A DNA stretch of 64,000 nucleotides from Paracoccaceae bacterium (GTDB taxonomy: Bacteria > Pseudomonadota > Alphaproteobacteria > Rhodobacterales > Rhodobacteraceae): assembly GCA_021741245.1 (NCBI GenBank), contig JAIOYF010000007.1:62001-126000 (forward strand), given 5' to 3'. Under the pieces are notes generated by a model. The model was not told where the DNA came from. It saw only the letters and a program-made list of their open reading frames with translations, and made no database searches. A program made the position numbers and the translations under genes. Position 1 is the stretch's first letter, and every line of letters starts with the position of its first letter. Positions 1 through 64,000 of the stretch are shown piece by piece.

Positions 1-86
1 AGCACCCTCAGGCCATCGCGGTCGGGGTTGCGGCGGCCTTCTTGCGCAGCCATAGCATTTCACACCGACGGGAGGGCCGGCAATGA
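1..86 (+). CDS. 3' end of an upstream gene, probably xdhC (xanthine dehydrogenase accessory protein)
   Basis: The third forward frame is open from the window edge to a TGA at 84-86 and encodes about 27 residues containing HPQAIAVGVAAAFL. This resembles the C-terminal '...P.AIAVSVAA.LL' tail of XdhC/CoxI proteins, which insert the molybdenum cofactor into xanthine dehydrogenase. The stop overlaps the ATG of the next gene as ATGA, so the two are probably translationally coupled. A BMP-family purine transporter directly downstream of xdh genes is a known arrangement in alphaproteobacteria. The reading frame is seen directly; the XdhC identity rests on a short tail and context and is tentative. 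Confidence 0.45.
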   Translation, partial: HPQAIAVGVAAAFLRSHSISHRREGRQ

Positions 87-1603
87 CAGATCTGTTGCGC
101 GTTGAGGGGGTGACCAAGGCCTATCCCGGTGTGGTGGCCAACAGCGACGTGTCCTTTGCGATCTCGCCCGGCGAAATCCATGCGCTTCTGGGCGAGAATG
201 GCGCGGGCAAATCGACGCTCGTCAAGATGATCTACGGGCTGGTGCGGCCCGATACAGGGCGGATGCTGCTGAACGGCGCGCCCTATCACCCCGCAGAGCC
301 AAGGGCCGCGCGGGCCGCAGGCGTGGCCATGGTGTTTCAGCATTTCAGCCTGTTCGAGGCGCTGAACGTCGCCGAAAACGTGGCCTTGGGCATGGAAAAC
401 CCGCCCCCCATGAAGGAACTGGCCAGCCAGATCCGCAAGGTGAGCGAAGAATACGGCCTGCCACTGGACCCTGCACGCATGGTGGGCGATCTGTCGGCGG
501 GCGAACGTCAGCGGGTGGAAATCATCCGCTGCCTGCTGCAAGACCCCAAATTGCTGATCATGGATGAACCCACCTCGGTTCTGACCCCGCAAGAGGTTGA
601 GATCCTGTTCAAAACCCTGCGTCAACTGTCGTCCGAGGGCACAGCGATCCTTTATATCAGCCATAAGCTGGAGGAAATCCGCGCCCTATGTGATGAGGCC
701 ACGATCCTGCGCCGGGGCCGCGTGGTCGCGACCTGCACCCCGCGGGAGCGCACCGCGCGTGAGATGGCCGAGTTGATGGTGGGCGCCGTGCTGACCCCGC
801 CTGCGCGGGTGGGCGCGGCCAAAGGGGCCATCGCGCTTGAGGTGCGGGGGCTTTCGGTGCCCTCGCCCATTCCCTTTGGCACTTCGCTCAAGGATGTGTC
901 CTTTGCGGTGCGGCGCGGTGAGGTTCTGGGCATTGCGGGCGTGGCGGGCAATGGGCAAGACGAATTGCTGCTGGCCCTGTCGGGCGAGGTCAGGGCCGCA
1001 CAGGATGCGGTGCAGATCGACGGCAAGGGCTGTGGCGATCTGGGCCCGAATGAGCGGCGGCGGCTTGGCCTTGTTTCGGCCCCCGAAGAGCGTCTGGGCC
1101 ATGCGGCGGCCCCGGACATGAGCCTTGTGGAGAATGCGCTGCTGTCGGGCGCGATCCGCAAAGGGTTGACGCGCAACGGCTTTATCGACTGGGGTGCGAC
1201 GGAAGCCTTCGCCGCCACCATCATCAAGGAGTTCGACGTGCGCACGCCCGGCACCCATGTCGCGGCCCGTGCCCTGTCGGGCGGGAATTTGCAAAAATTC
1301 GTGGTCGGCCGCGAGTTGAGCCAGACCCCCTCGGTGATCGTGATCAACCAGCCGACATGGGGGGTGGATGCGGCAGCGGCGGCGGCCATCCGGCAGGCCA
1401 TTCTGGACCGCACGGCGGGGGGGGCCGCCGTTGTGGTGATCAGTCAGGACCTCGATGAATTGCTGGAGATCGCCGATAATTTCGCTGCCCTGAATGAGGG
1501 ACGGCTGACCCCGCCGCGCCCGGTGGCGGGGCTGACGATTGACGAGATTGGCCTGATGATGGGCGGCGCACATGGGATGGAGGTGGCGCATCATGGGTCC
1601 TGA
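83..1603 (+). CDS. ABC transporter ATP-binding protein, BMP/nucleoside uptake family (duplicated ATPase)
   Basis: A 506-residue cytoplasmic ATPase with two ABC modules, energising import with the two permeases that follow. Module 1 is canonical: Walker A GENGAGKST at residues 38-46, signature LSAGERQ at 137-143, Walker B LLIMDEPTS at 157-165. Module 2 starts near 255 and has a degenerate P-loop (GVAGNGQDE) but a recognisable LSGGNLQK signature, the usual asymmetry of the sugar/nucleoside (RbsA/YufO) type. The start follows a GGGAGG ribosome site at 70-75 and overlaps the preceding stop. With the two permeases and the BMP-type binding protein it forms a complete transporter. Purine nucleosides or deoxynucleosides are the likely substrate by family and by the purine genes nearby; this is inferred. 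Confidence 0.9.
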   Translation: MTDLLRVEGVTKAYPGVVANSDVSFAISPGEIHALLGENGAGKSTLVKMIYGLVRPDTGRMLLNGAPYHPAEPRAARAAGVAMVFQHFSLFEALNVAENVALGMENPPPMKELASQIRKVSEEYGLPLDPARMVGDLSAGERQRVEIIRCLLQDPKLLIMDEPTSVLTPQEVEILFKTLRQLSSEGTAILYISHKLEEIRALCDEATILRRGRVVATCTPRERTAREMAELMVGAVLTPPARVGAAKGAIALEVRGLSVPSPIPFGTSLKDVSFAVRRGEVLGIAGVAGNGQDELLLALSGEVRAAQDAVQIDGKGCGDLGPNERRRLGLVSAPEERLGHAAAPDMSLVENALLSGAIRKGLTRNGFIDWGATEAFAATIIKEFDVRTPGTHVAARALSGGNLQKFVVGRELSQTPSVIVINQPTWGVDAAAAAAIRQAILDRTAGGAAVVVISQDLDELLEIADNFAALNEGRLTPPRPVAGLTIDEIGLMMGGAHGMEVAHHGS

Positions 1604-1644
1604 AGAAAAGGGGGCTGTCTGCCCCCTCGGCGCAAAGCGCCTCA

Positions 1645-1677
1645 CCCCCGAGGATATTTTTGAACAGATGAAGGGGG
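1645..1677 (+). repeat. Dispersed intergenic repeat, copy A (GGATATTT-GAACAGATGAAG core)
   Basis: Core GGATATTTTTGAACAGATG flanked by C5 and G5, preceded by the hairpin GGGGGC-TGTCT-GCCCCC at 1609-1626 and a small GGCGC-AAA-GCGCC palindrome. It lies between the ATPase and permease genes. Its AAGGGGG end (1671-1677) is the only plausible ribosome binding site of the permease. Other copies are at 7888, 17137, 21585, 26601 and 30961. Confidence 0.8.
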
Positions 1678-1683
1678 CAGATG

Positions 1684-2772
1684 ATGCTTCGGCTTGAAAA
1701 ACGCCCTTCGCCCAGCGGGTTCTGGCAGGCGACCACCCCGATACTGGCCGTGGCCTTGACGATGATCGCGGGCGGGTTGATGTTTGCGGCGCTGGGCAAG
1801 AACCCGTTCGAGGCGATCCGCACGATCTTTTGGGACCCGCTGTTTCATGAGCAATTCGCCAGCTATTCGCGGCCCCAGCTTTTGGTCAAGGCGGGCCCGC
1901 TGATCTTGATCGCGATTGGCCTTTCCTTGGGCTTTCGCGCCGGGATCTGGAACATCGGCGCCGAGGGGCAATATATCATGGGCGCCCTTGCCGGGGCCGG
2001 GGTGGGGCTTGCCTTTTACCCTGCCCAGCATTGGTATATCTTTCCCTTGATGGTGATTGCGGGGGCTTTGGGCGGCTGGGCTTGGGCGATGATCCCGGCG
2101 ATCTTGCGCACAAAGTTCAACACCAATGAGATCCTTGTCAGCCTGCTGCTCGTCTATGTGGCGCAAAACATGCTGGCCTCCATGTCGATCGGCATGATGC
2201 GCAACCCCGAGGGCGGCGGATTTCCCGGCAGCCGCAATCTGTCGCAATACCCATCGGCCGCGAACCCCGAGTTGATTGCGGGCACGGGCATGCATTGGGG
2301 GGTGATCGCGGCCTTTATGGCGGTGATCGCGGCCTATATCTTGCTGCAACGTCATATCCTTGGCTTTCAGATCAAGCTGGCGGGTCAGGCCCCCCGCGCC
2401 GCGCGCTTTGCCGGGGTGAACCCGACGGCGCTGGTGGTGATGTGCATGGGGATTTCGGGGGCCCTTGCCGGATTGGCCGGGATGTTCGAGGTCTCGGGCC
2501 CCGCGGGCCAGATCAGCATCGATTTCAACGTGGGCTATGGCTTTACCGCCATCATCGTGGCCTTCCTTGGCCGTCTGAACCCGATTGGCATCTTGCTGGC
2601 GGGCCTGCTGATGGCCTTGACCTATATCGGCGGAGAGCTTGCGCAATTCATGCTTGGCCTGCCCGCCGCCGCCATTCAGGCCTTTCAGGGCATGTTGTTG
2701 TTTTTCCTGCTGGCCGTCGATCTGCTGACCAATTACCGCGTCCGCATTGGCACACGAAAGGAGGCGATCTGA
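1684..2772 (+). CDS. ABC transporter permease (YufP/RbsC-like), nucleoside uptake
   Basis: A 362-residue hydrophobic inner-membrane protein with about ten membrane segments, of the BPD-type permease family shared by ribose and nucleoside importers. The stretch NIGAEGQYIMGALAGAG, near residue 90, is the usual cytoplasmic-loop signature of this family. Two ATG codons adjoin (1681 and 1684); the second gives better spacing (6 nt) to AAGGGGG at 1671-1677. The stop overlaps the next start as TGATG, so the two permeases are coupled and probably form a heterodimer channel. Confidence 0.88.
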   Translation: MLRLEKRPSPSGFWQATTPILAVALTMIAGGLMFAALGKNPFEAIRTIFWDPLFHEQFASYSRPQLLVKAGPLILIAIGLSLGFRAGIWNIGAEGQYIMGALAGAGVGLAFYPAQHWYIFPLMVIAGALGGWAWAMIPAILRTKFNTNEILVSLLLVYVAQNMLASMSIGMMRNPEGGGFPGSRNLSQYPSAANPELIAGTGMHWGVIAAFMAVIAAYILLQRHILGFQIKLAGQAPRAARFAGVNPTALVVMCMGISGALAGLAGMFEVSGPAGQISIDFNVGYGFTAIIVAFLGRLNPIGILLAGLLMALTYIGGELAQFMLGLPAAAIQAFQGMLLFFLLAVDLLTNYRVRIGTRKEAI

Positions 2773-3701
2773 TGTTTGGTGGCATTGATCCAACCCTGTT
2801 GCTGGCCGCGCTGATCGTGGCCTCGGTCCCGATCATTCTGGCCGCCATCGGCGAGTTGGTGGTGGAGCGGGCGGGTGTTCTGAACCTTGGGGTTGAGGGC
2901 ATGATGATCATGGGCGCCGTCTGCGGCTTTATCGCAGCGGTCGAGACGGGGAACCCTGTGCTGGGCTTTGTGGGCGGGGCTGCCGGGGGGGCGGCGCTGT
3001 CGCTGATCTTTGCGGTCCTGACGCAGTTTTTGCTGGCCAATCAGGTGGCAACGGGGCTGGCGCTGACCCTGTTTGGCTTGGGGCTGTCGTCGCTGTTGGG
3101 GCAAAGCTACGTCGGGATCAAACCGCCACTGACAGGGGATGTGCCCCTTGGCCCCTTGGCCGATCTGCCCTTTTTGGGCAAGGTCCTGTTCAGCCATGAT
3201 TGGGTGGTCTACCTGTCTGTGGCCTCGGTTGCGGCGGTGTGGTGGGTGCTGCGCTCCACCCGAACGGGATTGATCCTGAGGGCGGTGGGCGAAAGCCATG
3301 ATGCGGCGCATGCGCTGGGCTATAAGGTGCGGCGCATCCGGGTTCTGGCCATCATGTTTGGCGGCGCGATGGCCGGTTTGGGAGGAGCCTACATCAGTCT
3401 GGTGCGGGTGCCGCAATGGACCGATGGCATCACCTCGGGCGCGGGATGGATTGCCCTTGCCATCGTGGTTTTTGCCAGTTGGCGGCCGTGGCGGGCGCTT
3501 TTGGGCGCATATCTTTTCGGCGGCATCACCGTTTTGCAACTGAATCTGCAAGCGGCGGGGGCCCGTATCCCAGTGGAGTACTTGTCCAGCGCCCCTTATC
3601 TGATAACCATCCTTGTGCTGGTCATCATGTCTTCTGGCAAGGGCAAGGCCGCGCTCAACGCGCCGGCAAGCCTTGGCCAGAATTTCCACGCCTCACGTTG
3701 A
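2772..3701 (+). CDS. ABC transporter permease (YufQ-like), nucleoside uptake
   Basis: A 309-residue membrane protein, the second permease of the importer. It carries the family motif ERAGVLNLGVEGMMIMGAV near residue 35 and about eight to nine membrane segments. The ATG at 2772 overlaps the previous stop; the frame is open further upstream, but that part only shadows the first permease and does not resemble this family. It is followed 49 bp later by the binding-protein gene, with no terminator between. Confidence 0.88.
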   Translation: MFGGIDPTLLLAALIVASVPIILAAIGELVVERAGVLNLGVEGMMIMGAVCGFIAAVETGNPVLGFVGGAAGGAALSLIFAVLTQFLLANQVATGLALTLFGLGLSSLLGQSYVGIKPPLTGDVPLGPLADLPFLGKVLFSHDWVVYLSVASVAAVWWVLRSTRTGLILRAVGESHDAAHALGYKVRRIRVLAIMFGGAMAGLGGAYISLVRVPQWTDGITSGAGWIALAIVVFASWRPWRALLGAYLFGGITVLQLNLQAAGARIPVEYLSSAPYLITILVLVIMSSGKGKAALNAPASLGQNFHASR

Positions 3702-3750
3702 GGCATGACTGTAACTCGGGGCCGCCTTGGCCCCCAAAGGGGAGAAACGA

Positions 3751-4842
3751 ATGAATCGCAGAACACTTCTGGCAACGGCGGCCCTTGGCCTTGGTCTGGC
3801 CTTTGGCGGATCGGCAAGCGCCGCAGGGATGGACAAGGTCAAGGCCTGTTTCGTCTATGTCGGCCCAATCGGTGACGGCGGCTGGACATTCCAGCACGAG
3901 CAAGGCCGCGTTGCTTTGGAAGCCGCCTATGGCGACAAGGTTGAAACCGCCTATCAGGAAAACGTGCCCGAAGGCGCGGATGCCGAGCGGGTTCTGACCC
4001 AGATGGCGCTGTCGGGCTGCAACATCATCTTCACGACCTCGTTTGGCTATATGGATCAGACCAACGCAGTGGCGGCAAAGTTCCCCAATGTGATGTTTGA
4101 ACATGCCACGGGCTACAAGCGCGACTCTGCCAACGTCTCCACCTATAATGCCCGCTTCTATGAGGGGCGCGCGGTGCAGGGCCATATCGCGGGCAAGATG
4201 ACCAAGTCGAACAAGATCGGCTACATCGCCTCGTTCCCGATTCCCGAAGTGATCATGGGCATCAACAGCTATTACCTGCACGCCAAGAAGGCGAACCCTG
4301 CGGTTGAACTGTCGGTCGTCTGGGCATTTACATGGTTCGATCCGGCGAAAGAGGCCGATGCCGCCAAGGCGCTGATCGATCAGGGCGTGGATGTTATCGC
4401 CAGCCACACAGACTCCACCGCTCCGCTTGCCGAAGCCGCCAAGACCAATGGGGCCGTGATCGGCTTTGGTCAGGCGTCAGACATGACCGAGTATAAGGAT
4501 GGGCCGCGTGTGTCGTCGATCATCGACAACTGGGCACCCTATTACATCAAGCGCGTTGGCGCCTTGCTCGATGGCACCTATGCCCAAGCCGATGCTTGGG
4601 AAGGCATTGCCGGGGGCGAAGTGACCATTGGCGAGATCACCGCAGCCGTTCCTGCCGATGTGAAAGCCGAGGCCGAGGCGCTGCGCGATGCGATTGCAGC
4701 GGGCACCTATCACCCGTTCACCGGGCCGATCAACAAACAAGACGGCACTGCATGGCTTGCCGAGGGCGAAGTTGCCCCCGATGGCGACCTGTTGGGCATG
4801 GGCTTTTATGTTGAAGGCGTCACGGGCGATATCCCGAACTGA
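3751..4842 (+). CDS. BMP family ABC transporter substrate-binding protein
   Basis: A 363-residue periplasmic binding protein. The N-terminus MNRRTLLATAALGLGLAF with an alanine-rich cleavage region (about residue 23-26) is a Sec signal peptide, without a lipobox cysteine. The mature start has KACFVYVGPIGDGGWTF, the hallmark of the BMP/Med/PnrA (basic membrane protein) family, which binds purine nucleosides or related ligands. An AAAGGGGA ribosome site at 3736-3743 picks the ATG at 3751. It is last in the transporter operon and is followed by a strong terminator. The exact ligand cannot be read from sequence. Confidence 0.9.
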   Translation: MNRRTLLATAALGLGLAFGGSASAAGMDKVKACFVYVGPIGDGGWTFQHEQGRVALEAAYGDKVETAYQENVPEGADAERVLTQMALSGCNIIFTTSFGYMDQTNAVAAKFPNVMFEHATGYKRDSANVSTYNARFYEGRAVQGHIAGKMTKSNKIGYIASFPIPEVIMGINSYYLHAKKANPAVELSVVWAFTWFDPAKEADAAKALIDQGVDVIASHTDSTAPLAEAAKTNGAVIGFGQASDMTEYKDGPRVSSIIDNWAPYYIKRVGALLDGTYAQADAWEGIAGGEVTIGEITAAVPADVKAEAEALRDAIAAGTYHPFTGPINKQDGTAWLAEGEVAPDGDLLGMGFYVEGVTGDIPN

Positions 4843-4861
4843 TCTGATGGCTTGACCACGG

Positions 4862-4895
4862 AAAAGGCCTGCCCTTGGGGGTGGGCCTTTTTCGT
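4862..4895 (+). terminator. Intrinsic terminator of the BMP transporter operon
   Basis: Stem of 13 pairs (arms 4862-4874 and 4879-4891, two G-U wobbles) with a TTGG loop, followed by a T-rich stretch. It sits 20 bp after the binding-protein stop and ahead of the aldo/keto reductase gene. Confidence 0.8.
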
Positions 4896-4971
4896 TTTTC
4901 TACCGCCAATGCCGTGGCACATCCGCCTGCAAAGGCTTTTGTTTTCCCAACCGTCGTGGCAGGTTGCGCCC

Positions 4972-5880
4972 ATGACACGCCGCACTCCCCTTGCCTTTGG
5001 CACCATGCAATTTGGTGGCCGCGCCGATGCGCAGGCCAGCCGTGCGATGCTCGACGCCTGCCTTGGCGCAGGGGTCACCCATTTCGACACGGCCTGTGGC
5101 TATACCGACGGCGCGTCCGAAACACTGTTGGGCCAATTCGCGGCCCCGATCCGCGACCGGCTCTTTATCGCGACCAAAGTGGGCTATATGGGCGGCTGCG
5201 GGCGGGACAATCTCTTGCAGCAGTTTGACGGATCGCGGCGCAGGCTGGGGTTGGATGCGGTTGATCTGCTCTATCTGCACCGCTTTGATCCGGGCACGCC
5301 GCTGGAGGAAACCTTTGCCACCCTTGCAGAGTTGCAGTCCAAGGGGCAGATCGCCCGGATCGGGGTGTCAAACTATGCCGCGTGGCAGGTGATGAAGGCG
5401 CAAGCCGTTTGCGCCGCCCTTGGCACAAGGATTGATGCCGTGCAGCCGATGTATTCGCTGATCAAACGGCAGGCCGAGGTGGAAATCCTGCCCATGGCCG
5501 CCGATCAGGGCATCGCGGCCTATACCTATTCGCCGCTGGGGGGTGGGCTTTTGTCGGGCAAATATGCCGCTGGCGGCACAGGGCGCCTGACCGAAGACAG
5601 CCGCTATGCCGCCCGCTATGCGCCCGAACAGATGCATGCCGCCGCCGAAGGCTTGGCCCGCATCGCGGCCGAGAGGGGGTATCACCCGGCCACGCTTGCC
5701 GTGGCTTGGGTCGCGGCGCATGCGACCAACCCCGTGCCGCTGATTTCCGCCCGTGATGCGGGCCAGCTTGCCCCCTCACTCGCCGCCGCCGATCTGGTGC
5801 TGGAACCTGCGCTTTACGCCCGGCTGTCCGCCCTTTATCCAAGCCCTCCACCCGCAACCGACCGGATTGAAGAAGCATGA
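4972..5880 (+). CDS. Aldo/keto reductase
   Basis: A 302-residue NAD(P)H-dependent oxidoreductase with the TIM-barrel fold of the AKR superfamily. The catalytic tetrad is visible: Asp39 and Tyr44 in FDTACGY, Lys69 in ATKVG, His103 in LYLHRF. The C-terminal half has the expected YSPLGGGLLSGK stretch. The upstream in-frame region crosses the terminator at 4862 and is not coding, so the ATG at 4972 is chosen. The stop overlaps the next start (ATGA), which suggests joint expression with the flavoprotein. The substrate is unknown. Confidence 0.85.
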   Translation: MTRRTPLAFGTMQFGGRADAQASRAMLDACLGAGVTHFDTACGYTDGASETLLGQFAAPIRDRLFIATKVGYMGGCGRDNLLQQFDGSRRRLGLDAVDLLYLHRFDPGTPLEETFATLAELQSKGQIARIGVSNYAAWQVMKAQAVCAALGTRIDAVQPMYSLIKRQAEVEILPMAADQGIAAYTYSPLGGGLLSGKYAAGGTGRLTEDSRYAARYAPEQMHAAAEGLARIAAERGYHPATLAVAWVAAHATNPVPLISARDAGQLAPSLAAADLVLEPALYARLSALYPSPPPATDRIEEA

Positions 5881-6953
5881 GCACCGACGTCATCATCATT
5901 GGGGGCGGCATTGCGGGCCTGTCACTGGCCGCACGCCTTGCCCCCTTTGCCCATATCACCTTGCTGGAGGGGGAGAGCAACCTTGCCCATCACGCCTCCA
6001 GCCGCTCTGCCGCTCTGTTCGAGCCGCGCTATGGCGCGCCTGCGGTGGTGGAACTGTCGCTGGCCTCCGAGGCGTTCTTCATGGCGGCCGAAGGGATCTT
6101 GTCGCCCCGTGGCCTGATGATGCTGGGCCGCGAGGATGAGGCGGAGGCGTTTCGCCATGACGCCGACAGCATGTCGCTGGGGCCGATCACGGTGGATGAG
6201 GCTCGCGCCATGGTGCCCATCATCAACCCAGAGGTCATCGCCCACGCGGCCTATGCGCCCCACGCATGGGATATCGACACCGATCTGTTGTTGCAGCGTT
6301 TCACGCGTGAGGCGCGGGCCGAGGGCACGCAGATTGTCACCCATGCGCAGGTCACGGCCATCACCCGACAGGACGGGGAATGGCATGTGACCACGCCACA
6401 GGGCAGCTATTCTGCGCCGATGCTGGTCAATGCTGCCGGGGCTTGGGTTGATGTGGTGGCGCAAATGGCCGGGATCGCCCCGCTTGGCTTTACCCCCTAT
6501 CGTCGATCCATGGCGCGGATTCCGGCACCGGGGGGCTTGGATGTCTCACGTTGGCCCATGTTGTTTGGCGCGGGCGAAAGCTGGTATGCCAAGCCCGATG
6601 CCGGGGCGCTGATCGTCTCGCCCGCCGATGAGGATCTGATGGAACCGCATGACGCATGGGCCGATGACATGGTGCTGGCCGAAGGGCTGGCGCGGTACGA
6701 GGCGGTGATGACCGAACCTGTCACCCGCGTCTTGGCCAATTGGGCCGGGCTGCGCACCTTTTCCCCCGACCGCAATCCGGTGATCGGCCATGATCCCCAG
6801 ACCCCAAGCTTCTTCTGGCTGGCCGGGCAAGGCGGACAAGGGTTCCAAAGCTGCCCTGCGGCCAGCCAATTGGCGTCGGATCTGCTGTGCGGCACGCCCA
6901 CGGGCCTGCCGGACCGGTTGTTGGCCGACCTGTCGCCGAAACGCTTTGCCTAA
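5877..6953 (+). CDS. FAD-dependent oxidoreductase of the DAO family (D-amino-acid dehydrogenase-like)
   Basis: A 358-residue protein with an N-terminal Rossmann dinucleotide motif IIIGGGIAGLS (residues 6-16) and the C-terminal GQGGQGFQSCPAAS stretch typical of the glycine oxidase/D-amino-acid dehydrogenase (DAO) family. The overall pattern (SSRSAALFEPRYG near residue 42) recalls D-arginine dehydrogenase-like DauA proteins. It would oxidise an amine or amino acid to an imino compound; the substrate is not predictable. It is coupled to the aldo/keto reductase upstream by a 4-bp overlap. Confidence 0.8.
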   Translation: MSTDVIIIGGGIAGLSLAARLAPFAHITLLEGESNLAHHASSRSAALFEPRYGAPAVVELSLASEAFFMAAEGILSPRGLMMLGREDEAEAFRHDADSMSLGPITVDEARAMVPIINPEVIAHAAYAPHAWDIDTDLLLQRFTREARAEGTQIVTHAQVTAITRQDGEWHVTTPQGSYSAPMLVNAAGAWVDVVAQMAGIAPLGFTPYRRSMARIPAPGGLDVSRWPMLFGAGESWYAKPDAGALIVSPADEDLMEPHDAWADDMVLAEGLARYEAVMTEPVTRVLANWAGLRTFSPDRNPVIGHDPQTPSFFWLAGQGGQGFQSCPAASQLASDLLCGTPTGLPDRLLADLSPKRFA

Positions 6954-7018
6954 GGGGTAAGGTGACGCCATGGGGGTTTCCGCCGATCCCGCAGGCCCCG
7001 GATGACACAAGGCAGGAC

Positions 7019-7846
7019 ATGGGCCAAAGTTGGCCGATGCGGGGTGTGTTGTTTTTATGTGTGATGCTTTGTCTGGCGGCCTGCGGGCGGCCAAATGAGC
7101 CACGGCTGGCCGCATCGGCGGCCCAAGCCCCCAATCAGCCTGCCGTTGCGATCACCGCCCCCAACTTTGGCGATGCCGACCCCCACCCTTGGCAGGGGCG
7201 CAGCCCCGCCGCCTATGCCGTGCATGGCATCGACACCTCGCGCTGGAATGGCGCGGTGGATTGGCCAACAGCCCGCGCCAATGGCGTCAACTTTGCGTTC
7301 CTGAAGGCGACCGAGGGGGGCGATCTGGTGGACCCGGACTTCGCGGCCAACTGGCGCGCGGCCCGTGGCGCAGGCGTGCCTGTCGGGGCCTATCACTTCT
7401 GGTATCACTGCCGCCCCGCCGCCCAACAGGCGCGCTGGTTCATCCGCCATGTGCCCCGCGCCGCAGGGGCGCTTCCCCCGGTCTTGGATATGGAGTGGAC
7501 ACCGTTTTCCCCCACCTGCACCGAGCGCCCCGCGCCCGAGATGATCCGGCGTGAGGCGCGGATGTTCCTTGATGCGCTAGAGGCCCATTATGGCCAGCGG
7601 CCGATCCTCTATTCCACCCCGGATTTCTTTGAAACCAATGAGATGTGGCGGCTGGAGCGGACCGAGTTCTGGCTCCGCTCGACCGCCGCCCACCCCCGCG
7701 ACATCTATGCCGGGCGACACTGGAGCTTTTGGCAATACACCGGCACCGGATTGGTGCCGGGGGTGCAGGGCAAGGCCGATATCAACGTCTTTGCCGGATC
7801 GCGGGCGGAGTGGGCCGCATGGCTGACCCGAAACGCCCATCCCTGA
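7019..7846 (+). CDS. Glycoside hydrolase family 25 (lysozyme-type) lipoprotein
   Basis: A 275-residue protein with a lipoprotein signal (LAAC lipobox, Cys22) and a GH25 muramidase domain from about residue 66. The catalytic acidic residues are visible: Asp72 in HGIDTSRWNG, and Asp157/Glu159 in VLDMEW. The C-terminal FWQYTGTG stretch is characteristic. It likely cleaves peptidoglycan from the periplasmic face of a membrane. The ATG at 7019 has an AAGGCAGG ribosome site 5-12 nt upstream; an alternative start at 7037 would shorten the signal peptide. It is separated from the preceding gene by 65 bp. Confidence 0.85.
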   Translation: MGQSWPMRGVLFLCVMLCLAACGRPNEPRLAASAAQAPNQPAVAITAPNFGDADPHPWQGRSPAAYAVHGIDTSRWNGAVDWPTARANGVNFAFLKATEGGDLVDPDFAANWRAARGAGVPVGAYHFWYHCRPAAQQARWFIRHVPRAAGALPPVLDMEWTPFSPTCTERPAPEMIRREARMFLDALEAHYGQRPILYSTPDFFETNEMWRLERTEFWLRSTAAHPRDIYAGRHWSFWQYTGTGLVPGVQGKADINVFAGSRAEWAAWLTRNAHP

Positions 7847-7871
7847 GACCTGTGCAGCGTCACCGTCGATT

Positions 7872-7913
7872 GGGGCTCTGCCCCGAACCCCGGGATATTT
7901 AAGAACAGATGAG
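7872..7913 (+). repeat. Dispersed intergenic repeat, copy B
   Basis: Hairpin GGGGC-TCT-GCCCC (7872-7884) followed by CCCCGGGATATTTAAGAACAGATGAG (core at 7888-7913), in the same orientation as copy A. It lies between the convergent GH25 and dehydrogenase genes. Confidence 0.7.
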
Positions 7914-7928
7914 ATCGGCGCAAGCGGT

Positions 7929-7960
7929 CATCTTGGCAAAAATACTCCGGGGGTCAGGGG
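7929..7960 (-). repeat. Second repeat type (TACTCCGGGGG element)
   Basis: CATCTTGGCAAAAATACTCC followed by G5 and a G7 tract, 16 bp from copy B. It shares the ATC...AAATA.TCC layout of the main repeat but has a different middle (TTGGCAAA), so it is either a diverged inverted copy or a related family. Only one clear example is in this window. Confidence 0.4.
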
Positions 7961-7976
7961 GGGGCCGTTTGTGCGG

Positions 7977-10475
7977 TTAGCCATCCACCCGAATACGCGC
8001 GTTTGTCGGATCAAACGGGCTGTCTTCGACCACCACGGCATCCCATTCTTGCCGCAGCATCTTGACCTTTAGCTTGGTTCCCACCTCTGCCAGATCGGGG
8101 CGGACGTATCCCATGCCGATCTGCTTGCCAAAGGCCACCGAATAGCCGCCCGAGGTCAGACGCCCGACCTTGACCCCGTCCAGCAAAAGCGCCTCTTTGC
8201 CCCATGGATCGGAATCTGATGGGCCGTCGATCAAGAGCGTGCAGCATTTGGAGCGGACGCCGGTGTCCAGCATGGCCTGCTTGCCGCGAAACTCTTTCGA
8301 CAGGTCAACAAAGCGGTCCAAAGCGGCTTCCAGCGGGGTCGCGTCGCGGCCAAGCTCATTGCCAAAGGCGCGGTAGGATTTTTCCTGCCGCAGCCAGTTT
8401 TGCGCCCGCGCACCTACGGGCTTCAGCCCATGTTTTTCGCCCGCCTTCAGGATCAGATCCCACAGATAGCGGCCCATCTCGATCGGATGGTGCAGTTCCC
8501 AGCCCAATTCGCCCGTATAGGCCACCCGCACGGCACGCACCGGGCACATACCCAGTTCGATATTGCGATACGACAGCCACGGGAAACGCTTGTTCGACAG
8601 CACGGTTTCCGGGGCGGCATCCTTGACGATCTCGGCCAGAATGGCGCGGCTGTTGGGACCGGCAAGCGCAAAGACCCCCCATTGCGTGGTGATATCGTGG
8701 ATGTCGACAGACCCGCCACCCACGGCCATGAAATCCTCGGCCGATTTGATCAGGAAATCGGCGTCATAGGATGTCCATGCCCCGGCAGAGATCAGGTAGT
8801 ATTCCTGCTCGGCCAGCCGCACGATGGTGTATTCCGTGCGCGTTGTGCCGTGATCGGTCAGCGCATAGGTCAGGTTGATGCGGCCAACCGAGGGCAGTTT
8901 GTTGCAGGTAAACTGGTCAAGGAAGGCCGTCGCCCCGGGGCCGCGCACCAGATGCTTGGTAAAGGCGCTGGCGTCGATGATCCCGGCAGTGGTGCGGATC
9001 GCCTCGGCCTCGGCCACGGCATAGGGCCACCATGCGCCACGGCGGAACGACCTCGCCTCATGGTCGAAATCGGCAGGGGCATCGACGGGGCCATAGTAAT
9101 TCGGACGCTCCCAGCCGTTCACCTGCCCCATCTGGGCACCAAGTGCGATCTGGCGGTCATAGTTGGGCGCGGTGCGCAGCGGGCGGCAGGCCTCACGCTC
9201 TTCATCCGGGTGGTGCAAGATAAAGACGTGGTCGTAGCATTCCTCATTCTTGCGCGCGGCATATTCTGTGGTCATCCACGTGCCATAGCGGCGCGGATCA
9301 AGGCTGGCCATGTCAATCTCGGCCTCGCCTTGCGTCATCAACTGGGCAAGGTAATAGCCCGTGCCGCCCGCCGCCGTGATGCCAAAGCTGAACCCTTCGG
9401 CGATCCACATGTTGCGCAGGCCCGGCACGGGGCCGACCAGCGGGTTGCCATCGGGGGTATAGCAGATCGGGCCGTTGAAATCATCCTTCAGCCCAACCGT
9501 TTCCGACGAGGGGATGCGGTGCAGCATCGACATGTATTCCGCCTCGATCCGTTCCAGATTCAACGGAAAGAGGTCAGCGCGGAAGCTGTCTGGCACCGCA
9601 TATTCAAAACGCGCGGGCGCGCCCTTTTCATAGGGCCCAAGGATCCAGCCGCCACGCTCTTCGCGGACATACCATTTGGCGTCCGCGTCGCGCAGAACGG
9701 GATGTTCGGGGTTGGTCTTGCGGTATTCGACCAGCATCGGGTCCGGTTCCGTGACGATGAACTGATGTTCAACAGGAATAGCAGGGATCTTGACGCCCAA
9801 AAGCCGCGCGGTGCGTTGTGCGTGGTTGCCCGTGGCCGTCACCACATGCTCGGCGCGGATTTCGAAGGTCTCTTCCGAGGGGACCAGATTGCCGCCCTTG
9901 TCGACCATACGGGTGCAAGAGACGATCCATTCAGTGCCTGTCCATTTATAGCCGTCGACCTGAACCTTGCGTTCAATCGTGGCCCCGTGTTGACGCGCGC
10001 CCTTGGCCATGGCTTGGGTCACGTCGGCGGGATTGATATAGCCGTCTTGCGGGTGGTAAAGCGCCCCCACCAGATCATCGGTCCGCACCAGCGGCCAACG
10101 CTCTTTGATCTGCGCAGGTGTCAGGAACTCGTGATAGACCCCGGCGGTTTCGGCGACCGACGAATAGAGCATATACTCATCCATCCGTTCCGCACGCTGC
10201 GCCATCCGCAGGTTGCCGACCACGGCAAAGCCTGCATTCAGGCCTGTCTCGGCCTCCAGCCCCTTGTAGAAATCGACCGAGTATTTGTGGATATGCGTGG
10301 TGGCATAAGACATGTTGAACAGCGGCAACAGCCCCGCCGCATGCCATGTGCTGCCCGACGTCAGCTCATCCCGCTCCACCAGCATGGTGTCCCATCCGGC
10401 CTTTGCCAGATGATAAGCGATGCCATTGCCAACGGCACCACCGCCGACGACCAAAGCTTTGACATGGGTTTTCAT
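7977..10475 (-). CDS. FAD-dependent dimethylglycine/sarcosine dehydrogenase-like protein (DAO + GcvT)
   Basis: An 832-residue two-domain enzyme. Residues 1 to about 430 form a DAO flavin domain: GGGAVG at 11-16 and GSTWHAAG at 41-48, where His45 matches the histidine that covalently holds FAD in dimethylglycine dehydrogenases. Residues about 440-830 form a GcvT/aminomethyltransferase domain, which would pass the released one-carbon unit to tetrahydrofolate. The family demethylates N-methylated glycines from betaine or choline breakdown. It is monocistronic here, so which substrate (dimethylglycine, sarcosine or another) is open. Confidence 0.82.
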   Translation of the reverse strand: MKTHVKALVVGGGAVGNGIAYHLAKAGWDTMLVERDELTSGSTWHAAGLLPLFNMSYATTHIHKYSVDFYKGLEAETGLNAGFAVVGNLRMAQRAERMDEYMLYSSVAETAGVYHEFLTPAQIKERWPLVRTDDLVGALYHPQDGYINPADVTQAMAKGARQHGATIERKVQVDGYKWTGTEWIVSCTRMVDKGGNLVPSEETFEIRAEHVVTATGNHAQRTARLLGVKIPAIPVEHQFIVTEPDPMLVEYRKTNPEHPVLRDADAKWYVREERGGWILGPYEKGAPARFEYAVPDSFRADLFPLNLERIEAEYMSMLHRIPSSETVGLKDDFNGPICYTPDGNPLVGPVPGLRNMWIAEGFSFGITAAGGTGYYLAQLMTQGEAEIDMASLDPRRYGTWMTTEYAARKNEECYDHVFILHHPDEEREACRPLRTAPNYDRQIALGAQMGQVNGWERPNYYGPVDAPADFDHEARSFRRGAWWPYAVAEAEAIRTTAGIIDASAFTKHLVRGPGATAFLDQFTCNKLPSVGRINLTYALTDHGTTRTEYTIVRLAEQEYYLISAGAWTSYDADFLIKSAEDFMAVGGGSVDIHDITTQWGVFALAGPNSRAILAEIVKDAAPETVLSNKRFPWLSYRNIELGMCPVRAVRVAYTGELGWELHHPIEMGRYLWDLILKAGEKHGLKPVGARAQNWLRQEKSYRAFGNELGRDATPLEAALDRFVDLSKEFRGKQAMLDTGVRSKCCTLLIDGPSDSDPWGKEALLLDGVKVGRLTSGGYSVAFGKQIGMGYVRPDLAEVGTKLKVKMLRQEWDAVVVEDSPFDPTNARIRVDG

Positions 10476-10574
10476 GAACCGACTCCCGGGGTGAACTTTG
10501 CGTCATCAATGCCCGATCATGCGGGAAAAGGACAAGATCAGCCGACCATTGGCAGACGAAAACGACATGGCCGC

Positions 10575-11366
10575 CTATGACCGGCGCATTTTGCCAAAAC
10601 TGGCCGAGAGCGCAAAGATCACCGCCGCCGCCGCGATGATCGAGGGGCCGGCAGGCGTGTCTTGCCACAGCGACAGTTGCAGCCCGGCAAGGGACGCGGC
10701 CGCGCCAATCGCCACGGCCAGAACCGCCATCGCCTCGGGGCTGCGCGACAGGCCGCGCGCCGCCGCCGCCGGAATGATCAGCATGGCGGCAATCAACAAC
10801 GCCCCCACCACCTTGATCGCCACGGCCACCACCACGGCAAGGGCAATGGTCAGGATCAGCCGCTCACGATCCGGGTTCAACCCGCTGGCATAGGCCAGAT
10901 CCTCGTTCAGCGTGGCGGTCAACAGCGCCTGCCAGCGCCAGACCAGCAGCGCCACCACCACCAGCGCGCCGCCCCAGATAAAGGCCAGATCGCCCCGCGA
11001 CACCGCCAGAATATCGCCAAACAGCCACGCTTGCAGGTCCGTGCGCAGACCGGCCACGAAACTTGCGCCCACAAGACCAAAGGCCAGCGCCGAATGGGCC
11101 AGCACGCCCAAGGTCGTATCCATCGCCCAGCCCCGCGCGGCAAGGCTGGCCACCGTCACCGCCATGGCAAGGGCAACGGCCAGCGTCCCCAGCCCCACCG
11201 GCAAATCCAGCGCCAGCGCCAAGGCCACGCCAAGGATCGCGGCATGGGCCGTGGCATCCCCGAAATAGGCCATCCGCCGCCACACGACAAAACTGCCCAA
11301 AGGCCCGGTCGCCAGCGACAACCCCACCCCCGCCAGCGCCGCCCGCATCAAAAAATCGTCAAGCAT
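10575..11366 (-). CDS. znuB: Zinc ABC transporter permease ZnuB
   Basis: A 263-residue inner-membrane protein of the ABC-3 permease family, with 7-8 predicted membrane helices and the conserved GDATAHAAILGVALA region near residue 37. It would form the channel for zinc delivered by ZnuA. The ATG at 11366 (MLDDFLMRAAL) overlaps the end of znuC by 8 bp; the frame extends upstream only through the His-codon-rich tail of znuC. It is last in the zur-znuC-znuB operon. Confidence 0.92.
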   Translation of the reverse strand: MLDDFLMRAALAGVGLSLATGPLGSFVVWRRMAYFGDATAHAAILGVALALALDLPVGLGTLAVALAMAVTVASLAARGWAMDTTLGVLAHSALAFGLVGASFVAGLRTDLQAWLFGDILAVSRGDLAFIWGGALVVVALLVWRWQALLTATLNEDLAYASGLNPDRERLILTIALAVVVAVAIKVVGALLIAAMLIIPAAAARGLSRSPEAMAVLAVAIGAAASLAGLQLSLWQDTPAGPSIIAAAAVIFALSASFGKMRRS

Positions 11367-12174
11367 GGCTGTGCGGCTCTTTTTCCGGATGGTGGTCATG
11401 GGGATGCCCATGATCGTGGGCATGGTCATGGCTATGGTCGTGCGGGGTGGCGTGGTCATGGTCATGCACATGCTGATACAGCGCCAAGGCCCCTTGGGTG
11501 CCAAGGCCAAACAGCGCCCGATATTCGGGGGCCGATGACACCACGCGCGGCGCGCCTTCGCAGCAGATATGCCCGTTCAGGCAGATCACCCGATCCGATG
11601 CCGCCATCACCACATGCAAATCATGGCTGACCATCAGCACTGCCGCACCTGTGTCTTTGCGCACCTCGGCGATCAGGCGGTAAAAACTTGCCTCGCCCGG
11701 TTGATCAAGGCCTTGGGTCGGCTCATCCAGCACAAGGATCTGCGGGTTGACCAGCAAGGCACGGGCCAACAAGACCCGCTGCATCTGCCCGCCCGACAGG
11801 CCCACCATCTGCTGCCCCTCCACCCCCGGCAGCCCCACCCGTGCCAAGGCCGCCGTGGCCGCGCCATCGCTGACCCGGATCGGCAAGGACAAGAACCGCC
11901 GCACCGTCAGCGGCAGGCTGTGATCCAGCGTCAGGCGTTGCGGCACATAGCCAAGGCGCAGCCCATCCGCACGCGCGATTCGCCCCGAGGTAACTGGCAC
12001 GATCCCCAAAAGCGCCCGCAGCAGCGTGGATTTCCCCGATCCGTTGGGGCCCACAATCGTGACAATCTCGCCCGGATCCACCCGCAGCGACACATCATGC
12101 AGCACCTCTGGCCCGCCAAAGCGCACACAGATATGCTCGGCCGCGATCAGTGGCATTGCCGCGTTCTGTGTCAT
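11359..12174 (-). CDS. znuC: Zinc ABC transporter ATP-binding protein ZnuC with His-rich tail
   Basis: A 271-residue ABC ATPase: Walker A VGPNGSGKST at 41-50, signature LSGGQ at 126-130, Walker B LVLDEP at 147-152, switch His in LMVSHD. The last ~35 residues are an Asp/His-rich tail (HDHDH, HDHSHDHAHDHGH), which probably binds zinc and may couple transport to cytoplasmic zinc; such tails occur in ZnuC of several alphaproteobacteria. The start overlaps the zur stop as ATGA. ATG 12156 is an alternative start. Confidence 0.92.
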   Translation of the reverse strand: MTQNAAMPLIAAEHICVRFGGPEVLHDVSLRVDPGEIVTIVGPNGSGKSTLLRALLGIVPVTSGRIARADGLRLGYVPQRLTLDHSLPLTVRRFLSLPIRVSDGAATAALARVGLPGVEGQQMVGLSGGQMQRVLLARALLVNPQILVLDEPTQGLDQPGEASFYRLIAEVRKDTGAAVLMVSHDLHVVMAASDRVICLNGHICCEGAPRVVSSAPEYRALFGLGTQGALALYQHVHDHDHATPHDHSHDHAHDHGHPHDHHPEKEPHSHA

Positions 12175-12686
12175 GCTGCCCCCGTGCAAGCCGGGCACAG
12201 GCCCAGCGCCTCGATGTTCGACCGCTCAATCGTAAAGCCCAGCGCCGCCGCCGCCGCGTCCAGCGCCGCCCGCACCGGGACGGCAGGGGCCTCGGCCACG
12301 GTGTTGCAGAGGCGGCAGATCAAAAACGCAGGGGCATGCGCCTCGCCCGGATGCATGCAGGCGGCAAAGGCGTTCAGGCGGCGAATACGATGGGCAAGCC
12401 CTTGATCCACCAAAAAATCCAGCGCCCGATAGGCAACAGGTGGCTGATGGCCGAACCCCTCGGCGGCAAGGCGTTGCAACACCTCATAGGCCCCCATCGC
12501 CTTGTGCTCCTCCAACAAGATCTCCAGCACGCGGCGGCGCACGGGCGTCATTCGCGCGCCCTGATCAGCCGCGATCACCTCGGCCCGCGCCAGAACATCC
12601 GTCGTGCAATGGCTGTGGTCATGCTTGGCAAAGGCAAGGTCCGGGGCGGCACAGCCGGGGCAGTCAGCGGCAGCAGGGTCCGGCAT
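12171..12686 (-). CDS. zur: Zinc uptake regulator Zur (Fur family)
   Basis: A 171-residue Fur-family repressor: winged-helix region about 35-100 (ARMTPVRRRVLEIL...VAYRALDFL), then metal-binding cysteine pairs CRLC (about 130) and CPAC near the C-terminus. The N-terminus has an extra CPGC and HDHSHC, which may bind metal. With zinc bound it should repress zinc uptake genes. It is first in the operon with znuC and znuB and divergent from znuA; two identical inverted palindromes flank the shared promoter region, implying autoregulation. Confidence 0.9.
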   Translation of the reverse strand: MPDPAAADCPGCAAPDLAFAKHDHSHCTTDVLARAEVIAADQGARMTPVRRRVLEILLEEHKAMGAYEVLQRLAAEGFGHQPPVAYRALDFLVDQGLAHRIRRLNAFAACMHPGEAHAPAFLICRLCNTVAEAPAVPVRAALDAAAAALGFTIERSNIEALGLCPACTGAA

Positions 12687-12705
12687 GAGGGAGGCTCCTT
12701 GACAC

Positions 12706-12718
12706 GTTATGATATAAC
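12706..12718. promoter_or_regulatory. Zur box 1 (GTTATGATATAAC)
   Basis: Interrupted palindrome GTTAT-GAT-ATAAC within CGTTATGATATAACATAC, 20 bp upstream of zur and 37 bp upstream of znuA. It fits the AT-rich GTTATAATATAAC-type Zur/Fur operators. The assignment to Zur is inferred from position. Confidence 0.75.
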
Positions 12719-12754
12719 ATACATACCCATCGCACCCGAGTCGAGAGGCATACG

Positions 12755-13738
12755 ATGCGTTATATCATAACCACCCTTCTGGCCAGCGCCGCCACCTGCA
12801 CCATGGCCTTTGCCGAGGTGCCGCGCGTGATCACCGACCTTCCGGCCATCCACTCCCTCACAGCGCAGGTGATGGGTGATCTTGGCACCCCCGCGCTGGT
12901 GATCGACAAGGGCGCTGATGCGCACAGCTTTCAACTGCGCCCCTCACAGGCGGCCTTGCTTGCCGATGGCGATCTGGTGGTCTGGATGGGCCCAGAGATG
13001 ACCCCGTGGCTGGAGCGCGCCCTTGCCTCTCTGGCCCAAGATACGCCACAACTGGCCCTTCTTGCGGCCCCCGAAACCTATCTTCGCGGCTTTGACGCCA
13101 CCGCTACCGACGACCATGCGGATCATGCGGCAGAGGATCACGCCCCCCATGCGCAGGACGCCCCGGCCCAAGACCACGACGACCACGCTCAGGGCGCGGA
13201 TGACACACACGATCACGGCAGCATCGATCCCCACGCATGGCTTGATCCTGCCAACGCGCGGGTCTGGCTTGGCCTGATCGCGGATCAACTGGCAACCATC
13301 GATCCCGACAATGCCGCAACCTATGCCCGGAATGCGGCCCTTGCCCAATCGGGCATTGACGCGCTGGATGCCGAACTGGCGGCGATGCTGGCCCCGCTCA
13401 AAGGCCGACCCTTTGTCGCCTCGCATGATGCCTATGGGTATCTGATCGACCATTACGGCCTGTCCCTCGTGGGAACCGTCGCCTTTGGTGATGCCAGCAG
13501 CCCCGGTGCCGCCCGCCTTGCCACCCTGCGCGACACGGTCACCCGCACAAATGCCCTGTGCCTCTTCCCCGAGGCGCAGCACGACCCGGCCTTTCTGACC
13601 CAACTCGCCGCCGAGACCGACACCCGCATCGGGGGCGCGCTTGATCCCGCTGGCACATCGCTTGACCCCGGCCCCGATGCCTATGGCACCCTGATGCGCC
13701 AACTGGCAACAACACTTGCCGATTGTCTTGCGCCATAA
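12755..13738 (+). CDS. znuA: Zinc ABC transporter substrate-binding protein ZnuA
   Basis: A 327-residue periplasmic zinc-binding protein of the cluster 9 family. Residues 1-20 are a Sec signal peptide ending AFA. Expected zinc ligands are His residues in GADAHSFQLRPSQ (about 53), in DPHAWLD (about 160) and in ASHDAYGYL (about 224). Between the first two lies an Asp/His-rich loop (about residues 110-152), which is typical of ZnuA and helps capture zinc. GAGAGG at 12743-12748 is the ribosome site. Codons 2-6 contain a second Zur palindrome. Confidence 0.92.
   Translation: MRYIITTLLASAATCTMAFAEVPRVITDLPAIHSLTAQVMGDLGTPALVIDKGADAHSFQLRPSQAALLADGDLVVWMGPEMTPWLERALASLAQDTPQLALLAAPETYLRGFDATATDDHADHAAEDHAPHAQDAPAQDHDDHAQGADDTHDHGSIDPHAWLDPANARVWLGLIADQLATIDPDNAATYARNAALAQSGIDALDAELAAMLAPLKGRPFVASHDAYGYLIDHYGLSLVGTVAFGDASSPGAARLATLRDTVTRTNALCLFPEAQHDPAFLTQLAAETDTRIGGALDPAGTSLDPGPDAYGTLMRQLATTLADCLAP
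12759..12771. promoter_or_regulatory. Zur box 2, inside the first codons of znuA (GTTATATCATAAC)
   Basis: Exact reverse complement of box 1, 53 bp away, covering codons 2-6 (Arg-Tyr-Ile-Ile-Thr) of znuA. A repressor bound here would block elongation or initiation at znuA. The pairing with box 1 makes chance unlikely. Confidence 0.65.
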
Positions 13739-13756
13739 ACGCCTGCCATGCCTTGA

Positions 13757-13798
13757 CCCTGCGGTGTGATCGTCGCACCAAGGCACCAGACCGCAGGG
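13757..13798. other. Inverted repeat between znuA and galM
   Basis: Arms CCCTGCGGT (13757-13765) and ACCGCAGGG (13790-13798) enclose a 24-nt loop that can itself pair GGTG with CACC. There is no T-tract, so it is not a classical terminator. It may be a transcript-end structure for znuA or an operator of galM. Confidence 0.4.
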
Positions 13799-13813
13799 AC
13801 ATGAGGCAAAACG

Positions 13814-14797
13814 ATGAACCAACCCGGCATCACGGCGTTTGGCGTGACACAAGATGGCAAAGCCGTGCAGCGCATCACGCTGCGCGCGGGCGAGCTGACG
13901 GTCGCCCTGCTGACATGGGGGGCCGTCCTTCAATCCCTGCGCCTGGCGGGCGTGCCGCATGACCTGACCTTGGGCTCCGAGAATCTGGCGGATTACGAGG
14001 GCGGGATGCGCTACCACGGCAGCCTGATCGGCCCGGTCGTCAACCGTATCACCGGGGCCACGGCACAGATCGACGGTGCCCCCCACAGGTTCGAGGTCAA
14101 CCAAGACCCCGGCATCACCCTGCACAGCGGCGCGGCGGGCACACATCTGAAGATTTGGCAAATTGCCGAGGTGACCGAAAACGCCGCCACCCTGACCCTG
14201 ACCCTCGCCGACGGCGAAGGCGGCTTTCCCGGCACACGGCGCATCAGCGCACGGTTTTCGCTGATCGAACCCGCGACGCTGCGCCTGACGGTCACCGTGT
14301 TTTCAACCGCCACAACCCTGATCAACTTTGCCAATCACAGCTACTGGAACCTTGACGGCAGCGCGAATTGGTCCGGCCACAGCTTGCAAATCCACGCGGA
14401 CCGCTTCTTGCCCACGACCCCCCATTTCACCCCGACCGGGCAGATTGCCCCGGTTGCGGGCTCTGACATGGACTTTCGCCTACCGCGCCGCATCGCCGCG
14501 CAAGAGAACCTCTTTGACACCAACTTTTGCCTCAGCGACCAGCGCCGCGCCATCACCGATGCCCTGACGCTGACGGGCACCTCGGGCGTGTCGATGACCA
14601 TGGCCACAACCGAACCGGGCCTTCAGGTCTATGATGGCCGCAACGCGATCCGCCCCGGCCGCGCCCCCTATGAAGCGCTGGCGTTCGAGGCGCAGTTCTG
14701 GCCCGATGCCCCCAATCACCCGGCCTTTCCCGACATCACCCTCGCCGCAGGCACCCCGTCCGAGCAGGTGACAGAGTGGCGCTTTCGCGCCAGCTAA
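13814..14797 (+). CDS. Aldose 1-epimerase (galactose mutarotase) family protein
   Basis: A 327-residue protein of the GalM family, which interconverts alpha and beta anomers of aldoses. Recognisable elements: NRITGATAQIDG with the conserved Asn/Arg near residue 75, TLHSGAAG with the catalytic-region His near 97, NFANHSYWNLDG with the catalytic His near 176, and a C-terminal Glu in AFEAQFWPDA. It has a ribosome site GAGG just upstream. It is unrelated in function to the zinc genes before it and ends 18 bp from the convergent puuD gene. Confidence 0.85.
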   Translation: MNQPGITAFGVTQDGKAVQRITLRAGELTVALLTWGAVLQSLRLAGVPHDLTLGSENLADYEGGMRYHGSLIGPVVNRITGATAQIDGAPHRFEVNQDPGITLHSGAAGTHLKIWQIAEVTENAATLTLTLADGEGGFPGTRRISARFSLIEPATLRLTVTVFSTATTLINFANHSYWNLDGSANWSGHSLQIHADRFLPTTPHFTPTGQIAPVAGSDMDFRLPRRIAAQENLFDTNFCLSDQRRAITDALTLTGTSGVSMTMATTEPGLQVYDGRNAIRPGRAPYEALAFEAQFWPDAPNHPAFPDITLAAGTPSEQVTEWRFRAS

Positions 14798-14815
14798 CCC
14801 CCTCACCCGGCCCGA

Positions 14816-16054
14816 TCAGCCCTCAACCCCGCCCAGACCCGCGGCGCGGAACCAGCGGATGATGGCAAGCCGCTCTTCGGGTTCCATATAGCTCAGGTTG
14901 CCCGGTGGCATCGCATGGGTCACCCCGGCCTGCATGTAGATGCGCTGGGCCTCATGCGCGATCTGGGCCGGGGTCTCCAGCACCACGCCCTTGGGCGGCC
15001 AATACATGCCCTCCCACGCAGGCTCGGTCGCATGGCACATGCTGCACCGCCCCTGCACCACGCTCACCACATCGTCAAACCCCGAGGCCGAGGCAAAGCG
15101 CAACGCCGCCCCGCCCAAGGCCGCCTCCGGCTCGGGCACCGTGCGCATCGGCGCCGTCGACAGCCACGCGATCACCACAAACAACAGCGCCGTCACCCCC
15201 CATGTCCAATGCGGATTGCCGCCGCGCGCATGTTTGGTGTTGAACCAATGCCGGATCGTCACCCCCATCAGGAACACAAGGCTGGCGATGATCCAGTTAT
15301 ACTCGGTCGCAAAGATCAGCGGGTAATGGTTCGACAGCATCAGGAAAATCACCGGAAGCGTCAGATAGTTGTTATGCGTGCTGCGCTGCTTGGCGATCTT
15401 GCCGTATTTCGGGTCCGGCTTGCGCCCGGCCTTCAGATCGGCCACCACAATCCGCTGATTGGGCATGATGATGAAAAACACATTGCCCGACATGATGCTG
15501 CCCGTAAACGCGCCCAGATGCAGCAGCGCTGCCCGGCCACTGAAAACTTGGGTGTAGAACCACGCCATCGCCACCAGCACGCCAAACAGCGCCACCATCA
15601 GTACCGTCTGATCGGCATTCACAAACACCCGGCACAGCGTGTTGTACACCACCCAGCCAAAGGCCAGCGAGGCCATCGAAATCGCCACCGCCTGCCAGAC
15701 CTGCAACTCCATCACATTGGGATCAATCAAGAAAAGCTCGGCCCCAAGGTAATAGACCAAGGCCAGCATGGCAAAACCCGACAGCCATGTGGCATAGCTT
15801 TCCCATTTGAACCATGTCAGATGCTCGGGCATCATGTCGGGGGCCACCAGATATTTCTGAATGTGGTAGAACCCACCGCCATGCACCTGCCATTCCTCGC
15901 CATGGGCAAGGGGCGGCAGGCTGGGCGTCTTGCGCAGGCCAAGGTCCAGCGCGATGAAATAGAATGAGCTGCCGATCCACGCGATGGCCGTGATCACATG
16001 CGTCCAGCGCACCGCAATCGCGACCCATTCCCACAAAACCGCCCAGTCATACAT
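14816..16054 (-). CDS. puuD: Urate hydroxylase PuuD (membrane urate oxidase with C-terminal cytochrome c domain)
   Basis: A 412-residue membrane protein with about eight helices over residues 1-300, followed by a cytochrome c domain with one haem site CSMCH (Cys337, Cys340, His341). This architecture matches PuuD, which oxidises urate to 5-hydroxyisourate and passes electrons to the respiratory chain, unlike soluble uricase, which makes hydrogen peroxide. The N-terminus WTHVITAIAWIGSSFYFIALD is characteristic. It is divergent from a LysR gene, and the enzymes of the next steps lie 2.7 kb away. Confidence 0.9.
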   Translation of the reverse strand: MYDWAVLWEWVAIAVRWTHVITAIAWIGSSFYFIALDLGLRKTPSLPPLAHGEEWQVHGGGFYHIQKYLVAPDMMPEHLTWFKWESYATWLSGFAMLALVYYLGAELFLIDPNVMELQVWQAVAISMASLAFGWVVYNTLCRVFVNADQTVLMVALFGVLVAMAWFYTQVFSGRAALLHLGAFTGSIMSGNVFFIIMPNQRIVVADLKAGRKPDPKYGKIAKQRSTHNNYLTLPVIFLMLSNHYPLIFATEYNWIIASLVFLMGVTIRHWFNTKHARGGNPHWTWGVTALLFVVIAWLSTAPMRTVPEPEAALGGAALRFASASGFDDVVSVVQGRCSMCHATEPAWEGMYWPPKGVVLETPAQIAHEAQRIYMQAGVTHAMPPGNLSYMEPEERLAIIRWFRAAGLGGVEG

Positions 16055-16167
16055 CGCATCACTCCCTTGCTGCCTCCGCCAAAGGCTATACCCAAGCGCA
16101 GTTTCATGTTAATCCTGTAAATCCCAGATCACTTTCAATCTCTGCCAGATAATCACCGGGTGCCCAG

Positions 16168-17121
16168 ATGTCCTACGTGAACAACATCAAAATGTTCATC
16201 CGTGTCTATGAATTGAGCAGCATGAGTGCGGCCGCCCGCGATCAGCGCACCTCACCCGCCGTGGCCTCCGCCCGGATCTCCGACCTTGAAAAGCATCTGG
16301 GCATCCGCCTTTTTCACCGCACCACCCGCTCGCTGCAACCCACCGAGAATGGCCGCATCTTCTATGACGGGGCCCGCCGCATCCTCGAGGCGATCGAAGA
16401 GGCCGAGGCCGCCGTGATGGATGTCACCCAAAACCCGCGCGGCACCATCTTCGTCGCCGCCCCCCTTGGCATCGGGCGGCGGTTGATCGCGCCACATGTG
16501 CCGGGCTTCAAGGATCAATACCCCCAGATCGACGTGCGCCTGCGCCTGTCCGACCGGGTGATCGACGTGGTGGCCGAAGGCATCGACGTGGCCTTTCACC
16601 TCGGCCTGCTCGAAGACAGCACCCTCAAGGTCAAACTCATCGCCGATTGCCCGCGCGTCCTCTGCGCCGCCCCCGCCTATGTCGCCCGTCGCGGCATGCC
16701 CGCCGATGGCGCGGCCCTTGTCTCTGACCGGCACGATTGCCTGAACCTGCGCTTTCCGGGGGCCAAGGAATTCCAATGGACCCTGAAAACCCCCGACGGC
16801 CCCCGCCGGTTCGAGATCACGGGCCCCTACGAATCCGATGATGGCGATGTGCTGACAGGCTGGGCCCTTGCCGGGCGCGGCATCGTGCTCAAACCGATCT
16901 TCGATGTGGCCGACCATCTGCGCCAAGGCACCCTCGTGCCCGTGGCTGTCGCGACGCCGCCCCTGCCCACACAACTGTCCAGCCTCACCCAACACCGCCG
17001 CCTCAAGGACCCAAAGGTGCGCCTGTTCACCGATTACATGGCCGCCCGCATCAAAGAGGAATTGCGCCGCGCCGCCACCGGCCCCCAACTCGGCCCCGCC
17101 CAGACCGCATCGCCCGGCTAA
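16168..17121 (+). CDS. LysR family transcriptional regulator
   Basis: A 317-residue LysR-type regulator: N-terminal winged helix-turn-helix (residues 1-60, with ARISDLEKHLGIRLFHRTTR) and a C-terminal periplasmic-binding-like effector domain from about 90. It lies back to back with puuD across 113 bp, the standard arrangement for a LysR protein controlling its neighbour. A urate-pathway compound as effector is an inference. The gene is followed by repeat copy C. Confidence 0.85.
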   Translation: MSYVNNIKMFIRVYELSSMSAAARDQRTSPAVASARISDLEKHLGIRLFHRTTRSLQPTENGRIFYDGARRILEAIEEAEAAVMDVTQNPRGTIFVAAPLGIGRRLIAPHVPGFKDQYPQIDVRLRLSDRVIDVVAEGIDVAFHLGLLEDSTLKVKLIADCPRVLCAAPAYVARRGMPADGAALVSDRHDCLNLRFPGAKEFQWTLKTPDGPRRFEITGPYESDDGDVLTGWALAGRGIVLKPIFDVADHLRQGTLVPVAVATPPLPTQLSSLTQHRRLKDPKVRLFTDYMAARIKEELRRAATGPQLGPAQTASPG

Positions 17122-17136
17122 ACCTTGGGCGCAACG

Positions 17137-17202
17137 CCCCCTTTCATCTGTTCTTAAATATCCTGGGGGAATCGCGCATCGCGCGATGGGGGCAAAGCCC
17201 CC
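17137..17202 (-). repeat. Dispersed intergenic repeat, copy C, with two hairpins
   Basis: Core CTTTCATCTGTTC then TTAAATATCCTGGGGG (17137-17169), followed by a perfect ATCGCGC-ATC-GCGCGAT palindrome (17171-17187) and GGGGGC-AAA-GCCCCC (17188-17202). The core-hairpin-hairpin layout recurs in copy E. It lies just after the LysR gene. Confidence 0.75.
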
Positions 17203-17213
17203 TGCCCGGCATC

Positions 17214-17241
17214 AAAACGCCCGAACCTTTCGGTCCGGGCG
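17214..17241 (-). terminator. Intrinsic terminator of the DUF2125 gene
   Basis: Read on the minus strand: CGCCCGGACC, loop GAAA, GGTTCGGGCG, then TTTT. The ten-pair stem with a GAAA tetraloop lies 25 nt after the stop of the DUF2125 gene. Confidence 0.75.
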
Positions 17242-17265
17242 CGGGCAGGTACATCTATCACCAGA

Positions 17266-18735
17266 TCACTGGATGCGCTGGCCGTTCACAAAGATCGCGC
17301 CACCTTCCTTGGCCTCCACCTTCGAGGTCAGAACATCCTCCCCCTCTGGCTTGCCAAACATCGCCATCATCATCCGCGCCCCCATCGCATCTTGTTCCGA
17401 CAAGATGCCGATCGCAATGAGACCGTCGATCAGCTTGTTGCCGCCCTCCAGACGCAGATCCGCCGACCCCAGCGGCATCGGCGGGCCACCTGCCGCCACC
17501 AGCGAGTTGTCAAAGGTAAAGGCCCCCGATCCCGACAGCGCCGCCCCGGCAAGGCTCAGGCCTAGCGTGGTCACATCCAATGTCATCAGTTCGGGCAGCG
17601 ATTTGGGCTGCGTGCCATTCTCGCTTGATTCCATCAGATCAATCAGATCGACCTTCACTTTGCCACTGACATCGACATCCAGATTGATCGGATCGCGGGC
17701 AAGCGTGGCACCGGGGTCAACCATGGCCCAAGCCCCTTCGCCGATCACCAGATTGCCCAGCTTCATCGCCAGCCCATAGTCGCCGGGCTCCGCCGTCACC
17801 ACCGGCATCCCAAAGCCGATCATCATCTCATCCATGCTGACCGGAATTTCCGCCGGAACCATCGGCGGCAGCAAGGTGGCCGCCACAGTTGTCACCTGCG
17901 TATCAACCGCAAAAGCGTCCTTGCTCATCTCGATCCCCGTCACCGCCGGCCCCGAGGTGAAGCGCATGTTCAGCGGCATAAAGGGGCTTGCGTCTTCGAC
18001 CGTTCCATCAGACGAGCCTTGTTTGACCTCAACCAACAGGCCCAGCCCGTTGCGCGCGGCGGCAAAGAAATCCGCGGGGCCCTGCAGGCTCATCAGATCC
18101 AGACCCTCGGGCACCGTCAGCTCGGCCGTCAGATCCAGACCCGTGGTGTCACTCGTCTGCTTGCTGTCCACGGAAGAGTCTTTGTTGGCAATGTCATAGG
18201 TCAGACGCTCCGCCGCAATGCCCAGCAGCATGCCCAGCTTTTCGCGGGTATAGCGGCCATCAAGAGCGGTCAGATTGACCTTGAGATCAAGGTTCGTGTT
18301 GGGGCCACTCGCCTGCACCATCACAGACAGGCTGTCGGCAAAGGCGCCATAGCCAAGGCCGCCCTCATCTTCATGCACACTCAGCCCAAGGCCCTCATGG
18401 ACGATGTCCAGCTTGCCCGTCCGCCCCTCGGGCGGCGAGACCTCGACCTTGATGTCCTCAGGATAGATCGTGACGCTGCCATCATCCTCTTCCACCAGCA
18501 TCACTTCGGAAATCGTGGCGCCACCCTTGCCGCCCTGCGGCGCCAGCGTCACCCCGTTCAGGGTCAGCTCCCCATCACCCTTGACCTCGGTCGCGGCCGA
18601 GATTTTCACGCCAGCCCCCATGGCCAGCGCCTGCCAATCGGCCCAAACCTGATCCGCCGTCAATGCCTGCGCAGCCGTGCCACTCAACAAAAGTGCCATC
18701 ACCGGCACGACCTTCAATACCTTTGACTGAAACAT
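17266..18735 (-). CDS. DUF2125 domain-containing exported protein
   Basis: A 489-residue protein with a Sec signal peptide (MFQSKVLKVVPVMALLLSGTAAQA, cut about residue 24) and a long beta-rich body that matches the general pattern of DUF2125 proteins (repeated 'L..G.G..T.D..L' and 'L.V..LGLSLAGA.LSGSG' strands in the C-terminal third). The function of the family is unknown; the envelope location is inferred. The ATG at 18735 has GGGAG 6 nt upstream, better than the ATG two codons earlier. It has its own terminator and is separated from hiuH by 70 bp, so it need not belong to the urate pathway. Confidence 0.7.
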   Translation of the reverse strand: MFQSKVLKVVPVMALLLSGTAAQALTADQVWADWQALAMGAGVKISAATEVKGDGELTLNGVTLAPQGGKGGATISEVMLVEEDDGSVTIYPEDIKVEVSPPEGRTGKLDIVHEGLGLSVHEDEGGLGYGAFADSLSVMVQASGPNTNLDLKVNLTALDGRYTREKLGMLLGIAAERLTYDIANKDSSVDSKQTSDTTGLDLTAELTVPEGLDLMSLQGPADFFAAARNGLGLLVEVKQGSSDGTVEDASPFMPLNMRFTSGPAVTGIEMSKDAFAVDTQVTTVAATLLPPMVPAEIPVSMDEMMIGFGMPVVTAEPGDYGLAMKLGNLVIGEGAWAMVDPGATLARDPINLDVDVSGKVKVDLIDLMESSENGTQPKSLPELMTLDVTTLGLSLAGAALSGSGAFTFDNSLVAAGGPPMPLGSADLRLEGGNKLIDGLIAIGILSEQDAMGARMMMAMFGKPEGEDVLTSKVEAKEGGAIFVNGQRIQ

Positions 18736-18805
18736 CCTCATCTCCCAAAAAAGATCTTTTACCCCCTTAAGATGCCAGTCTTTTTCAAAGGCGCAAGGTG
18801 ATGTT

Positions 18806-19159
18806 TTAACTACCCCTGTATGTAGAGTAGGCAAACGGCGAAATCAGCAGCGGCACATGGTAATGCTGCGCGGCATCCGGCACCCCAAAGCGGATCGGAA
18901 TTTCGTCCAAAAACAGCACGCCCTCCCCGGCCTGCCCACTGCGCCGCAGATAGTCGCCCGCGCAAAACACCAACTCGTAGGTCCCTGCCTCCAAGGCATC
19001 GCCTTGCAAAAGCGGCGCATCGGTGCGCCCATCGGCATTTGTGACCACCTCGGCGATCTTCTCGTGGCCGTGGCCACTGACCCGATAAAGCGTGATTTTC
19101 ACGCCACTTGCCGGTTTTCCCAGCGCCGTATCAAGAACATGTGTCGAAAGCCGCCCCAT
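18806..19159 (-). CDS. hiuH: 5-hydroxyisourate hydrolase (transthyretin-like)
   Basis: A 117-residue transthyretin-like enzyme that hydrolyses 5-hydroxyisourate, the PuuD product, to OHCU. The diagnostic features are the N-terminal [14 protein letters not shown] (catalytic His near residue 7), a central Arg, and the C-terminal tetrapeptide YRGS, the family signature absent from true transthyretins. AAAGGA upstream supports the ATG at 19159; the frame upstream of it is not protein-like. Divergent from the PuuE-UraD fusion gene, whose UraD half takes the next step. Confidence 0.92.
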
Positions 19160-19329
19160 GATGCATCCTTTTCCGCAAATCTGCTTTGCCTTTGGCCTTG
19201 CCGTATCAAAACATGAAACCGGGCTGGGCGCGACCTTAGCGGTGGGGCAAAGCTCTTTCTGAAATTTCTTGAAAAACACCGGGCGATTTCCAGTCTACTG
19301 TCAAATAAATCCTGAAAGTGAGGATATCC

Positions 19330-20745
19330 GTGAACCGCTACCCCCGTGATTTCCGAGGCTACGGCCAAAATCCCCCCGATGCCCAATGGCCGGGCGGCGC
19401 AAAGATCGCCGTGTCGATCGTGCTCAACTATGAAGAGGGCGGCGAAAACAACCTGTTGCACGGCGATGCGCAATCCGAGGCGTTCTTGTCCGATATCGCC
19501 GGGGCCGCGCCTTGGCCCGGCCTGCGCCACTGGAACATGGAATCGATCTACGATTACGGCGCGCGGGCAGGCTTCTGGCGCGTTCATCGGCTGTTTACCT
19601 CCCACGGCATTCCGCTGACCATTTACGGTGTCACCTCGGCCCTTGCCCGCAATCCCGAACAGGTCGCCGCGATGAAGGCCGCCGGATGGGAAATCGCCAG
19701 CCACGGCCTCAAATGGGTCGATCACCGCGACATGCCCGCCGAGGTTGAGGCCGCCCAGATCGCAGACTCCATCCGCCTGCACACCGAGGTGGTGGGCGAA
19801 CCCCCGCGCGGCTGGTATACCGGGCGCTGCTCGATCAACACCGTGCAACTCGCCGCCGAAACCGGCCAGCTTGACTGGATCTCCGATACCTATGACGACG
19901 ACCTGCCCTATTGGATGGAGGTCGGCGCGCGCGACCAGCTGATCATCCCCTATACGCTGGAGGCAAATGACATGCGCTTTGCCACGGCACCGGGCTATAT
20001 CACGGGCGAGCAATTCTTCAGCTATCTCAAGGACAGCTTCGATACCCTCTATGCCGAAGGGCAAGAGGGCCGCGCCAAGATGTTCTCCATCGGGCTGCAC
20101 AACCGCTTGATCGGCCGCCCCGGCAAACTCGCGGGCCTCAAGCGCTTTTTGGACTATGCCCAAGGGCATGAAGGCGTCTGGTTCCCCCGCCGCATCGACA
20201 TTGCCCGGCATTGGGCCGCCACCCACCCCCATACTCGCCGTGAACGTCCCAGCCAGATGGCGCTTGCGCGCTTTGTCGAACGCTTCGGCTCGGTCTTTGA
20301 ACATTCGCCATGGATCGCGGAACGCGCCCATGGTCTGGAACTTGGCCCCGCGCATGACTCCACGATTGGCCTGCACAATGCGCTGGCGCGTATGTTCCGC
20401 TCTGCCACGCCAGATGAGCGGTTGGGCGTTCTGCGCGCCCACCCCGATCTTGCAGGAAAACTCGCCGCCGCCAAGCGGCTGACGGCAGAGTCCACCGCCG
20501 AACAGGCCAGCGCCGCCCTTGATGCGCTGACCGATGACGAACGCGCGACCTTTCAGCGCCTCAATGCCGATTACGTCGCCAAACACGGCTTTCCCTTCAT
20601 CATCGCCGTGCGCGACAACACCAAGGACAGCATCCTTGCCGCCTTCGCCGCGCGCATCGCCAATGACACCGCCACCGAATTCACCACCGCCTGCGCGCAG
20701 GTCGAACGCATCGCCGAATTGCGCCTGAAGGACATGCTGCCATGA
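19330..20745 (+). CDS. Fused allantoinase PuuE / OHCU decarboxylase UraD
   Basis: A 471-residue fusion. Residues about 1-300 are a polysaccharide-deacetylase-type PuuE allantoinase (metal-independent; VNRYPRDFRGYG start, IASHGLKWVDHRDM near 122, FSIGLHNRLIGRPG near 252). Residues about 307-471 are OHCU decarboxylase (EHSPWIAERA near 324, catalytic His in RAHPDLAG near 371, KHGFPFI near 418). UraD gives S-allantoin from OHCU; PuuE opens the ring to allantoate, so one polypeptide does two consecutive steps in reverse order along the chain. The GTG at 19330 follows GAGGA at 19320-19324. The stop overlaps allE (ATGA). Confidence 0.9.
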   Translation: MNRYPRDFRGYGQNPPDAQWPGGAKIAVSIVLNYEEGGENNLLHGDAQSEAFLSDIAGAAPWPGLRHWNMESIYDYGARAGFWRVHRLFTSHGIPLTIYGVTSALARNPEQVAAMKAAGWEIASHGLKWVDHRDMPAEVEAAQIADSIRLHTEVVGEPPRGWYTGRCSINTVQLAAETGQLDWISDTYDDDLPYWMEVGARDQLIIPYTLEANDMRFATAPGYITGEQFFSYLKDSFDTLYAEGQEGRAKMFSIGLHNRLIGRPGKLAGLKRFLDYAQGHEGVWFPRRIDIARHWAATHPHTRRERPSQMALARFVERFGSVFEHSPWIAERAHGLELGPAHDSTIGLHNALARMFRSATPDERLGVLRAHPDLAGKLAAAKRLTAESTAEQASAALDALTDDERATFQRLNADYVAKHGFPFIIAVRDNTKDSILAAFAARIANDTATEFTTACAQVERIAELRLKDMLP

Positions 20746-21584
20746 CCGGCTATTACACCCCCAAGGGCGGCCTGCCGCCGCAAACCCAGTTGATGACCGG
20801 ACGCGCGATCTTTACCGATGCCTATGCCGTCATTCCACGGGGATGCTTTTCCGATATCGTCACCAGCGCCCTGCCCGGCTGGACCCAGACCAAGCTCTGG
20901 CTCATCGCGCGGCCCATGTCGGGCTTTTCCGAAACCTTCAGCCAATATGTGATGGAGGTCGCCCCCGGCGGCGGCTCTGACGCACCGGATGCCGAGGCGG
21001 GGGCCCAGCATGTGCTCTTTGTCACCGATGGCCAGATCACGCTCACCATCGACGGCCAGTCCCACGCCCTCACCGCAGGCGGCTATGCCTATATCCCTGC
21101 CGGGGCGAAATGGACTCTGCACGCCACGGGCCAAACCCCCGCCCGCTTTCACTGGGTCCGCAAACTCTACGAACCCGCCCCCGGCATCCCCGCCCCCGCG
21201 GCTTTCGTGACCTCCGACAAGGCCCTGAAACCCATCCCCATGCCCGATACCAACGGCGCCTGGGCCACCACCCGATTTGTCGATCCGACCGACCTTGCCC
21301 ATGACATGCACGTCAATATCGTCACCTTCCAACCCGGCGGCACCATCCCCTTTGAAGAAACCCATGTCATGGAACACGGGCTTTATGTGCTGGAAGGCAA
21401 GGCCGTCTACAAACTCAACACCGATTGGGTCGAGGTCGAGGCCGGCGATTTCATGTGGCTGCGCGCCTATTGCCCGCAGGCCTGCTATGCCGCAGGCCCC
21501 GGCCCCTTCCGCTACCTGCTCTACAAGGACGTCAACCGCCACGCCAAACTGCGCGGCCCCGGTGCCTTTGGGGCGCAACGATGA
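20742..21584 (+). CDS. allE: (S)-ureidoglycine aminohydrolase (bicupin)
   Basis: A 280-residue bicupin protein. AllE removes ammonia from (S)-ureidoglycine to give (S)-ureidoglycolate and uses Mn2+. The opening YYTPKGGLPPQTQLMTGRA matches the AllE/YlbA family. The C-terminal cupin has the metal site pattern PFEETHVMEHGLYVLEGKA (His and Glu ligands about residues 207-214). It overlaps the PuuE-UraD gene by 4 bp. The enzyme that makes ureidoglycine, allantoate amidohydrolase (AllC), is not in this window. Confidence 0.9.
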   Translation: MTGYYTPKGGLPPQTQLMTGRAIFTDAYAVIPRGCFSDIVTSALPGWTQTKLWLIARPMSGFSETFSQYVMEVAPGGGSDAPDAEAGAQHVLFVTDGQITLTIDGQSHALTAGGYAYIPAGAKWTLHATGQTPARFHWVRKLYEPAPGIPAPAAFVTSDKALKPIPMPDTNGAWATTRFVDPTDLAHDMHVNIVTFQPGGTIPFEETHVMEHGLYVLEGKAVYKLNTDWVEVEAGDFMWLRAYCPQACYAAGPGPFRYLLYKDVNRHAKLRGPGAFGAQR

Positions 21585-21642
21585 CCCTTTCATCTGTTCA
21601 TAAATATCCCACGGGGAGCGCGAGGGGTGTGAAACCCCTCGC
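21585..21642 (-). repeat. Dispersed intergenic repeat, copy D, with hairpin
   Basis: Core CCCTTTCATCTGTTC then ATAAATATCCC (21585-21616), directly after the allE stop codon, followed by a hairpin with arms GCGAGGGG (21620-21627) and CCCCTCGC (21635-21642). It sits inside the allE-allA transcription unit. Confidence 0.75.
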
Positions 21643-21669
21643 TCCCGCCCCCTCCGCCGGGCGCACCCA

Positions 21670-22158
21670 ATGACCCTGCGCGCCAACACCCTCACCCCCG
21701 CGCCCCTCACCGCCCGCGCCTTCGCCCCCTTCGGCGATGTGCTTGACGCCACGGGCGACTTCCGCCTGATCAACGCGGGCCTGTGCCAACGCCATCACGA
21801 CCGCGCCACGCTTGATTTCGGGCCGCAAGGCCACGCCGGGATCTCGGTCTTCAAGGCCGAACCCCGCGCCCTGCCCTACAGCTTTGACCTGATCGAACGC
21901 CACCCCGAGGGCTCACAGGCCTTCCTGCCGATGACCGAACACCCGTTCCTCGTCATCGTCTCCCCCGGCCCCGATCATCCGCCCCTGGCCTTTTTGACCA
22001 ATGGCGCGCAAGGCATCAATCTGCACCGGGGCACATGGCATGGGGTGCTCACCCCCCTGCATGCCCCCGGCCTGTTCGCCGTGGTCGACCGCATCGGCCC
22101 CACCCCGAACCTCGAAGAATTCCGGTATCCAGCCCCCTGGACCGTGATCGCGCCCTGA
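21670..22158 (+). CDS. allA: Ureidoglycolate lyase
   Basis: A 162-residue protein of the AllA family, which splits (S)-ureidoglycolate into glyoxylate and urea. The N-terminus LTARAFAPFGDVLDA and the cupin-like core with NLHRGTWHGVLTPL (about residues 116-130, metal/substrate His) and the final DRIGPTPNLEEFRYP are typical. This step links purine breakdown to glyoxylate, the substrate of the bhc enzymes encoded 6 kb away. It is separated from allE by repeat copy D. Confidence 0.9.
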   Translation: MTLRANTLTPAPLTARAFAPFGDVLDATGDFRLINAGLCQRHHDRATLDFGPQGHAGISVFKAEPRALPYSFDLIERHPEGSQAFLPMTEHPFLVIVSPGPDHPPLAFLTNGAQGINLHRGTWHGVLTPLHAPGLFAVVDRIGPTPNLEEFRYPAPWTVIAP

Positions 22159-22246
22159 GGAGGGGGCGCTCCTAACCATCTGCGCCTAACGGGCAGCGCA
22201 GGTGGCGCGAATAATCAATGCCCCAAGGGATAGGAGAAAAAAACGG

Positions 22247-23734
22247 ATGACCACCTCGGTTCACCCGGTTGATGAGCTTTTGCCATCGCCAAAGCTGTTC
22301 ACCCTCGGCCTGCAACATGTGCTTGTCATGTATGCAGGTGCCGTCGCCGTGCCGCTGATCGTCGGTCGCGCCTTGAAACTCGACCCCGCCGATGTGGCCT
22401 TTCTGATTTCGGCCGATCTGTTCGTCTGCGGGATCGTGACGCTTATTCAGGCCTTTGGCGCCACCCAATGGTTCGGGATCAAGCTGCCCGTGATGATGGG
22501 CGTCACCTTTGCCGCCGTCGGCCCGATGGTCGCCATGGCCAATGCCCAAGGCGGCCCCGAGGGCGCGCGCGCCATCTTTGGCGCGATCATGGCCGCGGGC
22601 GTGATCTCCATCCTGATCGCCCCGGTGATCAGCCGCCTGCTGCGCTTTTTCCCGCCCGTTGTCACCGGCACGATCATCCTTGTGATCGGTGTGTCGCTCA
22701 TGCGCATCGGCATCAACTGGATCTTTGGCAACCCCGTCGGCCCCACCGCCCCACAACTGGTCAACCCCGCCCATGCCGACTGGCTCAAGGCCGTGACCGA
22801 AGGGGCGGCTTCCGGCGCAATAGCAGGGCTGCCCGAAATCCCCGCAGGGCTCAGCCTCGCGGCCAAGGTCAACAACCCGGCCTATGCGCCCCTCAGCAGC
22901 ATCCTCGTCTCGGCCATCGTCCTTGGCTCTATTCTGCTGATCGCCAAGTTTGGCCGTGGCTTTATCGCCAATATCTCGGTGCTTCTGGGCATCGTGGTCG
23001 GCGTTGTCATCGCCATCGCCATGGGCGCCATGCATTTTGACAAGGTCGGCTCCGCTGCATGGTTTGGCCTGATCACGCCGCTGCACTTTGGCACGCCCAC
23101 CTTTGATCCGGTGATGATCCTGACGATGAGCCTTGTGATGATCGTCGTGATGATCGAATCGACCGGCATGTTCCTCGCCCTTGGCGACATGACCGGCAAA
23201 CCCGTCACCCAACCCATGCTTTCGGCGGGCCTGCGCACCGATGGCTTGGGCACGCTGATCGGCGGGCTGTTCAACACCTTCCCCTATACCTCGTTCAGCC
23301 AGAATGTCGGCCTTGTCGGCGTCACCGGGGTGAAATCGCGCTTTGTCTGCGTGGCAGGCGGGCTGATCATGGTCGTGCTGGGCCTGATGCCAAAGATGGG
23401 CGCGCTGGTCGAATCCGTGCCCACCATGGTCTTGGGCGGCGCAGGTCTTGTGATGTTTGGCATGGTCGCGGCCACCGGCATCCGCATCCTTGCGGGTGTC
23501 AACTTCACCGCCAACCGCAACAACCTGTTCATCGTCGCGGTTTCGCTTGGCTTTGGCATGATCCCGCTGATCGCGCCAAACTTCAAAATGTGGATGCCGC
23601 ATGACATTCACCCGCTGATCGAAAGCGGCATCTTGCTGGCCTCGCTCAGCGCGGTGATCCTCAACGCCTTCTTCAACGGCGCCTCTGCCTCGGTGGAGGA
23701 TGCAAAAGGCGCCGCCATGGCCGCCGACCACTGA
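22247..23734 (+). CDS. NCS2 family xanthine/urate-type permease
   Basis: A 495-residue inner-membrane transporter with about 12-14 helices. It has the NCS2 features of the xanthine/urate branch: QHVLVMYAGAVAVPLIVG near residue 24, the substrate-site stretch ESTGMFLALGDMTGKP near 307 and NTFPYTSFSQNVGLV near 344, the family signature. Urate or xanthine is the likely substrate from the adjoining urate pathway. ATG 22247 has GGAG 10 nt upstream. It is last in the cluster and followed by a strong terminator. Confidence 0.9.
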   Translation: MTTSVHPVDELLPSPKLFTLGLQHVLVMYAGAVAVPLIVGRALKLDPADVAFLISADLFVCGIVTLIQAFGATQWFGIKLPVMMGVTFAAVGPMVAMANAQGGPEGARAIFGAIMAAGVISILIAPVISRLLRFFPPVVTGTIILVIGVSLMRIGINWIFGNPVGPTAPQLVNPAHADWLKAVTEGAASGAIAGLPEIPAGLSLAAKVNNPAYAPLSSILVSAIVLGSILLIAKFGRGFIANISVLLGIVVGVVIAIAMGAMHFDKVGSAAWFGLITPLHFGTPTFDPVMILTMSLVMIVVMIESTGMFLALGDMTGKPVTQPMLSAGLRTDGLGTLIGGLFNTFPYTSFSQNVGLVGVTGVKSRFVCVAGGLIMVVLGLMPKMGALVESVPTMVLGGAGLVMFGMVAATGIRILAGVNFTANRNNLFIVAVSLGFGMIPLIAPNFKMWMPHDIHPLIESGILLASLSAVILNAFFNGASASVEDAKGAAMAADH

Positions 23735-23758
23735 TCCCAAAAGCGGGCGACCTACCCC

Positions 23759-23786
23759 AAAGCCCCCCGTCACCGGGGGGCTTTTT
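23759..23786. terminator. Terminator after the NCS2 permease gene
   Basis: AAAGCCCCCCG, loop TCAC, CGGGGGGC then T6. The stem is perfect, and the A-rich 5' side means it could also act for the convergent hydrolase gene. Confidence 0.85.
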
Positions 23787-24842
23787 TCACTCCCGCGCCT
23801 CCAGCGTGACCCCGGCAATGCCCGTGGCGTCTGGCCCCGCGCCTTCCGCCTTCAGGAACCGCGCCAGAAAGCCCGCCGCCACATGGGCTGCGATATTGTT
23901 CATGCGCACCGTGTCCCAGACCGCATCGGCGTAATGCTCAAAGGGCACAAACTCCAGATGCGGCGAAACCTCCCACGCCTCGCGCGGCGCGGGCATGGGT
24001 GCCGCCGCATTATGCCCCGCGTGATCAAAGCTCAGCAGCCATCGTGGCCCCGCCGCCTCATCAAAGATCAGCCGCATCCCGTCGGCATAGCCCGAGATGT
24101 CATCGCCCCGCCCCGCCATGATCAGCATTGGCACCCGCATCTGCGCAAGGCCAGCAGCATCCCAAACCGACTTTTGCCGCCCCCATGGCCCAATCGGCAC
24201 AATCGCCTTCAACGCCGGGTCCGGCACCACGTCTTGATGACGGGCATAGATCTCCGCCTCCTCCGGGCTGACCAGATCCAGCGCCGCCGCCGAAATCCCC
24301 GCCCCGCCGGAAATCAGTGCGCCATAGCCGCCCATGGAATAGCCGATGATCGCATGATCCCCGCCCAAGACCCACGCCACAACCTGCTGGTCCAGCGGGC
24401 GATGCCACAACGTCTGCGCAAAGGGCCCCTTGTCGTCATAGGTGCTGGCCGGGTGGTCAATGCTGGCCACGCGGTAACCGTGGCTGGCCAAGGCCTCGCC
24501 CAGATGCGCCATCAGATGTCGGTTGCCCGGATAGCCATGCGACACGATCACCAGCGGAAAGGCCCCGTCCGTTGCCGGGGCATCCCGCTGCGCCGCCCCA
24601 AGCAAGACGATGCGCCGATGCCCGTCGCGCAACAGCGTGTCATACCGCCCCCCCGCGCCCAGCGCCGGGGTCGGATACCACAGTTCCACCGTCAGGGCGC
24701 GGTCGGCACGGCTGCCATCCAACTGCACCCGCCCGGCATCCACCACCTGCTGCGTCCGCACCCCCACGCGATGCGTCCCGCGCACCAGCGGCGGGGCATC
24801 AGGGCGGATCAGATCAATCCGGTTGTCACAGCTTGATGTCAT
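23787..24842 (-). CDS. Alpha/beta hydrolase (dienelactone hydrolase / PAF-acetylhydrolase-like)
   Basis: A 351-residue hydrolase. The nucleophile elbow GYSMGGYGA (Ser about residue 169), an oxyanion region VSHGYPGNRH (about 100) and a late FDHAGHN (catalytic His region, about 274) form a plausible catalytic triad. There is no signal peptide, so it is likely cytoplasmic. The best match by pattern is the dienelactone-hydrolase/PAF-acetylhydrolase group; the substrate is unknown. Its start overlaps the end of the GNAT gene by 17 bp, so the two are probably co-transcribed. Confidence 0.7.
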   Translation of the reverse strand: MTSSCDNRIDLIRPDAPPLVRGTHRVGVRTQQVVDAGRVQLDGSRADRALTVELWYPTPALGAGGRYDTLLRDGHRRIVLLGAAQRDAPATDGAFPLVIVSHGYPGNRHLMAHLGEALASHGYRVASIDHPASTYDDKGPFAQTLWHRPLDQQVVAWVLGGDHAIIGYSMGGYGALISGGAGISAAALDLVSPEEAEIYARHQDVVPDPALKAIVPIGPWGRQKSVWDAAGLAQMRVPMLIMAGRGDDISGYADGMRLIFDEAAGPRWLLSFDHAGHNAAAPMPAPREAWEVSPHLEFVPFEHYADAVWDTVRMNNIAAHVAAGFLARFLKAEGAGPDATGIAGVTLEARE

Positions 24843-25263
24843 AGGTCACCCAAGGCGTCCGTGTCGCCACCTGATCATAAACCCCGCGCGCGCGGTAATT
24901 GTTCTCGGCGGTGATCCAGCGAATCACCGTCCAGCCCCGGCTGCGCCCCTCAGCCTCCACCGCGCCGATCAGGGCCTTGGCCGCCCCCGACCCGCGCGCG
25001 TCCGGGTCAACAAACAGGTCATCCAGAAATCCGCCGAAACTTGCCGACAGCGGCCGCGCAAACCCCCTGAAATGCGCAAGCCCGATCAGCTTTCCCGCCT
25101 CCTCCGCAACAAGGCCCTCAACCTCATGTCCGGGGGTATGGATCCACGTCCAGACCCGCGCGCGCATGCCCTCGCTCTGCTCCACCCCGTAAAATGCGGC
25201 ATATCCGGCATAAAGCCGCGACCACGCATCAAAATCCGCCGCCAAGGGTCTGCGAATATCCAT
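24826..25263 (-). CDS. GNAT family N-acetyltransferase
   Basis: A 145-residue single-domain GCN5-related acetyltransferase. The acetyl-CoA binding motif A is visible as DLFVDPDARGSGAAKALIGAVE (about residues 90-111; core RGSGAA), and a later ITAENNYRARGVYDQ is the typical motif B. GGAGG 6 nt upstream fixes the ATG at 25263. It is divergent from the BciB-like gene, with a PpsR-type palindrome in between. The substrate is unknown. Confidence 0.82.
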   Translation of the reverse strand: MDIRRPLAADFDAWSRLYAGYAAFYGVEQSEGMRARVWTWIHTPGHEVEGLVAEEAGKLIGLAHFRGFARPLSASFGGFLDDLFVDPDARGSGAAKALIGAVEAEGRSRGWTVIRWITAENNYRARGVYDQVATRTPWVTYDIKL

Positions 25264-25313
25264 GAGAACCTCCATTTTCCGGCCCGTCATAGCACCGGAT
25301 TTGCCAAGAAAGC

Positions 25314-25335
25314 ACTGTCAATTATTTCTGACAGT
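25314..25335. promoter_or_regulatory. PpsR/CrtJ-type palindrome (TGT-N12-ACA)
   Basis: ACTGTCA, eight bases, TGACAGT: perfect 7-bp arms. The inner TGTCAATTATTTCTGACA satisfies the TGT-N12-ACA consensus of PpsR/CrtJ, the redox- and light-responsive repressor of photosynthesis genes in purple bacteria. It is 33 bp upstream of the BciB-like gene. The site is seen; regulator identity is inferred. Confidence 0.65.
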
Positions 25336-25367
25336 TCTATCCTGCCCCGGCACACAGGAGTGGCCCC

Positions 25368-26597
25368 ATGTTCGACCAAAACCAACCCGGCCCCCAGATC
25401 CCCGCCCTTCCCGGTGGCCCCCGTGCCGGGCTTTGCACCGATTGCGGCGTCTCCCGCTTGGGCGACGGCCGCGCCTGCGGCAAGGCGTGCCAGTTCATCG
25501 CCCCCGACTACCCCGCCCTTGAACGCGCCGTCCATGGGCGCGTGGCAGACCCCGCCCGCGGCGAAGAAGCCTTCTTTGGCGTGACCCAAGCCATGCTGCG
25601 CGCCAAACTGACCCCCCCCGCCCCCGGCGCGCAATGGACCGGCATCACCACCGCCCTCGCCGCCGCCCTGCTGGAGTCCGGCGCGGTCGATGCCATCCTC
25701 ACCGTGCTGCCCGACCCGTCCGATCGCTGGAAACCGCTGCCCGCGCTGATCACCAACCCCGCCGATATGGCACAGGCGCGCGGCATGCGCATGGGCTGGG
25801 GCCCGACGCTTGCGCTTCTGGAACCCGCCCGCGCCGCCGGATACAAGCGCCTCGCCCTGATCGGCATCCCCTGCCAGACCTACGCCCTGCGCGCGATGGA
25901 GGCCGAGCTTGGCTTTGACGCCCTCTACGTCATCGGCACGCCATGCTCCGACAACACCACGACCGAGAATTTTCACACCTTCCTGAACCTGCTCGACCGC
26001 GCCCCTGAAACCATCAGCTACCTCGAATTCCGCGCCGATTTCAAAGTGGAGCTGCGCTTTGACGATGGCCGCAAACCCCGCTTCATCCCCTTCTTGCAAC
26101 TCCCCATCAGCCAACTCCCCCCCGATTTCTTCCCGATGACCTGCAAGACCTGCGTCGATTACACAAACCGTCTGGCCGATATCACCGTGGGCTACATGGG
26201 CGGCGACGGCGATCAATGGATCATCGTGCGCAATGATCGCGGCGCGCATCTGCTGTCGCTGATCAAAGACCGCCTCGCCACCGCCCCCCTGACGGACAAG
26301 GGCAAGCGGATGGGGGCCGTCAAAGGCTTCATGGAAAACACCGCCCGCGCCGCAGGCGGCCTGCCCCTGCGCCGCATGCCCAACTGGCTGCGCCCCTTGG
26401 TCAGCGTCATGCAAACCAAATTCGGCCCCAAAGGCCTCGAATTCGCCCGCGCCCGGGTCGAGATGAAGGCGGTTGAAACCATCCTCCACCTCCGCCGCGC
26501 GCACCCCGCCCGGGTGAAAAACATGATCCCGGCCCATGTCTGGGGCCTTGCCGAAAAATACGGCCTGACGCCGGAAAAAGACGAAACCCGCCCTTAA
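25368..26597 (+). CDS. bciB: Coenzyme F420 hydrogenase beta-subunit family protein, probably BciB divinyl (proto)chlorophyllide 8-vinyl reductase
   Basis: A 409-residue iron-sulfur flavoprotein of the FrhB/BciB family. Cluster cysteines appear in CTDCG (about 23-26), CGKAC (about 37-41), and TCKTC (about 260) next to ADITVGYMGG, as expected for FrhB-type proteins. BciB uses reduced ferredoxin to reduce the 8-vinyl group in bacteriochlorophyll synthesis. Organisms of this family do not make F420, and the PpsR-type palindrome just upstream strongly favours the pigment role. Other photosynthesis genes are not in the window. The alternative is an uncharacterised FrhB paralogue. Confidence 0.7.
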   Translation: MFDQNQPGPQIPALPGGPRAGLCTDCGVSRLGDGRACGKACQFIAPDYPALERAVHGRVADPARGEEAFFGVTQAMLRAKLTPPAPGAQWTGITTALAAALLESGAVDAILTVLPDPSDRWKPLPALITNPADMAQARGMRMGWGPTLALLEPARAAGYKRLALIGIPCQTYALRAMEAELGFDALYVIGTPCSDNTTTENFHTFLNLLDRAPETISYLEFRADFKVELRFDDGRKPRFIPFLQLPISQLPPDFFPMTCKTCVDYTNRLADITVGYMGGDGDQWIIVRNDRGAHLLSLIKDRLATAPLTDKGKRMGAVKGFMENTARAAGGLPLRRMPNWLRPLVSVMQTKFGPKGLEFARARVEMKAVETILHLRRAHPARVKNMIPAHVWGLAEKYGLTPEKDETRP

Positions 26598-26600
26598 AAC

Positions 26601-26680
26601 TTTTTCATCTGTTCAAAAATATCCTCGGGGGGGAATCGCTTTTCGCCTGAAAAGCGATGGGGGGGCAGACAGCCCCCCCC
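26601..26680 (-). repeat. Dispersed intergenic repeat, copy E, with two hairpins
   Basis: Core TTTTTCATCTGTTC then AAAAATATCCTC and G7 (26601-26633), a perfect ATCGCTTTTC / GAAAAGCGAT hairpin (26635-26658) and a G7C-AGACA-GC8 hairpin. It lies between the convergent bciB-like and gap genes and may help end both transcripts. Confidence 0.8.
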
Positions 26681-26682
26681 CC

Positions 26683-27660
26683 TCACCGCCCCATCAGGCG
26701 CGCCACGTCCAGCATGCGGTTGGAAAAGCCCCATTCATTGTCATACCAGCCAAACACCCGCAGCATCCCCCCCGCCGTCACCCGCGTCTCGGGCAGGGCC
26801 ATTACGATGCTCTCCGGGCGGGCCCGCAGATCCGACGATACTAGCGGCCGGTCGGTCCAGCCCATCACCCCGCCCGCCTGCGCAAATAGCGCGTTGACCG
26901 CCTCCCCCCCCGGCACACGGCCCAGCATCACCGACAGATCCACACAAGACACGCTCGCCACCGGCACCCGCACGGCCGAGCCTGCGATGCGCCCGGCAAT
27001 CTCGGGCAAGACGGTATCCAAAAGCCGCGAGGCGCTGGTCGTCGTCGGCACCATCGACAAGGCCGCCGCCCGGCTACGCGCATAATCTGCCGCAGGCGCA
27101 TCCACCGTGGGCTGGCTGCCGGTATAGCAATGGATCGTGGTCATTGATCCGGTGACCACGCCAAAGGCGTCATGCAGCGCCCGCGCCAAGGGCGCCAGCG
27201 CATTGGTCGTGCAACTGGCGTTCGACACGATCCTTTGCCCTGCCAGCGCGTGGTCATTCGCCCCCAGAACCACCGTCAGCTCTGCCGCCGCCGAGGGCCC
27301 CGAGATCAGCACCCGCGCGGCGCCCGCCTGCAGGCCGCGCCCCGCCACCGCCGCCGCATCGGCCCGCCCGGTGCATTCCATCACCACATCGACGCCCGAC
27401 AGATCAAGGCCCGAGATATCGGGCACCCGGTGCAGGGGAATCGCGCGGCCATCAACGACCAGCGCCCCTTGCGTCAGCGCGACAGACCCGCGCCAAACCC
27501 CAAAGGTGCTGTCATATTCGAACAGATAGGCGCACATTTCCGGGGCTGCGATGTCGTTGATCCCGACAATTTCCAACCCGCGCCATTTTTCCGGGGCCTC
27601 GGCAAAGGCCCGCAGAACCGAACGCCCGATACGACCAAACCCATTGATGAAAACACGCAT
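26683..27660 (-). CDS. gap: Glyceraldehyde-3-phosphate dehydrogenase family protein
   Basis: A 325-residue GAPDH-type enzyme with N-terminal NAD site NGFGRIGRS (residues 5-13), catalytic Cys in SNASCTTN (about 150), catalytic His in TTIHCYTGSQ (about 177) and C-terminal WYDNEWGFSNRMLDV. It diverges from standard sequences at several usually constant positions (ISGPSAAAELTVVLGAN instead of ISAPAKGD-type, HCYTGSQ instead of HAYTGDQ). It may be a second, specialised GAPDH or an erythrose-4-phosphate dehydrogenase. It lies 88 bp downstream of bhcD on the same strand, so it could share that transcript. Confidence 0.85.
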   Translation of the reverse strand: MRVFINGFGRIGRSVLRAFAEAPEKWRGLEIVGINDIAAPEMCAYLFEYDSTFGVWRGSVALTQGALVVDGRAIPLHRVPDISGLDLSGVDVVMECTGRADAAAVAGRGLQAGAARVLISGPSAAAELTVVLGANDHALAGQRIVSNASCTTNALAPLARALHDAFGVVTGSMTTIHCYTGSQPTVDAPAADYARSRAAALSMVPTTTSASRLLDTVLPEIAGRIAGSAVRVPVASVSCVDLSVMLGRVPGGEAVNALFAQAGGVMGWTDRPLVSSDLRARPESIVMALPETRVTAGGMLRVFGWYDNEWGFSNRMLDVARLMGR

Positions 27661-27748
27661 GGCACCCTCCAGTTGGGTCCCACGTTCACCATGTGGGGGC
27701 AAAGGCAGCAAGGATGGCTTTGTCACGGATACAAGGTTTTGGCGCGGC

Positions 27749-28708
27749 TCAGACCGCAACCTTTACCCCAACGCCCCGTTCTTGTGCCCGTCGCAGCGCC
27801 ATGGCGGCCACGGCCAGATCCTGCAAACCCACCCCCGTGCCATCAAACAGCGTAATTTCCTCGGCCGATTGCCGCCCCGGATGCCGCCCCGTCACCACAT
27901 CGCCCAAGGGCGTGATCGCCGCGGCCTGCAGCAGCCCGGCGGCAATGGCATGCTGCGCCTCGCCAATGCTGATCGATTGCGCCACCTCATCGGTAAACAC
28001 CGTGGCACGGGCCAACAGGGCCGCCTCCACCTCTTGCTTGCCCTTGGTGTCGGTGCCCATACAGGCCAGATGCGTGCCGGGGCCCACATGCGCCGCCATC
28101 AGGCTTGCGGCGGGCGACGAGGTGATGGTGATGATCACATCCGCCTCCACCATCCGCTCAAGAGGCACCGCCTCGAACGGCAGGCCCAGCTCGGCCGCGA
28201 CGGCCCCCAGCTTGGGCAACATGTCGGGGTGCAGGTTCCAGGCGATCACCCGGTCGAATTGGCGCACGCGCGCCGCTGCCCGCATCTGAAACGTTGCCTG
28301 ATGCCCTGCACCCACCATGCCCAGCACGCGCGCCTCCCGTCGCGCCAGCCGGGCAATCGAAATCGCACTCGCCGCTGCCGTGCGCAGCGCGGTCAACAGG
28401 TTGCCCCCCACCATGGCCGTGGGCCGCCCGGTCTCGGGGTCGAACAAGAAGACGCTGGATTGATGATTGATCATGCCCTTGTCGGCATTGCCCGGAAAGT
28501 AACCGCCCGCCTTGACACCCAGCTGCGCACCCGCCCGGTCAAGCCCGGATTTGAAACCATATTGCCGCCCCTCGCCCAAGGCCTCCCGCACCACAGGAAA
28601 GTTATAGGCATCGCCATTGGACATGGCGGCAAAGCATCCCTCGATGGCGTCAAAGGCATCTTGGGGCGACACGAGGTCCGCAATCAGCGCCTCGGGAACG
28701 ATCAACAT
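27749..28708 (-). CDS. bhcD: Iminosuccinate reductase BhcD (beta-hydroxyaspartate cycle)
   Basis: A 319-residue protein of the ornithine cyclodeaminase/mu-crystallin family, with NAD(P)-binding LGMVGAGHQATFQMRAAA near residue 130 and GGNLLTALRTAAAS near 105. Alone it would be annotated as an ornithine cyclodeaminase. In the cluster with BhcA, BhcB and BhcC it is assigned as iminosuccinate reductase, which uses NADH to regenerate L-aspartate. It is the last bhc gene of the leftward operon, 105 bp after bhcC. AAGGA precedes the ATG at 28708. Confidence 0.88.
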   Translation of the reverse strand: MLIVPEALIADLVSPQDAFDAIEGCFAAMSNGDAYNFPVVREALGEGRQYGFKSGLDRAGAQLGVKAGGYFPGNADKGMINHQSSVFLFDPETGRPTAMVGGNLLTALRTAAASAISIARLARREARVLGMVGAGHQATFQMRAAARVRQFDRVIAWNLHPDMLPKLGAVAAELGLPFEAVPLERMVEADVIITITSSPAASLMAAHVGPGTHLACMGTDTKGKQEVEAALLARATVFTDEVAQSISIGEAQHAIAAGLLQAAAITPLGDVVTGRHPGRQSAEEITLFDGTGVGLQDLAVAAMALRRAQERGVGVKVAV

Positions 28709-28813
28709 GGGGCAATCCTTTTGGCGGCCAAACACGCCGCACGTCTGTCAAGTTTGTCTGTACCGGGGGTGTACGGGGGGTGTACCGATGTCACCCCCCT
28801 TTTTTTTCAACAA

Positions 28814-29977
28814 TCAGAACGCCTTACCGCGCGCGCTGACTGGCCAGACCACCTCGACCTTGCCACCGCGCACACCGACATACCAATCATGCACATTGCA
28901 GGTCGGGTCACAGTGGCCGGGCACCAGCTTCAGCTTGTCATTGACCTTCAGAACACCCTGCGGGTCCTCGACAACCCCATGCTCATCGCTGCACTTGACG
29001 TATTTCACATCCGTCCGGCCAAAGATTACCGGCAGGCCGGAGTCGACCGATTGCGCCTTCAGACCGGCATCCACAATGGCCTTGTCAGCCTTGGCATGGG
29101 ACATGACAGAGGTCAGGATGAACAGCGCATTTTCCCATTCACCTTGGTCAATCCGCTTGCCATCCTTGTCCAGAATACGGCCATAATCGGCATCCATGAA
29201 CGCGTAGGAACCGCACTGAAGTTCGTTGTAAACCCCTGATGTGCTTTCGAAATAATAGCTGCCCGTGCCGCCGCCGCCGACGATGTCACAGTCAATGCCA
29301 TCGGCCTTCAGCGTATCCACCGCGTCCTTCACCTGCGCCACGGCAAGCGCAATCTTGGCCTTGCGGTCCTCATAGCTGTCCATGTGCTGCATCGCGCCCT
29401 GATAGGCTTGGATACCGGCAAATTTCAGCCCCGGCGCCGCGTCAATCGCCTTGGCAAGGGTCACCACCTCGGGCGTGGTCTTCACACCGCAACGGCCCGC
29501 GCCACAGTCGATTTCCACAAGACATTCGATCTGCGTGCCATGCTTGACAGCCGCTGCCGAAAGGTCCGCCACATTGTCCAACATGTCGACGCAGCAAATC
29601 GTCCGCGCCCCCAGTTTCGGCATGCGGGCAAGACGGTCAATCTTGGCCAGATCGCGCACTTGATTGGAGACCAAGACATCCTTGATGCCCCCCCGCGCAA
29701 ACACCTCGGCCTCGCTAACCTTTTGACAACACACACCAACGGATCCGCCAAGTGTCTCTTGCAGCAAGGCCACATCAACCGATTTGTGCATCTTGCCATG
29801 TACGCGGTGACGCATGCCATGGGCCTTTGCATAGTCGCCCATCTTCTTGATGTTGCGCTCCAGCGCATCCAGATCCAACACAAGGCAAGGCGTCTGAATG
29901 TCGGCCTCATCCATTCCGGGCAGCGCCGGAATGTCATAGCCCACCTCAAAACCTTCAAGTTTTACATGGCTGTTCAT
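28814..29977 (-). CDS. bhcC: Beta-hydroxyaspartate aldolase BhcC
   Basis: A 387-residue PLP enzyme of the DSD1/D-threonine aldolase (alanine-racemase fold) family. RVHGKMHKS at 58-66 holds the Schiff-base lysine, most likely Lys62, and HCDPTCN near the C-terminus (about 355) is the family's metal-binding His/Cys region. BhcC condenses glyoxylate with glycine to (2R,3S)-beta-hydroxyaspartate. It lies 4 bp after bhcB, a tight operon junction. Standalone annotation would call it a D-threonine aldolase; the assignment depends on the complete bhc set. Confidence 0.9.
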   Translation of the reverse strand: MNSHVKLEGFEVGYDIPALPGMDEADIQTPCLVLDLDALERNIKKMGDYAKAHGMRHRVHGKMHKSVDVALLQETLGGSVGVCCQKVSEAEVFARGGIKDVLVSNQVRDLAKIDRLARMPKLGARTICCVDMLDNVADLSAAAVKHGTQIECLVEIDCGAGRCGVKTTPEVVTLAKAIDAAPGLKFAGIQAYQGAMQHMDSYEDRKAKIALAVAQVKDAVDTLKADGIDCDIVGGGGTGSYYFESTSGVYNELQCGSYAFMDADYGRILDKDGKRIDQGEWENALFILTSVMSHAKADKAIVDAGLKAQSVDSGLPVIFGRTDVKYVKCSDEHGVVEDPQGVLKVNDKLKLVPGHCDPTCNVHDWYVGVRGGKVEVVWPVSARGKAF

Positions 29978-29981
29978 AAGC

Positions 29982-30953
29982 TTACCCTTTCATCCAAGGC
30001 AAAGTATCCAGATCGACGTTTCCGCCCGTTATCACCACACCAACACGACGCCCCCGGAACACCTCCGGGTTGGCAAGGATGGTGGCCAATGGCACGGCAC
30101 AAGATGGCTCCATCACGATCTTCATCCGCTTCCATGTCATCTTCATCGCCTCGATGATCTGCTCTTCGGTCGCGGTAAACACGTCCCGGACATGGCGGCT
30201 GACAAAATGCCAGGTGAGGTCCTTGAGCGGCACCTTCAACCCATCCGCCACCGTTTCGGGCGCGTCATCGGCGATGATATGCCCGGCTTTGAAGCTGCGA
30301 AAGGCGTCGTCGGCATTCTTGGGTTCCGCCGCATAGACATCAATCCCCGGCCCAATCGCACTCATCGTCAGACAGGTGCCCGAGATCATGCCCCCGCCGC
30401 CAATCGGCGCGATGATGGCATCCAGTCCGTCCACCTGCTCCAACATCTCGCGTGAGCAGGTCGCCTGCCCCGCCACCACGCGCGGGTCGTTATAGGGGTG
30501 CACGAATTCACCCCCCGTCGCGGCCTGCACCCGAGCGAAGACCTCTTCGCGACTGCTGGTCGAAGGCTCACATTCGGTGATCACCCCACCATAGCCCCGC
30601 ACCGCATCCTTCTTGGCCTGCGGTGCCGTGCGCGGCATCACCACATTGCACGGAATCCCCCGACGCCCGGCGGCATAAGACAATGAAAGCGCATGGTTTC
30701 CGCTGGAATGGGTGCACACGCCAAAACGCGCCTGCTCATCCGTCAGGCCAAACACCGAATTGCACGCCCCACGAACCTTGAAGGCCCCGGCCTTCTGAAA
30801 GTTCTCGCATTTGAAGAACAATTCCGCCCCGGTCAATTCGTTGAAATAGCTCGAGGTCAGCACAGGCGTGCGGTGGATATAGGGACGGATCCGGTCATGC
30901 GCCGCGATCACATCATCAAAGGTCGGTATATACATCGGGTCTAGGTCCTTCAT
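29982..30953 (-). CDS. bhcB: Beta-hydroxyaspartate dehydratase BhcB
   Basis: A 323-residue fold-type II PLP enzyme, like threonine dehydratase/serine racemase. The PLP lysine is Lys59 in FKVRGA; SSGNHA (84-89) and the glycine loop GGGGMISG (about 180) bind the cofactor. BhcB dehydrates beta-hydroxyaspartate to iminosuccinate. The ATG at 30953 follows GAAGGG, which is the end of repeat copy F; an alternative ATG is at 30935. The upstream in-frame codons only read through the repeat and are rejected as coding. Confidence 0.9.
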   Translation of the reverse strand: MKDLDPMYIPTFDDVIAAHDRIRPYIHRTPVLTSSYFNELTGAELFFKCENFQKAGAFKVRGACNSVFGLTDEQARFGVCTHSSGNHALSLSYAAGRRGIPCNVVMPRTAPQAKKDAVRGYGGVITECEPSTSSREEVFARVQAATGGEFVHPYNDPRVVAGQATCSREMLEQVDGLDAIIAPIGGGGMISGTCLTMSAIGPGIDVYAAEPKNADDAFRSFKAGHIIADDAPETVADGLKVPLKDLTWHFVSRHVRDVFTATEEQIIEAMKMTWKRMKIVMEPSCAVPLATILANPEVFRGRRVGVVITGGNVDLDTLPWMKG

Positions 30954-30960
30954 GTCGGCA

Positions 30961-31016
30961 CCCTTCATCTGTTCATAAATATCCTCGGGGGGTCCGGGGG
31001 GCAGACAGCCCCCCGG
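30961..31016 (-). repeat. Dispersed intergenic repeat, copy F, between bhcA and bhcB
   Basis: Core CCCTTCATCTGTTC then ATAAATATCCTC and G6 (30961-30992), then CCGGGGGGC-AGACA-GCCCCCCGG (30994-31016). On the minus strand the hairpin follows the bhcA stop by 10 nt, and the repeat ends in GAAGGG, the ribosome site of bhcB. The same core/hairpin pair with the AGACA loop is found in copies A and E. Confidence 0.8.
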
Positions 31017-31026
31017 CAGTTCCGCC

Positions 31027-32217
31027 TCACTCCGCCGCCAAGGCCATCGCGCCGGTCGAGCCGCGATAATATTCTTGCGCCGCCGCAACCCCGCTGCCCA
31101 GTTTGATCGGCCAGCCCAGATCGGCCATGCACATCTCGGCGCAGGCCAGACCAGACAGCACCATCACATCCGTCAGCATGCCCAAGTGGCCAATACGGAA
31201 GACTTTTCCCGCAACCTCGCCCAGCCCCACACCGAAGGCGACGCCGTATTTCTCGGCGGCCAGCTTGACCAGATCGGTGCCGTTGCAGCCCGCAGGCACC
31301 ACCACCGCCGTGATCGTTTCGGAATAAAGGTCGGCCGAGGCGGCACAGGGCTTCATCCCCCAAGCGGCCACCGCACGGCGAACGCCTTCGGCCAAGCGGT
31401 GATGCCGGGCATAGACGTTCTCCAGCCCCTCATCCTCCAGCACCTCAATCGCCTTGGCGAGGCCGGCAATCAGACCCACGGCTGGCGTATAGGGGTAGCC
31501 GCCCGCAGCATAAGCTTTCAGCATATCGGCAAAGTCAAAGAATGTGCGCGGCAGCTTGGCCGTTTCCATCGCCGCAATTGCCTTAGGGCTGACCCCCAAA
31601 ATGGCCAGACCTGCAGGCAGCATGAACCCCTTCTGGCTGCCCGCCACGGCGATATCCACGCCCCATGCGCCCATCTCGAACGGCATAGACCCGATGGACG
31701 ATACACCATCCACAAAGAACAGCGCGTCGTGGCCTGCCGCGTCCATTGCCCGCCGAATGCCTCCGATATCGGATTTGACGCCCGTGGCGGTTTCATTATG
31801 CGTGGCAAGAACGGCCTTGATCTGGCCCTTGGTATCAGCCTTCAGCGCGGCCTCAATCTCGGCCAACGGCGCGCCCTGCCCCCACGGGGTTTCGATGATC
31901 TGAACGTTCAAACCGTGGCGTTGGCACAAATCGATCCAGCGGTGGCTGAACATCCCAAAGCGTGCGGCCAGAACGGTATCGCCGGGCGACAACGTATTGG
32001 TCATCGCAGCCTCCCATCCGCCGGTGCCAGTTGACGGCAGGATGATCACCTCGCCCTCGCCCATCTTCAAAACACGCCGAACGCCCTCAACAGCAGGCTT
32101 GAACATCCGCGCGAATGCTGGCGAGCGGTGATCGATTGTTGGCATGTCGCAGGCCTTGCGAATGACCTCGGGCATATTGGTAGGCCCTGGAATGAAGACT
32201 GGGTTTTGGAGCGACAT
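31027..32217 (-). CDS. bhcA: L-aspartate:glyoxylate aminotransferase BhcA
   Basis: A 396-residue class V aminotransferase of the serine/alanine-glyoxylate aminotransferase type. It opens with NPVFIPGPTNMPE, has VDGVSSIGSMP near 170-180, and carries the PLP lysine Lys196 in GSQKGFML. BhcA aminates glyoxylate with aspartate, giving glycine and oxaloacetate, the first step and the product-releasing step of the beta-hydroxyaspartate cycle. GAGGTG precedes the ATG at 32217. It is first in the operon bhcA-B-C-D, divergent from bhcR across 173 bp. Confidence 0.92.
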   Translation of the reverse strand: MSLQNPVFIPGPTNMPEVIRKACDMPTIDHRSPAFARMFKPAVEGVRRVLKMGEGEVIILPSTGTGGWEAAMTNTLSPGDTVLAARFGMFSHRWIDLCQRHGLNVQIIETPWGQGAPLAEIEAALKADTKGQIKAVLATHNETATGVKSDIGGIRRAMDAAGHDALFFVDGVSSIGSMPFEMGAWGVDIAVAGSQKGFMLPAGLAILGVSPKAIAAMETAKLPRTFFDFADMLKAYAAGGYPYTPAVGLIAGLAKAIEVLEDEGLENVYARHHRLAEGVRRAVAAWGMKPCAASADLYSETITAVVVPAGCNGTDLVKLAAEKYGVAFGVGLGEVAGKVFRIGHLGMLTDVMVLSGLACAEMCMADLGWPIKLGSGVAAAQEYYRGSTGAMALAAE

Positions 32218-32278
32218 GGCAAGCACCTCAGTGTTTCTGTTGCCACCACATTAGGGCCTGCAACCCCATCGCACAATT

Positions 32279-32346
32279 TTTTCGAAAAGATTTTTCATTT
32301 TTGAGAAACCTCTGTAAAAGCCTTTGTAAACAGGTTGAAAGCCTTT
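32279..32346. promoter_or_regulatory. bhcA/bhcR divergent control region with repeats
   Basis: The region has a TTTTCGAAAA palindrome (32279-32288) and two direct copies of AAAGCCTTT (32317-32325 and 32338-32346) exactly 21 bp apart, two helical turns. They lie between the divergent operon and regulator, where an IclR dimer pair would bind. Assignment to BhcR is inferred. Confidence 0.5.
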
Positions 32347-32390
32347 TTCACTTTTCTCACAGCAGTTCATGCCAAATCTGGACGGGTCAT

Positions 32391-33206
32391 ATGACACAAG
32401 CACCTCGCCCCCGCGGACGCCCCCGCGCCTTTAACGACAAGACCGATCAAAACACCGTTCAGGCCCTTGATCGGGCGCTTGCGCTCTTGGCTGTGATGGC
32501 GGCAAAGCCGGGCATGACCCTGTCTGAACTGGCCGCTGAAAGCGGGCAGGCCGTGGCATCAGTCTTTCGCGCGCTTGTGACCATGCAGACGCATGGCATC
32601 GTTGAATGTGAGGAACCGGGGCAAATCTGGCACATCGGCCCCGGGGCCTTTCGGGTGGGCAGCAGCTTTCTGCGCCGGACCAAGGTGGTGGAGCGGGCCC
32701 GTCAATCGATGGACAGTTTGATGCGGGAAACCGGGGAGACCGCCAATCTGGGGGTCGAGGTCGGGGATGAGGTTCTGTTCCTCAGCCAAGTGGAAACACA
32801 TGAGGCAATCCGGGCATTTTTCCCGCCGGGCACAAAGGCACCCATGCATGTCTCGGGCATCGGCAAGGCGCTGCTGGGCTGGTATCCCGAAGACCGGGTC
32901 CGGGGCATCATCGCCCGGCGCGGGATGGAGCGGTTCACCACCCTGACCCATACCTCTGAATCGTCCCTTTTGCGGGATCTGGCCCATACCCGCGCGCGCG
33001 GCTTTGCCATTGATGATCAAGAGCGCGCCGAAGGAATGCGCTGCGTTGCGGCCCCTATCTTCAATAGCCATGGCGAACCTGTTGCGGGCCTCTCCGTCTC
33101 GGGGCCCGCCTTTCGGATGAACCTGTCAGACGCAAGCCATTTGGGGGCAATCGTGCGCAGTGCCGCCGACCGGGTGACCGAGGCCACAGGCGGGCAGCAG
33201 CCCTGA
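32391..33206 (+). CDS. bhcR: IclR family regulator BhcR
   Basis: A 271-residue IclR-type regulator. After a basic Pro/Arg-rich leader (RPRGRPRAF) comes a winged helix-turn-helix at about 25-85 (LDRALALLAVMAAKPGMTLSELA) and a GAF-like effector domain to the end. In Paracoccus the orthologous gene sits in the same divergent position, controls bhcABCD and responds to glyoxylate. The ATG at 32391 is chosen because the upstream frame covers the promoter region. Its TGA forms one arm of a short palindrome shared with the stop of convergent parC. Confidence 0.88.
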   Translation: MTQAPRPRGRPRAFNDKTDQNTVQALDRALALLAVMAAKPGMTLSELAAESGQAVASVFRALVTMQTHGIVECEEPGQIWHIGPGAFRVGSSFLRRTKVVERARQSMDSLMRETGETANLGVEVGDEVLFLSQVETHEAIRAFFPPGTKAPMHVSGIGKALLGWYPEDRVRGIIARRGMERFTTLTHTSESSLLRDLAHTRARGFAIDDQERAEGMRCVAAPIFNSHGEPVAGLSVSGPAFRMNLSDASHLGAIVRSAADRVTEATGGQQP

Positions 33207-33219
33207 TCCGGTCGGATCA
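33204..33219. other. Palindrome spanning both stop codons of bhcR and parC
   Basis: TGATCCG-GT-CGGATCA: each outer TGA is the stop codon of one convergent gene. No T-tract follows; it may act as a weak hairpin end or be fortuitous. Confidence 0.35.
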
Positions 33220-35523
33220 ATCGGTGAACTTGTTGTCGCGGGGGAAGCCCCGCGGCGCCATCTTGCCTGCCCCGGCCCGCGCACCCAACCATTCGGTCAG
33301 GTCGGGTTCGGTGCGGGTGCGCCCCGCAGGATCTTTCCACGTAAGACCCTCGGCCAGCACAAAGGTGATCGCGTCAGACAGGCCGCCATCTTTGTATTTT
33401 TGCAAACGAACGCCTTTGCCTTTGACCATTTCTGGCAGGTCAGACAGTGGGAAAACCAACATCTTGCGGTTTTCGCCCACAACGGCCACGTGATCGCCCT
33501 TGATGGCACGGACGACGCTTGTGTGCACGCCATCCCTGACCGTCAGCACCTGTTTGCCTGATCGGGTTTGGGCCAAGACCTCGTCCGAAGGCACGATAAA
33601 CCCATCCCCGGCAGAGGAGGCGACAAGAAGCTTTTCGCCTGCCCGGAAAATCGACAGGTCGTTGATTTCAGCATCGTTGGGCAGGTCGATCATCAGGCGC
33701 ACAGGTTCGCCCATGCCACGACCGCCGGGCAGGTTTGCCCCAAGCAACGTATAAAACCGCCCATTGGCCGCGATCAGCAGCAGCTTATCCGTCGTCTCGG
33801 CATGGAAGGCAAAGCGCGGGCCGTCGCCATCCTTGAACTTTTGCTCCACGGCAAGGTCAACATGGCCCTTCATCGCGCGAATCCAGCCCATTTTGGAGCA
33901 GATGACCGTGATCGGTTCACGTTCGATCATCGCCTCAAAGGGCACATCGACTGTTTCTCCGGCCTCGGCAAACTGGGTGCGGCGGTCGCCAAGGCGGGTG
34001 CCTTTGCCAAATTGCTTGCGGATGTCTTCCAGTTCTTTGCCGATCTGCTTCCATTGCAGACGGTCACTTTCCAACAGATCGGCCAGCCCCGCACGTTCGG
34101 CCATCAAGGCGTCACGCTCGCGGATCAGCTCCATCTCTTCCAGCTTGCGCAAGGACCGCAGGCGCATGTTCAGGATGGCTTCGGCCTGCACCTCAGTCAG
34201 TTCGCCCTCGCCCGGAAGCGGCGGCTTGTAGTCCTTTTCCGAAGTGGCGCGGACGTGGGTCTTGCCCCAATCCTCGGCCATCAGGGCGCGCTTTGGATCC
34301 TCGTCATAGCGGATGATGTCGATCACCCGGTCAAGGTTAAGGAAGGTGATGATGAACCCTTCCAATATCTCCAACCGGTGGTCGATCTTTTCGATCCGAT
34401 GCTCGGACCGGCGGCGCAGAACGGTGCGACGATGGTCCAGAAAGGCGCGCAAAACCTCTTTCAGGCTGCACACCTTTGGCACTTTGCCATCGATCAGCAC
34501 GTTCATATTCAGGCTAAAGCGCGTCTCCAGATCGCTGTTTTTGAACAGCGTGCCCATCAACATATCAGGCTCAACCGTCTTTGCGCGCGGCTCCAACACG
34601 ATACGCACATCATCGGCGGATTCGTCGCGCACATCGGCCAGCAGCGGAATTTTCTTGGTCTGGATCAGTTCTGCCAGCTTTTCGATCAGCTTGGATTTCT
34701 GTACCTGATAGGGGATCTCGGTCACAACGATCTGCCACGTGCCCCGACCAAGGTCTTCAACCTGCCACTTTGCACGGGTCCGGAAAGACCCACGGCCTGT
34801 TTCATAGGCCTCAAGGATATTGGCCCTTGGCTCCACGATCACGCCTCCGGTCGGGAAATCCGGGCCGGGGATCAGCGCCACCAGTTCGGCGGTCGATATT
34901 TCGGGGTTGTGCAACATCGCATGGCAACCGTGGATCAGCTCATCCAGATTGTGCGGCGGAATGTTCGTGGCCATCCCCACGGCAATACCGCTGGACCCGT
35001 TGGCCAAAAGGTTGGGGAAAGCGGCCGGCATGACCACCGGCTCTTCCAACGTGCCATCATAGTTCGGACGGAAATCGACAGCGTTTTCGGTCAGACCTTC
35101 CATCAAGGTCTCGGCAATCGCGGTCAGGCGCGCCTCGGTGTAACGGCTGGCGGCCGGGTTATCCCCATCGATATTGCCAAAGTTCCCCTGCCCATCCACC
35201 AAGGGATAGCGCACGTTGAAATCCTGGGCCAAACGCGCCATCGCATCATAGATCGCCGCGTCGCCATGTGGGTGATAGTTGCCCATGACATCGCCAGAAA
35301 TCTTGGCCGATTTGCGGAACCCGCCCGTGGCCGAAAGTCGAAGTTCCCGCATCGCAAACAAGATACGACGGTGAACGGGCTTCAACCCATCACGCGCATC
35401 GGGCAAGGCGCGGTGCATGATCGTGGACAACGCATAGGTCAGATACCGCTCTCCGATGGCGCGGGAAAGCGGTTCGGCGATCGTTACCGGCTCGATCTTG
35501 TTGTCGTCGGGTTCATCAGACAT
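33217..35523 (-). CDS. parC: DNA topoisomerase IV subunit A
   Basis: A 768-residue type IIA topoisomerase subunit that, with ParE, decatenates daughter chromosomes. The catalytic tyrosine is Tyr128 in ASRYTEARL; the region [15 protein letters not shown] at 81-95 is the quinolone-resistance-determining segment. The C-terminal third is the beta-pinwheel DNA-wrapping domain. The shorter pinwheel and lack of a GyrA-box motif (QRRGGKG) separate it from gyrA. It carries Ala89 where E. coli ParC has Ser80, and Asp93 where E. coli has Glu84. Confidence 0.92.
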
Positions 35524-35668
35524 GGATGTTGTGTAATCCGCCGCGCCCTGACGGTCCAGCCGGAAATTTATGGCTTTCTAGGGGGAAAGAGCCATGATTT
35601 TTCCACCCCATACTTTCGATCAATGTGATACATCACAATGGATGAAGAGTGAATCGGGTGCTACCGCT

Positions 35669-36190
35669 ATGATACGACTGACAATCCTTTTATGCGCTAT
35701 TTTATTTTTGTCCCTGAAGTTCGTGGGTGAAGATCGTGGTCAGATGCGTTTGGGCCTGATTGAAGGCGAGAGAGAGGCGGCTTTGCAATCTGCAAAGGAA
35801 AAAACGGTCGTCACGGTGGCGGATACAGCGCAAGCCCGCGCAGAAGAACAGCCCCCCCCTGCAAATGCAGATCAGGGTGTCGTGACAATCGCCTTTTCCC
35901 CCAACCAACCGCTTGTCGCAGCAAAACCAACCGCCCCAAAGATCCTCGCACCCACCGTTGCCCAGACAAAGCCGGTAAAGCCGGAAGGTGAGGTCAAGTT
36001 TGTCAGCGGGCGGTCCGTCAATGTGCGTGGTGGCCCGTCCACCCAAGATGCCGTCGTCGGTCGGCTGACGCGGGGAGAGGCTGTGACAGTTGTCTGGGTC
36101 GAAGACAACGGCTGGGCCCGCGTACGCGTCGAGGGGGATGGGATCGACGGCTTTATGTCGATGGATTTCCTGAAAGACACCGCCGACTGA
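35669..36190 (+). CDS. SH3 domain-containing protein, membrane-anchored or exported
   Basis: A 173-residue protein: an N-terminal hydrophobic segment (MIRLTILLCAILFLSLKFVG), a low-complexity Ala/Pro/Lys linker, and a C-terminal bacterial SH3 (SH3_3) domain at about 110-168 (SVNVRGGPSTQDAVVGRLTRGEAV...GFMSMDFL). Such domains bind peptidoglycan or peptide ligands in the periplasm. GGGTG lies 9 nt before the chosen ATG; an upstream in-frame ATG at 35642 would add an implausible non-hydrophobic leader. Divergent from parC. Confidence 0.72.
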   Translation: MIRLTILLCAILFLSLKFVGEDRGQMRLGLIEGEREAALQSAKEKTVVTVADTAQARAEEQPPPANADQGVVTIAFSPNQPLVAAKPTAPKILAPTVAQTKPVKPEGEVKFVSGRSVNVRGGPSTQDAVVGRLTRGEAVTVVWVEDNGWARVRVEGDGIDGFMSMDFLKDTAD

Positions 36191-36279
36191 ATCGCATTTC
36201 AATGGTCAATTCCCCTTTGCGATCTGCTTGTTTGCCCCTAGACCGGGCGAAATAATCAAGCAAAACGCGGGGCAGGACG

Positions 36280-37104
36280 TTGGCCAAGACAATTCTGATC
36301 ACAGGCAGTTCTTCGGGCATTGGGCTGGATGCCGCACGCGGCCTAAAGGCACGCGGATGGCGGGTTTTTGCAACCTGCCGGCAGGAGAAAGATTGCGAAA
36401 CCCTGCGCGCCGAAGGGTTTGACAGCTTTACGCTTGACTATGCGGATGAAGACAGTGTCGCCGCGGCCTTTGAGGAAACCCTGTCGCGCACGGGCGGCAC
36501 ATTGGATGCGCTTTACAACAATGGCGCTTTTGCCTGCCCCGGCGCGGTCGAGGATCTGCCCCGCGGGGCCCTGCGGGCGATCTTTGAAACAAACCTCTTT
36601 GGCTATCACGACCTGACGCGCCGCGTGATTCCCGTGATGCGCGCACAGGGGCATGGGCGGATCATCAATTGCTCGTCCGTTCTGGGCCTTGTCGGATTGC
36701 AATGGCGCGGGGCCTATGTCTCGACGAAATTCGCGATGGAGGGGCTGTCGGACGTTTTGCGGATTGAAATGCGGGGCACCGGGATTCATGTGGTCTTGAT
36801 CGAACCCGGCCCTGTCACAAGCCGCATTCGCGAAAACGCCATTCCCCATTTCGAAAAATGGATTGATTGGGAAAATTCCGCGCGCGCGCCCGAATATGCG
36901 GCCCTGCGCGGGCGGCTTTATGAAAGCCGTGGCCCGGATCGCTTTGAACTTCCCGCAAGTGCCGTGACGGCAAAATTGATCCACGCCTTGGAAAGCCCCC
37001 GCCCAAAGGCGCGCTATTATGTGACAACGCCCACCTATCTTATGGGCATCGCACGGCGTATCTTGCCCACACGCGCGCTTGATTGGCTGATCGCAAAGGG
37101 CTGA
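36280..37104 (+). CDS. SDR family oxidoreductase
   Basis: A 274-residue classical short-chain dehydrogenase: NAD(P)-binding TGSSSGIG at 8-15, NNGA motif at about 85, catalytic Ser in INCSSVLG (about 132) and YxxxK in AYVSTKFAMEG (about 146-150). The C-terminal part (RFELPASAVTAKLIHALESPRPKARYYVTTPT) is typical of the SDR group acting on retinol- or steroid-like or long-chain substrates, but the substrate is unknown. The start is TTG at 36280, with GGGGCAGGA immediately upstream. A terminator follows at 37126. Confidence 0.82.
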   Translation: MAKTILITGSSSGIGLDAARGLKARGWRVFATCRQEKDCETLRAEGFDSFTLDYADEDSVAAAFEETLSRTGGTLDALYNNGAFACPGAVEDLPRGALRAIFETNLFGYHDLTRRVIPVMRAQGHGRIINCSSVLGLVGLQWRGAYVSTKFAMEGLSDVLRIEMRGTGIHVVLIEPGPVTSRIRENAIPHFEKWIDWENSARAPEYAALRGRLYESRGPDRFELPASAVTAKLIHALESPRPKARYYVTTPTYLMGIARRILPTRALDWLIAKG

Positions 37105-37125
37105 CAGGCACGTCAACAGGGACGC

Positions 37126-37147
37126 ATGGCCGCAGTTGGCCATTTTT
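37126..37147 (+). terminator. Terminator after the SDR gene
   Basis: ATGGCC-GCAGTT-GGCCAT followed by TTTT; six-pair stem, modest strength. Confidence 0.6.
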
Positions 37148-37203
37148 GCCTTCGCTTTTTGTCAGATCACCCCTAGATCAGCCGGATCAACAAGGAAGCC
37201 AAC

Positions 37204-37413
37204 ATGCTCAAAGACCCGATGTTCCTTCTCGCCGCTTTTGCAAGCCTTGGTGTGCTTGTCATCCTGATGATCGGGATCGGCGGCTTTGCAAAAGGTGGCG
37301 AGTTCAACAAGAAACACGCCAACCGATTGATGCGCTATCGCCTTGCCGCACAGTTTGTCGCCGTACTTTTGATCGTTGGCTTTGCATATTTTCGGTCACG
37401 CGGAGGGAACTGA
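37204..37413 (+). CDS. Small two-helix membrane protein (HIG1-like / twin transmembrane protein)
   Basis: A 69-residue protein with two hydrophobic helices (about residues 6-28 and 46-63) joined by a basic loop KKHANRLMRYRLAAQF. The loop and spacing resemble the hypoxia-induced-gene-1 domain found in alphaproteobacterial 'twin transmembrane' proteins. In mitochondria HIG1 proteins assist respiratory complexes; a comparable role here is only inferred. AAGGAAG precedes the ATG. Its stop overlaps the adenosyltransferase start as TGATG. Confidence 0.7.
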   Translation: MLKDPMFLLAAFASLGVLVILMIGIGGFAKGGEFNKKHANRLMRYRLAAQFVAVLLIVGFAYFRSRGGN

Positions 37414-37985
37414 TGGTCGTCTTATCCAAAATCTATACCAAAACCGGGGACGCGGGCGAAACCGCGTTGGGAAATGGCGCGCGTGTGGCCAAACACTCTA
37501 TCCGCGTCTCGGCCTATGGCACGGTGGATGAGGTCAACGCGACCGTCGGCCTTGCGCGCCAATTCGCCGAGGGTGAAATGGAAGCGGCGCTTGCCCGCGT
37601 CTCGAACGATCTGTTCGATCTGGGGGCCGATCTGTGCACCCCCGACATGTATAAGGACGCGGAACTGCCCTATACACCGCTGCGGATCATCGGCACACAA
37701 GTTGACCGGCTGGAGCGAGAGATTGATGTCTGGAACGCCAGACTGGAGCCATTGCGCAGCTTTATCCTTCCCGGCGGGTCGCGTCTGGCCGCACAGATGC
37801 ACCTGTGCCGCACGGTTTGCCGCCGCGCAGAGCGCCTGACGGTTGAACTGGCCACGATGGAAGAGATCAATGGCGAAGCGGTCAAATATCTGAACCGTTT
37901 GTCGGATTGGTTCTTTGTCATGGGGCGGATCGCCAATAACGATGGCAAGGATGACGTGCTGTGGGTGCCGGGACTGACGCGATAG
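37413..37985 (+). CDS. Cob(I)alamin adenosyltransferase (PduO type)
   Basis: A 190-residue enzyme that transfers the adenosyl group of ATP to cobalamin, making coenzyme B12. The N-terminus KIYTKTGDAGETALGNG (residues 6-22) is the ATP-binding motif, and RVSAYGTVDEVNA (31-43) and a later RTVCRRAERLT (about 133-143) complete the PduO-type signature. The cofactor is needed by ethylmalonyl-CoA and methylmalonyl-CoA mutases of the ethylmalonyl-CoA pathway, to which mcd (50 kb) belongs. It is coupled to the small membrane protein upstream. Confidence 0.9.
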   Translation: MVVLSKIYTKTGDAGETALGNGARVAKHSIRVSAYGTVDEVNATVGLARQFAEGEMEAALARVSNDLFDLGADLCTPDMYKDAELPYTPLRIIGTQVDRLEREIDVWNARLEPLRSFILPGGSRLAAQMHLCRTVCRRAERLTVELATMEEINGEAVKYLNRLSDWFFVMGRIANNDGKDDVLWVPGLTR

Positions 37986-38115
37986 GCTGATCGGCCTTTG
38001 CGATCAAATACGTGGCGTTCTAAGCTGCCCCCGCGTCGATTTTGCACTGTCGCGATACGGCAAGACGGGCTAGGTAGTTCGCCGAGAGCTTGGAACATTT
38101 GGGAGATGTGCGCTG

Positions 38116-38877
38116 ATGAAGGTCTTGGTACCTGTCAAACGTGTGATCGACTACAACGTGAAAGTCCGCGTCAAGGCGGACGGAAGCGGCGTCGATCTGG
38201 CCAACGTTAAGATGTCGATGAACCCCTTTGACGAGATTGCCGTGGAAGAGGCGATCCGGTTGAAGGAAAAAGGTGTGGCGACCGAGATCATCGTCGTGTC
38301 GATTGGCGTCAAACAGTCGCAAGAAACGCTGCGCACTGCCCTTGCTATGGGGGCCGATCGCGCCATCCTGATCGAAGCTGCGGCTGACGTGCACACGGAT
38401 ATCGAACCTCTGGCCGTAGCAAAGCTGCTGGCCGCCGTCGTTCGGGAAGAGAATCCGGGCATCGTTTTGTGCGGCAAGCAGGCCATCGACAATGACATGA
38501 ACGCCACGGGACAGATGCTGTCGGCCCTTCTTGGCTGGAGCCAGGCCACCTTTGCAAGCGAGCTTGCGATTGACGGCGACAGTGCCACCGTGACGCGTGA
38601 AGTTGATGGCGGCTTGCAGACCATCACCGTGAAGATGCCGACAATCGTTTCAGTTGACCTGCGTCTGAACCAGCCACGCTATGCCAGCCTGCCCAATATC
38701 ATGAAGGCCAAGGCCAAGCCGATGGCGATCAAGACCCCTGCAGATTATGGCGTTGACGTTACCCCGCGCCTGAGCGTGGTCAAGACCACCGAACCCGCAG
38801 GCCGCAAGGCAGGCGTCAAAGTTGGGTCGGTTGCGGAACTGATTGCGAAACTCAAAGACGAAGCGGGGGTGATCTGA
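38116..38877 (+). CDS. etfB: Electron transfer flavoprotein subunit beta
   Basis: A 253-residue ETF beta subunit. It begins [20 protein letters not shown] and has the AMP-binding and family signature near 115-145 ([23 protein letters not shown]). With EtfA it takes electrons from acyl-CoA dehydrogenases, including methylsuccinyl-CoA dehydrogenase, and dimethylglycine-type dehydrogenases, and passes them to ETF:ubiquinone oxidoreductase. The stop overlaps etfA (TGATG). Confidence 0.95.
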
Positions 38878-39803
38878 TGGCTGTTCTTCTTCTCGCGGAT
38901 GTTATTGATGGCGCGCTTGCAACCGATCAGGTCGCCAAGGCGCTTACGGCTGTGAAATCGCTGGGCGATGTGACCGTTCTGGTTGCAGGCACGGGTGGCG
39001 ATGCGGCAGCGGCCGAGGCGGCCACGCTGATGGGCGTCTCCAAGGTGCTGTTTGCCGATGACCACGCCTATTGCCACGCGATGTCCGAACCCACCGCCGC
39101 ACTGATCGTGTCACTGGCGGGCGGCTACAGCCATATTGCTGCGGCATCGGGCGCGTTTTCAAAGTCGGTGCTGCCCCGTGTGGCGGCCTTGCTGGACGTG
39201 ATGGTGATTTCGGAAGTGCTGGCGGTGATTGATGCCGACACGTTTGAGCGCCCGATCTATGCCGGAAACGCCATTCAGACCGTCAAATCCTCGGACGCGA
39301 CCAAGGTCATGACCATCCGCACCGCAACGTTTGAGGCCGCTGGCACGGGCGGCTCTGCCACCGTTGAAAAGACATCGGCATCGGTGGACGGCAGCCTGTC
39401 TGCGTGGGTCGAAGACAAAGTCGCGGCCTCGGATCGCCCAGACCTGACCAGCGCCGGGATCGTCGTCTCGGGCGGGCGTGGTGTGGGATCGGAAGCGGAC
39501 TTTGCTCTGATCGAGAAACTGGCAGACAAGCTTGGCGCGGCAGTTGGCGCATCCCGTGCCGCCGTCGATTCCGGCTATGCCCCGAACGACTGGCAGGTTG
39601 GTCAGACGGGCAAGGTTGTGGCACCGACGCTTTACGTGGCCGTGGGGATCTCGGGCGCGATCCAGCATCTTGCTGGCATGAAGGACTCCAAGGTCATCGT
39701 CGCGATCAACAAGGACGAAGAGGCCCCGATTTTCCAGGTGGCTGATTACGGTTTGGTTGCGGACCTGTTCACCGCTGTGCCGGAATTGATCGAAAAGCTG
39801 TGA
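38877..39803 (+). CDS. etfA: Electron transfer flavoprotein subunit alpha
   Basis: A 308-residue FAD-binding ETF alpha subunit. The C-terminal FAD domain is well conserved: [10 protein letters not shown] (about 199-208), [10 protein letters not shown] (about 224-233), [23 protein letters not shown] (about 242-264). It is co-translated with etfB and ends in a strong terminator. Confidence 0.95.
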
Positions 39804-39824
39804 TCCGCCTTAAGGCATAAGGAC

Positions 39825-39850
39825 AAGGGCGCCCAAGGGCGCCCTTTTTT
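39825..39850. terminator. Bidirectional terminator after etfBA
   Basis: AAGGGCGCC, loop CAAG, GGCGCCCTT then TTTT. It runs into the stop codon (39849-39851) of the convergent DUF6473 gene. Confidence 0.85.
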
Positions 39851-40694
39851 AGCTCAAACGCAGCAGTTCTGCCGCCAACGCCTCGGCCACCTCGCGGTGG
39901 GTTGCAGGGCCCGGCAGGCCAGACGCGGCTACCCGGTCCAGCTCAGCAAAGGCCATCCCTTTGGTGCCCTGACTGGATGCTTCTGCTGATGGCACAACCT
40001 CGATGTAGCGTGTTGCATGCGAACGCACGGCCGCAATCATTTCGGTATCGATCAACAGCGGATCAAGCGACAGATCGGCACGACGGCCCGGCGTCGGTGG
40101 TGGCGCTTTGGACAGCCACAACAAAATTGTCTTGCACGACAGATTGGTTAAAAGATTGCGCATGCGCCCCACCCAAGCCGCCCGCAACTCTTCGGCCACA
40201 ACCTCAAACTTATCGGACGACACATGTTGCAGGGTTTGCAGCATGTGACGTGTAAAGTTGAACTCGGTAAAATCCACCTCCCGGAAGATGGTTTGCAAAA
40301 TTGGGGTCGCATGCAAAAACCTGTCATTTCGACGGGGATGAACTGCATAGAACCGGTTGGTCTGATTCTGCGCGCCCAACACTTGCACCACGGTCACTTG
40401 CGCCTTTGACGCAATGGCCAGCACCTCGGGGTCTTTCAGATAAACGTCGATCCCGGCATTGACACAGCCCAGATTGACCACCCGCAGCCCGGAACCGCTT
40501 TCCAACAGGGCTGGATAAGGCTCTGGCACGAACTTTCCATAGGTTTCCGTTCCCCCCAAAGTTACACAATAGGGGGCACCAAGGTCACGCCTTGGCCCCC
40601 GAAACAACAATCGCGACGTGCCATATCGGCACGGATAATAGTCGAGCGACCCGTCGCCCGGATTCTCATAGGCCATTACACCCACCCGTTTCAT
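39849..40694 (-). CDS. DUF6473 family protein (function unknown)
   Basis: A 281-residue protein, probably of the uncharacterised DUF6473 family, which is common in Rhodobacteraceae. It opens with a GDGSLDYYPCRYGTSRLLFRG stretch and has GGTETYGKFV near 51 and VVNLGCVNAGIDVYL near 74, resembling a nucleotide- or sulfotransferase-like P-loop-less fold; no function can be stated. ATG 40694 is chosen; the frame upstream is not protein-like. It is divergent from the hydroxyacyl-CoA dehydrogenase gene across 153 bp. Confidence 0.65.
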   Translation of the reverse strand: MKRVGVMAYENPGDGSLDYYPCRYGTSRLLFRGPRRDLGAPYCVTLGGTETYGKFVPEPYPALLESGSGLRVVNLGCVNAGIDVYLKDPEVLAIASKAQVTVVQVLGAQNQTNRFYAVHPRRNDRFLHATPILQTIFREVDFTEFNFTRHMLQTLQHVSSDKFEVVAEELRAAWVGRMRNLLTNLSCKTILLWLSKAPPPTPGRRADLSLDPLLIDTEMIAAVRSHATRYIEVVPSAEASSQGTKGMAFAELDRVAASGLPGPATHREVAEALAAELLRLS

Positions 40695-40759
40695 TACACC
40701 CGCGCCCAGCCTTACCGATTCCCCTTTCCAAATGGCTAAAGACGGCTTTTTCCGAAAAT

Positions 40760-40776
40760 CGGAACCATCGGTTCCG
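40760..40776. promoter_or_regulatory. Perfect palindrome upstream of the hydroxyacyl-CoA dehydrogenase gene
   Basis: CGGAACC-ATC-GGTTCCG lies 71 bp upstream of that gene and 65 bp upstream of the divergent DUF6473 gene, next to a smaller CCGA-AAA-TCGG. It is a candidate operator; the regulator is unknown. Confidence 0.45.
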
Positions 40777-40847
40777 CACCGCGGCACCCTTGCCCCGCGC
40801 ACGCCCGACGCATAAGGTTGCGCTCAAGGTCGCGAAGGAGAAATGTC

Positions 40848-41723
40848 ATGGAAATCCGCTCGGTTGGTGTTGTTGGTGCGGGTCAGATGGGCAGTGGCAT
40901 CGCACATGTCTTTGCGCTGGCTGGATATGACGTGGTGCTGACGGATATCAGCGCTGATGGGCTTGTCCGCGCCATTACCACGATTGACAAGAACATCGAG
41001 CGTCAGGTCAGCCGTGGCAAGGTTTCCGCTGACGACAAAGCCGCCGCCATGGCACGCATCCAGACCACGCTGAAGTTGGCCGATGTCGGCCCCTGTGACC
41101 TTATCATCGAGGCCGCGACAGAGCGTGAGACGGTCAAACAGGCGATCTTCGAAGACCTGCTGCCGCACCTAAAGCCGCACACGATCCTGACGTCAAACAC
41201 CTCCTCCATCTCGATCACCCGTCTGGCCAGCCGGACAGACCGGCCCGAAAAGTTCATGGGCTTTCACTTCATGAACCCCGTGCCCGTGATGCAATTGGTC
41301 GAGTTGATCCGCGGAATCGCAACGGACCAAGAGACCTGGGACACCATGCATGAGGTCGTCCGCAAACTGGGCAAGACCGCAGCAAGCGCCGAGGATTTTC
41401 CCGCATTCATCGTGAACCGGATCTTGATGCCGATGATCAACGAGGCGGTCTATACCCTTTACGAGGGTGTAGGCTCGGTCAAATCAATCGATGAATCGCT
41501 GAAACTCGGGGCCAATCACCCGATGGGGCCACTGGAACTTGCCGATTTTATCGGGTTGGACACCTGCCTTGCCATCATGAACGTTCTGCATGACGGTTTG
41601 GCCGATACCAAATACCGCCCCTGCCCCTTGCTGACAAAATATGTCGAGGCCGGGTGGCTTGGCCGCAAAACGCAGCGCGGTTTCTATGACTATCGCGGCG
41701 AAACGCCAGTGCCGACGCGGTAA
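40848..41723 (+). CDS. 3-hydroxybutyryl-CoA dehydrogenase
   Basis: A 291-residue NAD-dependent L-3-hydroxyacyl-CoA dehydrogenase of the single-domain type (HbdA/PaaH-like). NAD-binding GVVGAGQMGSGIAH lies near residues 7-20, and the catalytic His/Glu motif is in GFHFMNPVPVMQLVELI (about 138-154). FPAFIVNRILMPMINEA begins the C-terminal dimerisation domain. It oxidises (S)-3-hydroxybutyryl-CoA or acts in reverse in C4 metabolism. AAGGAG 7 nt upstream supports the start. Not fused to an enoyl-CoA hydratase. Confidence 0.9.
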   Translation: MEIRSVGVVGAGQMGSGIAHVFALAGYDVVLTDISADGLVRAITTIDKNIERQVSRGKVSADDKAAAMARIQTTLKLADVGPCDLIIEAATERETVKQAIFEDLLPHLKPHTILTSNTSSISITRLASRTDRPEKFMGFHFMNPVPVMQLVELIRGIATDQETWDTMHEVVRKLGKTAASAEDFPAFIVNRILMPMINEAVYTLYEGVGSVKSIDESLKLGANHPMGPLELADFIGLDTCLAIMNVLHDGLADTKYRPCPLLTKYVEAGWLGRKTQRGFYDYRGETPVPTR

Positions 41724-41747
41724 GGGCCCGACAACGTAAAGGCCCGT

Positions 41748-42635
41748 CTATGCGCCCAATGACAAGGTATGGTCGCGCAACCATGCAAGGAAACCACGGG
41801 GGTTTCCGTCCCATTTTTTCAACTCATCTGGCGAAATCGGCGCACCGATATGGGGCCGCTGGGGTTTGAAAAGGGCTTTGCGGATTTCATACAGCAACAG
41901 ACCTTGGCGCAGCGTGGCCGAAAGTTTGTTGGCAATCATGTAAAGACGGGTGTTCTGGCCGGTAAAATGGATTGGCACCACTGTCGCCCCTGAACGCTGG
42001 ATCATCTTATGCGTAAAGGGATTCCATTCGGCCTCAATCGCCGTTCCGAAAAAGGTTTCCGAGCAGGCCACTTTTCCTGCCGGGAACAGAATGATGACCC
42101 CACCGCGCTTTAACTGCTCCATCGTCTGGTTGCGCATCTCAAGCCCGGCTTCGCGGGCATTTTCCTCATGCGGGAAGGGCACCGGGATCATGAACTCTTC
42201 AATCTCGGCGATCCCGGTCAGCAGGGATCGGGTCAAGATTTTGAAATCGCTGCGCACCCGACCGACCATTTCGGCCAGAACGATCCCATCAACAAGGCCG
42301 TGCGGGTGATTTGCCACCACGATCACGGGTCCAGTTGCGGGAATATTAGCAATCTCGTCATCGGGGGTATCGATGCGAATGCCCATATGCTTGACGGCCT
42401 TTGGCCAGAACGGTGCCCCAAAGGGCGCGCCCGAGCGTTCGAAACTGCGCGCCATGCTGAGAAGTTTCGGCTTTGCTGTCAGCCATTCGATCACCCGAAT
42501 GGCCGTAGCCTTGAACGGATTTTGAAAGGTGCCCGCATAGGACAGGCGGCGCATGTCATAGGGGCGCACTTCACGGGCCGGTGCTGCCACCGGTGCTGCC
42601 CCGCCTGAGGTGTGTATCTGCGGATGTTCTGTCAC
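41748..42635 (-). CDS. Lysophospholipid acyltransferase family protein
   Basis: A 295-residue PlsC-like acyltransferase. The catalytic NHPHG motif (VVANHPHGLVDG, about residues 104-115) and a later FPAGKVACSE (about 191-200), the FPEG-type substrate motif, are visible. It probably acylates a lysolipid in membrane or ornithine-lipid synthesis. The frame starts at a GTG at 42656; a second GTG at 42635 with AAAGG upstream is preferred. It lies 33 bp downstream of ptsH on the same strand. Confidence 0.75.
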   Translation of the reverse strand: MTEHPQIHTSGGAAPVAAPAREVRPYDMRRLSYAGTFQNPFKATAIRVIEWLTAKPKLLSMARSFERSGAPFGAPFWPKAVKHMGIRIDTPDDEIANIPATGPVIVVANHPHGLVDGIVLAEMVGRVRSDFKILTRSLLTGIAEIEEFMIPVPFPHEENAREAGLEMRNQTMEQLKRGGVIILFPAGKVACSETFFGTAIEAEWNPFTHKMIQRSGATVVPIHFTGQNTRLYMIANKLSATLRQGLLLYEIRKALFKPQRPHIGAPISPDELKKWDGNPRGFLAWLRDHTLSLGA

Positions 42636-42668
42636 GATCCGTCGGCCTTTCTGCACAACACTTTTGGG

Positions 42669-42938
42669 TCAGTAATCTTCCCCAAAGCGATTGGCTACCA
42701 GCGCCTCCAACGCATCGGCTAGCGCCTCTGACTGTGCGCCGCTGGTTCGAACCTCAATAGAGGTTCCGCGCGAGGCTGCCAACATCAAAAGACCCATAAT
42801 GGAATCGCCCGACACTGACATGCCATCCTTACTGACCTCGGCCATGGCGTCATGCGCCTCGACGACCTCAACAAATTTGGCGCTTGCACGCGCATGCAGC
42901 CCTTTTTCGTTGACGATTTGAAAAGACTTTACCAGCAC
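42669..42938 (-). CDS. ptsH: Phosphocarrier protein HPr
   Basis: An 89-residue HPr. His15 in KGLHARAS is the site phosphorylated by enzyme I, and Ser46 in SGDSIMGLLML is the site phosphorylated by HPr kinase. In this lineage, which has no sugar permease in the operon, HPr relays a nitrogen/carbon-status signal to EIIA and the ChvG/ChvI network. It starts 2 bp after the EIIA gene. Confidence 0.92.
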   Translation of the reverse strand: MLVKSFQIVNEKGLHARASAKFVEVVEAHDAMAEVSKDGMSVSGDSIMGLLMLAASRGTSIEVRTSGAQSEALADALEALVANRFGEDY

Positions 42939-42940
42939 AC

Positions 42941-43336
42941 TCAGGCTCCCCCGCCCAGATCCAGGCTGTTTATGTATTTGCGCCCGGCATCAAGGGCCGC
43001 GCTGACCGCATCTGACACCGGCATCGTCCGCGATTTGGCCAGTTTGATCAGCATCGGCAGGTTCGCGCCATAGATGATCCTGCGATCCCGCCCACAACAG
43101 GCCAGCAAGGACAGGTTTGACGGCGATCCCCCGAACATATCCGTCACCACGACCACGCCATTGCCACGATCCACCGCATCCGCCGCGGCGCAGATTTCCG
43201 CCTGCTTGCCCGAGCGGTCGTGATCATCCTCGATGGCAATCGCGCGCATATCCGCTTGTGGCCCAACCACATGCTCTACCGCCAAGAGATACTCTCTCGC
43301 CAGCCCGCCATGCGCGACGATCACGATTCCGATCAA
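42941..43336 (-). CDS. PTS mannose-type EIIA protein
   Basis: A 131-residue EIIA(Man)-family protein with the phospho-acceptor His9 in VIVAHGGLA and [13 protein letters not shown] near 66-78. No EIIB, EIIC or EIID genes accompany it, so it is probably regulatory. The start is a TTG that overlaps the rapZ stop (TTGA), which couples it to rapZ. Upstream in-frame codons fall within rapZ and have no EIIA similarity. Confidence 0.85.
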
Positions 43337-44274
43337 AGGCCACCCACCCCGATGCTTTCTGAAGGCGTTGTTGCTGATGAGGCCGCACGACGCTCCAGTT
43401 CCCGATGACGTTTTGACACTGCCCAGCCTTTTTCTGCAAGTGCATCCGCCAAGATTTCCGTTACGGCAACAGAACGATGTTGCCCACCCGTACACCCAAA
43501 GCCAATGGAAAGGTAGGATTTGCCCTCGTCCAAATGGGCTGGAAGCAGAAAGAGCAAAAGATCACGCAACCTTTGGTGGAATTCCGAAAATCGCGGGTCT
43601 TGTCGGACGTAATCACCGACTCGGGCGTCTCGCCCGTCAAGGGCACGCAACGCAGGCTCCCAATGTGGGTTGCTCAGAAAGCGGCAGTCGAAAACCATAT
43701 CCAATCCGCGCGGCAAACCGCGCTTGTAACTGAAAGACTGCATCGACACCGCAAGACGTGGCCCCGTCCCCACCGAAAACCAGCGTGCCACCTCGGCCTT
43801 GAGGTGATGGACCGTCAGATCGGTGGTGTCGATCAGGTGATCCGCCCGCGCCTTGATCGGCAACAAAAGATCAATCTCACGCTCCACCCCTTCTTCGGGG
43901 CTGGTTTCCTTGGCCAATGGGTGGCGCCTGCGGGTTTCGCTGTAGCGTTGGATCAGCACATTGGGCTGGCAGTCCAGATAGAGAACCCGAAGGTTCATCA
44001 TCGGCGCGCGGGTCAACTTGTCGATCAATTCGATCAGGCTGGAGGCGTTGAAATCCCGATTGCGCACATCCACCCCAAGCGCAATTGGCTGCACAGAAGG
44101 GGGCCCCTCGATCAGGCGTGGGACCAGACTGAGCGGCAGGTTGTCGATCACCTCATACCCGATGTCTTCCAGCGCGTCGATTGCCGTGGATCGACCCGCC
44201 CCTGAAGGGCCTGTCACCAACACAAGCCGGTGATCAAAGGTCAATGGTTCCGTTTCGGCCAAAACTTGCCTCAT
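43333..44274 (-). CDS. rapZ: RNase adapter protein / nucleotide-binding protein RapZ
   Basis: A 313-residue P-loop protein of the RapZ (YvcJ) family with Walker [10 protein letters not shown] at 22-30 and the family stretch CTGGQHRSV near 278-286. In enterobacteria it presents small RNAs to RNase E; in alphaproteobacteria the target is less clear. It lies 3 bp after hprK and overlaps the EIIA gene. Confidence 0.9.
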
Positions 44275-44277
44275 CCA

Positions 44278-44697
44278 TCAGGCACGACGCCCATACCGCA
44301 TATAATGCAGTAGTGCGGCATGAAAATGGCCATTCCCGCCACGATGCACAAGATCAATACGATGTCCCAAGAATGTGACCTGTCTATGCGGTGGCAACCG
44401 CTCCGTCTCAACCAAGTCCAGATCGGCGCATAAAACAATCTCGGCCTGTGGTGTTGTCGGCGCATTCAGCAGGCCAAGGCCACGCGCCTCGATCATGCCG
44501 CGCAGTTGCGGCGGGCATGTCGCGACCAACCTCCCTTGCGTGCTTGTCAGAACGGTCTGATCATCTGCAACCAGCACCGCGCCAAGGGCCATCAGCGACA
44601 ACGCCAAGCTGGATTTCCCCGTGCCCGATCGTCCAGTCAGCAAAAGCCCACGTCCGTCGATCGCGACAGTCGTTGCATGCACGATCAAAGGTGCCAT
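44278..44697 (-). CDS. hprK: HPr kinase/phosphorylase, short alphaproteobacterial form
   Basis: A 139-residue protein equal to the C-terminal catalytic domain of HprK only (Walker A GRSGTGKSS at 22-30, HprK signature near 80). The N-terminal domain of firmicute HprK (about 130 residues) is absent, which is the usual alphaproteobacterial form. It phosphorylates HPr on Ser46 and so regulates the PTS relay. It sits between chvG and rapZ. Confidence 0.88.
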   Translation of the reverse strand: MAPLIVHATTVAIDGRGLLLTGRSGTGKSSLALSLMALGAVLVADDQTVLTSTQGRLVATCPPQLRGMIEARGLGLLNAPTTPQAEIVLCADLDLVETERLPPHRQVTFLGHRIDLVHRGGNGHFHAALLHYMRYGRRA

Positions 44698-44703
44698 GGC
44701 CCG

Positions 44704-46407
44704 TCAGACCGGGAGGCCGACCACGAAACGCGCGCCCAGCGGGTCAGAGGTCGCATCCGCATTGGTCGGGCGGATATTTTCGGCCCAGATCACGCCGCCA
44801 TGGGCTTCGACAATCTGCTTTGAGATAGACAACCCAAGGCCGGAGTTGTTCCCAAACTGCCCTTGGGGGCGTTCAGAGTAAAAGCGTTTGAACACCTTTG
44901 TCAGTGCCTGTTCCGGAATGCCGGGGCCGGTATCTTCCACGACAATCAAAACCCGGTTGTCCCGTTTGCGCGCCCAGACCCGGACCGCATCGCCATCTTC
45001 GCAAAAAGACACCGCATTGGTGATAAGATTGACAAAGACCTGCGCCAAACGCGCCTCCAGACCAGAAATCCGAATTGGTTCCGCCGGAAAGTCAGTAATC
45101 AGCTCCACCCCTTTTTCGGCAGCTTGTTGACCCAGATATTCGGAAAGGTTCGACAAAGTCTTGGTCAGGTTGAAGTCTTCTTCAGCCTCTTTCACCAACT
45201 CTGAATCCAAACGTGACGCGTTCGAAATATCACTGACCAAGCGGTCCAGTCGGCGCACGTCATGATCGATCACCTCAAGCAGTCGCGTGCGTTGATCATC
45301 CCGTTTCGCAAAGTGCATCGAGGCCACGGCAGAGCGGAGCGAGGCAAGCGGGTTCTTGATTTCATGCGCCACATCGGCCGCGAACTGTTCGTTGGCGTCA
45401 ATGCGATCATAAAGCGCCGCAACCATCCCGCGCAACGCAACCGACAGCCTGCCAATCTCATCCGGGCGGGCCGCCAGATCGGGAATCCGAATGCGACCGG
45501 GCTGCACCTTGCGGCTATCGCGGTCCTGTCCCAATTCCGCGGCGGCCGCCAGATCGGACAAGGGGTTCGCAATCGTGGAGGCCAGGACAAGGCTCAAACC
45601 AATGGAAACCAACAGCGCAAGGACGAACATCTGCAAGATCTGTTCGCGTTCATTGCGCACCAGTGCGTCAATCTCACCATCAGCGCTGACAAGGGCGACA
45701 ACAGCCAATACTTCGGCATCCCGCGCCACCGGTGTGGCCACCGAGAAAAGCGCCCCGCCATCGGCCCCTTTACCAAGGTTTACCGCCGTCTCGCCAGACA
45801 GGGCCTTTTCGAACAGGGCGCGCGCCAGCGCTTCAGGCTCCACCTGCCCGGCCTGACCTTGGCTGCGGAACAAAAGGGAAGAGGCCCCTTCCCACACGCT
45901 GTTCAGAAACCCTGTGATGACAGTAGAGCCCGCGCCGCCGATCGCCTCGCGCGGTGCGCCCCTTGCCGTACCGATGACGCGGCCGCCCTGATCAAAGACA
46001 AACACCTCTGATCCGGGGCTGACATCCAGCTTTGCGATCAGGCCAGCCACGGGCCCAACCGAGGACAAATCCGCGTCACCTGCGGTCGGCAAGGCCGCCT
46101 CAAACACATTGGAAATCAGTTTCGCTTCGGTGACGAACGCTTGTTCCCGCTGAATGACCAGAGTGTCACGGAACGGGTTAAGGAACAAAACCCCCGCCAC
46201 CAGAACCACAAGCGCCATCAGATTGAAGATGATGATCTTGCGCGCCAGAGGCGAGCGTTTCAAAGAGACGAGGCCCCTTTGTTTTCGAGATGCCCGCAGG
46301 GCCGCGTCCTCGGCATGCCCCGGCGACACCCAGTCATCGCCCAAAATGACGTCACCACCCGACATCGGGCGCGGTTCCTTGGGGCCAATTTGGGGCACAG
46401 CGGTCAT
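44704..46407 (-). CDS. chvG: Sensor histidine kinase ChvG
   Basis: A 567-residue membrane kinase: two transmembrane segments (about 57-77 and 268-290) around a periplasmic sensing domain, a HAMP region, then HisKA with the phospho-acceptor His in [15 protein letters not shown] (about 347) and an HATPase domain with [11 protein letters not shown] and [10 protein letters not shown]. ChvG-type kinases respond to acid pH and envelope stress in alphaproteobacteria and phosphorylate ChvI. The start overlaps the end of chvI. Confidence 0.9.
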
Positions 46408-47105
46408 GCTTCGTTGTAACGGTAGCCAATGCCATACAATGTCTCGATGGCAGAAAACTCATCGTCCACCGAGCGCATTTTCTTGCGCAGACGTTTGATG
46501 TGGCTGTCGATGGTGCGATCATCCACGTAAACCTGATCATCATAGGCCACGTCCATCAACTGATCGCGTGATTTCACAAAACCGGGACGTTGCGCCAAAG
46601 CTTGCAACAGCATGAATTCTGTCACGGTGAGCGAGACATCCTGCCCCTTCCACGTGACGGAATGGCGCAGCGGGTCCATCCGCAATTGTCCGCGTTCCAT
46701 GATCTTGGTTTCTTCGGTGACGGCAACCTCGCCCGTCACGATCGCATCTTGCCGGCGCAGGAGCGCGCGGATGCGTTCAACCAGCAAGCGCTGACTGAAA
46801 GGTTTTTTCACGTAGTCGTCAGCCCCCATGCGCAGACCCAAAACCTCGTCAATCTCATCATCCTTGGATGTCAGAAAGATCACCGGCATCTGGGTTTTTT
46901 GGCGGATACGTTGCAAAAGATCCATGCCATCCATGCGGGGCATCTTTATATCCAGCACCGCCATGTCAGGCATGCGCCGGGAGAATGCGTCAAAGGCCGA
47001 TTGGCCGTCATTATAGGTTTCAACTTCGAAACCCTCTGCTTCCAGCGTCATTGAGACTGACGTCAGGATATTCCTGTCGTCGTCAACAAGGGCGATCCTT
47101 GCCAT
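46404..47105 (-). CDS. chvI: Response regulator ChvI
   Basis: A 233-residue OmpR-type regulator. The receiver has the acidic pocket (ALVDDDR, 6-11), phospho-acceptor Asp52 in [11 protein letters not shown], and Lys103-type KPF. The C-terminal winged helix has [19 protein letters not shown], typical of ChvI/BvrR. It controls envelope, carbon and virulence genes in relatives. It is divergent from pckA, a known ChvI-linked neighbour. Confidence 0.92.
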
Positions 47106-47464
47106 GATAAGGTTCCTTATGCCTGCTTTTTTACACGTCTTTTCAGAATATCAACAACATTCCGGCTCTCAGAATCAACAAGGAAGTGCGAATCACCCTG
47201 ATTTGGGCTCAATTGTGGCAAGAAAAGTGCCAAGGAATGGCTAATTTGCCTCACTCCCCCATCTGCTGGCATAATGGTTGCGCTAACCTGCCCGTGGTTG
47301 CGCTAACTGTTCACATGCCTGCTGTTCCGTGGCGTCATTGTCGTGTTATATGAACTTGCGATTACCCCTTTGGCCCGGGGTGTTGCCGGTATCCTATTGG
47401 CCCGGATGCCGAATTCTGAATGACAACACGCCGCGTGCTATGCGCGGCACCGGGAGCTTGCAGG
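47106..47464. promoter_or_regulatory. chvI/pckA divergent control region with a paired repeat
   Basis: This 359-bp gap holds no convincing gene or RNA. It has two exact copies of TGGTTGCGCTAAC (47275-47287 and 47295-47307) 20 bp apart. Each matches 10 of 12 bases of GTTAGCGCTAAC, the LacI-type palindrome reported for CceR in Rhodobacter sphaeroides, which controls central carbon genes. GGGAG at 47453-47457 is the likely pckA ribosome site. Promoter boxes were not fixed. Confidence 0.6.
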
Positions 47465-49063
47465 ATGACCAACGGACGCGTGAACCCCAACCGCACCCTC
47501 GAAACCCAGGGAATAACTGGTCTGGGCAACGTCTTTTATAATTTTATTGAACCTGCCCTGATTGAGGCTGCTGTCTCACGCAAGGAAGGAACATTGGGCA
47601 AGGGCGGTGCGTTTTTGTGCACCACCGGTCAATTCACAGGCCGTTCGCCCAAAGATAAATTCGTTGTTCGTACCCCATCGGTTGAAGACACGATCTGGTG
47701 GGAAAACAACCCTCCCATGGCGCCAGACGCCTTCGCCCGTCTGAAGGCGGACATGTTGGCCCATATGCAGGGCCGCGATTACTTTGTCCAAGATCTTTAC
47801 ACAGGCGCAGACCCGCTGCACCGGCTTGACGTGCGGATGGTGACCGAATTGGCATGGCACGGCCTGTTCATCCGCAACCTGCTGCGCTGCCCCGAGCGGG
47901 CAGAACTTGATACGTTTGATCCGGAATGGACCATCATCAACGTGCCAAGCTTCAAGGCCGATCCTGCAAAGCATGGCTGCCGGTCCGAAACCGTGATCGC
48001 GATGAACTTTGATGAAAAGACGGTCCTGATCGCCAATACCTACTACGGCGGCGAGAACAAGAAGTCTGTCTTTACCATCATGAACTATGTGCTGCCCGGC
48101 AAGGGTGTGATGGCCATGCACTGCTCGGCCAACCATGCCATTGGCAATCCGGTTGATGCGGCGGTGTTCTTTGGCCTGTCGGGCACGGGCAAAACCACCC
48201 TGTCGGCCGCGTCAGATCGCACCTTGATCGGCGATGATGAGCATGGCTGGTCGGATCGCGGCATCTTCAACATCGAAGGCGGCTGCTACGCAAAGACCAT
48301 CAACCTTGACCCAAAGGCTGAGCCAGAGATCTACGCAACCACCTCGCGCTTTGGGACCGTGGTCGAGAACATGATTTTCGATCCAGATACGCTGGAACTT
48401 GATTTCGCAGACAATAGCCTGACCGACAACACCCGGTGCGCCTATTCGCTGGATGCGATTTCAAATGCCTCGGATACGGGTCTGGGCGGGCACCCCAAGC
48501 ATGTGGTCATGCTGACCTGTGATGCCTTTGGCGTGCTGCCCCCGATTGCACGACTGTCCCCAGCCCAAGCGATGTACCACTTCTTGTCTGGCTTCACCTC
48601 CAAGGTGGCCGGAACAGAGCGTGGCGTGACCGAGCCGCAGCCCACCTTCTCGACCTGCTTTGGCGCCCCCTTCATGCCACGCCGGCCCGAGGTTTACGGC
48701 AAATTGCTGCAAGAAAAGATCCTCAAGCATGGCGCAACCTGCTGGCTGGTCAACACCGGCTGGACGGGGGGTGCCTATGGCACAGGCACCCGCATGCCGA
48801 TCAAGGCGACGCGGGCACTGCTGACGGCGGCGCTCGATGGCAGCTTGAATGGTGTCGAATTCCGCCGCGACGTGAACTTTGGCTTTGATGTGCCAGTCGC
48901 ATTGGAGGGTGTCGATCCGACACTCCTGAACCCGCGCGATACATGGGCCGACAAATCCGCCTATGATGCGCAGGCGCAAAAGCTGGTCGATATGTTCGCC
49001 AACAACTTTGGCAAATACGTGCCTTATATCGATGATGACGTGAAGGCCGCCGCCATCGGCTAA
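47465..49063 (+). CDS. pckA: Phosphoenolpyruvate carboxykinase (ATP)
   Basis: A 532-residue ATP-type PEPCK. The kinase P-loop is [12 protein letters not shown] (about residue 238), followed by [11 protein letters not shown] (metal-binding, about 256). It decarboxylates and phosphorylates oxaloacetate to PEP, the entry to gluconeogenesis. It is needed for growth on C2 and C4 compounds, including oxaloacetate from the bhc cycle. ATG 47465 ([13 protein letters not shown]) is preferred over an upstream ATG at 47420 whose leader is not family-like. Confidence 0.95.
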
Positions 49064-49085
49064 GGCAACATTTGCCGCAAAAACC

Positions 49086-49117
49086 AAAACGCCGCCCAGC
49101 AATCGGGCGGCGTTTTT
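49086..49117. terminator. Bidirectional terminator after pckA
   Basis: AAAACGCCGCCC and GGGCGGCGTTTT (12-pair perfect stem) with a 7-nt loop. A and T tracts on both sides let it serve pckA and the convergent TauE gene. Confidence 0.88.
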
Positions 49118-49141
49118 CATTTTGCGGTTTCTGTTTTGCCG

Positions 49142-49921
49142 CTACAGGCCCAAACCGCCCCGGATCAGGTTCAGCCCCGTCACGACCAACAGCGCCTGCG
49201 TCCAGACGCGGAAACGGTCCTGATCCAGCCGATCTTGCAACCGATAGCCCAAGGTCATCCCCAGCATTGCAGGCACCACCAAAAGCCCGGAAAAGGCCAT
49301 GCTGGAGGGGTTGGCCAATCCCGTCTGGATATGCGCCGACAGCAGCGCAACTGATCCCAGCAGAAACACAACACCTTGGGCGCGGATCATCTCCAGCTTT
49401 GGGGTTTTGGTCGACAGCAAGAACACCAAAAGCGGCGGCCCCCAGATGCCGGACACGCCCCCGTAAATGCCCCCGATCACGCCCAAAAGCCACTCTGCCC
49501 GGTTCTGATGTTGCAATCGCAGGGCCAAGGGCACGCCAAAAAGCTGCAGTCCTGCATATACGGCCACCGGCACGCCAAGCAAAAGCAGATAGACGCTGCG
49601 GGGGATATCATCCAAGAATTGCGCGGAAATCCCGATAAACACCACCGTTCCCAGCAAAAACCGCCACCGTTGCCGTGCAGTCGTCACCGCCGGAGCCAGC
49701 CCTTGGCGAAAGGCTTGGGCCATGTTGGTCAATAAAGTTGGCAGGATCAGCCCTGCAAGCGCCACATGCGGCGGCAAAAAGCTGGAAAAAGCCGAGATCA
49801 TGATCAGCGGCATGGCAAAGCCGACTGCGCCCTTCACAAAACCTGCAATCAGCGTCACCGCGCAGGCAAGCAAGACAAGCGGCACAGTCAGGCCGAGGGA
49901 TGTGAGCATCTGTTCAAACAT
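49142..49921 (-). CDS. TauE/SafE family sulfite-exporter-like membrane protein
   Basis: A 259-residue inner-membrane protein with about eight helices of the TauE/SafE family (DUF81); AGFVKGAVGFAMPLIMISAF near residue 17 and GGIYGGVSGIWGPPLLVF near 148 are the two glycine-rich family repeats. It may export an organosulfonate- or sulfite-like anion; there is no sulfur gene nearby to support it. ATG 49921 is chosen among several possible starts (49942 and 49909 are alternatives). Confidence 0.75.
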   Translation of the reverse strand: MFEQMLTSLGLTVPLVLLACAVTLIAGFVKGAVGFAMPLIMISAFSSFLPPHVALAGLILPTLLTNMAQAFRQGLAPAVTTARQRWRFLLGTVVFIGISAQFLDDIPRSVYLLLLGVPVAVYAGLQLFGVPLALRLQHQNRAEWLLGVIGGIYGGVSGIWGPPLLVFLLSTKTPKLEMIRAQGVVFLLGSVALLSAHIQTGLANPSSMAFSGLLVVPAMLGMTLGYRLQDRLDQDRFRVWTQALLVVTGLNLIRGGLGL

Positions 49922-50126
49922 GCGCGACTGATGGCCCGCCATCTTGCCAAAGAAAAGATGCAAAACGCGCCCATGGCAAATTGGATCGGCAGCTTGACCC
50001 ATGTGAAAAAAATCGATGCGACATTTTCCATCATTGAGGGCATTTCATTTGAAATTATATTGCGCTGCGACTGCAAACGGTTTAGCCCGGCTGCAACCGC
50101 AGAATCTTTGGATCAGGAATCGCGCG

Positions 50127-51794
50127 ATGGCCCATGACGGACAAACACTCGCCCCCTCACCCGTGCTGGGAAACCTACTTGACCTGACGGCAGAGGCAGT
50201 TCCGGAAGTTGAGGCCCTGTTTACGGCCGCCCGTGAGAACTTGCGCGCCCTTGTCACCGTGTCGGGCAAAGTCTCAAACGCTGCGATGGAAGCACATCAG
50301 TATGCTGCCCACGCCCTGTCATGGCTGGCAACCTACACCGAATCCTTGCGCCAGATGCAGGCCTGGGCCACGCGCCTAAGGGCCGAGGACAAGTTCGGTG
50401 AGGCAGAGGCCCTGATCCATCAGATCGCCTTTGGCGAATATCTGCACCACATTCATGGGGGTATCCCCATGAGCCAGGGTGAGGTCGCGCGCTTGCAGGA
50501 CCTTGGCCTTACCTCTGGCACCTGCGGCGCGGCGGTGACGACCCTTATGGCCCAAGGGAACACCGCCGCCGCCCGCGCCCGTCTGGTTGCGCTTATGCGT
50601 GACGGACGCGCCAATGCCACATTCGGGGCCTCCGGCCTTGATGATGAGCTTGAGATGATCCGCGACCAATTCCGCCGCTTTGCGCAAGAAGAGGTCGCCC
50701 CCCACGCCCATGGCTGGCACCTGCGTGACGAATTGATCCCGATGGAGATCATCGAAAAACTGTCGGAACTTGGTGTATTTGGCCTGACCATCCCAGAAGA
50801 ATTCGGCGGCTTTGGTCTGTCAAAGGCCAGCATGGTCGTTGTTTCAGAAGAATTGTCGCGCGGCTATATCGGGGTGGGATCGCTTGCCACAAGAACCGAG
50901 ATCGCCGCGGAACTTATCTTGTGCGGTGGCACGGCAGATCAAAAAGCCCATTGGCTGCCCAAGCTTGCCAGCGGGGAAATCCTGCCAACGGCCGTGTTCA
51001 CGGAACCCAACACCGGGTCCGACCTTGGCGCATTGCGGACCCGCGCCGTGAAGAGCGACGATGGCTGGGAAGTGACCGGGAACAAGACATGGATCACCCA
51101 TGCTGCCCGCACCCATGTGATGACGCTGTTGGCCCGGACAAACCCCGATACCACCGACTACCGGGGCCTGAGCATGTTTCTGGCCGAGAAAACCCCCGGC
51201 ACGGATGAGGCCCCCTTCCCGACCCCCGGCATGACCGGCGGCGAGATTGAGGTTTTGGGCTATCGCGGCATGAAGGAATACGAACTGGCCTTTGACGGCT
51301 TTAAGGTAAAGGCAGAGAACCTGCTTGGCGGGGTGGAGGGTCAGGGGTTCAAACAACTCATGCAGACCTTCGAATCCGCCCGTATCCAGACAGCCGCCCG
51401 CGCAATCGGGGTGGCACAATCAGCGCTGGACGAAGGCATGCAATATGCCGTCGACCGCAAGCAATTTGGCAAATCGCTGATCGAATTTCCACGCGTTGCC
51501 GGCAAGCTTGCGATGATGGCCGTTGAGATCATGGTCGCCCGTCAGCTGACCTATTTCTCGGCATGGCAAAAGGATCACGACAAGCGCTGCGATCTGGAGG
51601 CGGGCATGGCCAAGCTGCTGGGCGCGCGGGTGGCATGGGCCTGCGCCGATAATGCGCTGCAAATCCACGGCGGGAATGGCTTTGCGCTGGAATACAAGAT
51701 CAGCCGCATCCTGTGCGATGCGCGTATCTTGAATATCTTTGAAGGCGCGGCAGAGATTCAAGCCCAAGTGATCGCACGGCGGCTTTTGGACTAA
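50127..51794 (+). CDS. mcd: Methylsuccinyl-CoA dehydrogenase (ethylmalonyl-CoA pathway)
   Basis: A 555-residue acyl-CoA dehydrogenase, about 150 residues longer than ordinary members because of an N-terminal extension (to about 165). This extension and length are diagnostic of Mcd, which oxidises (2S)-methylsuccinyl-CoA to mesaconyl-CoA. The core has TEPNTGSDLGALRTRA (about 290-305) and VDRKQFGKSLIEFP and HGGNGFALEYKISRILCDARI (about 510-530). Electrons go to ETF. The later pathway steps form methylmalyl-CoA, split to glyoxylate and propionyl-CoA. AGGA precedes the chosen ATG. Confidence 0.88.
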   Translation: MAHDGQTLAPSPVLGNLLDLTAEAVPEVEALFTAARENLRALVTVSGKVSNAAMEAHQYAAHALSWLATYTESLRQMQAWATRLRAEDKFGEAEALIHQIAFGEYLHHIHGGIPMSQGEVARLQDLGLTSGTCGAAVTTLMAQGNTAAARARLVALMRDGRANATFGASGLDDELEMIRDQFRRFAQEEVAPHAHGWHLRDELIPMEIIEKLSELGVFGLTIPEEFGGFGLSKASMVVVSEELSRGYIGVGSLATRTEIAAELILCGGTADQKAHWLPKLASGEILPTAVFTEPNTGSDLGALRTRAVKSDDGWEVTGNKTWITHAARTHVMTLLARTNPDTTDYRGLSMFLAEKTPGTDEAPFPTPGMTGGEIEVLGYRGMKEYELAFDGFKVKAENLLGGVEGQGFKQLMQTFESARIQTAARAIGVAQSALDEGMQYAVDRKQFGKSLIEFPRVAGKLAMMAVEIMVARQLTYFSAWQKDHDKRCDLEAGMAKLLGARVAWACADNALQIHGGNGFALEYKISRILCDARILNIFEGAAEIQAQVIARRLLD

Positions 51795-51820
51795 GCTGCC
51801 TGTCTGGCCGTCTGAAACAC

Positions 51821-51852
51821 ATACCCTGGCCAAACCCTGGCTAGGGTATTTT
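51821..51852. terminator. Terminator between mcd and the MFS gene
   Basis: ATACCCTGGCCA and TGGCTAGGGTAT (12-pair stem with one G-U pair), loop AACCC, then TTT. It overlaps the stop of the convergent MFS gene at 51841. Confidence 0.75.
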
Positions 51853-53067
51853 GCTGCCACCACGCGAAGGTCGGGCCACACCAAGACGCGGGTGCAATCG
51901 CCCTGCCACAAAGTAAGACATGGCCATAGCCGCACTCGCCGCGACAAAGATCCCCGGCAGGGGGGCCACAAGCAAGACCAGCCATGCCACACCCGGCGTA
52001 AAAATACCTGACACATCGCGAAAGCTGGAATAGACCGCCGACATTTCCGTGCGCTCACTGGGCTTGACCGCCATCAGGAATGGCAATCCGCCCACAACAT
52101 CCAACACGACCAGCAAGACCGACGCCACCATGCAGGCCGCAACGCTCAGCCACGGCAGGGGCGAAAACAGCGCGGCACAAAAGAATGCCACCATGCATGC
52201 GGCAAAAGACAACCGGACAGCCAAGCGCACACTGACGGCCCGCGCCATCCGCAAGACCAGCGGTGATACGAACAACAGGGCGTTGGTTGCCGAAAGAACC
52301 ATCCCGCCAACCTTGTCGCCCAATCCAGATTCGATACAAAAGATCGGCAGGTAAACCACATAGACCCACCATCCGCAGGACCTGATCACGGCAAAGCTCC
52401 ATCCCGCGATCAACCGTGGCTGTGCAAAAAAGCGCCCCAGATAGGCAAGCGGATTGGTTGCAGGACCTTTGGCCCGTGCGATCTGTTTGCCGTTGCCCAA
52501 TCGCAATATCCAAAAGACGATCAGCAAAAGAACGACGAACACCCCCGCAACGATAAAGGGCAAGGGGGGCCAGATATGGCGCAACCACACACCAAACAAC
52601 GGCCCCAAAGCCCATGGCCCGGCCGCAAAGACCATCTGCATGGATTGGCTGCGCCCCAAATTGCCGCGATCGATATAGTCAAGGATATAGGCATTCAGAC
52701 AGACAAAGGTGGTTGCCGTCGCCATTGCCAAGGCCATCAAGGCAAGGGGCAGCGACCACGTCTCGCCCAGAACGGCCAAGATCAGGCCAAAGAAATACAG
52801 ACAACAGCCCAGCGTATACATCCAGCGACGAGGGATGAACCGTGTCCCCCACGGCACAAACAGACCCCATGTCAGCGACACAAGGCCCGCTATGAAATAG
52901 GCCGCCGAGGTGCTTTCCGCCGATCCAACGGCATCATAGACCGCCAAAGGCATTACAGAGATCAGGGTGCCACGCACAGCCGCCTCTATCCCCGCCAAAA
53001 GGGCGAAATTTTCTACGCGGGGGGTCGGTGAATGCTTCAGGAAAAGCGGTATGTATCGGGTTGCCAT
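51841..53067 (-). CDS. Major facilitator superfamily transporter
   Basis: A 408-residue MFS permease with about 12 helices. Motif A-like elements are weak: the RFIPRRWMY loop after helix 2 and RMARAVSVRLAVR after helix 8. The central loop is basic (GNGKQIARAKG, about 200). No substrate motif is recognised. ATG 53067 starts MATRYIPLFLKH; a short upstream extension (53082) has no ribosome site. Confidence 0.78.
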   Translation of the reverse strand: MATRYIPLFLKHSPTPRVENFALLAGIEAAVRGTLISVMPLAVYDAVGSAESTSAAYFIAGLVSLTWGLFVPWGTRFIPRRWMYTLGCCLYFFGLILAVLGETWSLPLALMALAMATATTFVCLNAYILDYIDRGNLGRSQSMQMVFAAGPWALGPLFGVWLRHIWPPLPFIVAGVFVVLLLIVFWILRLGNGKQIARAKGPATNPLAYLGRFFAQPRLIAGWSFAVIRSCGWWVYVVYLPIFCIESGLGDKVGGMVLSATNALLFVSPLVLRMARAVSVRLAVRLSFAACMVAFFCAALFSPLPWLSVAACMVASVLLVVLDVVGGLPFLMAVKPSERTEMSAVYSSFRDVSGIFTPGVAWLVLLVAPLPGIFVAASAAMAMSYFVAGRLHPRLGVARPSRGGSKIP

Positions 53068-53130
53068 GCGGCATTTGCACAATTATTCGACACATCGTCT
53101 GGCACGGGTGCGACCCGAAGGCGTCGTTTG

Positions 53131-53856
53131 TCAGCCGCCGCGCTTTTGCAGCCGCGAGATCATGCGCCCCCGCGCCTCGGGCAAAGGCCCCGCCTTTAGC
53201 TGTGGCGCAAGCTCGCGGGTCAGGAAATGGGCTGTGATCGTCAACCCCGCCAAAAGGTCTGCCGTGGAGGCCGGACCCTGCCCCAGCATGCATGCAGGCA
53301 TCGGCAAAAGCCGCGATGCCCACTCCCCCGCCCCATCCCGGCTGACGGCGCGCCCTGTCTTTGGGCTGACATAGGCCAGATCCTCGCGCGATCCTGTCAC
53401 CGCACAGGAGCCAAGGCTCAGACCAAAGCCGATCTCTTCCAGCAAGGACATTTCCCATGACAGGTAGGCCCCACCCCAATCCTGACCCCCCACCATGGCA
53501 TCCAGCAGCGCGATGGTCTGGCGATAGAGATGGGCATGTGGCTCTCGTTCCGGCAAAGCGTGGTGCAAAAGGGCACACACCGACCCCAAGCCGGACAACC
53601 CAAGTGGATCCTCCAGCACCGCAGCACGCGACCGCACGGGTTCCGCCGTGAAGGCTCCGATGTGATTGTCCAGCCGTGCGCGCCACTCCACCGCGATCTG
53701 TGTGCCCGGCTGCAAGACAGGCGCCATCTTGCGCGATGCGCCCCCCCGCACAACGCCCATATGCCGCCCATGCGCGGCGGTCAGCACCTCTATGATCGCC
53801 GAGCCTTCGCCATGCGGGCGCATGGACAACAGCACACCTTCGTCTCGCCATTCCAT
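53131..53856 (-). CDS. recO: DNA repair protein RecO
   Basis: A 241-residue RecO: N-terminal OB fold (EWRDEGVLLSMRPHGEGSAIIEVLT, residues 2-26) followed by a helical C-terminal domain. It helps RecF and RecR load RecA on SSB-coated DNA. The zinc-site cysteines of some RecO proteins are not all present (only CAVTG and CML are seen). It is downstream of the era-DUF1491 block, and the MFS gene follows 64 bp later. Confidence 0.9.
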   Translation of the reverse strand: MEWRDEGVLLSMRPHGEGSAIIEVLTAAHGRHMGVVRGGASRKMAPVLQPGTQIAVEWRARLDNHIGAFTAEPVRSRAAVLEDPLGLSGLGSVCALLHHALPEREPHAHLYRQTIALLDAMVGGQDWGGAYLSWEMSLLEEIGFGLSLGSCAVTGSREDLAYVSPKTGRAVSRDGAGEWASRLLPMPACMLGQGPASTADLLAGLTITAHFLTRELAPQLKAGPLPEARGRMISRLQKRGG

Positions 53857-53934
53857 CGCCGGACTATCCCTTCGCCACAGGCCCGACGCAAGAGAACACT
53901 TGCAAAGCGTGGACCTGTCAGCTTTCTTTCCTTT

Positions 53935-54540
53935 ATGACCGTGAAACGCACACTCGCCCTTCTGATTGGCTTGGCGGCCCTTGCGGCGCTGGTCGGCCAG
54001 TTCACGCTGAATGGCACCAAACCGGAGCTGGAGCCTTGGGGGGCGCGGCTTTGGGATCTGGCGCGTTATTTTACGATCCTCACCAACGCCCTTGTCGCCG
54101 TCGCCATGTTGCAGGAGGCCACAGGGCGGCCCCCGCAGCCCGACTTGCATCTGACAGGGGTCATCAACATCACGATGGTTTGCCTGATCTATCAAACCCT
54201 GCTGGCCCCGCCCGAGCCGTTTCAGGGCCTGAACTGGTGGACGGATTTTGGCCTTCATCTCTTCGTGCCTGTGGCAACCTTGCTGTGGTGGCTGGCTTAC
54301 GGCCCAAGAGACCAGTCCCTCCGCCGCCTGCCGCTGTGGCTCATCTGGCCCGTGGCCTATTGCCTTTATGCGCTCATCCGCGGGGCACTGACGGGCAGAT
54401 ACCCGTATTTCTTTCTGGATGTCGCCCGCTTTGGCGCAACCCAAATCGCCATCAACATCGTCGGCCTTGTCTTGGTCTTTGCCGTTGCAGGAGCGGTGAT
54501 CTGGGGGATGGGCCGACTGACACGCCGATTAGGACGATAG
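53935..54540 (+). CDS. Pr6Pr family membrane protein
   Basis: A 201-residue protein with six predicted helices, a possible FAR-17a/AIG1-like 'Pr6Pr' membrane protein. It shows LWDLARYFTILTNALVAVAM near 40, and GALTGRYPYFFLDVARFG near 157, a pattern usual in the family. The function is unknown. It is transcribed toward the DUF1491 gene and overlaps its 3' end by 12 bp. Confidence 0.7.
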   Translation: MTVKRTLALLIGLAALAALVGQFTLNGTKPELEPWGARLWDLARYFTILTNALVAVAMLQEATGRPPQPDLHLTGVINITMVCLIYQTLLAPPEPFQGLNWWTDFGLHLFVPVATLLWWLAYGPRDQSLRRLPLWLIWPVAYCLYALIRGALTGRYPYFFLDVARFGATQIAINIVGLVLVFAVAGAVIWGMGRLTRRLGR

Positions 54541-54858
54541 ACCCTCTTGGTCCAAAAGGGTGCGGCCCATGCGGTCCTCGACCTCGATCACCCACAGATC
54601 ACGGTCCCGACCACGCGCGCGGGTGATCATGGCATCAACCTCTGGCTCTGGCCCGTCAAGAACCGTGCGCCACGTTCGCGCATTGCTGGCCAGATCAAAG
54701 CCGCGCTCATAGGCACGTGCCTGACCGTTCAAAAGTGCAAGCTTCACCATCACAGTGCCCGCCGTATCATCGCCATGCGCCACCACATAGGCCGGGATAT
54801 CGGCAAGGCGGAGCCTTGTCAGATAGGCGTCGATCCAAAAGCGGGTCGTCAGATTCAT
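54529..54858 (-). CDS. DUF1491 family protein
   Basis: A 109-residue protein of the alphaproteobacterial DUF1491 family (N-terminal LTTRFWIDAYLTRL; C-terminal RDLWVIEVEDRMGRTLLD). The function is unknown. Located 54 bp after era, it probably belongs to the same transcript. Its end overlaps the convergent Pr6Pr gene by 12 bp. Confidence 0.8.
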   Translation of the reverse strand: MNLTTRFWIDAYLTRLRLADIPAYVVAHGDDTAGTVMVKLALLNGQARAYERGFDLASNARTWRTVLDGPEPEVDAMITRARGRDRDLWVIEVEDRMGRTLLDQEGLSS

Positions 54859-54912
54859 GGTGTGGCGCGCGGTTCACCGCAAAAGAGGCGCGGCGACCAC
54901 TCAACCCGGTGA

Positions 54913-55830
54913 TCAGGCATCACCATCCTTGAACTCCAAGCCCATTTCGGAATAGCGCTCTGGCTCATCCAGCCAGTTTTCGCGCACCTTTACCTGCAAG
55001 AACAGGTGCACCGTGCGGTCCAGAAAACCCGAGATTTCGGCCCGCGCCGCCTGACCGATGGCTTTGATCGTCTCGCCCTTGTTGCCCAAAACGATCCCCT
55101 TGTGGCCATCACGGGCGACATAGATGATCTGATCGATCCGGGTGGAGCCGTCGGGCTTGTCTTCCCACTTTTCCGTCTCGACCGTCAACTGATAGGGCAA
55201 TTCTTCGTGCAGGCGCAGGGTCAGCTTTTCGCGCGTCATTTCGGCGGCGATCATCCGCATTGGCAGATCGGCAATCTGATCCTCGGGATAGAACCACGGC
55301 CCCTCGGGCAATTCCGACGCCAGCCAGTCGCGCAGATCGTCCACGCCATAGCCCTTTTCGGCACTGATCATAAAGGTCTTTGCAAAGGGAAACGCCGCAT
55401 TCATCTCTTCGGCAAGGCCCAAAAGGCTGGCCGCCTTGACACGATCAATCTTGTTGATCGCAAGGGCAATCGGCTTGCCTTGTGGCAGTTCATCGGCGAT
55501 CCGTTCGATGATGGCCTTGGCCCCTTCGGTCAGGCCGCGATGCGCCTCGATCAGCAAGACCACAACATCCGCGTCCGAGGCCCCGCCCCATGCCGCCTTG
55601 ACCATCGCGCGGTCAAGCCTGCGGCGCGGGCGAAACAGCCCGGGTGTATCGACGAACACGATCTGTGCATTGCCCGCCATGGCCACGCCACGAATGCGCG
55701 CCCGTGTTGTCTGCACCTTATGGGTGACGATCGAAATCTTGGCCCCCACCATGCGGTTCAAGAGCGTGGATTTCCCGGCGTTCGGCTCGCCGATCAAGGC
55801 CACAAATCCAGCGCGCGTTGTCTCTGTCAT
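54913..55830 (-). CDS. era: GTPase Era
   Basis: A 305-residue Era GTPase: G1 GEPNAGKST at 14-22, G3 DTPG near 66, G4 NKID near 127, and a C-terminal KH domain (about 205-290). It assists 16S rRNA processing and 30S assembly. The ATG at 55830 overlaps the rnc stop (ATGA), the conserved rnc-era pairing. Confidence 0.95.
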
Positions 55831-56513
55831 GTCGTTTGCTCCAGCCGCGCAAGCAAGGTGCGGGCGGCTTGTTGTTCCGCAGCGCGCTTGGACCCGGCCT
55901 GCGCGGTTTCGCGCGCGCCGTCCTCCAGCACCACTTCCACGGTGAAAATCGGTTGATGATCGGGCCCTGATCGGGCTGTCTGCGCATAGGCTGGCGGCGG
56001 CATGCCCCGCGCCTGCGCCCATTCCTGAAGGCTGGTCTTTGGATCGCGGGCGTCGACATCAACTTGCAAGATACGCGCGCCCCAAAGCCGCAAGACCAGC
56101 GCCTTTGCGGCCTCAAACCCGGCATCCAGATAGACGCTAGCAATCAGCGCCTCCATTGCGTCGCCCAAAAGTGCTTCTTTGCGCCGCCCGCCGGAAAGCA
56201 TTTCGGAACGGCCCAGTTTCAACACCTCGCCAAGTGCGATCTCACGGGCAACATCGGCGCAGGTTTCCTTGCGCACCAAAGCATTGAAGCGGGGGGCAAG
56301 CTGACCCTCACTTGCGGCTTGGTCGGCGGTTAGCAAGGCTTCGGCCATCACAAGGCCAAGCACACGGTCACCCAGAAATTCCAGCCGTTGATTGTCTTGG
56401 CGTGTGGACGAACTGATAGAGGCATGTGTCACAGCCCGGACCAAAAACTCGGGCTTGGTATAACTGTGCCCGATGCGCAATTCCAGCGCCTTTAGGTCCG
56501 CACTCAGCCTCAT
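55827..56513 (-). CDS. rnc: Ribonuclease III
   Basis: A 228-residue RNase III. The catalytic signature [13 protein letters not shown] lies at about 42-54 with Glu/Asp metal ligands, and a double-stranded-RNA-binding domain occupies about 155-225. It processes rRNA precursors and structured mRNA. It overlaps both lepB and era by 4 bp. Confidence 0.95.
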
Positions 56514-57298
56514 TCCACCGCCTTAAAGAATCGATCCGAGCGCCATGTCCAGAAATACAACATCGACCGTCCGGCGGACGAGAACATGATGCGATCCGCG
56601 CGGCCAATCAGGTTCTCGGCCGGAACAAACCCAACGCCACCAACAGCCTGCCCATAGCGGCTGTCTTGGCTGTTGTCGCGGTTGTCGCCCATGAAGAAGT
56701 AATGGCCTTCGGGCACGGTAAACACATCCGTATTGTCGCCAAAGCCGTTTGTATCGATATTCAAGATATCATGCTGGCGACCACCGGGCAGGGTTTCGCG
56801 GGCGCGCGACTTTTTGCAAATATCGCCCTGACCAATCGGACCATTCTCGCAACGCGGCAAGTTGCCCATCGGGCCCTGCTGATCATAGACCTCTTCGAAA
56901 TCGCCATCGGGGGTTTGCTTGACCTCTTCACCATTGAGGAAAAGCACGCCATTTTTCATCTGAACCGTATCACCCGGCATCCCGATCAGGCGCTTGATGA
57001 AATCCGCCCCGTTCACCGGATGACGAAACACCACAACATCGCCGCGCTCTGGGTCCGAGAACAGCAAACGCCCGCTGATGGGACAAAAGCCAAAGGGGCA
57101 GGAATAGCGGCTATAGCCATAGGCCATCTTGTTGACGAACAGAAAATCGCCAATCAAAAGCGTGTCTTTCATCGACCCGGAGGGAATCCAGAACGGTTGA
57201 AAAAACAGGGTGCGAAACACGCCCGCGATCAACAGCGCGTAGACCACCGTCTTTATCGTCTCGACGATCCCGCCTTCATTTGCCGCTTTGCTGGCCAT
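56510..57298 (-). CDS. lepB: Signal peptidase I
   Basis: A 262-residue membrane peptidase with one N-terminal anchor (about 13-33). Catalytic Ser42 is in IPSGSMKDT and Lys102 in [13 protein letters not shown]. It removes Sec signal peptides on the periplasmic side. An insertion with paired Cys (YSCPFGFCP, 65-73) lies after the active-site strand. The ATG at 57298 follows AAAGGG by 6 nt; an upstream ATG (57325) is possible. Confidence 0.93.
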
Positions 57299-57378
57299 TT
57301 CTCGCCCTTTGGTAAGTTCGTTCATCCACCGGGCCGCTACATGCGCCCAAGCCCCCCGTTAGTCAAGCGACACGCTGT

Positions 57379-57789
57379 TCACCCTTTGGGGAATGGGCGG
57401 GCCTCGATCACCACAAAGGCCTGTGCCCATGGGTGATCGTCTGTCAGGGTGACATGGACCACCGCCTCATGCCCCTCGGGCGTCATTGACTTCAACCGCT
57501 CAGCCGCCCAACCGGACAGATGCATGACGGGCTGGCCACTGGCAAGATTGGTCACCGCCATTTCCTTCCATGCGATTCCCATACGCAAGCCCGTTCCAAG
57601 CGCCTTGGAACAGGCCTCTTTCGCAGCCCAGCGTTTCGCATAGGTGGCGGCAATTCCATGGGGACGGCTTGCGGCCTTTTGCTGTTCTCGGTCTGTGTAG
57701 ACCCGGTCAATAAACCTTGTGCCAAAGCGCGCCAAGGTCGCCTCTATCCGCTCAATATTCGCAAGATCACTGCCGATACCAAGGATCAT
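57379..57789 (-). CDS. acpS: Holo-[acyl-carrier-protein] synthase
   Basis: A 136-residue AcpS. The N-terminal [14 protein letters not shown] carries the metal-binding Asp8, and the [15 protein letters not shown] motif (about residues 54-68) has the second acidic ligand. It transfers phosphopantetheine from CoA to ACP. Located between pdxJ and lepB in the housekeeping operon. Confidence 0.93.
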
Positions 57790-57857
57790 GGCTGTTCCAT
57801 CCAAGAGATCGTCTTGCGCATCGTCGTTTCCCCAAAATACGGGCAAAGCCCCCCGGT

Positions 57858-58607
57858 TCAAGCCCGCGCTGCATCCATCCGGCGGCGCATCTCTTCGATT
57901 GCGGCGCCAAGACCCATGAAGACGGCCTCACCAATCAAGAAATGCCCGATATTCAGTTCCATAATCTGCGGAATTGCTGCAATCGGGGCCACATTGTCGA
58001 AGGTCAGACCATGGCCGGCGTGCACTTCCAGCCCAAGGGAATAGGCCAAGGCCGCCCCCTCGCGCAACGCGGCAAGTTCGGCCTCGGCCTCATCAAAGCG
58101 ACCCTCGGCATGCAATTCCGAATAATGGCCCGTGTGCAGCTCCACCACTGCCGCACCGATGCGTGCCGAGGACCGGATCTGGCGTTCATCATGGCCAATG
58201 AACATCGACACACGGCACCCCGCGTCACGCAAAGGGGCGATGAACTGCGCCAGACGGTTTTCGTCGCCCGCAACATCCAATCCCCCTTCCGTTGTGCGCT
58301 CTTCACGCTTTTCGGGCACAAGGCAGATCGCATGCGGTTTGATCCGCAACGCAATCGCGGCCATTTCATCGGTCGCTGCACATTCAAAGTTCAGCGGAAT
58401 GCCGATTCCGGCGCGCAGGGCCTCTATATCCGCGTCATGAATATGGCGGCGGTCTTCGCGAAGATGCGCCGTGATGCCGTCCGCACCGGATGCTTCGGCC
58501 AAAATCGCGGCGCGCAACGGATCAGGCCATGCAGACCCACGCGCGTTGCGCACTGTCGCCACGTGATCGATGTTGATGCCAAGCCTCTGTTTGCCCTGCG
58601 GTATCAT
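57858..58607 (-). CDS. pdxJ: Pyridoxine 5'-phosphate synthase
   Basis: A 249-residue TIM-barrel enzyme that condenses aminoacetone phosphate with deoxyxylulose 5-phosphate to pyridoxine phosphate. [16 protein letters not shown] (9-24) and [16 protein letters not shown] (about 41-56) are the family signatures. PLP is the cofactor of BhcA, BhcB and BhcC. It lies upstream of acpS in the usual order pdxJ-acpS-lepB. Confidence 0.95.
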
Positions 58608-58637
58608 CTGTCCACTCCAGTCAAGCCCTGCCCTAAG

Positions 58638-59339
58638 CTAGGGCGCGGTCGGGGGTTCGTCATCCCCTTGTTTTGTATCGGATACAGGTGCGGCCTTTGG
58701 TGACAGGCGCCCCAGTTTTTCTCGCAAAAGCAAACGCTTTTCACTGTTGGCGTCAAATTTTGTTGCCCGCGATTTTTGATAGGCGGCAACGAGAGGAATA
58801 GTGGCGTAGTAAAAAGCGAGGCTCAGCACGATGCCCGGCCCCAAGGCCCCAATGAAATAAGGCACATAGACGGTGTTCCAGAACTGGATCAACCCGTCCC
58901 AATGCATCACCTCCGGGCCGAACATCGCCAGAAGATTGCCCCACAAATCGATGCCCGCATCGGCAAAGGCCTCTCCGATCGCCTCGGCTGACAGCGGGGT
59001 GTCGATGCCCATCATCCAATGGCCAAGGCTGATGGCGCCGACAGCAAAGAACGGGGTCGTGACCGGATTGGAATTGAACGTGCCCAGCAAGGCGGCAAGG
59101 ATATTGCCGCGCATCACCCATGCCAAACCCGCCGCGCCAAGAAACTGCATCCCGGGCAGCGGCAGAAAACCGATCAGGCACCCGGCAAACACCCCACGGG
59201 CAATCCGGTGCGGATTGTCTGGCAAACGGCGCATGCGGTGGATCACATAGCGCGTGGCCCGCCGAAAACCGCCGGTAGGATAGAACATCTCCCTGAACCA
59301 AGCCGCCCATGACAGACGATCGCGACGTTTAAAAACCAC
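58638..59339 (-). CDS. DUF2062 domain-containing membrane protein (paralogue 1)
   Basis: A 233-residue protein with a DUF2062 domain: basic N-terminus (FKRRDRLSW...GFRRATRYVIHRMRRLP), a glycine-rich FAGCLIGFLPLPGMQFLGA segment (about 50-68) and NPVTTPFFAVGAISLGHWMMG (about 92-112), with about three membrane segments. The function is unknown. It resembles the next gene closely in layout, so the two are tandem paralogues. It lies 30 bp after pdxJ's start side on the same strand. Confidence 0.8.
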   Translation of the reverse strand: MVFKRRDRLSWAAWFREMFYPTGGFRRATRYVIHRMRRLPDNPHRIARGVFAGCLIGFLPLPGMQFLGAAGLAWVMRGNILAALLGTFNSNPVTTPFFAVGAISLGHWMMGIDTPLSAEAIGEAFADAGIDLWGNLLAMFGPEVMHWDGLIQFWNTVYVPYFIGALGPGIVLSLAFYYATIPLVAAYQKSRATKFDANSEKRLLLREKLGRLSPKAAPVSDTKQGDDEPPTAP

Positions 59340-59532
59340 TGTCTTCCCCGCTCATTCCGGCGCCAAAAGGCCCGGATTCAACATCAGCCCCGACGACATC
59401 GTTCGCTTTATAGGCTGTCATCATCACAGGCACGTCTCAAATCGTTGCCCATCCAGATAAATGGATATGAACACTTGCCGGACAAGGCAAAGGATAAAAG
59501 AACCTGACCATAGGTCACTTCCACAGCGAGTT

Positions 59533-60219
59533 TCACTTGGGGTCAGCGTTTGGCAGATTTACTTGCTTTGCCGAACGGGCCGCACGAAGCCGTTGCCCCG
59601 CCGCCGAGCGTGTCCTTTCCGCCCTGTCGCGCCTGCGCTTTTGACGCAACTTCTGATAGGCTGAGATGATCGGAAGGGACAGATAGTAACACAGCAATCC
59701 CGACAGCAGGCCGGGTCCGATTCCGCCGATCAGATAGGGTTTGAACAGGCCGAAGTAGAAATGCTTCAACAACCCCCATTCAACATCCCCACCTGTAAAC
59801 AAAGTGAAAAAGTTGCTCCAGACTTCGCCTCCGGCCGAGGCGAAAGCCGACAGGATCTGTGTCGCAGGCACCGCATCTACACCTGTTCCAAGGATAATGT
59901 GGCCAAGTTGAACCGACCCTACGGCAATCAACGGAAAGGTCAGTGGGTTTCCAAAGAAGGTGCCTAAAAGGGCCGCGATGACATTGCCACGCATCAAAAG
60001 GGCGATGAACATGGCCCCAAAGAAGTGAAAGCCGAAAAGGGGCGTGAACGAGATGAACACTCCGGCAAAAATACCGCGTGCGATTCGATGGGGTGGGTCT
60101 GGCAATCGGGTCAGGCGGTGCAGCACATACTGCCCTGCCCGCATCCAGCCACCCTTGGGATAGACTGATGCCTTGAGCCATTCCATGGCTGTGCGCTTGT
60201 TGCGCCGCCTGAAGACCAC
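59533..60219 (-). CDS. DUF2062 domain-containing membrane protein (paralogue 2)
   Basis: A 228-residue DUF2062 protein with the same order of motifs (basic N-terminus, FAGVFISFTPLFGFHFFGAMF about 50-70, NPLTFPLIAVGSVQLGHIILG about 92-112) and a longer basic C-terminus (KLRQKRRRDRAERTRSAAGQ). Shared spacing and the RRR...RMRRLPDNPHRIARG / RLTRLPDPPHRIARG motif show a duplication. It sits 40 bp after rsh. The 193-bp gap to paralogue 1 holds no other gene. Confidence 0.8.
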   Translation of the reverse strand: MVFRRRNKRTAMEWLKASVYPKGGWMRAGQYVLHRLTRLPDPPHRIARGIFAGVFISFTPLFGFHFFGAMFIALLMRGNVIAALLGTFFGNPLTFPLIAVGSVQLGHIILGTGVDAVPATQILSAFASAGGEVWSNFFTLFTGGDVEWGLLKHFYFGLFKPYLIGGIGPGLLSGLLCYYLSLPIISAYQKLRQKRRRDRAERTRSAAGQRLRAARSAKQVNLPNADPK

Positions 60220-60259
60220 CCCGTCTATCCCTTTCCCTTATCCATGCGGCCAAGTGGCC

Positions 60260-62377
60260 TTATGGTTTTCGTGCAAGATCCCGATGGCGGGACACCTGAG
60301 CCACATCTGTTTCGGCCTCAAGCGCCGTCATGACCATATGCAGATGTTCCACGTCTCGCAGATCCACGTCGATCACAAGCCTGTAGAAATCGGGCTTGCG
60401 ATCTGTGAAACGCAGGTCCGAGATATTGGCCTTCTGCTCGCCGATCAAGGTGCAAATACGCCCCAGAACGCCGGCATCATTGGCGATGGTCAACTCAAAG
60501 CTGATCGTATGAACGGCGGCATGTCGTCCTGCGTGCCAAGACAGATCCACCCAACGTTCTGTCTGCTCTTCGAATTCGGCAAGAGCCGGGCAATCAATGG
60601 CATGTGCCACGATCCCCTTGCCACGATAAGTGATCCCGACAATGCGCTCGCCGGGGACAGGCTGGCAGCACGGGGCGCGACGAAAGGCCTGATCGTCTTG
60701 CAGTCCCAACACCGGGCGTGAGGCATCCACGACATCCAGATCTTCCCGCGCAAGTTCTGGATACAGCGCTTCGACCACCCGGCGCGCCGTCAGTTCCGCA
60801 GATCCCAGACGTGCCAACATATCTTGCTCATCATTCAGCCCAAGCATCTTGGCTGCTGTGCGCAGGGCCTTTTCGGTGGCCTTTTTACCAACGTGATCAA
60901 AGGCTGCGCGGGCCAATTCCTGCCCCAGCTTGATAAAGCGGCCACGATCTTCTTCGCGCAGGGATTTACGGATGGCCGCTTTGGCACGCCCCGTGGTTAC
61001 GATGTCAATCCAACTGGATTGCGGCCGCTGCCCTTCGGCGGTGATGATCTCGACCGATTGGCCGTTTTTCAGGCGTGTCCACAGGGGCACGCGAATGCCG
61101 TCAACCTTGGCCGAAACACAGGAATTCCCGATCCGCGTGTGGATAGAATAGGCATAGTCAAGCGGCGTCGCCCCGCGCGGCAACTGCACGACATCGCCCT
61201 TTGGCGTAAAGCAAAACACCTGATCGGAATACATCTCAAGTTTGACGTGTTCCAAAAACTCATCATGGTCGCCCTCGCCAAACCGTTCGGTCAAGCTGTT
61301 GATCCATTTTCCGGGATCGATGGCAAAGGGGTTCTGCGTCCGCACGCCCTCGCGATAGGCCCAATGGGCCGCGACGCCCGCCTCGGCCACTTCGTGCATC
61401 TCACGCGTGCGGATCTGAACCTCAACCCGCTTGCCATCACGGCCTGAAACGGTGGTGTGGATGGACCGATACCCGTTATTCTTGGGCTGGCTGAGATAAT
61501 CCTTGAACCGCCCCGGAACTGCGCGCCATCTTTGGTGAATGACGCCAAGGATCCGATAACAATCAGGCAGAGAGTCACAGATGATGCGAAAACCGTAGAT
61601 GTCGGACAGGCGCGAAAAGGCCAGATCCTTTTCCTGCATCTTGCGCCAGATCGAATACGGCTTTTTGGCCCGCCCGTAGACGGTCGCCTCAATCTGCACC
61701 TTTTCAAGCTCATTGCGGATATCGGCGGTGATCTTGTGGACCACATCTCCCGATTCCCGTTGCAGCGTCAGGAACCGGCGAATGATCGAATTGCGGGCAT
61801 CCGGGTTGAGGACCTTGAACGACAGATCCTCCAACTCTTCGCGCATCCATTGCATCCCCATGCGCCCGGCAAGCGGGGCATAGATCTCCATTGTTTCGCG
61901 GGCCTTTTGCGCCTGTTTTTCGACGCGCATTGACTTGATCGTGCGCATGTTGTGCAGACGGTCGGCCAGTTTCACCAAGATGACGCGCAGGTCCTTGGAC
62001 ATGGCCATGAACAGTTTGCGGAAATTCTCGGCCTGTTGGCTTTCAGTCGAAGACAACTGGAGATTGGTCAGCTTGGTCACGCCATCGACAAGTTCCGCGA
62101 CTTCAGCACCAAATTGCGCGGTGATGTCCGAATAAGTCGACCGCGTATCTTCGATCGTATCATGCAAAAGTGCGGTGATGATCGTGGCATCATCCAGCCG
62201 CTGTTCGGTCAGGATGGCTGCGACTGCAACGGGATGGGTGAAATATGGTTCGCCAGATTTACGGAACTGACCTTCGTGCATGGCAAGGCCATAGGCATAG
62301 GCCAGCCGGATCAGATCAGCGTTCGTGCGTGGGTTATAGTTCCTGACAAGGGCGATGAGGTCTTCAACGTCGATCAT
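60260..62377 (-). CDS. Bifunctional (p)ppGpp synthetase/hydrolase (RelA/SpoT)
   Basis: A 705-residue Rsh protein: HD hydrolase domain at about 20-170 (HDTIEDT, His72-Asp73), synthetase domain at about 230-350 (GYRSIHTTVSG), TGS domain near 390 and C-terminal ACT domain near 630-700. The intact HD motif suggests both making and degrading the alarmone. Two ATG codons adjoin (62380, 62377); the second has AGGGG at better spacing. It follows rpoZ by 30 bp, a classic pairing. Confidence 0.93.
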   Translation of the reverse strand: MIDVEDLIALVRNYNPRTNADLIRLAYAYGLAMHEGQFRKSGEPYFTHPVAVAAILTEQRLDDATIITALLHDTIEDTRSTYSDITAQFGAEVAELVDGVTKLTNLQLSSTESQQAENFRKLFMAMSKDLRVILVKLADRLHNMRTIKSMRVEKQAQKARETMEIYAPLAGRMGMQWMREELEDLSFKVLNPDARNSIIRRFLTLQRESGDVVHKITADIRNELEKVQIEATVYGRAKKPYSIWRKMQEKDLAFSRLSDIYGFRIICDSLPDCYRILGVIHQRWRAVPGRFKDYLSQPKNNGYRSIHTTVSGRDGKRVEVQIRTREMHEVAEAGVAAHWAYREGVRTQNPFAIDPGKWINSLTERFGEGDHDEFLEHVKLEMYSDQVFCFTPKGDVVQLPRGATPLDYAYSIHTRIGNSCVSAKVDGIRVPLWTRLKNGQSVEIITAEGQRPQSSWIDIVTTGRAKAAIRKSLREEDRGRFIKLGQELARAAFDHVGKKATEKALRTAAKMLGLNDEQDMLARLGSAELTARRVVEALYPELAREDLDVVDASRPVLGLQDDQAFRRAPCCQPVPGERIVGITYRGKGIVAHAIDCPALAEFEEQTERWVDLSWHAGRHAAVHTISFELTIANDAGVLGRICTLIGEQKANISDLRFTDRKPDFYRLVIDVDLRDVEHLHMVMTALEAETDVAQVSRHRDLARKP

Positions 62378-62407
62378 CATCGCCCCTGAAACGGGGTTCC
62401 CCCCGAC

Positions 62408-62761
62408 TTAAAGCTCGCCCTGCGCTTCCATCAAAGCACGCAGCAGCTTTTCTTCTGACATGTCGTCTTGCATTGGGCGGTCAATCTCGCCCGACATCAG
62501 CAACGCCATCTGATCTTCTTCCGGCTCATCAACCTCGATCTGAGTTTGATAGCTTTCAATCATCCGTTCGCGCAGAGATTCAGCTGCCTGAGTTTCCTCT
62601 GCGATCTCGCGAAGGGCAACGACAGGGTTCTTGTCGTTATCCCGGTCGATGGTCAGGGAAGAACCGGACTGGATCTCACGCGCCCGATGGGCCGCCAGCA
62701 TCACCAGTTCGAACCGGTTCGGAACCTTATCAACGCAATCTTCAACCGTCACGCGGGCCAT
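62408..62761 (-). CDS. rpoZ: RNA polymerase omega subunit
   Basis: A 117-residue omega subunit ([22 protein letters not shown], residues 1-22; [10 protein letters not shown] near 50). It stabilises beta-prime and, in other bacteria, contributes to the ppGpp site, consistent with rsh just downstream. The ATG at 62761 is preferred to a GTG/ATG four codons upstream. Confidence 0.95.
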
Positions 62762-62803
62762 AGAGGACTCCAATTGGTCTTTAGGGGCATGGAATGCGCT
62801 TAC

Positions 62804-63412
62804 TTACGCGTGATGCTGGGGCTTGACAACCCCGCCACCGGGAATTTCGCGCACATCATCGCGATCTTTTTCCGGCAACGCCGCAAGCAGCTGCCGAATG
62901 GTCAAGTCAAGCAGCGGGTGCCGCCAGTCCGGCGCGATTTCCGCCACAGGAACAAGAACGAAGGCGCGGTCTTGCAAGCGCGGATGCGGCAAGATCAATT
63001 GATCGGGTGTGGCGCGGCTTTGTTGATCGCTTGGCAAATCGATCCAATGCCGCAAAGTGGGCCGATCTGGCAGGACGGCTTGCCCCATGGCAATAAGGTC
63101 AAGATCAAGCGTCCGCATCCCCCAGCGGACGTCCCGCCTACGCCCAAAAGACGACTCGACGTCATGAAGGGCGGTCAGAATATCTTGGGCAGACCACTCA
63201 TCAGGGTAACGCAACAATGCCGCTGCGTTCACATAGTCGGGACCTGCCCCTGCTGGAAAACAAGGTGTTTTATAGAGTTTGCTCATTATAATCGTGGACA
63301 AACCCAAATCTGAAAGCATTGATAATGAAGCGAGAATAGTTTCCCTTGGCGGCGAACCGCTCACGGGTAAATTCGCGCCAAATGCAACCATAGCGGTCTT
63401 TCCGTTTTGCAT
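62804..63412 (-). CDS. folK: 2-amino-4-hydroxy-6-hydroxymethyldihydropteridine pyrophosphokinase
   Basis: A 202-residue HPPK. The central RRRDVRWGMRTLDLDLIAMG (about 92-111) carries the two metal-binding Asp residues of the RWGPRxLDLDIL motif, and LPHPRLQDRAFVLVP (about 138-152) is the second signature. It pyrophosphorylates the pterin in folate synthesis. The N-terminus is slightly extended. Divergent from the NYN-domain gene across 147 bp. Confidence 0.9.
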   Translation of the reverse strand: MQNGKTAMVAFGANLPVSGSPPRETILASLSMLSDLGLSTIIMSKLYKTPCFPAGAGPDYVNAAALLRYPDEWSAQDILTALHDVESSFGRRRDVRWGMRTLDLDLIAMGQAVLPDRPTLRHWIDLPSDQQSRATPDQLILPHPRLQDRAFVLVPVAEIAPDWRHPLLDLTIRQLLAALPEKDRDDVREIPGGGVVKPQHHA

Positions 63413-63559
63413 TGGGAATGTTACACTTCCGTATAGTTGAGCTTGCGACTTAACGTGATCCGCTGATATTAGAAACTACGTTTCACGCCCACCTTTTTTT
63501 CCTGCTTCACCACTCACGAAGAAGGCAGGCTAGAGACACTTTTTTGAGGGGAAACATAG

Positions 63560-64000
63560 ATGTTTTACAAAGACGAACGGCTCGCGCTGTTCATCGACGG
63601 GTCAAATCTATACGCCGCAGCAAAGGCCTTGGGTTTCGACATCGACTACAAACTTCTGCGTCAGGAATTCATGCGTCGCGGCAAGCTTCTTCGTGCGTTC
63701 TACTATACTGCCCTTCTGGAGAATGACGACTATTCACCTATCCGGCCGTTGGTAGACTGGCTTCACTACAATGGGTTTACCATGGTGACGAAGCCAGCCA
63801 AAGAATACATGGATAGCCAAGGCCGCCGCAAGGTCAAAGGCAACATGGATATCGAACTGACCGTCGATGCCATGGAGCTTGCGCCGCGGGTTGACCATAT
63901 TGTTTTGTTTTCCGGCGATGGGGATTTCCGGCCTTTGGTCGAAAGCCTTCAGCGGCAGGGTGTGCGCGTTTCCGTTGTCTCGACGATCCGCAGCCAACCG
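63560..64000 (+). CDS. NYN domain-containing protein (LabA/DUF88-like), cut by the window end
   Basis: The frame is open from ATG 63560 to the end of the window (147 codons seen). It begins MFYKDERLALFIDGSNLY, the NYN/LabA PIN-like nuclease start with the conserved Asp of FIDGSN (residue 14). KGNMDIELTVDAMELA (about 94-109) and LFSGDGDFRPLVE (about 116-128) supply the other acidic metal ligands. It is likely a metal-dependent ribonuclease or RNA-binding protein of the LabA type. GAGGGG precedes the start. Confidence 0.85.
   Translation, partial: MFYKDERLALFIDGSNLYAAAKALGFDIDYKLLRQEFMRRGKLLRAFYYTALLENDDYSPIRPLVDWLHYNGFTMVTKPAKEYMDSQGRRKVKGNMDIELTVDAMELAPRVDHIVLFSGDGDFRPLVESLQRQGVRVSVVSTIRSQP

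Follow-up and report, generated by a model that had tools for sequence, protein, structure and literature searches.

The beta-hydroxyaspartate cycle (BHAC) converts glyoxylate, a two-carbon acid, into a building block with no carbon lost, and the BHAC of Paracoccus denitrificans was reportedly presented in a 2019 Nature paper. Four enzyme genes and a divergent regulator gene lie at 27749–33206 of the 64-kb stretch of Paracoccaceae DNA that we analyzed (the window). We asked whether these genes encode the BHAC and where its glyoxylate would come from. The reading that we hold to be probable is a complete BHAC operon with an operator-bound, glyoxylate-sensing BhcR. Its glyoxylate would most likely come from both urate/allantoin breakdown and glycolate oxidase, and a GAPDH-like gene behind it would probably serve the conversion of oxaloacetate to sugars.

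Identification of the Bhc proteins

All five reading frames listed by an earlier note on this DNA were present. Their likely true starts, chosen from the sequence and the extents of the NCBIfam matches, are all ATG (bhcA, 32217; bhcB, 30953; bhcC, 29977; bhcD, 28708; bhcR, 32391); for bhcA, bhcB, bhcD, and bhcR, the ORF as listed extends farther upstream. The predicted L-aspartate–glyoxylate aminotransferase gene bhcA (31027–32217, minus strand) scored 719.1 bits with NF045640 (cut-off 650). The predicted beta-hydroxyaspartate dehydratase gene bhcB (29982–30953, minus strand) follows 73 nt after bhcA and scored 594.3 bits with NF045641 (cut-off 550). Only 4 nt after bhcB lies bhcC (28814–29977, minus strand), the predicted 3-hydroxy-D-aspartate aldolase gene, with 757.8 bits for NF045642 (cut-off 690). 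The predicted iminosuccinate reductase gene bhcD (27749–28708, minus strand) scored 540.5 bits with NF045643 (cut-off 500), and the divergent bhcR (32391–33206, plus strand), encoding an IclR-family regulator, scored 399.1 bits with NF045644 (cut-off 350). The equivalog cut-offs of the five named Bhc families were thus all passed, and each competing NCBIfam model listed for these proteins stayed below its own cut-off. The best solved-structure matches were 6qkb, a D-3-hydroxyaspartate aldolase, for BhcC and 6rqa, an iminosuccinate reductase, for BhcD.

The motifs previously claimed for the four enzymes were found as described. The lysine of GSQKG in BhcA is residue 196, counted from the ATG at 32217, and the motif is invariant in 82/82 Bhc rows. 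BhcB contains AFKVRG (Lys59) and SSGNHA, with Lys59 in 87/87 rows. RVHGKMHKS is present in BhcC (HGKMHK in 87/87 rows) and VGAGHQ in BhcD (GAGHQ in 84/84 rows). Positions flanking these residues vary in part in the alignment.

For all four enzymes, identity to six annotated Bhc sets was far above identity to paralogues in the same genome. This genome has no BhcC paralogue, and trees were built for BhcA, BhcB, and BhcD. The LG+G4 trees held 35, 38, and 36 rows, respectively (all references, the paralogues, and about one in three related loci). They separated the Bhc rows from the paralogues with support of 100/99 for BhcD and only modest support for BhcA (80/50) and BhcB (55/82). Long-branch warnings applied to these trees, and the bootstrap of the BhcD tree had not settled. 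In quick mixture-model trees the paralogue branches were extreme, and no single branch of the BhcB tree set the named Bhc rows apart (2 changes).

The order and direction of bhcA-B-C-D were kept in 76/80 related loci, and a divergent bhcR was also present in 62/80. Because these loci are the top 80 among 594 relatives, the sample is biased toward the kin of the window, and 29 loci have less than 8 kb on at least one side. The four exceptions comprise three short contigs (L044, L049, and L081) and L079, which has no bhcA match.

The four enzymes could instead be a serine-glyoxylate aminotransferase, a threonine dehydratase, a D-threonine aldolase, and an ornithine cyclodeaminase, without any BHAC. 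Their Pfam matches are indeed to generic families and older records carry such names, but we rejected this reading on the equivalog scores, and the conserved Bhc order also speaks against it; we give it almost no chance. The earlier note had warned that generic annotation would mislead. This held for the Pfam matches and for two non-RefSeq plasmid records, and failed for NCBIfam, which has one equivalog model per protein, and for the RefSeq plasmid records, which use Bhc names. As NCBI models now name all five proteins, the warning is true of older annotation only.

By gene identity, gene order, and motif residues, all read from sequence, the four enzymes and BhcR are a complete, orthologous BHAC operon, as the note had proposed. 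We infer that bhcABCD is transcribed as an operon. A sigma-70 scan of 27600–33300 was uninformative (2 sites versus 1.7 expected in shuffles), and no terminator-like sites were found in the same region. No Rfam match reached the gathering score within the window. With bhcC present in 91/149 genomes of the family, the cluster is an unremarkable example of a common and already known system.

BhcR and its predicted operator

BhcR has the IclR-family domains in addition to its score above the BhcR cut-off. When it was aligned to the ligand domain of E. coli IclR and mapped by hand, the IclR-type oxygen-contact residues were retained and the pyruvate patch was lost. A predicted BhcR operator with the palindromic core TTTTCGAAAA lies at 32275–32296 (minus strand), upstream of bhcA and 57 nt from its start. 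The window shares this conserved block with 13 close relatives. The pattern occurred with at most 3 mismatches in 57/63 related bhcR–bhcA spacers, and with at most 4 mismatches in 1/1280 shuffles. The site is the sole perfect match in the genome; weaker matches are found on contigs C7 (2 and 3 mismatches) and C17 (3 mismatches). BhcR would sense glyoxylate and act at this AT-rich palindrome, immediately ahead of the bhcA promoter. The conserved operator could be of use for glyoxylate sensors.

Purine genes near the bhc cluster

The purine gene set and the GAPDH-like gene beside the cluster were absent from the earlier note. A PuuD-type urate oxidase gene (14816–16054, minus strand) matched PF06181 with 450.7 bits and had no NCBIfam match, and a 5-hydroxyisourate hydrolase gene (18806–19279, minus strand) matched PF00576 with 125.3 bits. 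The next gene encodes an allantoinase PuuE fused to an OHCU decarboxylase (19318–20745, plus strand; TIGR03212, 503.3 bits, cut-off 424.6; TIGR03164, 201.6 bits, cut-off 96.25). It is followed by genes for a bifunctional allantoicase/(S)-ureidoglycine aminohydrolase (20742–21584, plus strand; NF040771, 491.6 bits, cut-off 350), a ureidoglycolate lyase for the glyoxylate-releasing step (21670–22158, plus strand), and a xanthine-type NCS2 permease (22202–23734, plus strand; TIGR03173, 512.7 bits, cut-off 414.15). Each step from urate to glyoxylate has a gene in the window, 4–13 kb from bhcD. The lyase is assigned by Pfam only (PF04115, 174.3 bits, cut-off 23); its best NCBIfam model fell just under the cut-off (243.6 of 260 bits), which weakens the case for purines as a source.

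The physical linkage to the purine genes, visible in the sequence, suggests that purine carbon flows into the BHAC. The alternative is that the BHAC serves glycolate only, as in Paracoccus, and that the purine genes are an inherited neighbor used mainly for nitrogen, with no flux into the cycle. The presence of glycolate oxidase genes (glcDEF) in this genome, on another contig (C13), agrees with this alternative. So does the operator: no match within 3 mismatches was found near the purine genes, the only one in the window being that of the bhcR–bhcA spacer. Co-regulation of the purine genes by BhcR is therefore not supported.

Linkage was analyzed in 149 genomes under one family code, including the window's own. 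An allantoinase gene lay within 20 kb of bhcC in 37/91 bhcC genomes and 23/49 genera, versus about 0.9 expected when 4.1 Mb was taken for every genome. This roughly 40-fold excess over chance, spread over 23 genera, argues against glycolate as the only source. Against purines, no linkage within 20 kb was found in the other 54/91, and an allantoinase gene was present in 146/149 genomes with or without bhcC, so the BHAC is not needed for purine breakdown. One convergent layout was common to 34/39 linked cases, which means that much of the linkage is inherited rather than independent, as the glycolate-only alternative would have it. Other layouts also exist, a point against that alternative.

Eleven plasmid records, hand-picked from the matches and hence giving no rate, were opened. 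Linkage recurred on plasmids from Alloyangia, from SC52, and from two Methylobacterium; its recurrence in Methylobacterium, which belongs to another taxonomic order, counts against the glycolate-only alternative. On Ruegeria, Paracoccus, and Aminobacter plasmids, bhc occurs without purine genes, and on two Rhizobiaceae plasmids glcDEF adjoins bhc instead; both observations speak against a purine source, and the second favors the glycolate-only alternative.

A carboligase route for glyoxylate is known from E. coli. Glyoxylate carboligase was above the cut-off in 0/149 genomes, and the E. coli control was positive. Glyoxylate released from purines would thus lack this route, a further point against glycolate as the sole source. 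On balance, we regard the glycolate-only alternative as rather unlikely and prefer supply from both sources.

The GAPDH-like gene and the proposed pathway

A GAPDH-like gene (26683–27660, minus strand) lies 88 nt behind bhcD and is probably co-transcribed with it. It matched PF00044 and PF02800 and, with 332.3 bits, fell under the TIGR01534 cut-off of 367.2, which two tandem paralogues pass. Erythrose-4-phosphate dehydrogenase was rejected as its role, as those models score below TIGR01534; neither name is therefore secure. The protein shares the fold family of type I GAPDH, including ASCTTN, the catalytic-His region, RVP, and the Asp of GIND. It reads HCYTG and PTTTSA, whereas the other copies in the genome read HSYTG or HDVTN and PTSTGA or PTTTGS. 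The gene is downstream of bhcD in 18/80 related loci, and its relatives in L007, L130, and L132 are likewise under the TIGR01534 cut-off. This non-canonical gene also tracks purine genes, with orthologues taken at E ≤ 1e-100, which may take in more distant copies.

From the published Paracoccus reaction scheme and general knowledge, we infer the activities of BhcA–D. BhcC would join glyoxylate and glycine to 3-hydroxyaspartate, BhcB would dehydrate this to iminosuccinate, and BhcD would reduce iminosuccinate to aspartate with NADH. BhcA would pass the amino group of aspartate to a second glyoxylate, yielding oxaloacetate and regenerating glycine. Glyoxylate would enter from the nearby urate/allantoin genes and from glycolate oxidase, and the GAPDH-like enzyme probably helps to move carbon from oxaloacetate to sugars.

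More broadly, the BHAC may be a main carbon sink for purine catabolism in Rhodobacteraceae-type bacteria. The window would then hold a near-contiguous urate-to-oxaloacetate pathway, and a separate type of GAPDH-family enzyme, its phosphate-loop motif altered, would be a recurrent third partner tied to glyoxylate/purine metabolism rather than ordinary glycolysis. We offer this tentatively, at slightly less than an even chance.

Comparison with known systems

Taken alone, the bhc genes only add another carrier to a known pathway. Of more use is their neighborhood, which suggests that the BHAC also recovers purine carbon in a family where no sampled genome has a carboligase above the cut-off. Such coupling gives a simple testable prediction. 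Literature searches found no paper on linkage between BHAC and purine genes; most subscription papers are outside their coverage, and it may be in print elsewhere. The BHAC of P. denitrificans (bhcRABCD) is already published (PMC11323563). In the literature examined, the BHAC is presented as a glycolate pathway, and PMC11323563 mentions purines and allantoin only as general glyoxylate sources.

Compared with the P. denitrificans system as given there, the window matches in its five protein families, their gene order, and the divergent regulator. The retained oxygen-contact residues and lost pyruvate patch of BhcR also agree with that system. Its cluster adjoins purine genes and a GAPDH-like gene, whereas one Paracoccus plasmid examined, which is not P. 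denitrificans's own locus, has neither. All six activities of known urate/allantoin catabolism (PuuD, HIU hydrolase, PuuE-UraD, ureidoglycine aminohydrolase, and ureidoglycolate lyase) have a gene at 14816–22158. The window's set differs in that the genes leading to the end product glyoxylate adjoin the BHAC, and that no carboligase route of the E. coli kind was found.

Identity and layout of the bhc genes

The earlier note had placed a complete beta-hydroxyaspartate cycle (BHAC) cluster at 27749–33206. All five genes that it describes were there, four of them leftward and the fifth divergent, and its motifs and lysine numbers were correct. After gene starts were shifted to fit family models, bhcA (31027–32217), bhcB (29982–30953), bhcC (28814–29977) and bhcD (27749–28708) lay leftward, with bhcR (32391–33206) divergent from them. 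The 105-nt bhcC–bhcD gap contained a GC-rich inverted repeat at 28775–28799 (GGGGGGTG / CACCCCCC, 9-nt loop).

The BHAC assignment was supported at the sequence level. All five proteins exceeded the curated NCBIfam cut-offs. The scores and cut-offs of BhcA, BhcB, BhcC, BhcD and BhcR were 719.1/650, 594.3/550, 757.8/690, 540.5/500 and 399.1/350 bits, respectively. The top solved structures for BhcC and BhcD were D-3-hydroxyaspartate aldolase (6qkb) and iminosuccinate reductase (6rqa); those for BhcA and BhcB were enzymes under other names. BhcA, BhcB and BhcD were 64–70%, 72–76% and 60–66% identical to their annotated counterparts on six plasmids, whereas their closest own-genome paralogues reached 52%, 32% and 35%, respectively. 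BhcC was 75–81% identical to the plasmid proteins and had no own-genome paralogue. In LG+G4 trees, a branch split the Bhc proteins from their own paralogues (support 80/50 for A, 55/82 for B and 100/99 for D); in a quick mixture tree of BhcB, no single branch split the two groups. The motif lysines were unchanged throughout the Bhc rows of the alignment. The cluster is almost certainly a true bhc cluster, an identification as firm as sequence alone can give.

A second BhcA-like aminotransferase was found on contig C18 of the window's genome (locus L102, 294995–296137). It was 52% identical and scored 567.1 bits, below the BhcA cut-off of 650. In the 19-kb locus of Rhodovulum adriaticum (L079), bhcR, bhcB, bhcC and bhcD were present and no bhcA hit was found.

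Purine genes and their linkage to bhc

Urate and allantoin genes were located at 14816–23734, 4.0–12.9 kb from bhcD. They encode a PuuD-type urate oxidase, a 5-hydroxyisourate hydrolase, an allantoinase–OHCU decarboxylase fusion, a bifunctional allantoicase/ureidoglycine aminohydrolase and a ureidoglycolate lyase (above its Pfam cut-off, below its NCBIfam cut-off), together with a xanthine-type permease. This gene set is a predicted route from urate to glyoxylate. Elsewhere, the window carried BMP-family ABC transporter genes (83–4842), whose relatives transport nucleosides, and zinc ABC transporter-like genes with a Fur-family regulator-like gene (10575–13738).

Allantoinase, ureidoglycine aminohydrolase and ureidoglycolate lyase were used as purine markers in flanks. 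Among the best 80 of 594 bhcC relatives, 36 carried at least two of the three in the examined flanks, as did 26 of the 51 with at least 8 kb on both sides. In a family sample of 149 genomes, 146 had an allantoinase gene. It lay within 10 kb of bhcC in 34 of 91 bhcC-containing genomes (21/49 genera), within 20 kb in 37 (23/49 genera; about 0.9 genomes expected, assuming 4.1 Mb for every genome) and within 30 kb in 39 (24/49 genera). The layout was convergent in 34 of these 39, and the allantoinase gene lay on the opposite side of bhcC in five. The linkage requires at least six changes on a joined BhcA–D tree (51 rows), and was therefore mostly inherited, with losses and rearrangements. At six loci (L007, L031, L037, L045, L060 and L070), a ureidoglycine aminohydrolase gene took the usual bhcR place upstream of bhcA.

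Annotated plasmids differed. That of Alloyangia pacifica had an unbroken run of xdhABC, permease, guaD, ureidoglycine enzyme, bhcR, bhcABCD, permease, ureidoglycolate lyase, puuE, LysR gene and puuD; the SC52 isolate plasmid resembled it, with xdh and guaD absent from the stretch. On two plasmids of Methylobacterium, a genus of another taxonomic order, bhc adjoined genes for 8-oxoguanine deaminase, nucleobase permease and molybdopterin oxidase, and uraD. In M. oryzae, the run continued with puuE, puuD and uraH; the M. radiotolerans stretch stopped within puuE. Nucleobase permeases, a GAPDH-like gene and glycine cleavage genes were near bhc on a Limimaricola plasmid. Counting against linkage, the bhc stretches of the Ruegeria pomeroyi, Paracoccus and Aminobacter plasmids held no purine genes, and two Rhizobiaceae plasmids, L116 (Sinorhizobium) and L118 (Rhizobium), had glcDEF-type genes in their place, with bhc also adjoining 5-oxoprolinase-type genes. 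The Rhizorhabdus stretch held neither purine nor glcDEF-type genes.

For other glyoxylate routes, the top glyoxylate carboligase match in the window's genome scored 345.4 bits vs a 711.2-bit cut-off, and none of the 149 genomes had one above it; the E. coli control was positive. A glcDEF set was found on contig C13, with GlcF above its cut-off and GlcD and GlcE below theirs. PMC12694930 describes an allantoin-inducible cluster of Pseudomonas aeruginosa that converts glyoxylate to pyruvate. The literature covered also included PMC11166783 and PMC7574528. The gene neighborhood suggests that the window's BHAC likely processes purine-derived glyoxylate.

A GAPDH-like gene behind bhcD

A GAPDH-like gene (26683–27660) lay 88 nt behind bhcD on the same (minus) strand. 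Such a gene was downstream of bhcD in 18 of the best 80 of 594 relatives, and 9 nt behind it on the Limimaricola plasmid. Its protein was below the TIGR01534 cut-off, and two tandem paralogues in the same genome were above it. The window copy and all 10 aligned bhc-linked relatives had HCYTG after the catalytic-His position, and Ser replaced the Gly of PTSTGA / PTTTGS found in other copies. Homologues (E ≤ 1e-100) occurred in 92 of 149 genomes. They were within 10 kb of an allantoinase gene in 25 of the 92 (about 0.45 expected, assuming 4.1 Mb per genome), of bhcC in 14 and of either in 33; eight of the 25 were without bhcC at the threshold used. Behind the GAPDH-like gene, a malic-enzyme-like gene below its cut-off was present at L007 (12839–15136) and on a Rhizorhabdus plasmid (L132, 15328–17604). 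This arrangement would be compatible with a role of the GAPDH-like enzyme in carbon flow out of oxaloacetate. Another GAPDH-family copy in the window's genome, on contig C15 (L085, 2485–3549), had three stop codons within the match.

Predicted operator and comparison with known systems

A near-invariant block, set in otherwise variable DNA, recurred between bhcR and bhcA in the window and in 13 close relatives. Of 63 related spacers, 57 matched GAAAAANNTTTTCRAAAAAATT, the pattern of the predicted operator (at 32275–32296), with at most three mismatches, and in 56 of these 57 the match lay 43–52 nt before the extrapolated bhcA start. Only one of 1280 base-shuffled controls came within four mismatches of the G-only form of the pattern. 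Sixteen loci lacked bhcR in the examined stretch; the site was present in all 11 that include DNA before bhcA, with at most two mismatches in 10 and four in L007. The perfect form occurred once in the window's genome.

Aligned with E. coli IclR (positions mapped by hand), BhcR kept the oxygen-contact residues and lacked the pyruvate patch, the pattern given for Paracoccus BhcR in Table 1 of PMC11323563. That paper reports a potential palindromic BhcR site ahead of the bhcA -35, activation by BhcR in vivo and weakening of its in vitro binding by glyoxylate. The reported site may or may not coincide with GAAAAANNTTTTCRAAAAAATT.

bhcC was present in 91 of the 149 genomes (49/72 genera) and in 117 plasmid records (E ≤ 1e-120), 20 of them predicted conjugative. 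Four genomes (G002, G062, G098 and G123) had two bhcC matches each. Because bhcC is frequent in family genomes and on plasmids, the window's bhc cluster is another case of a known, widespread system.
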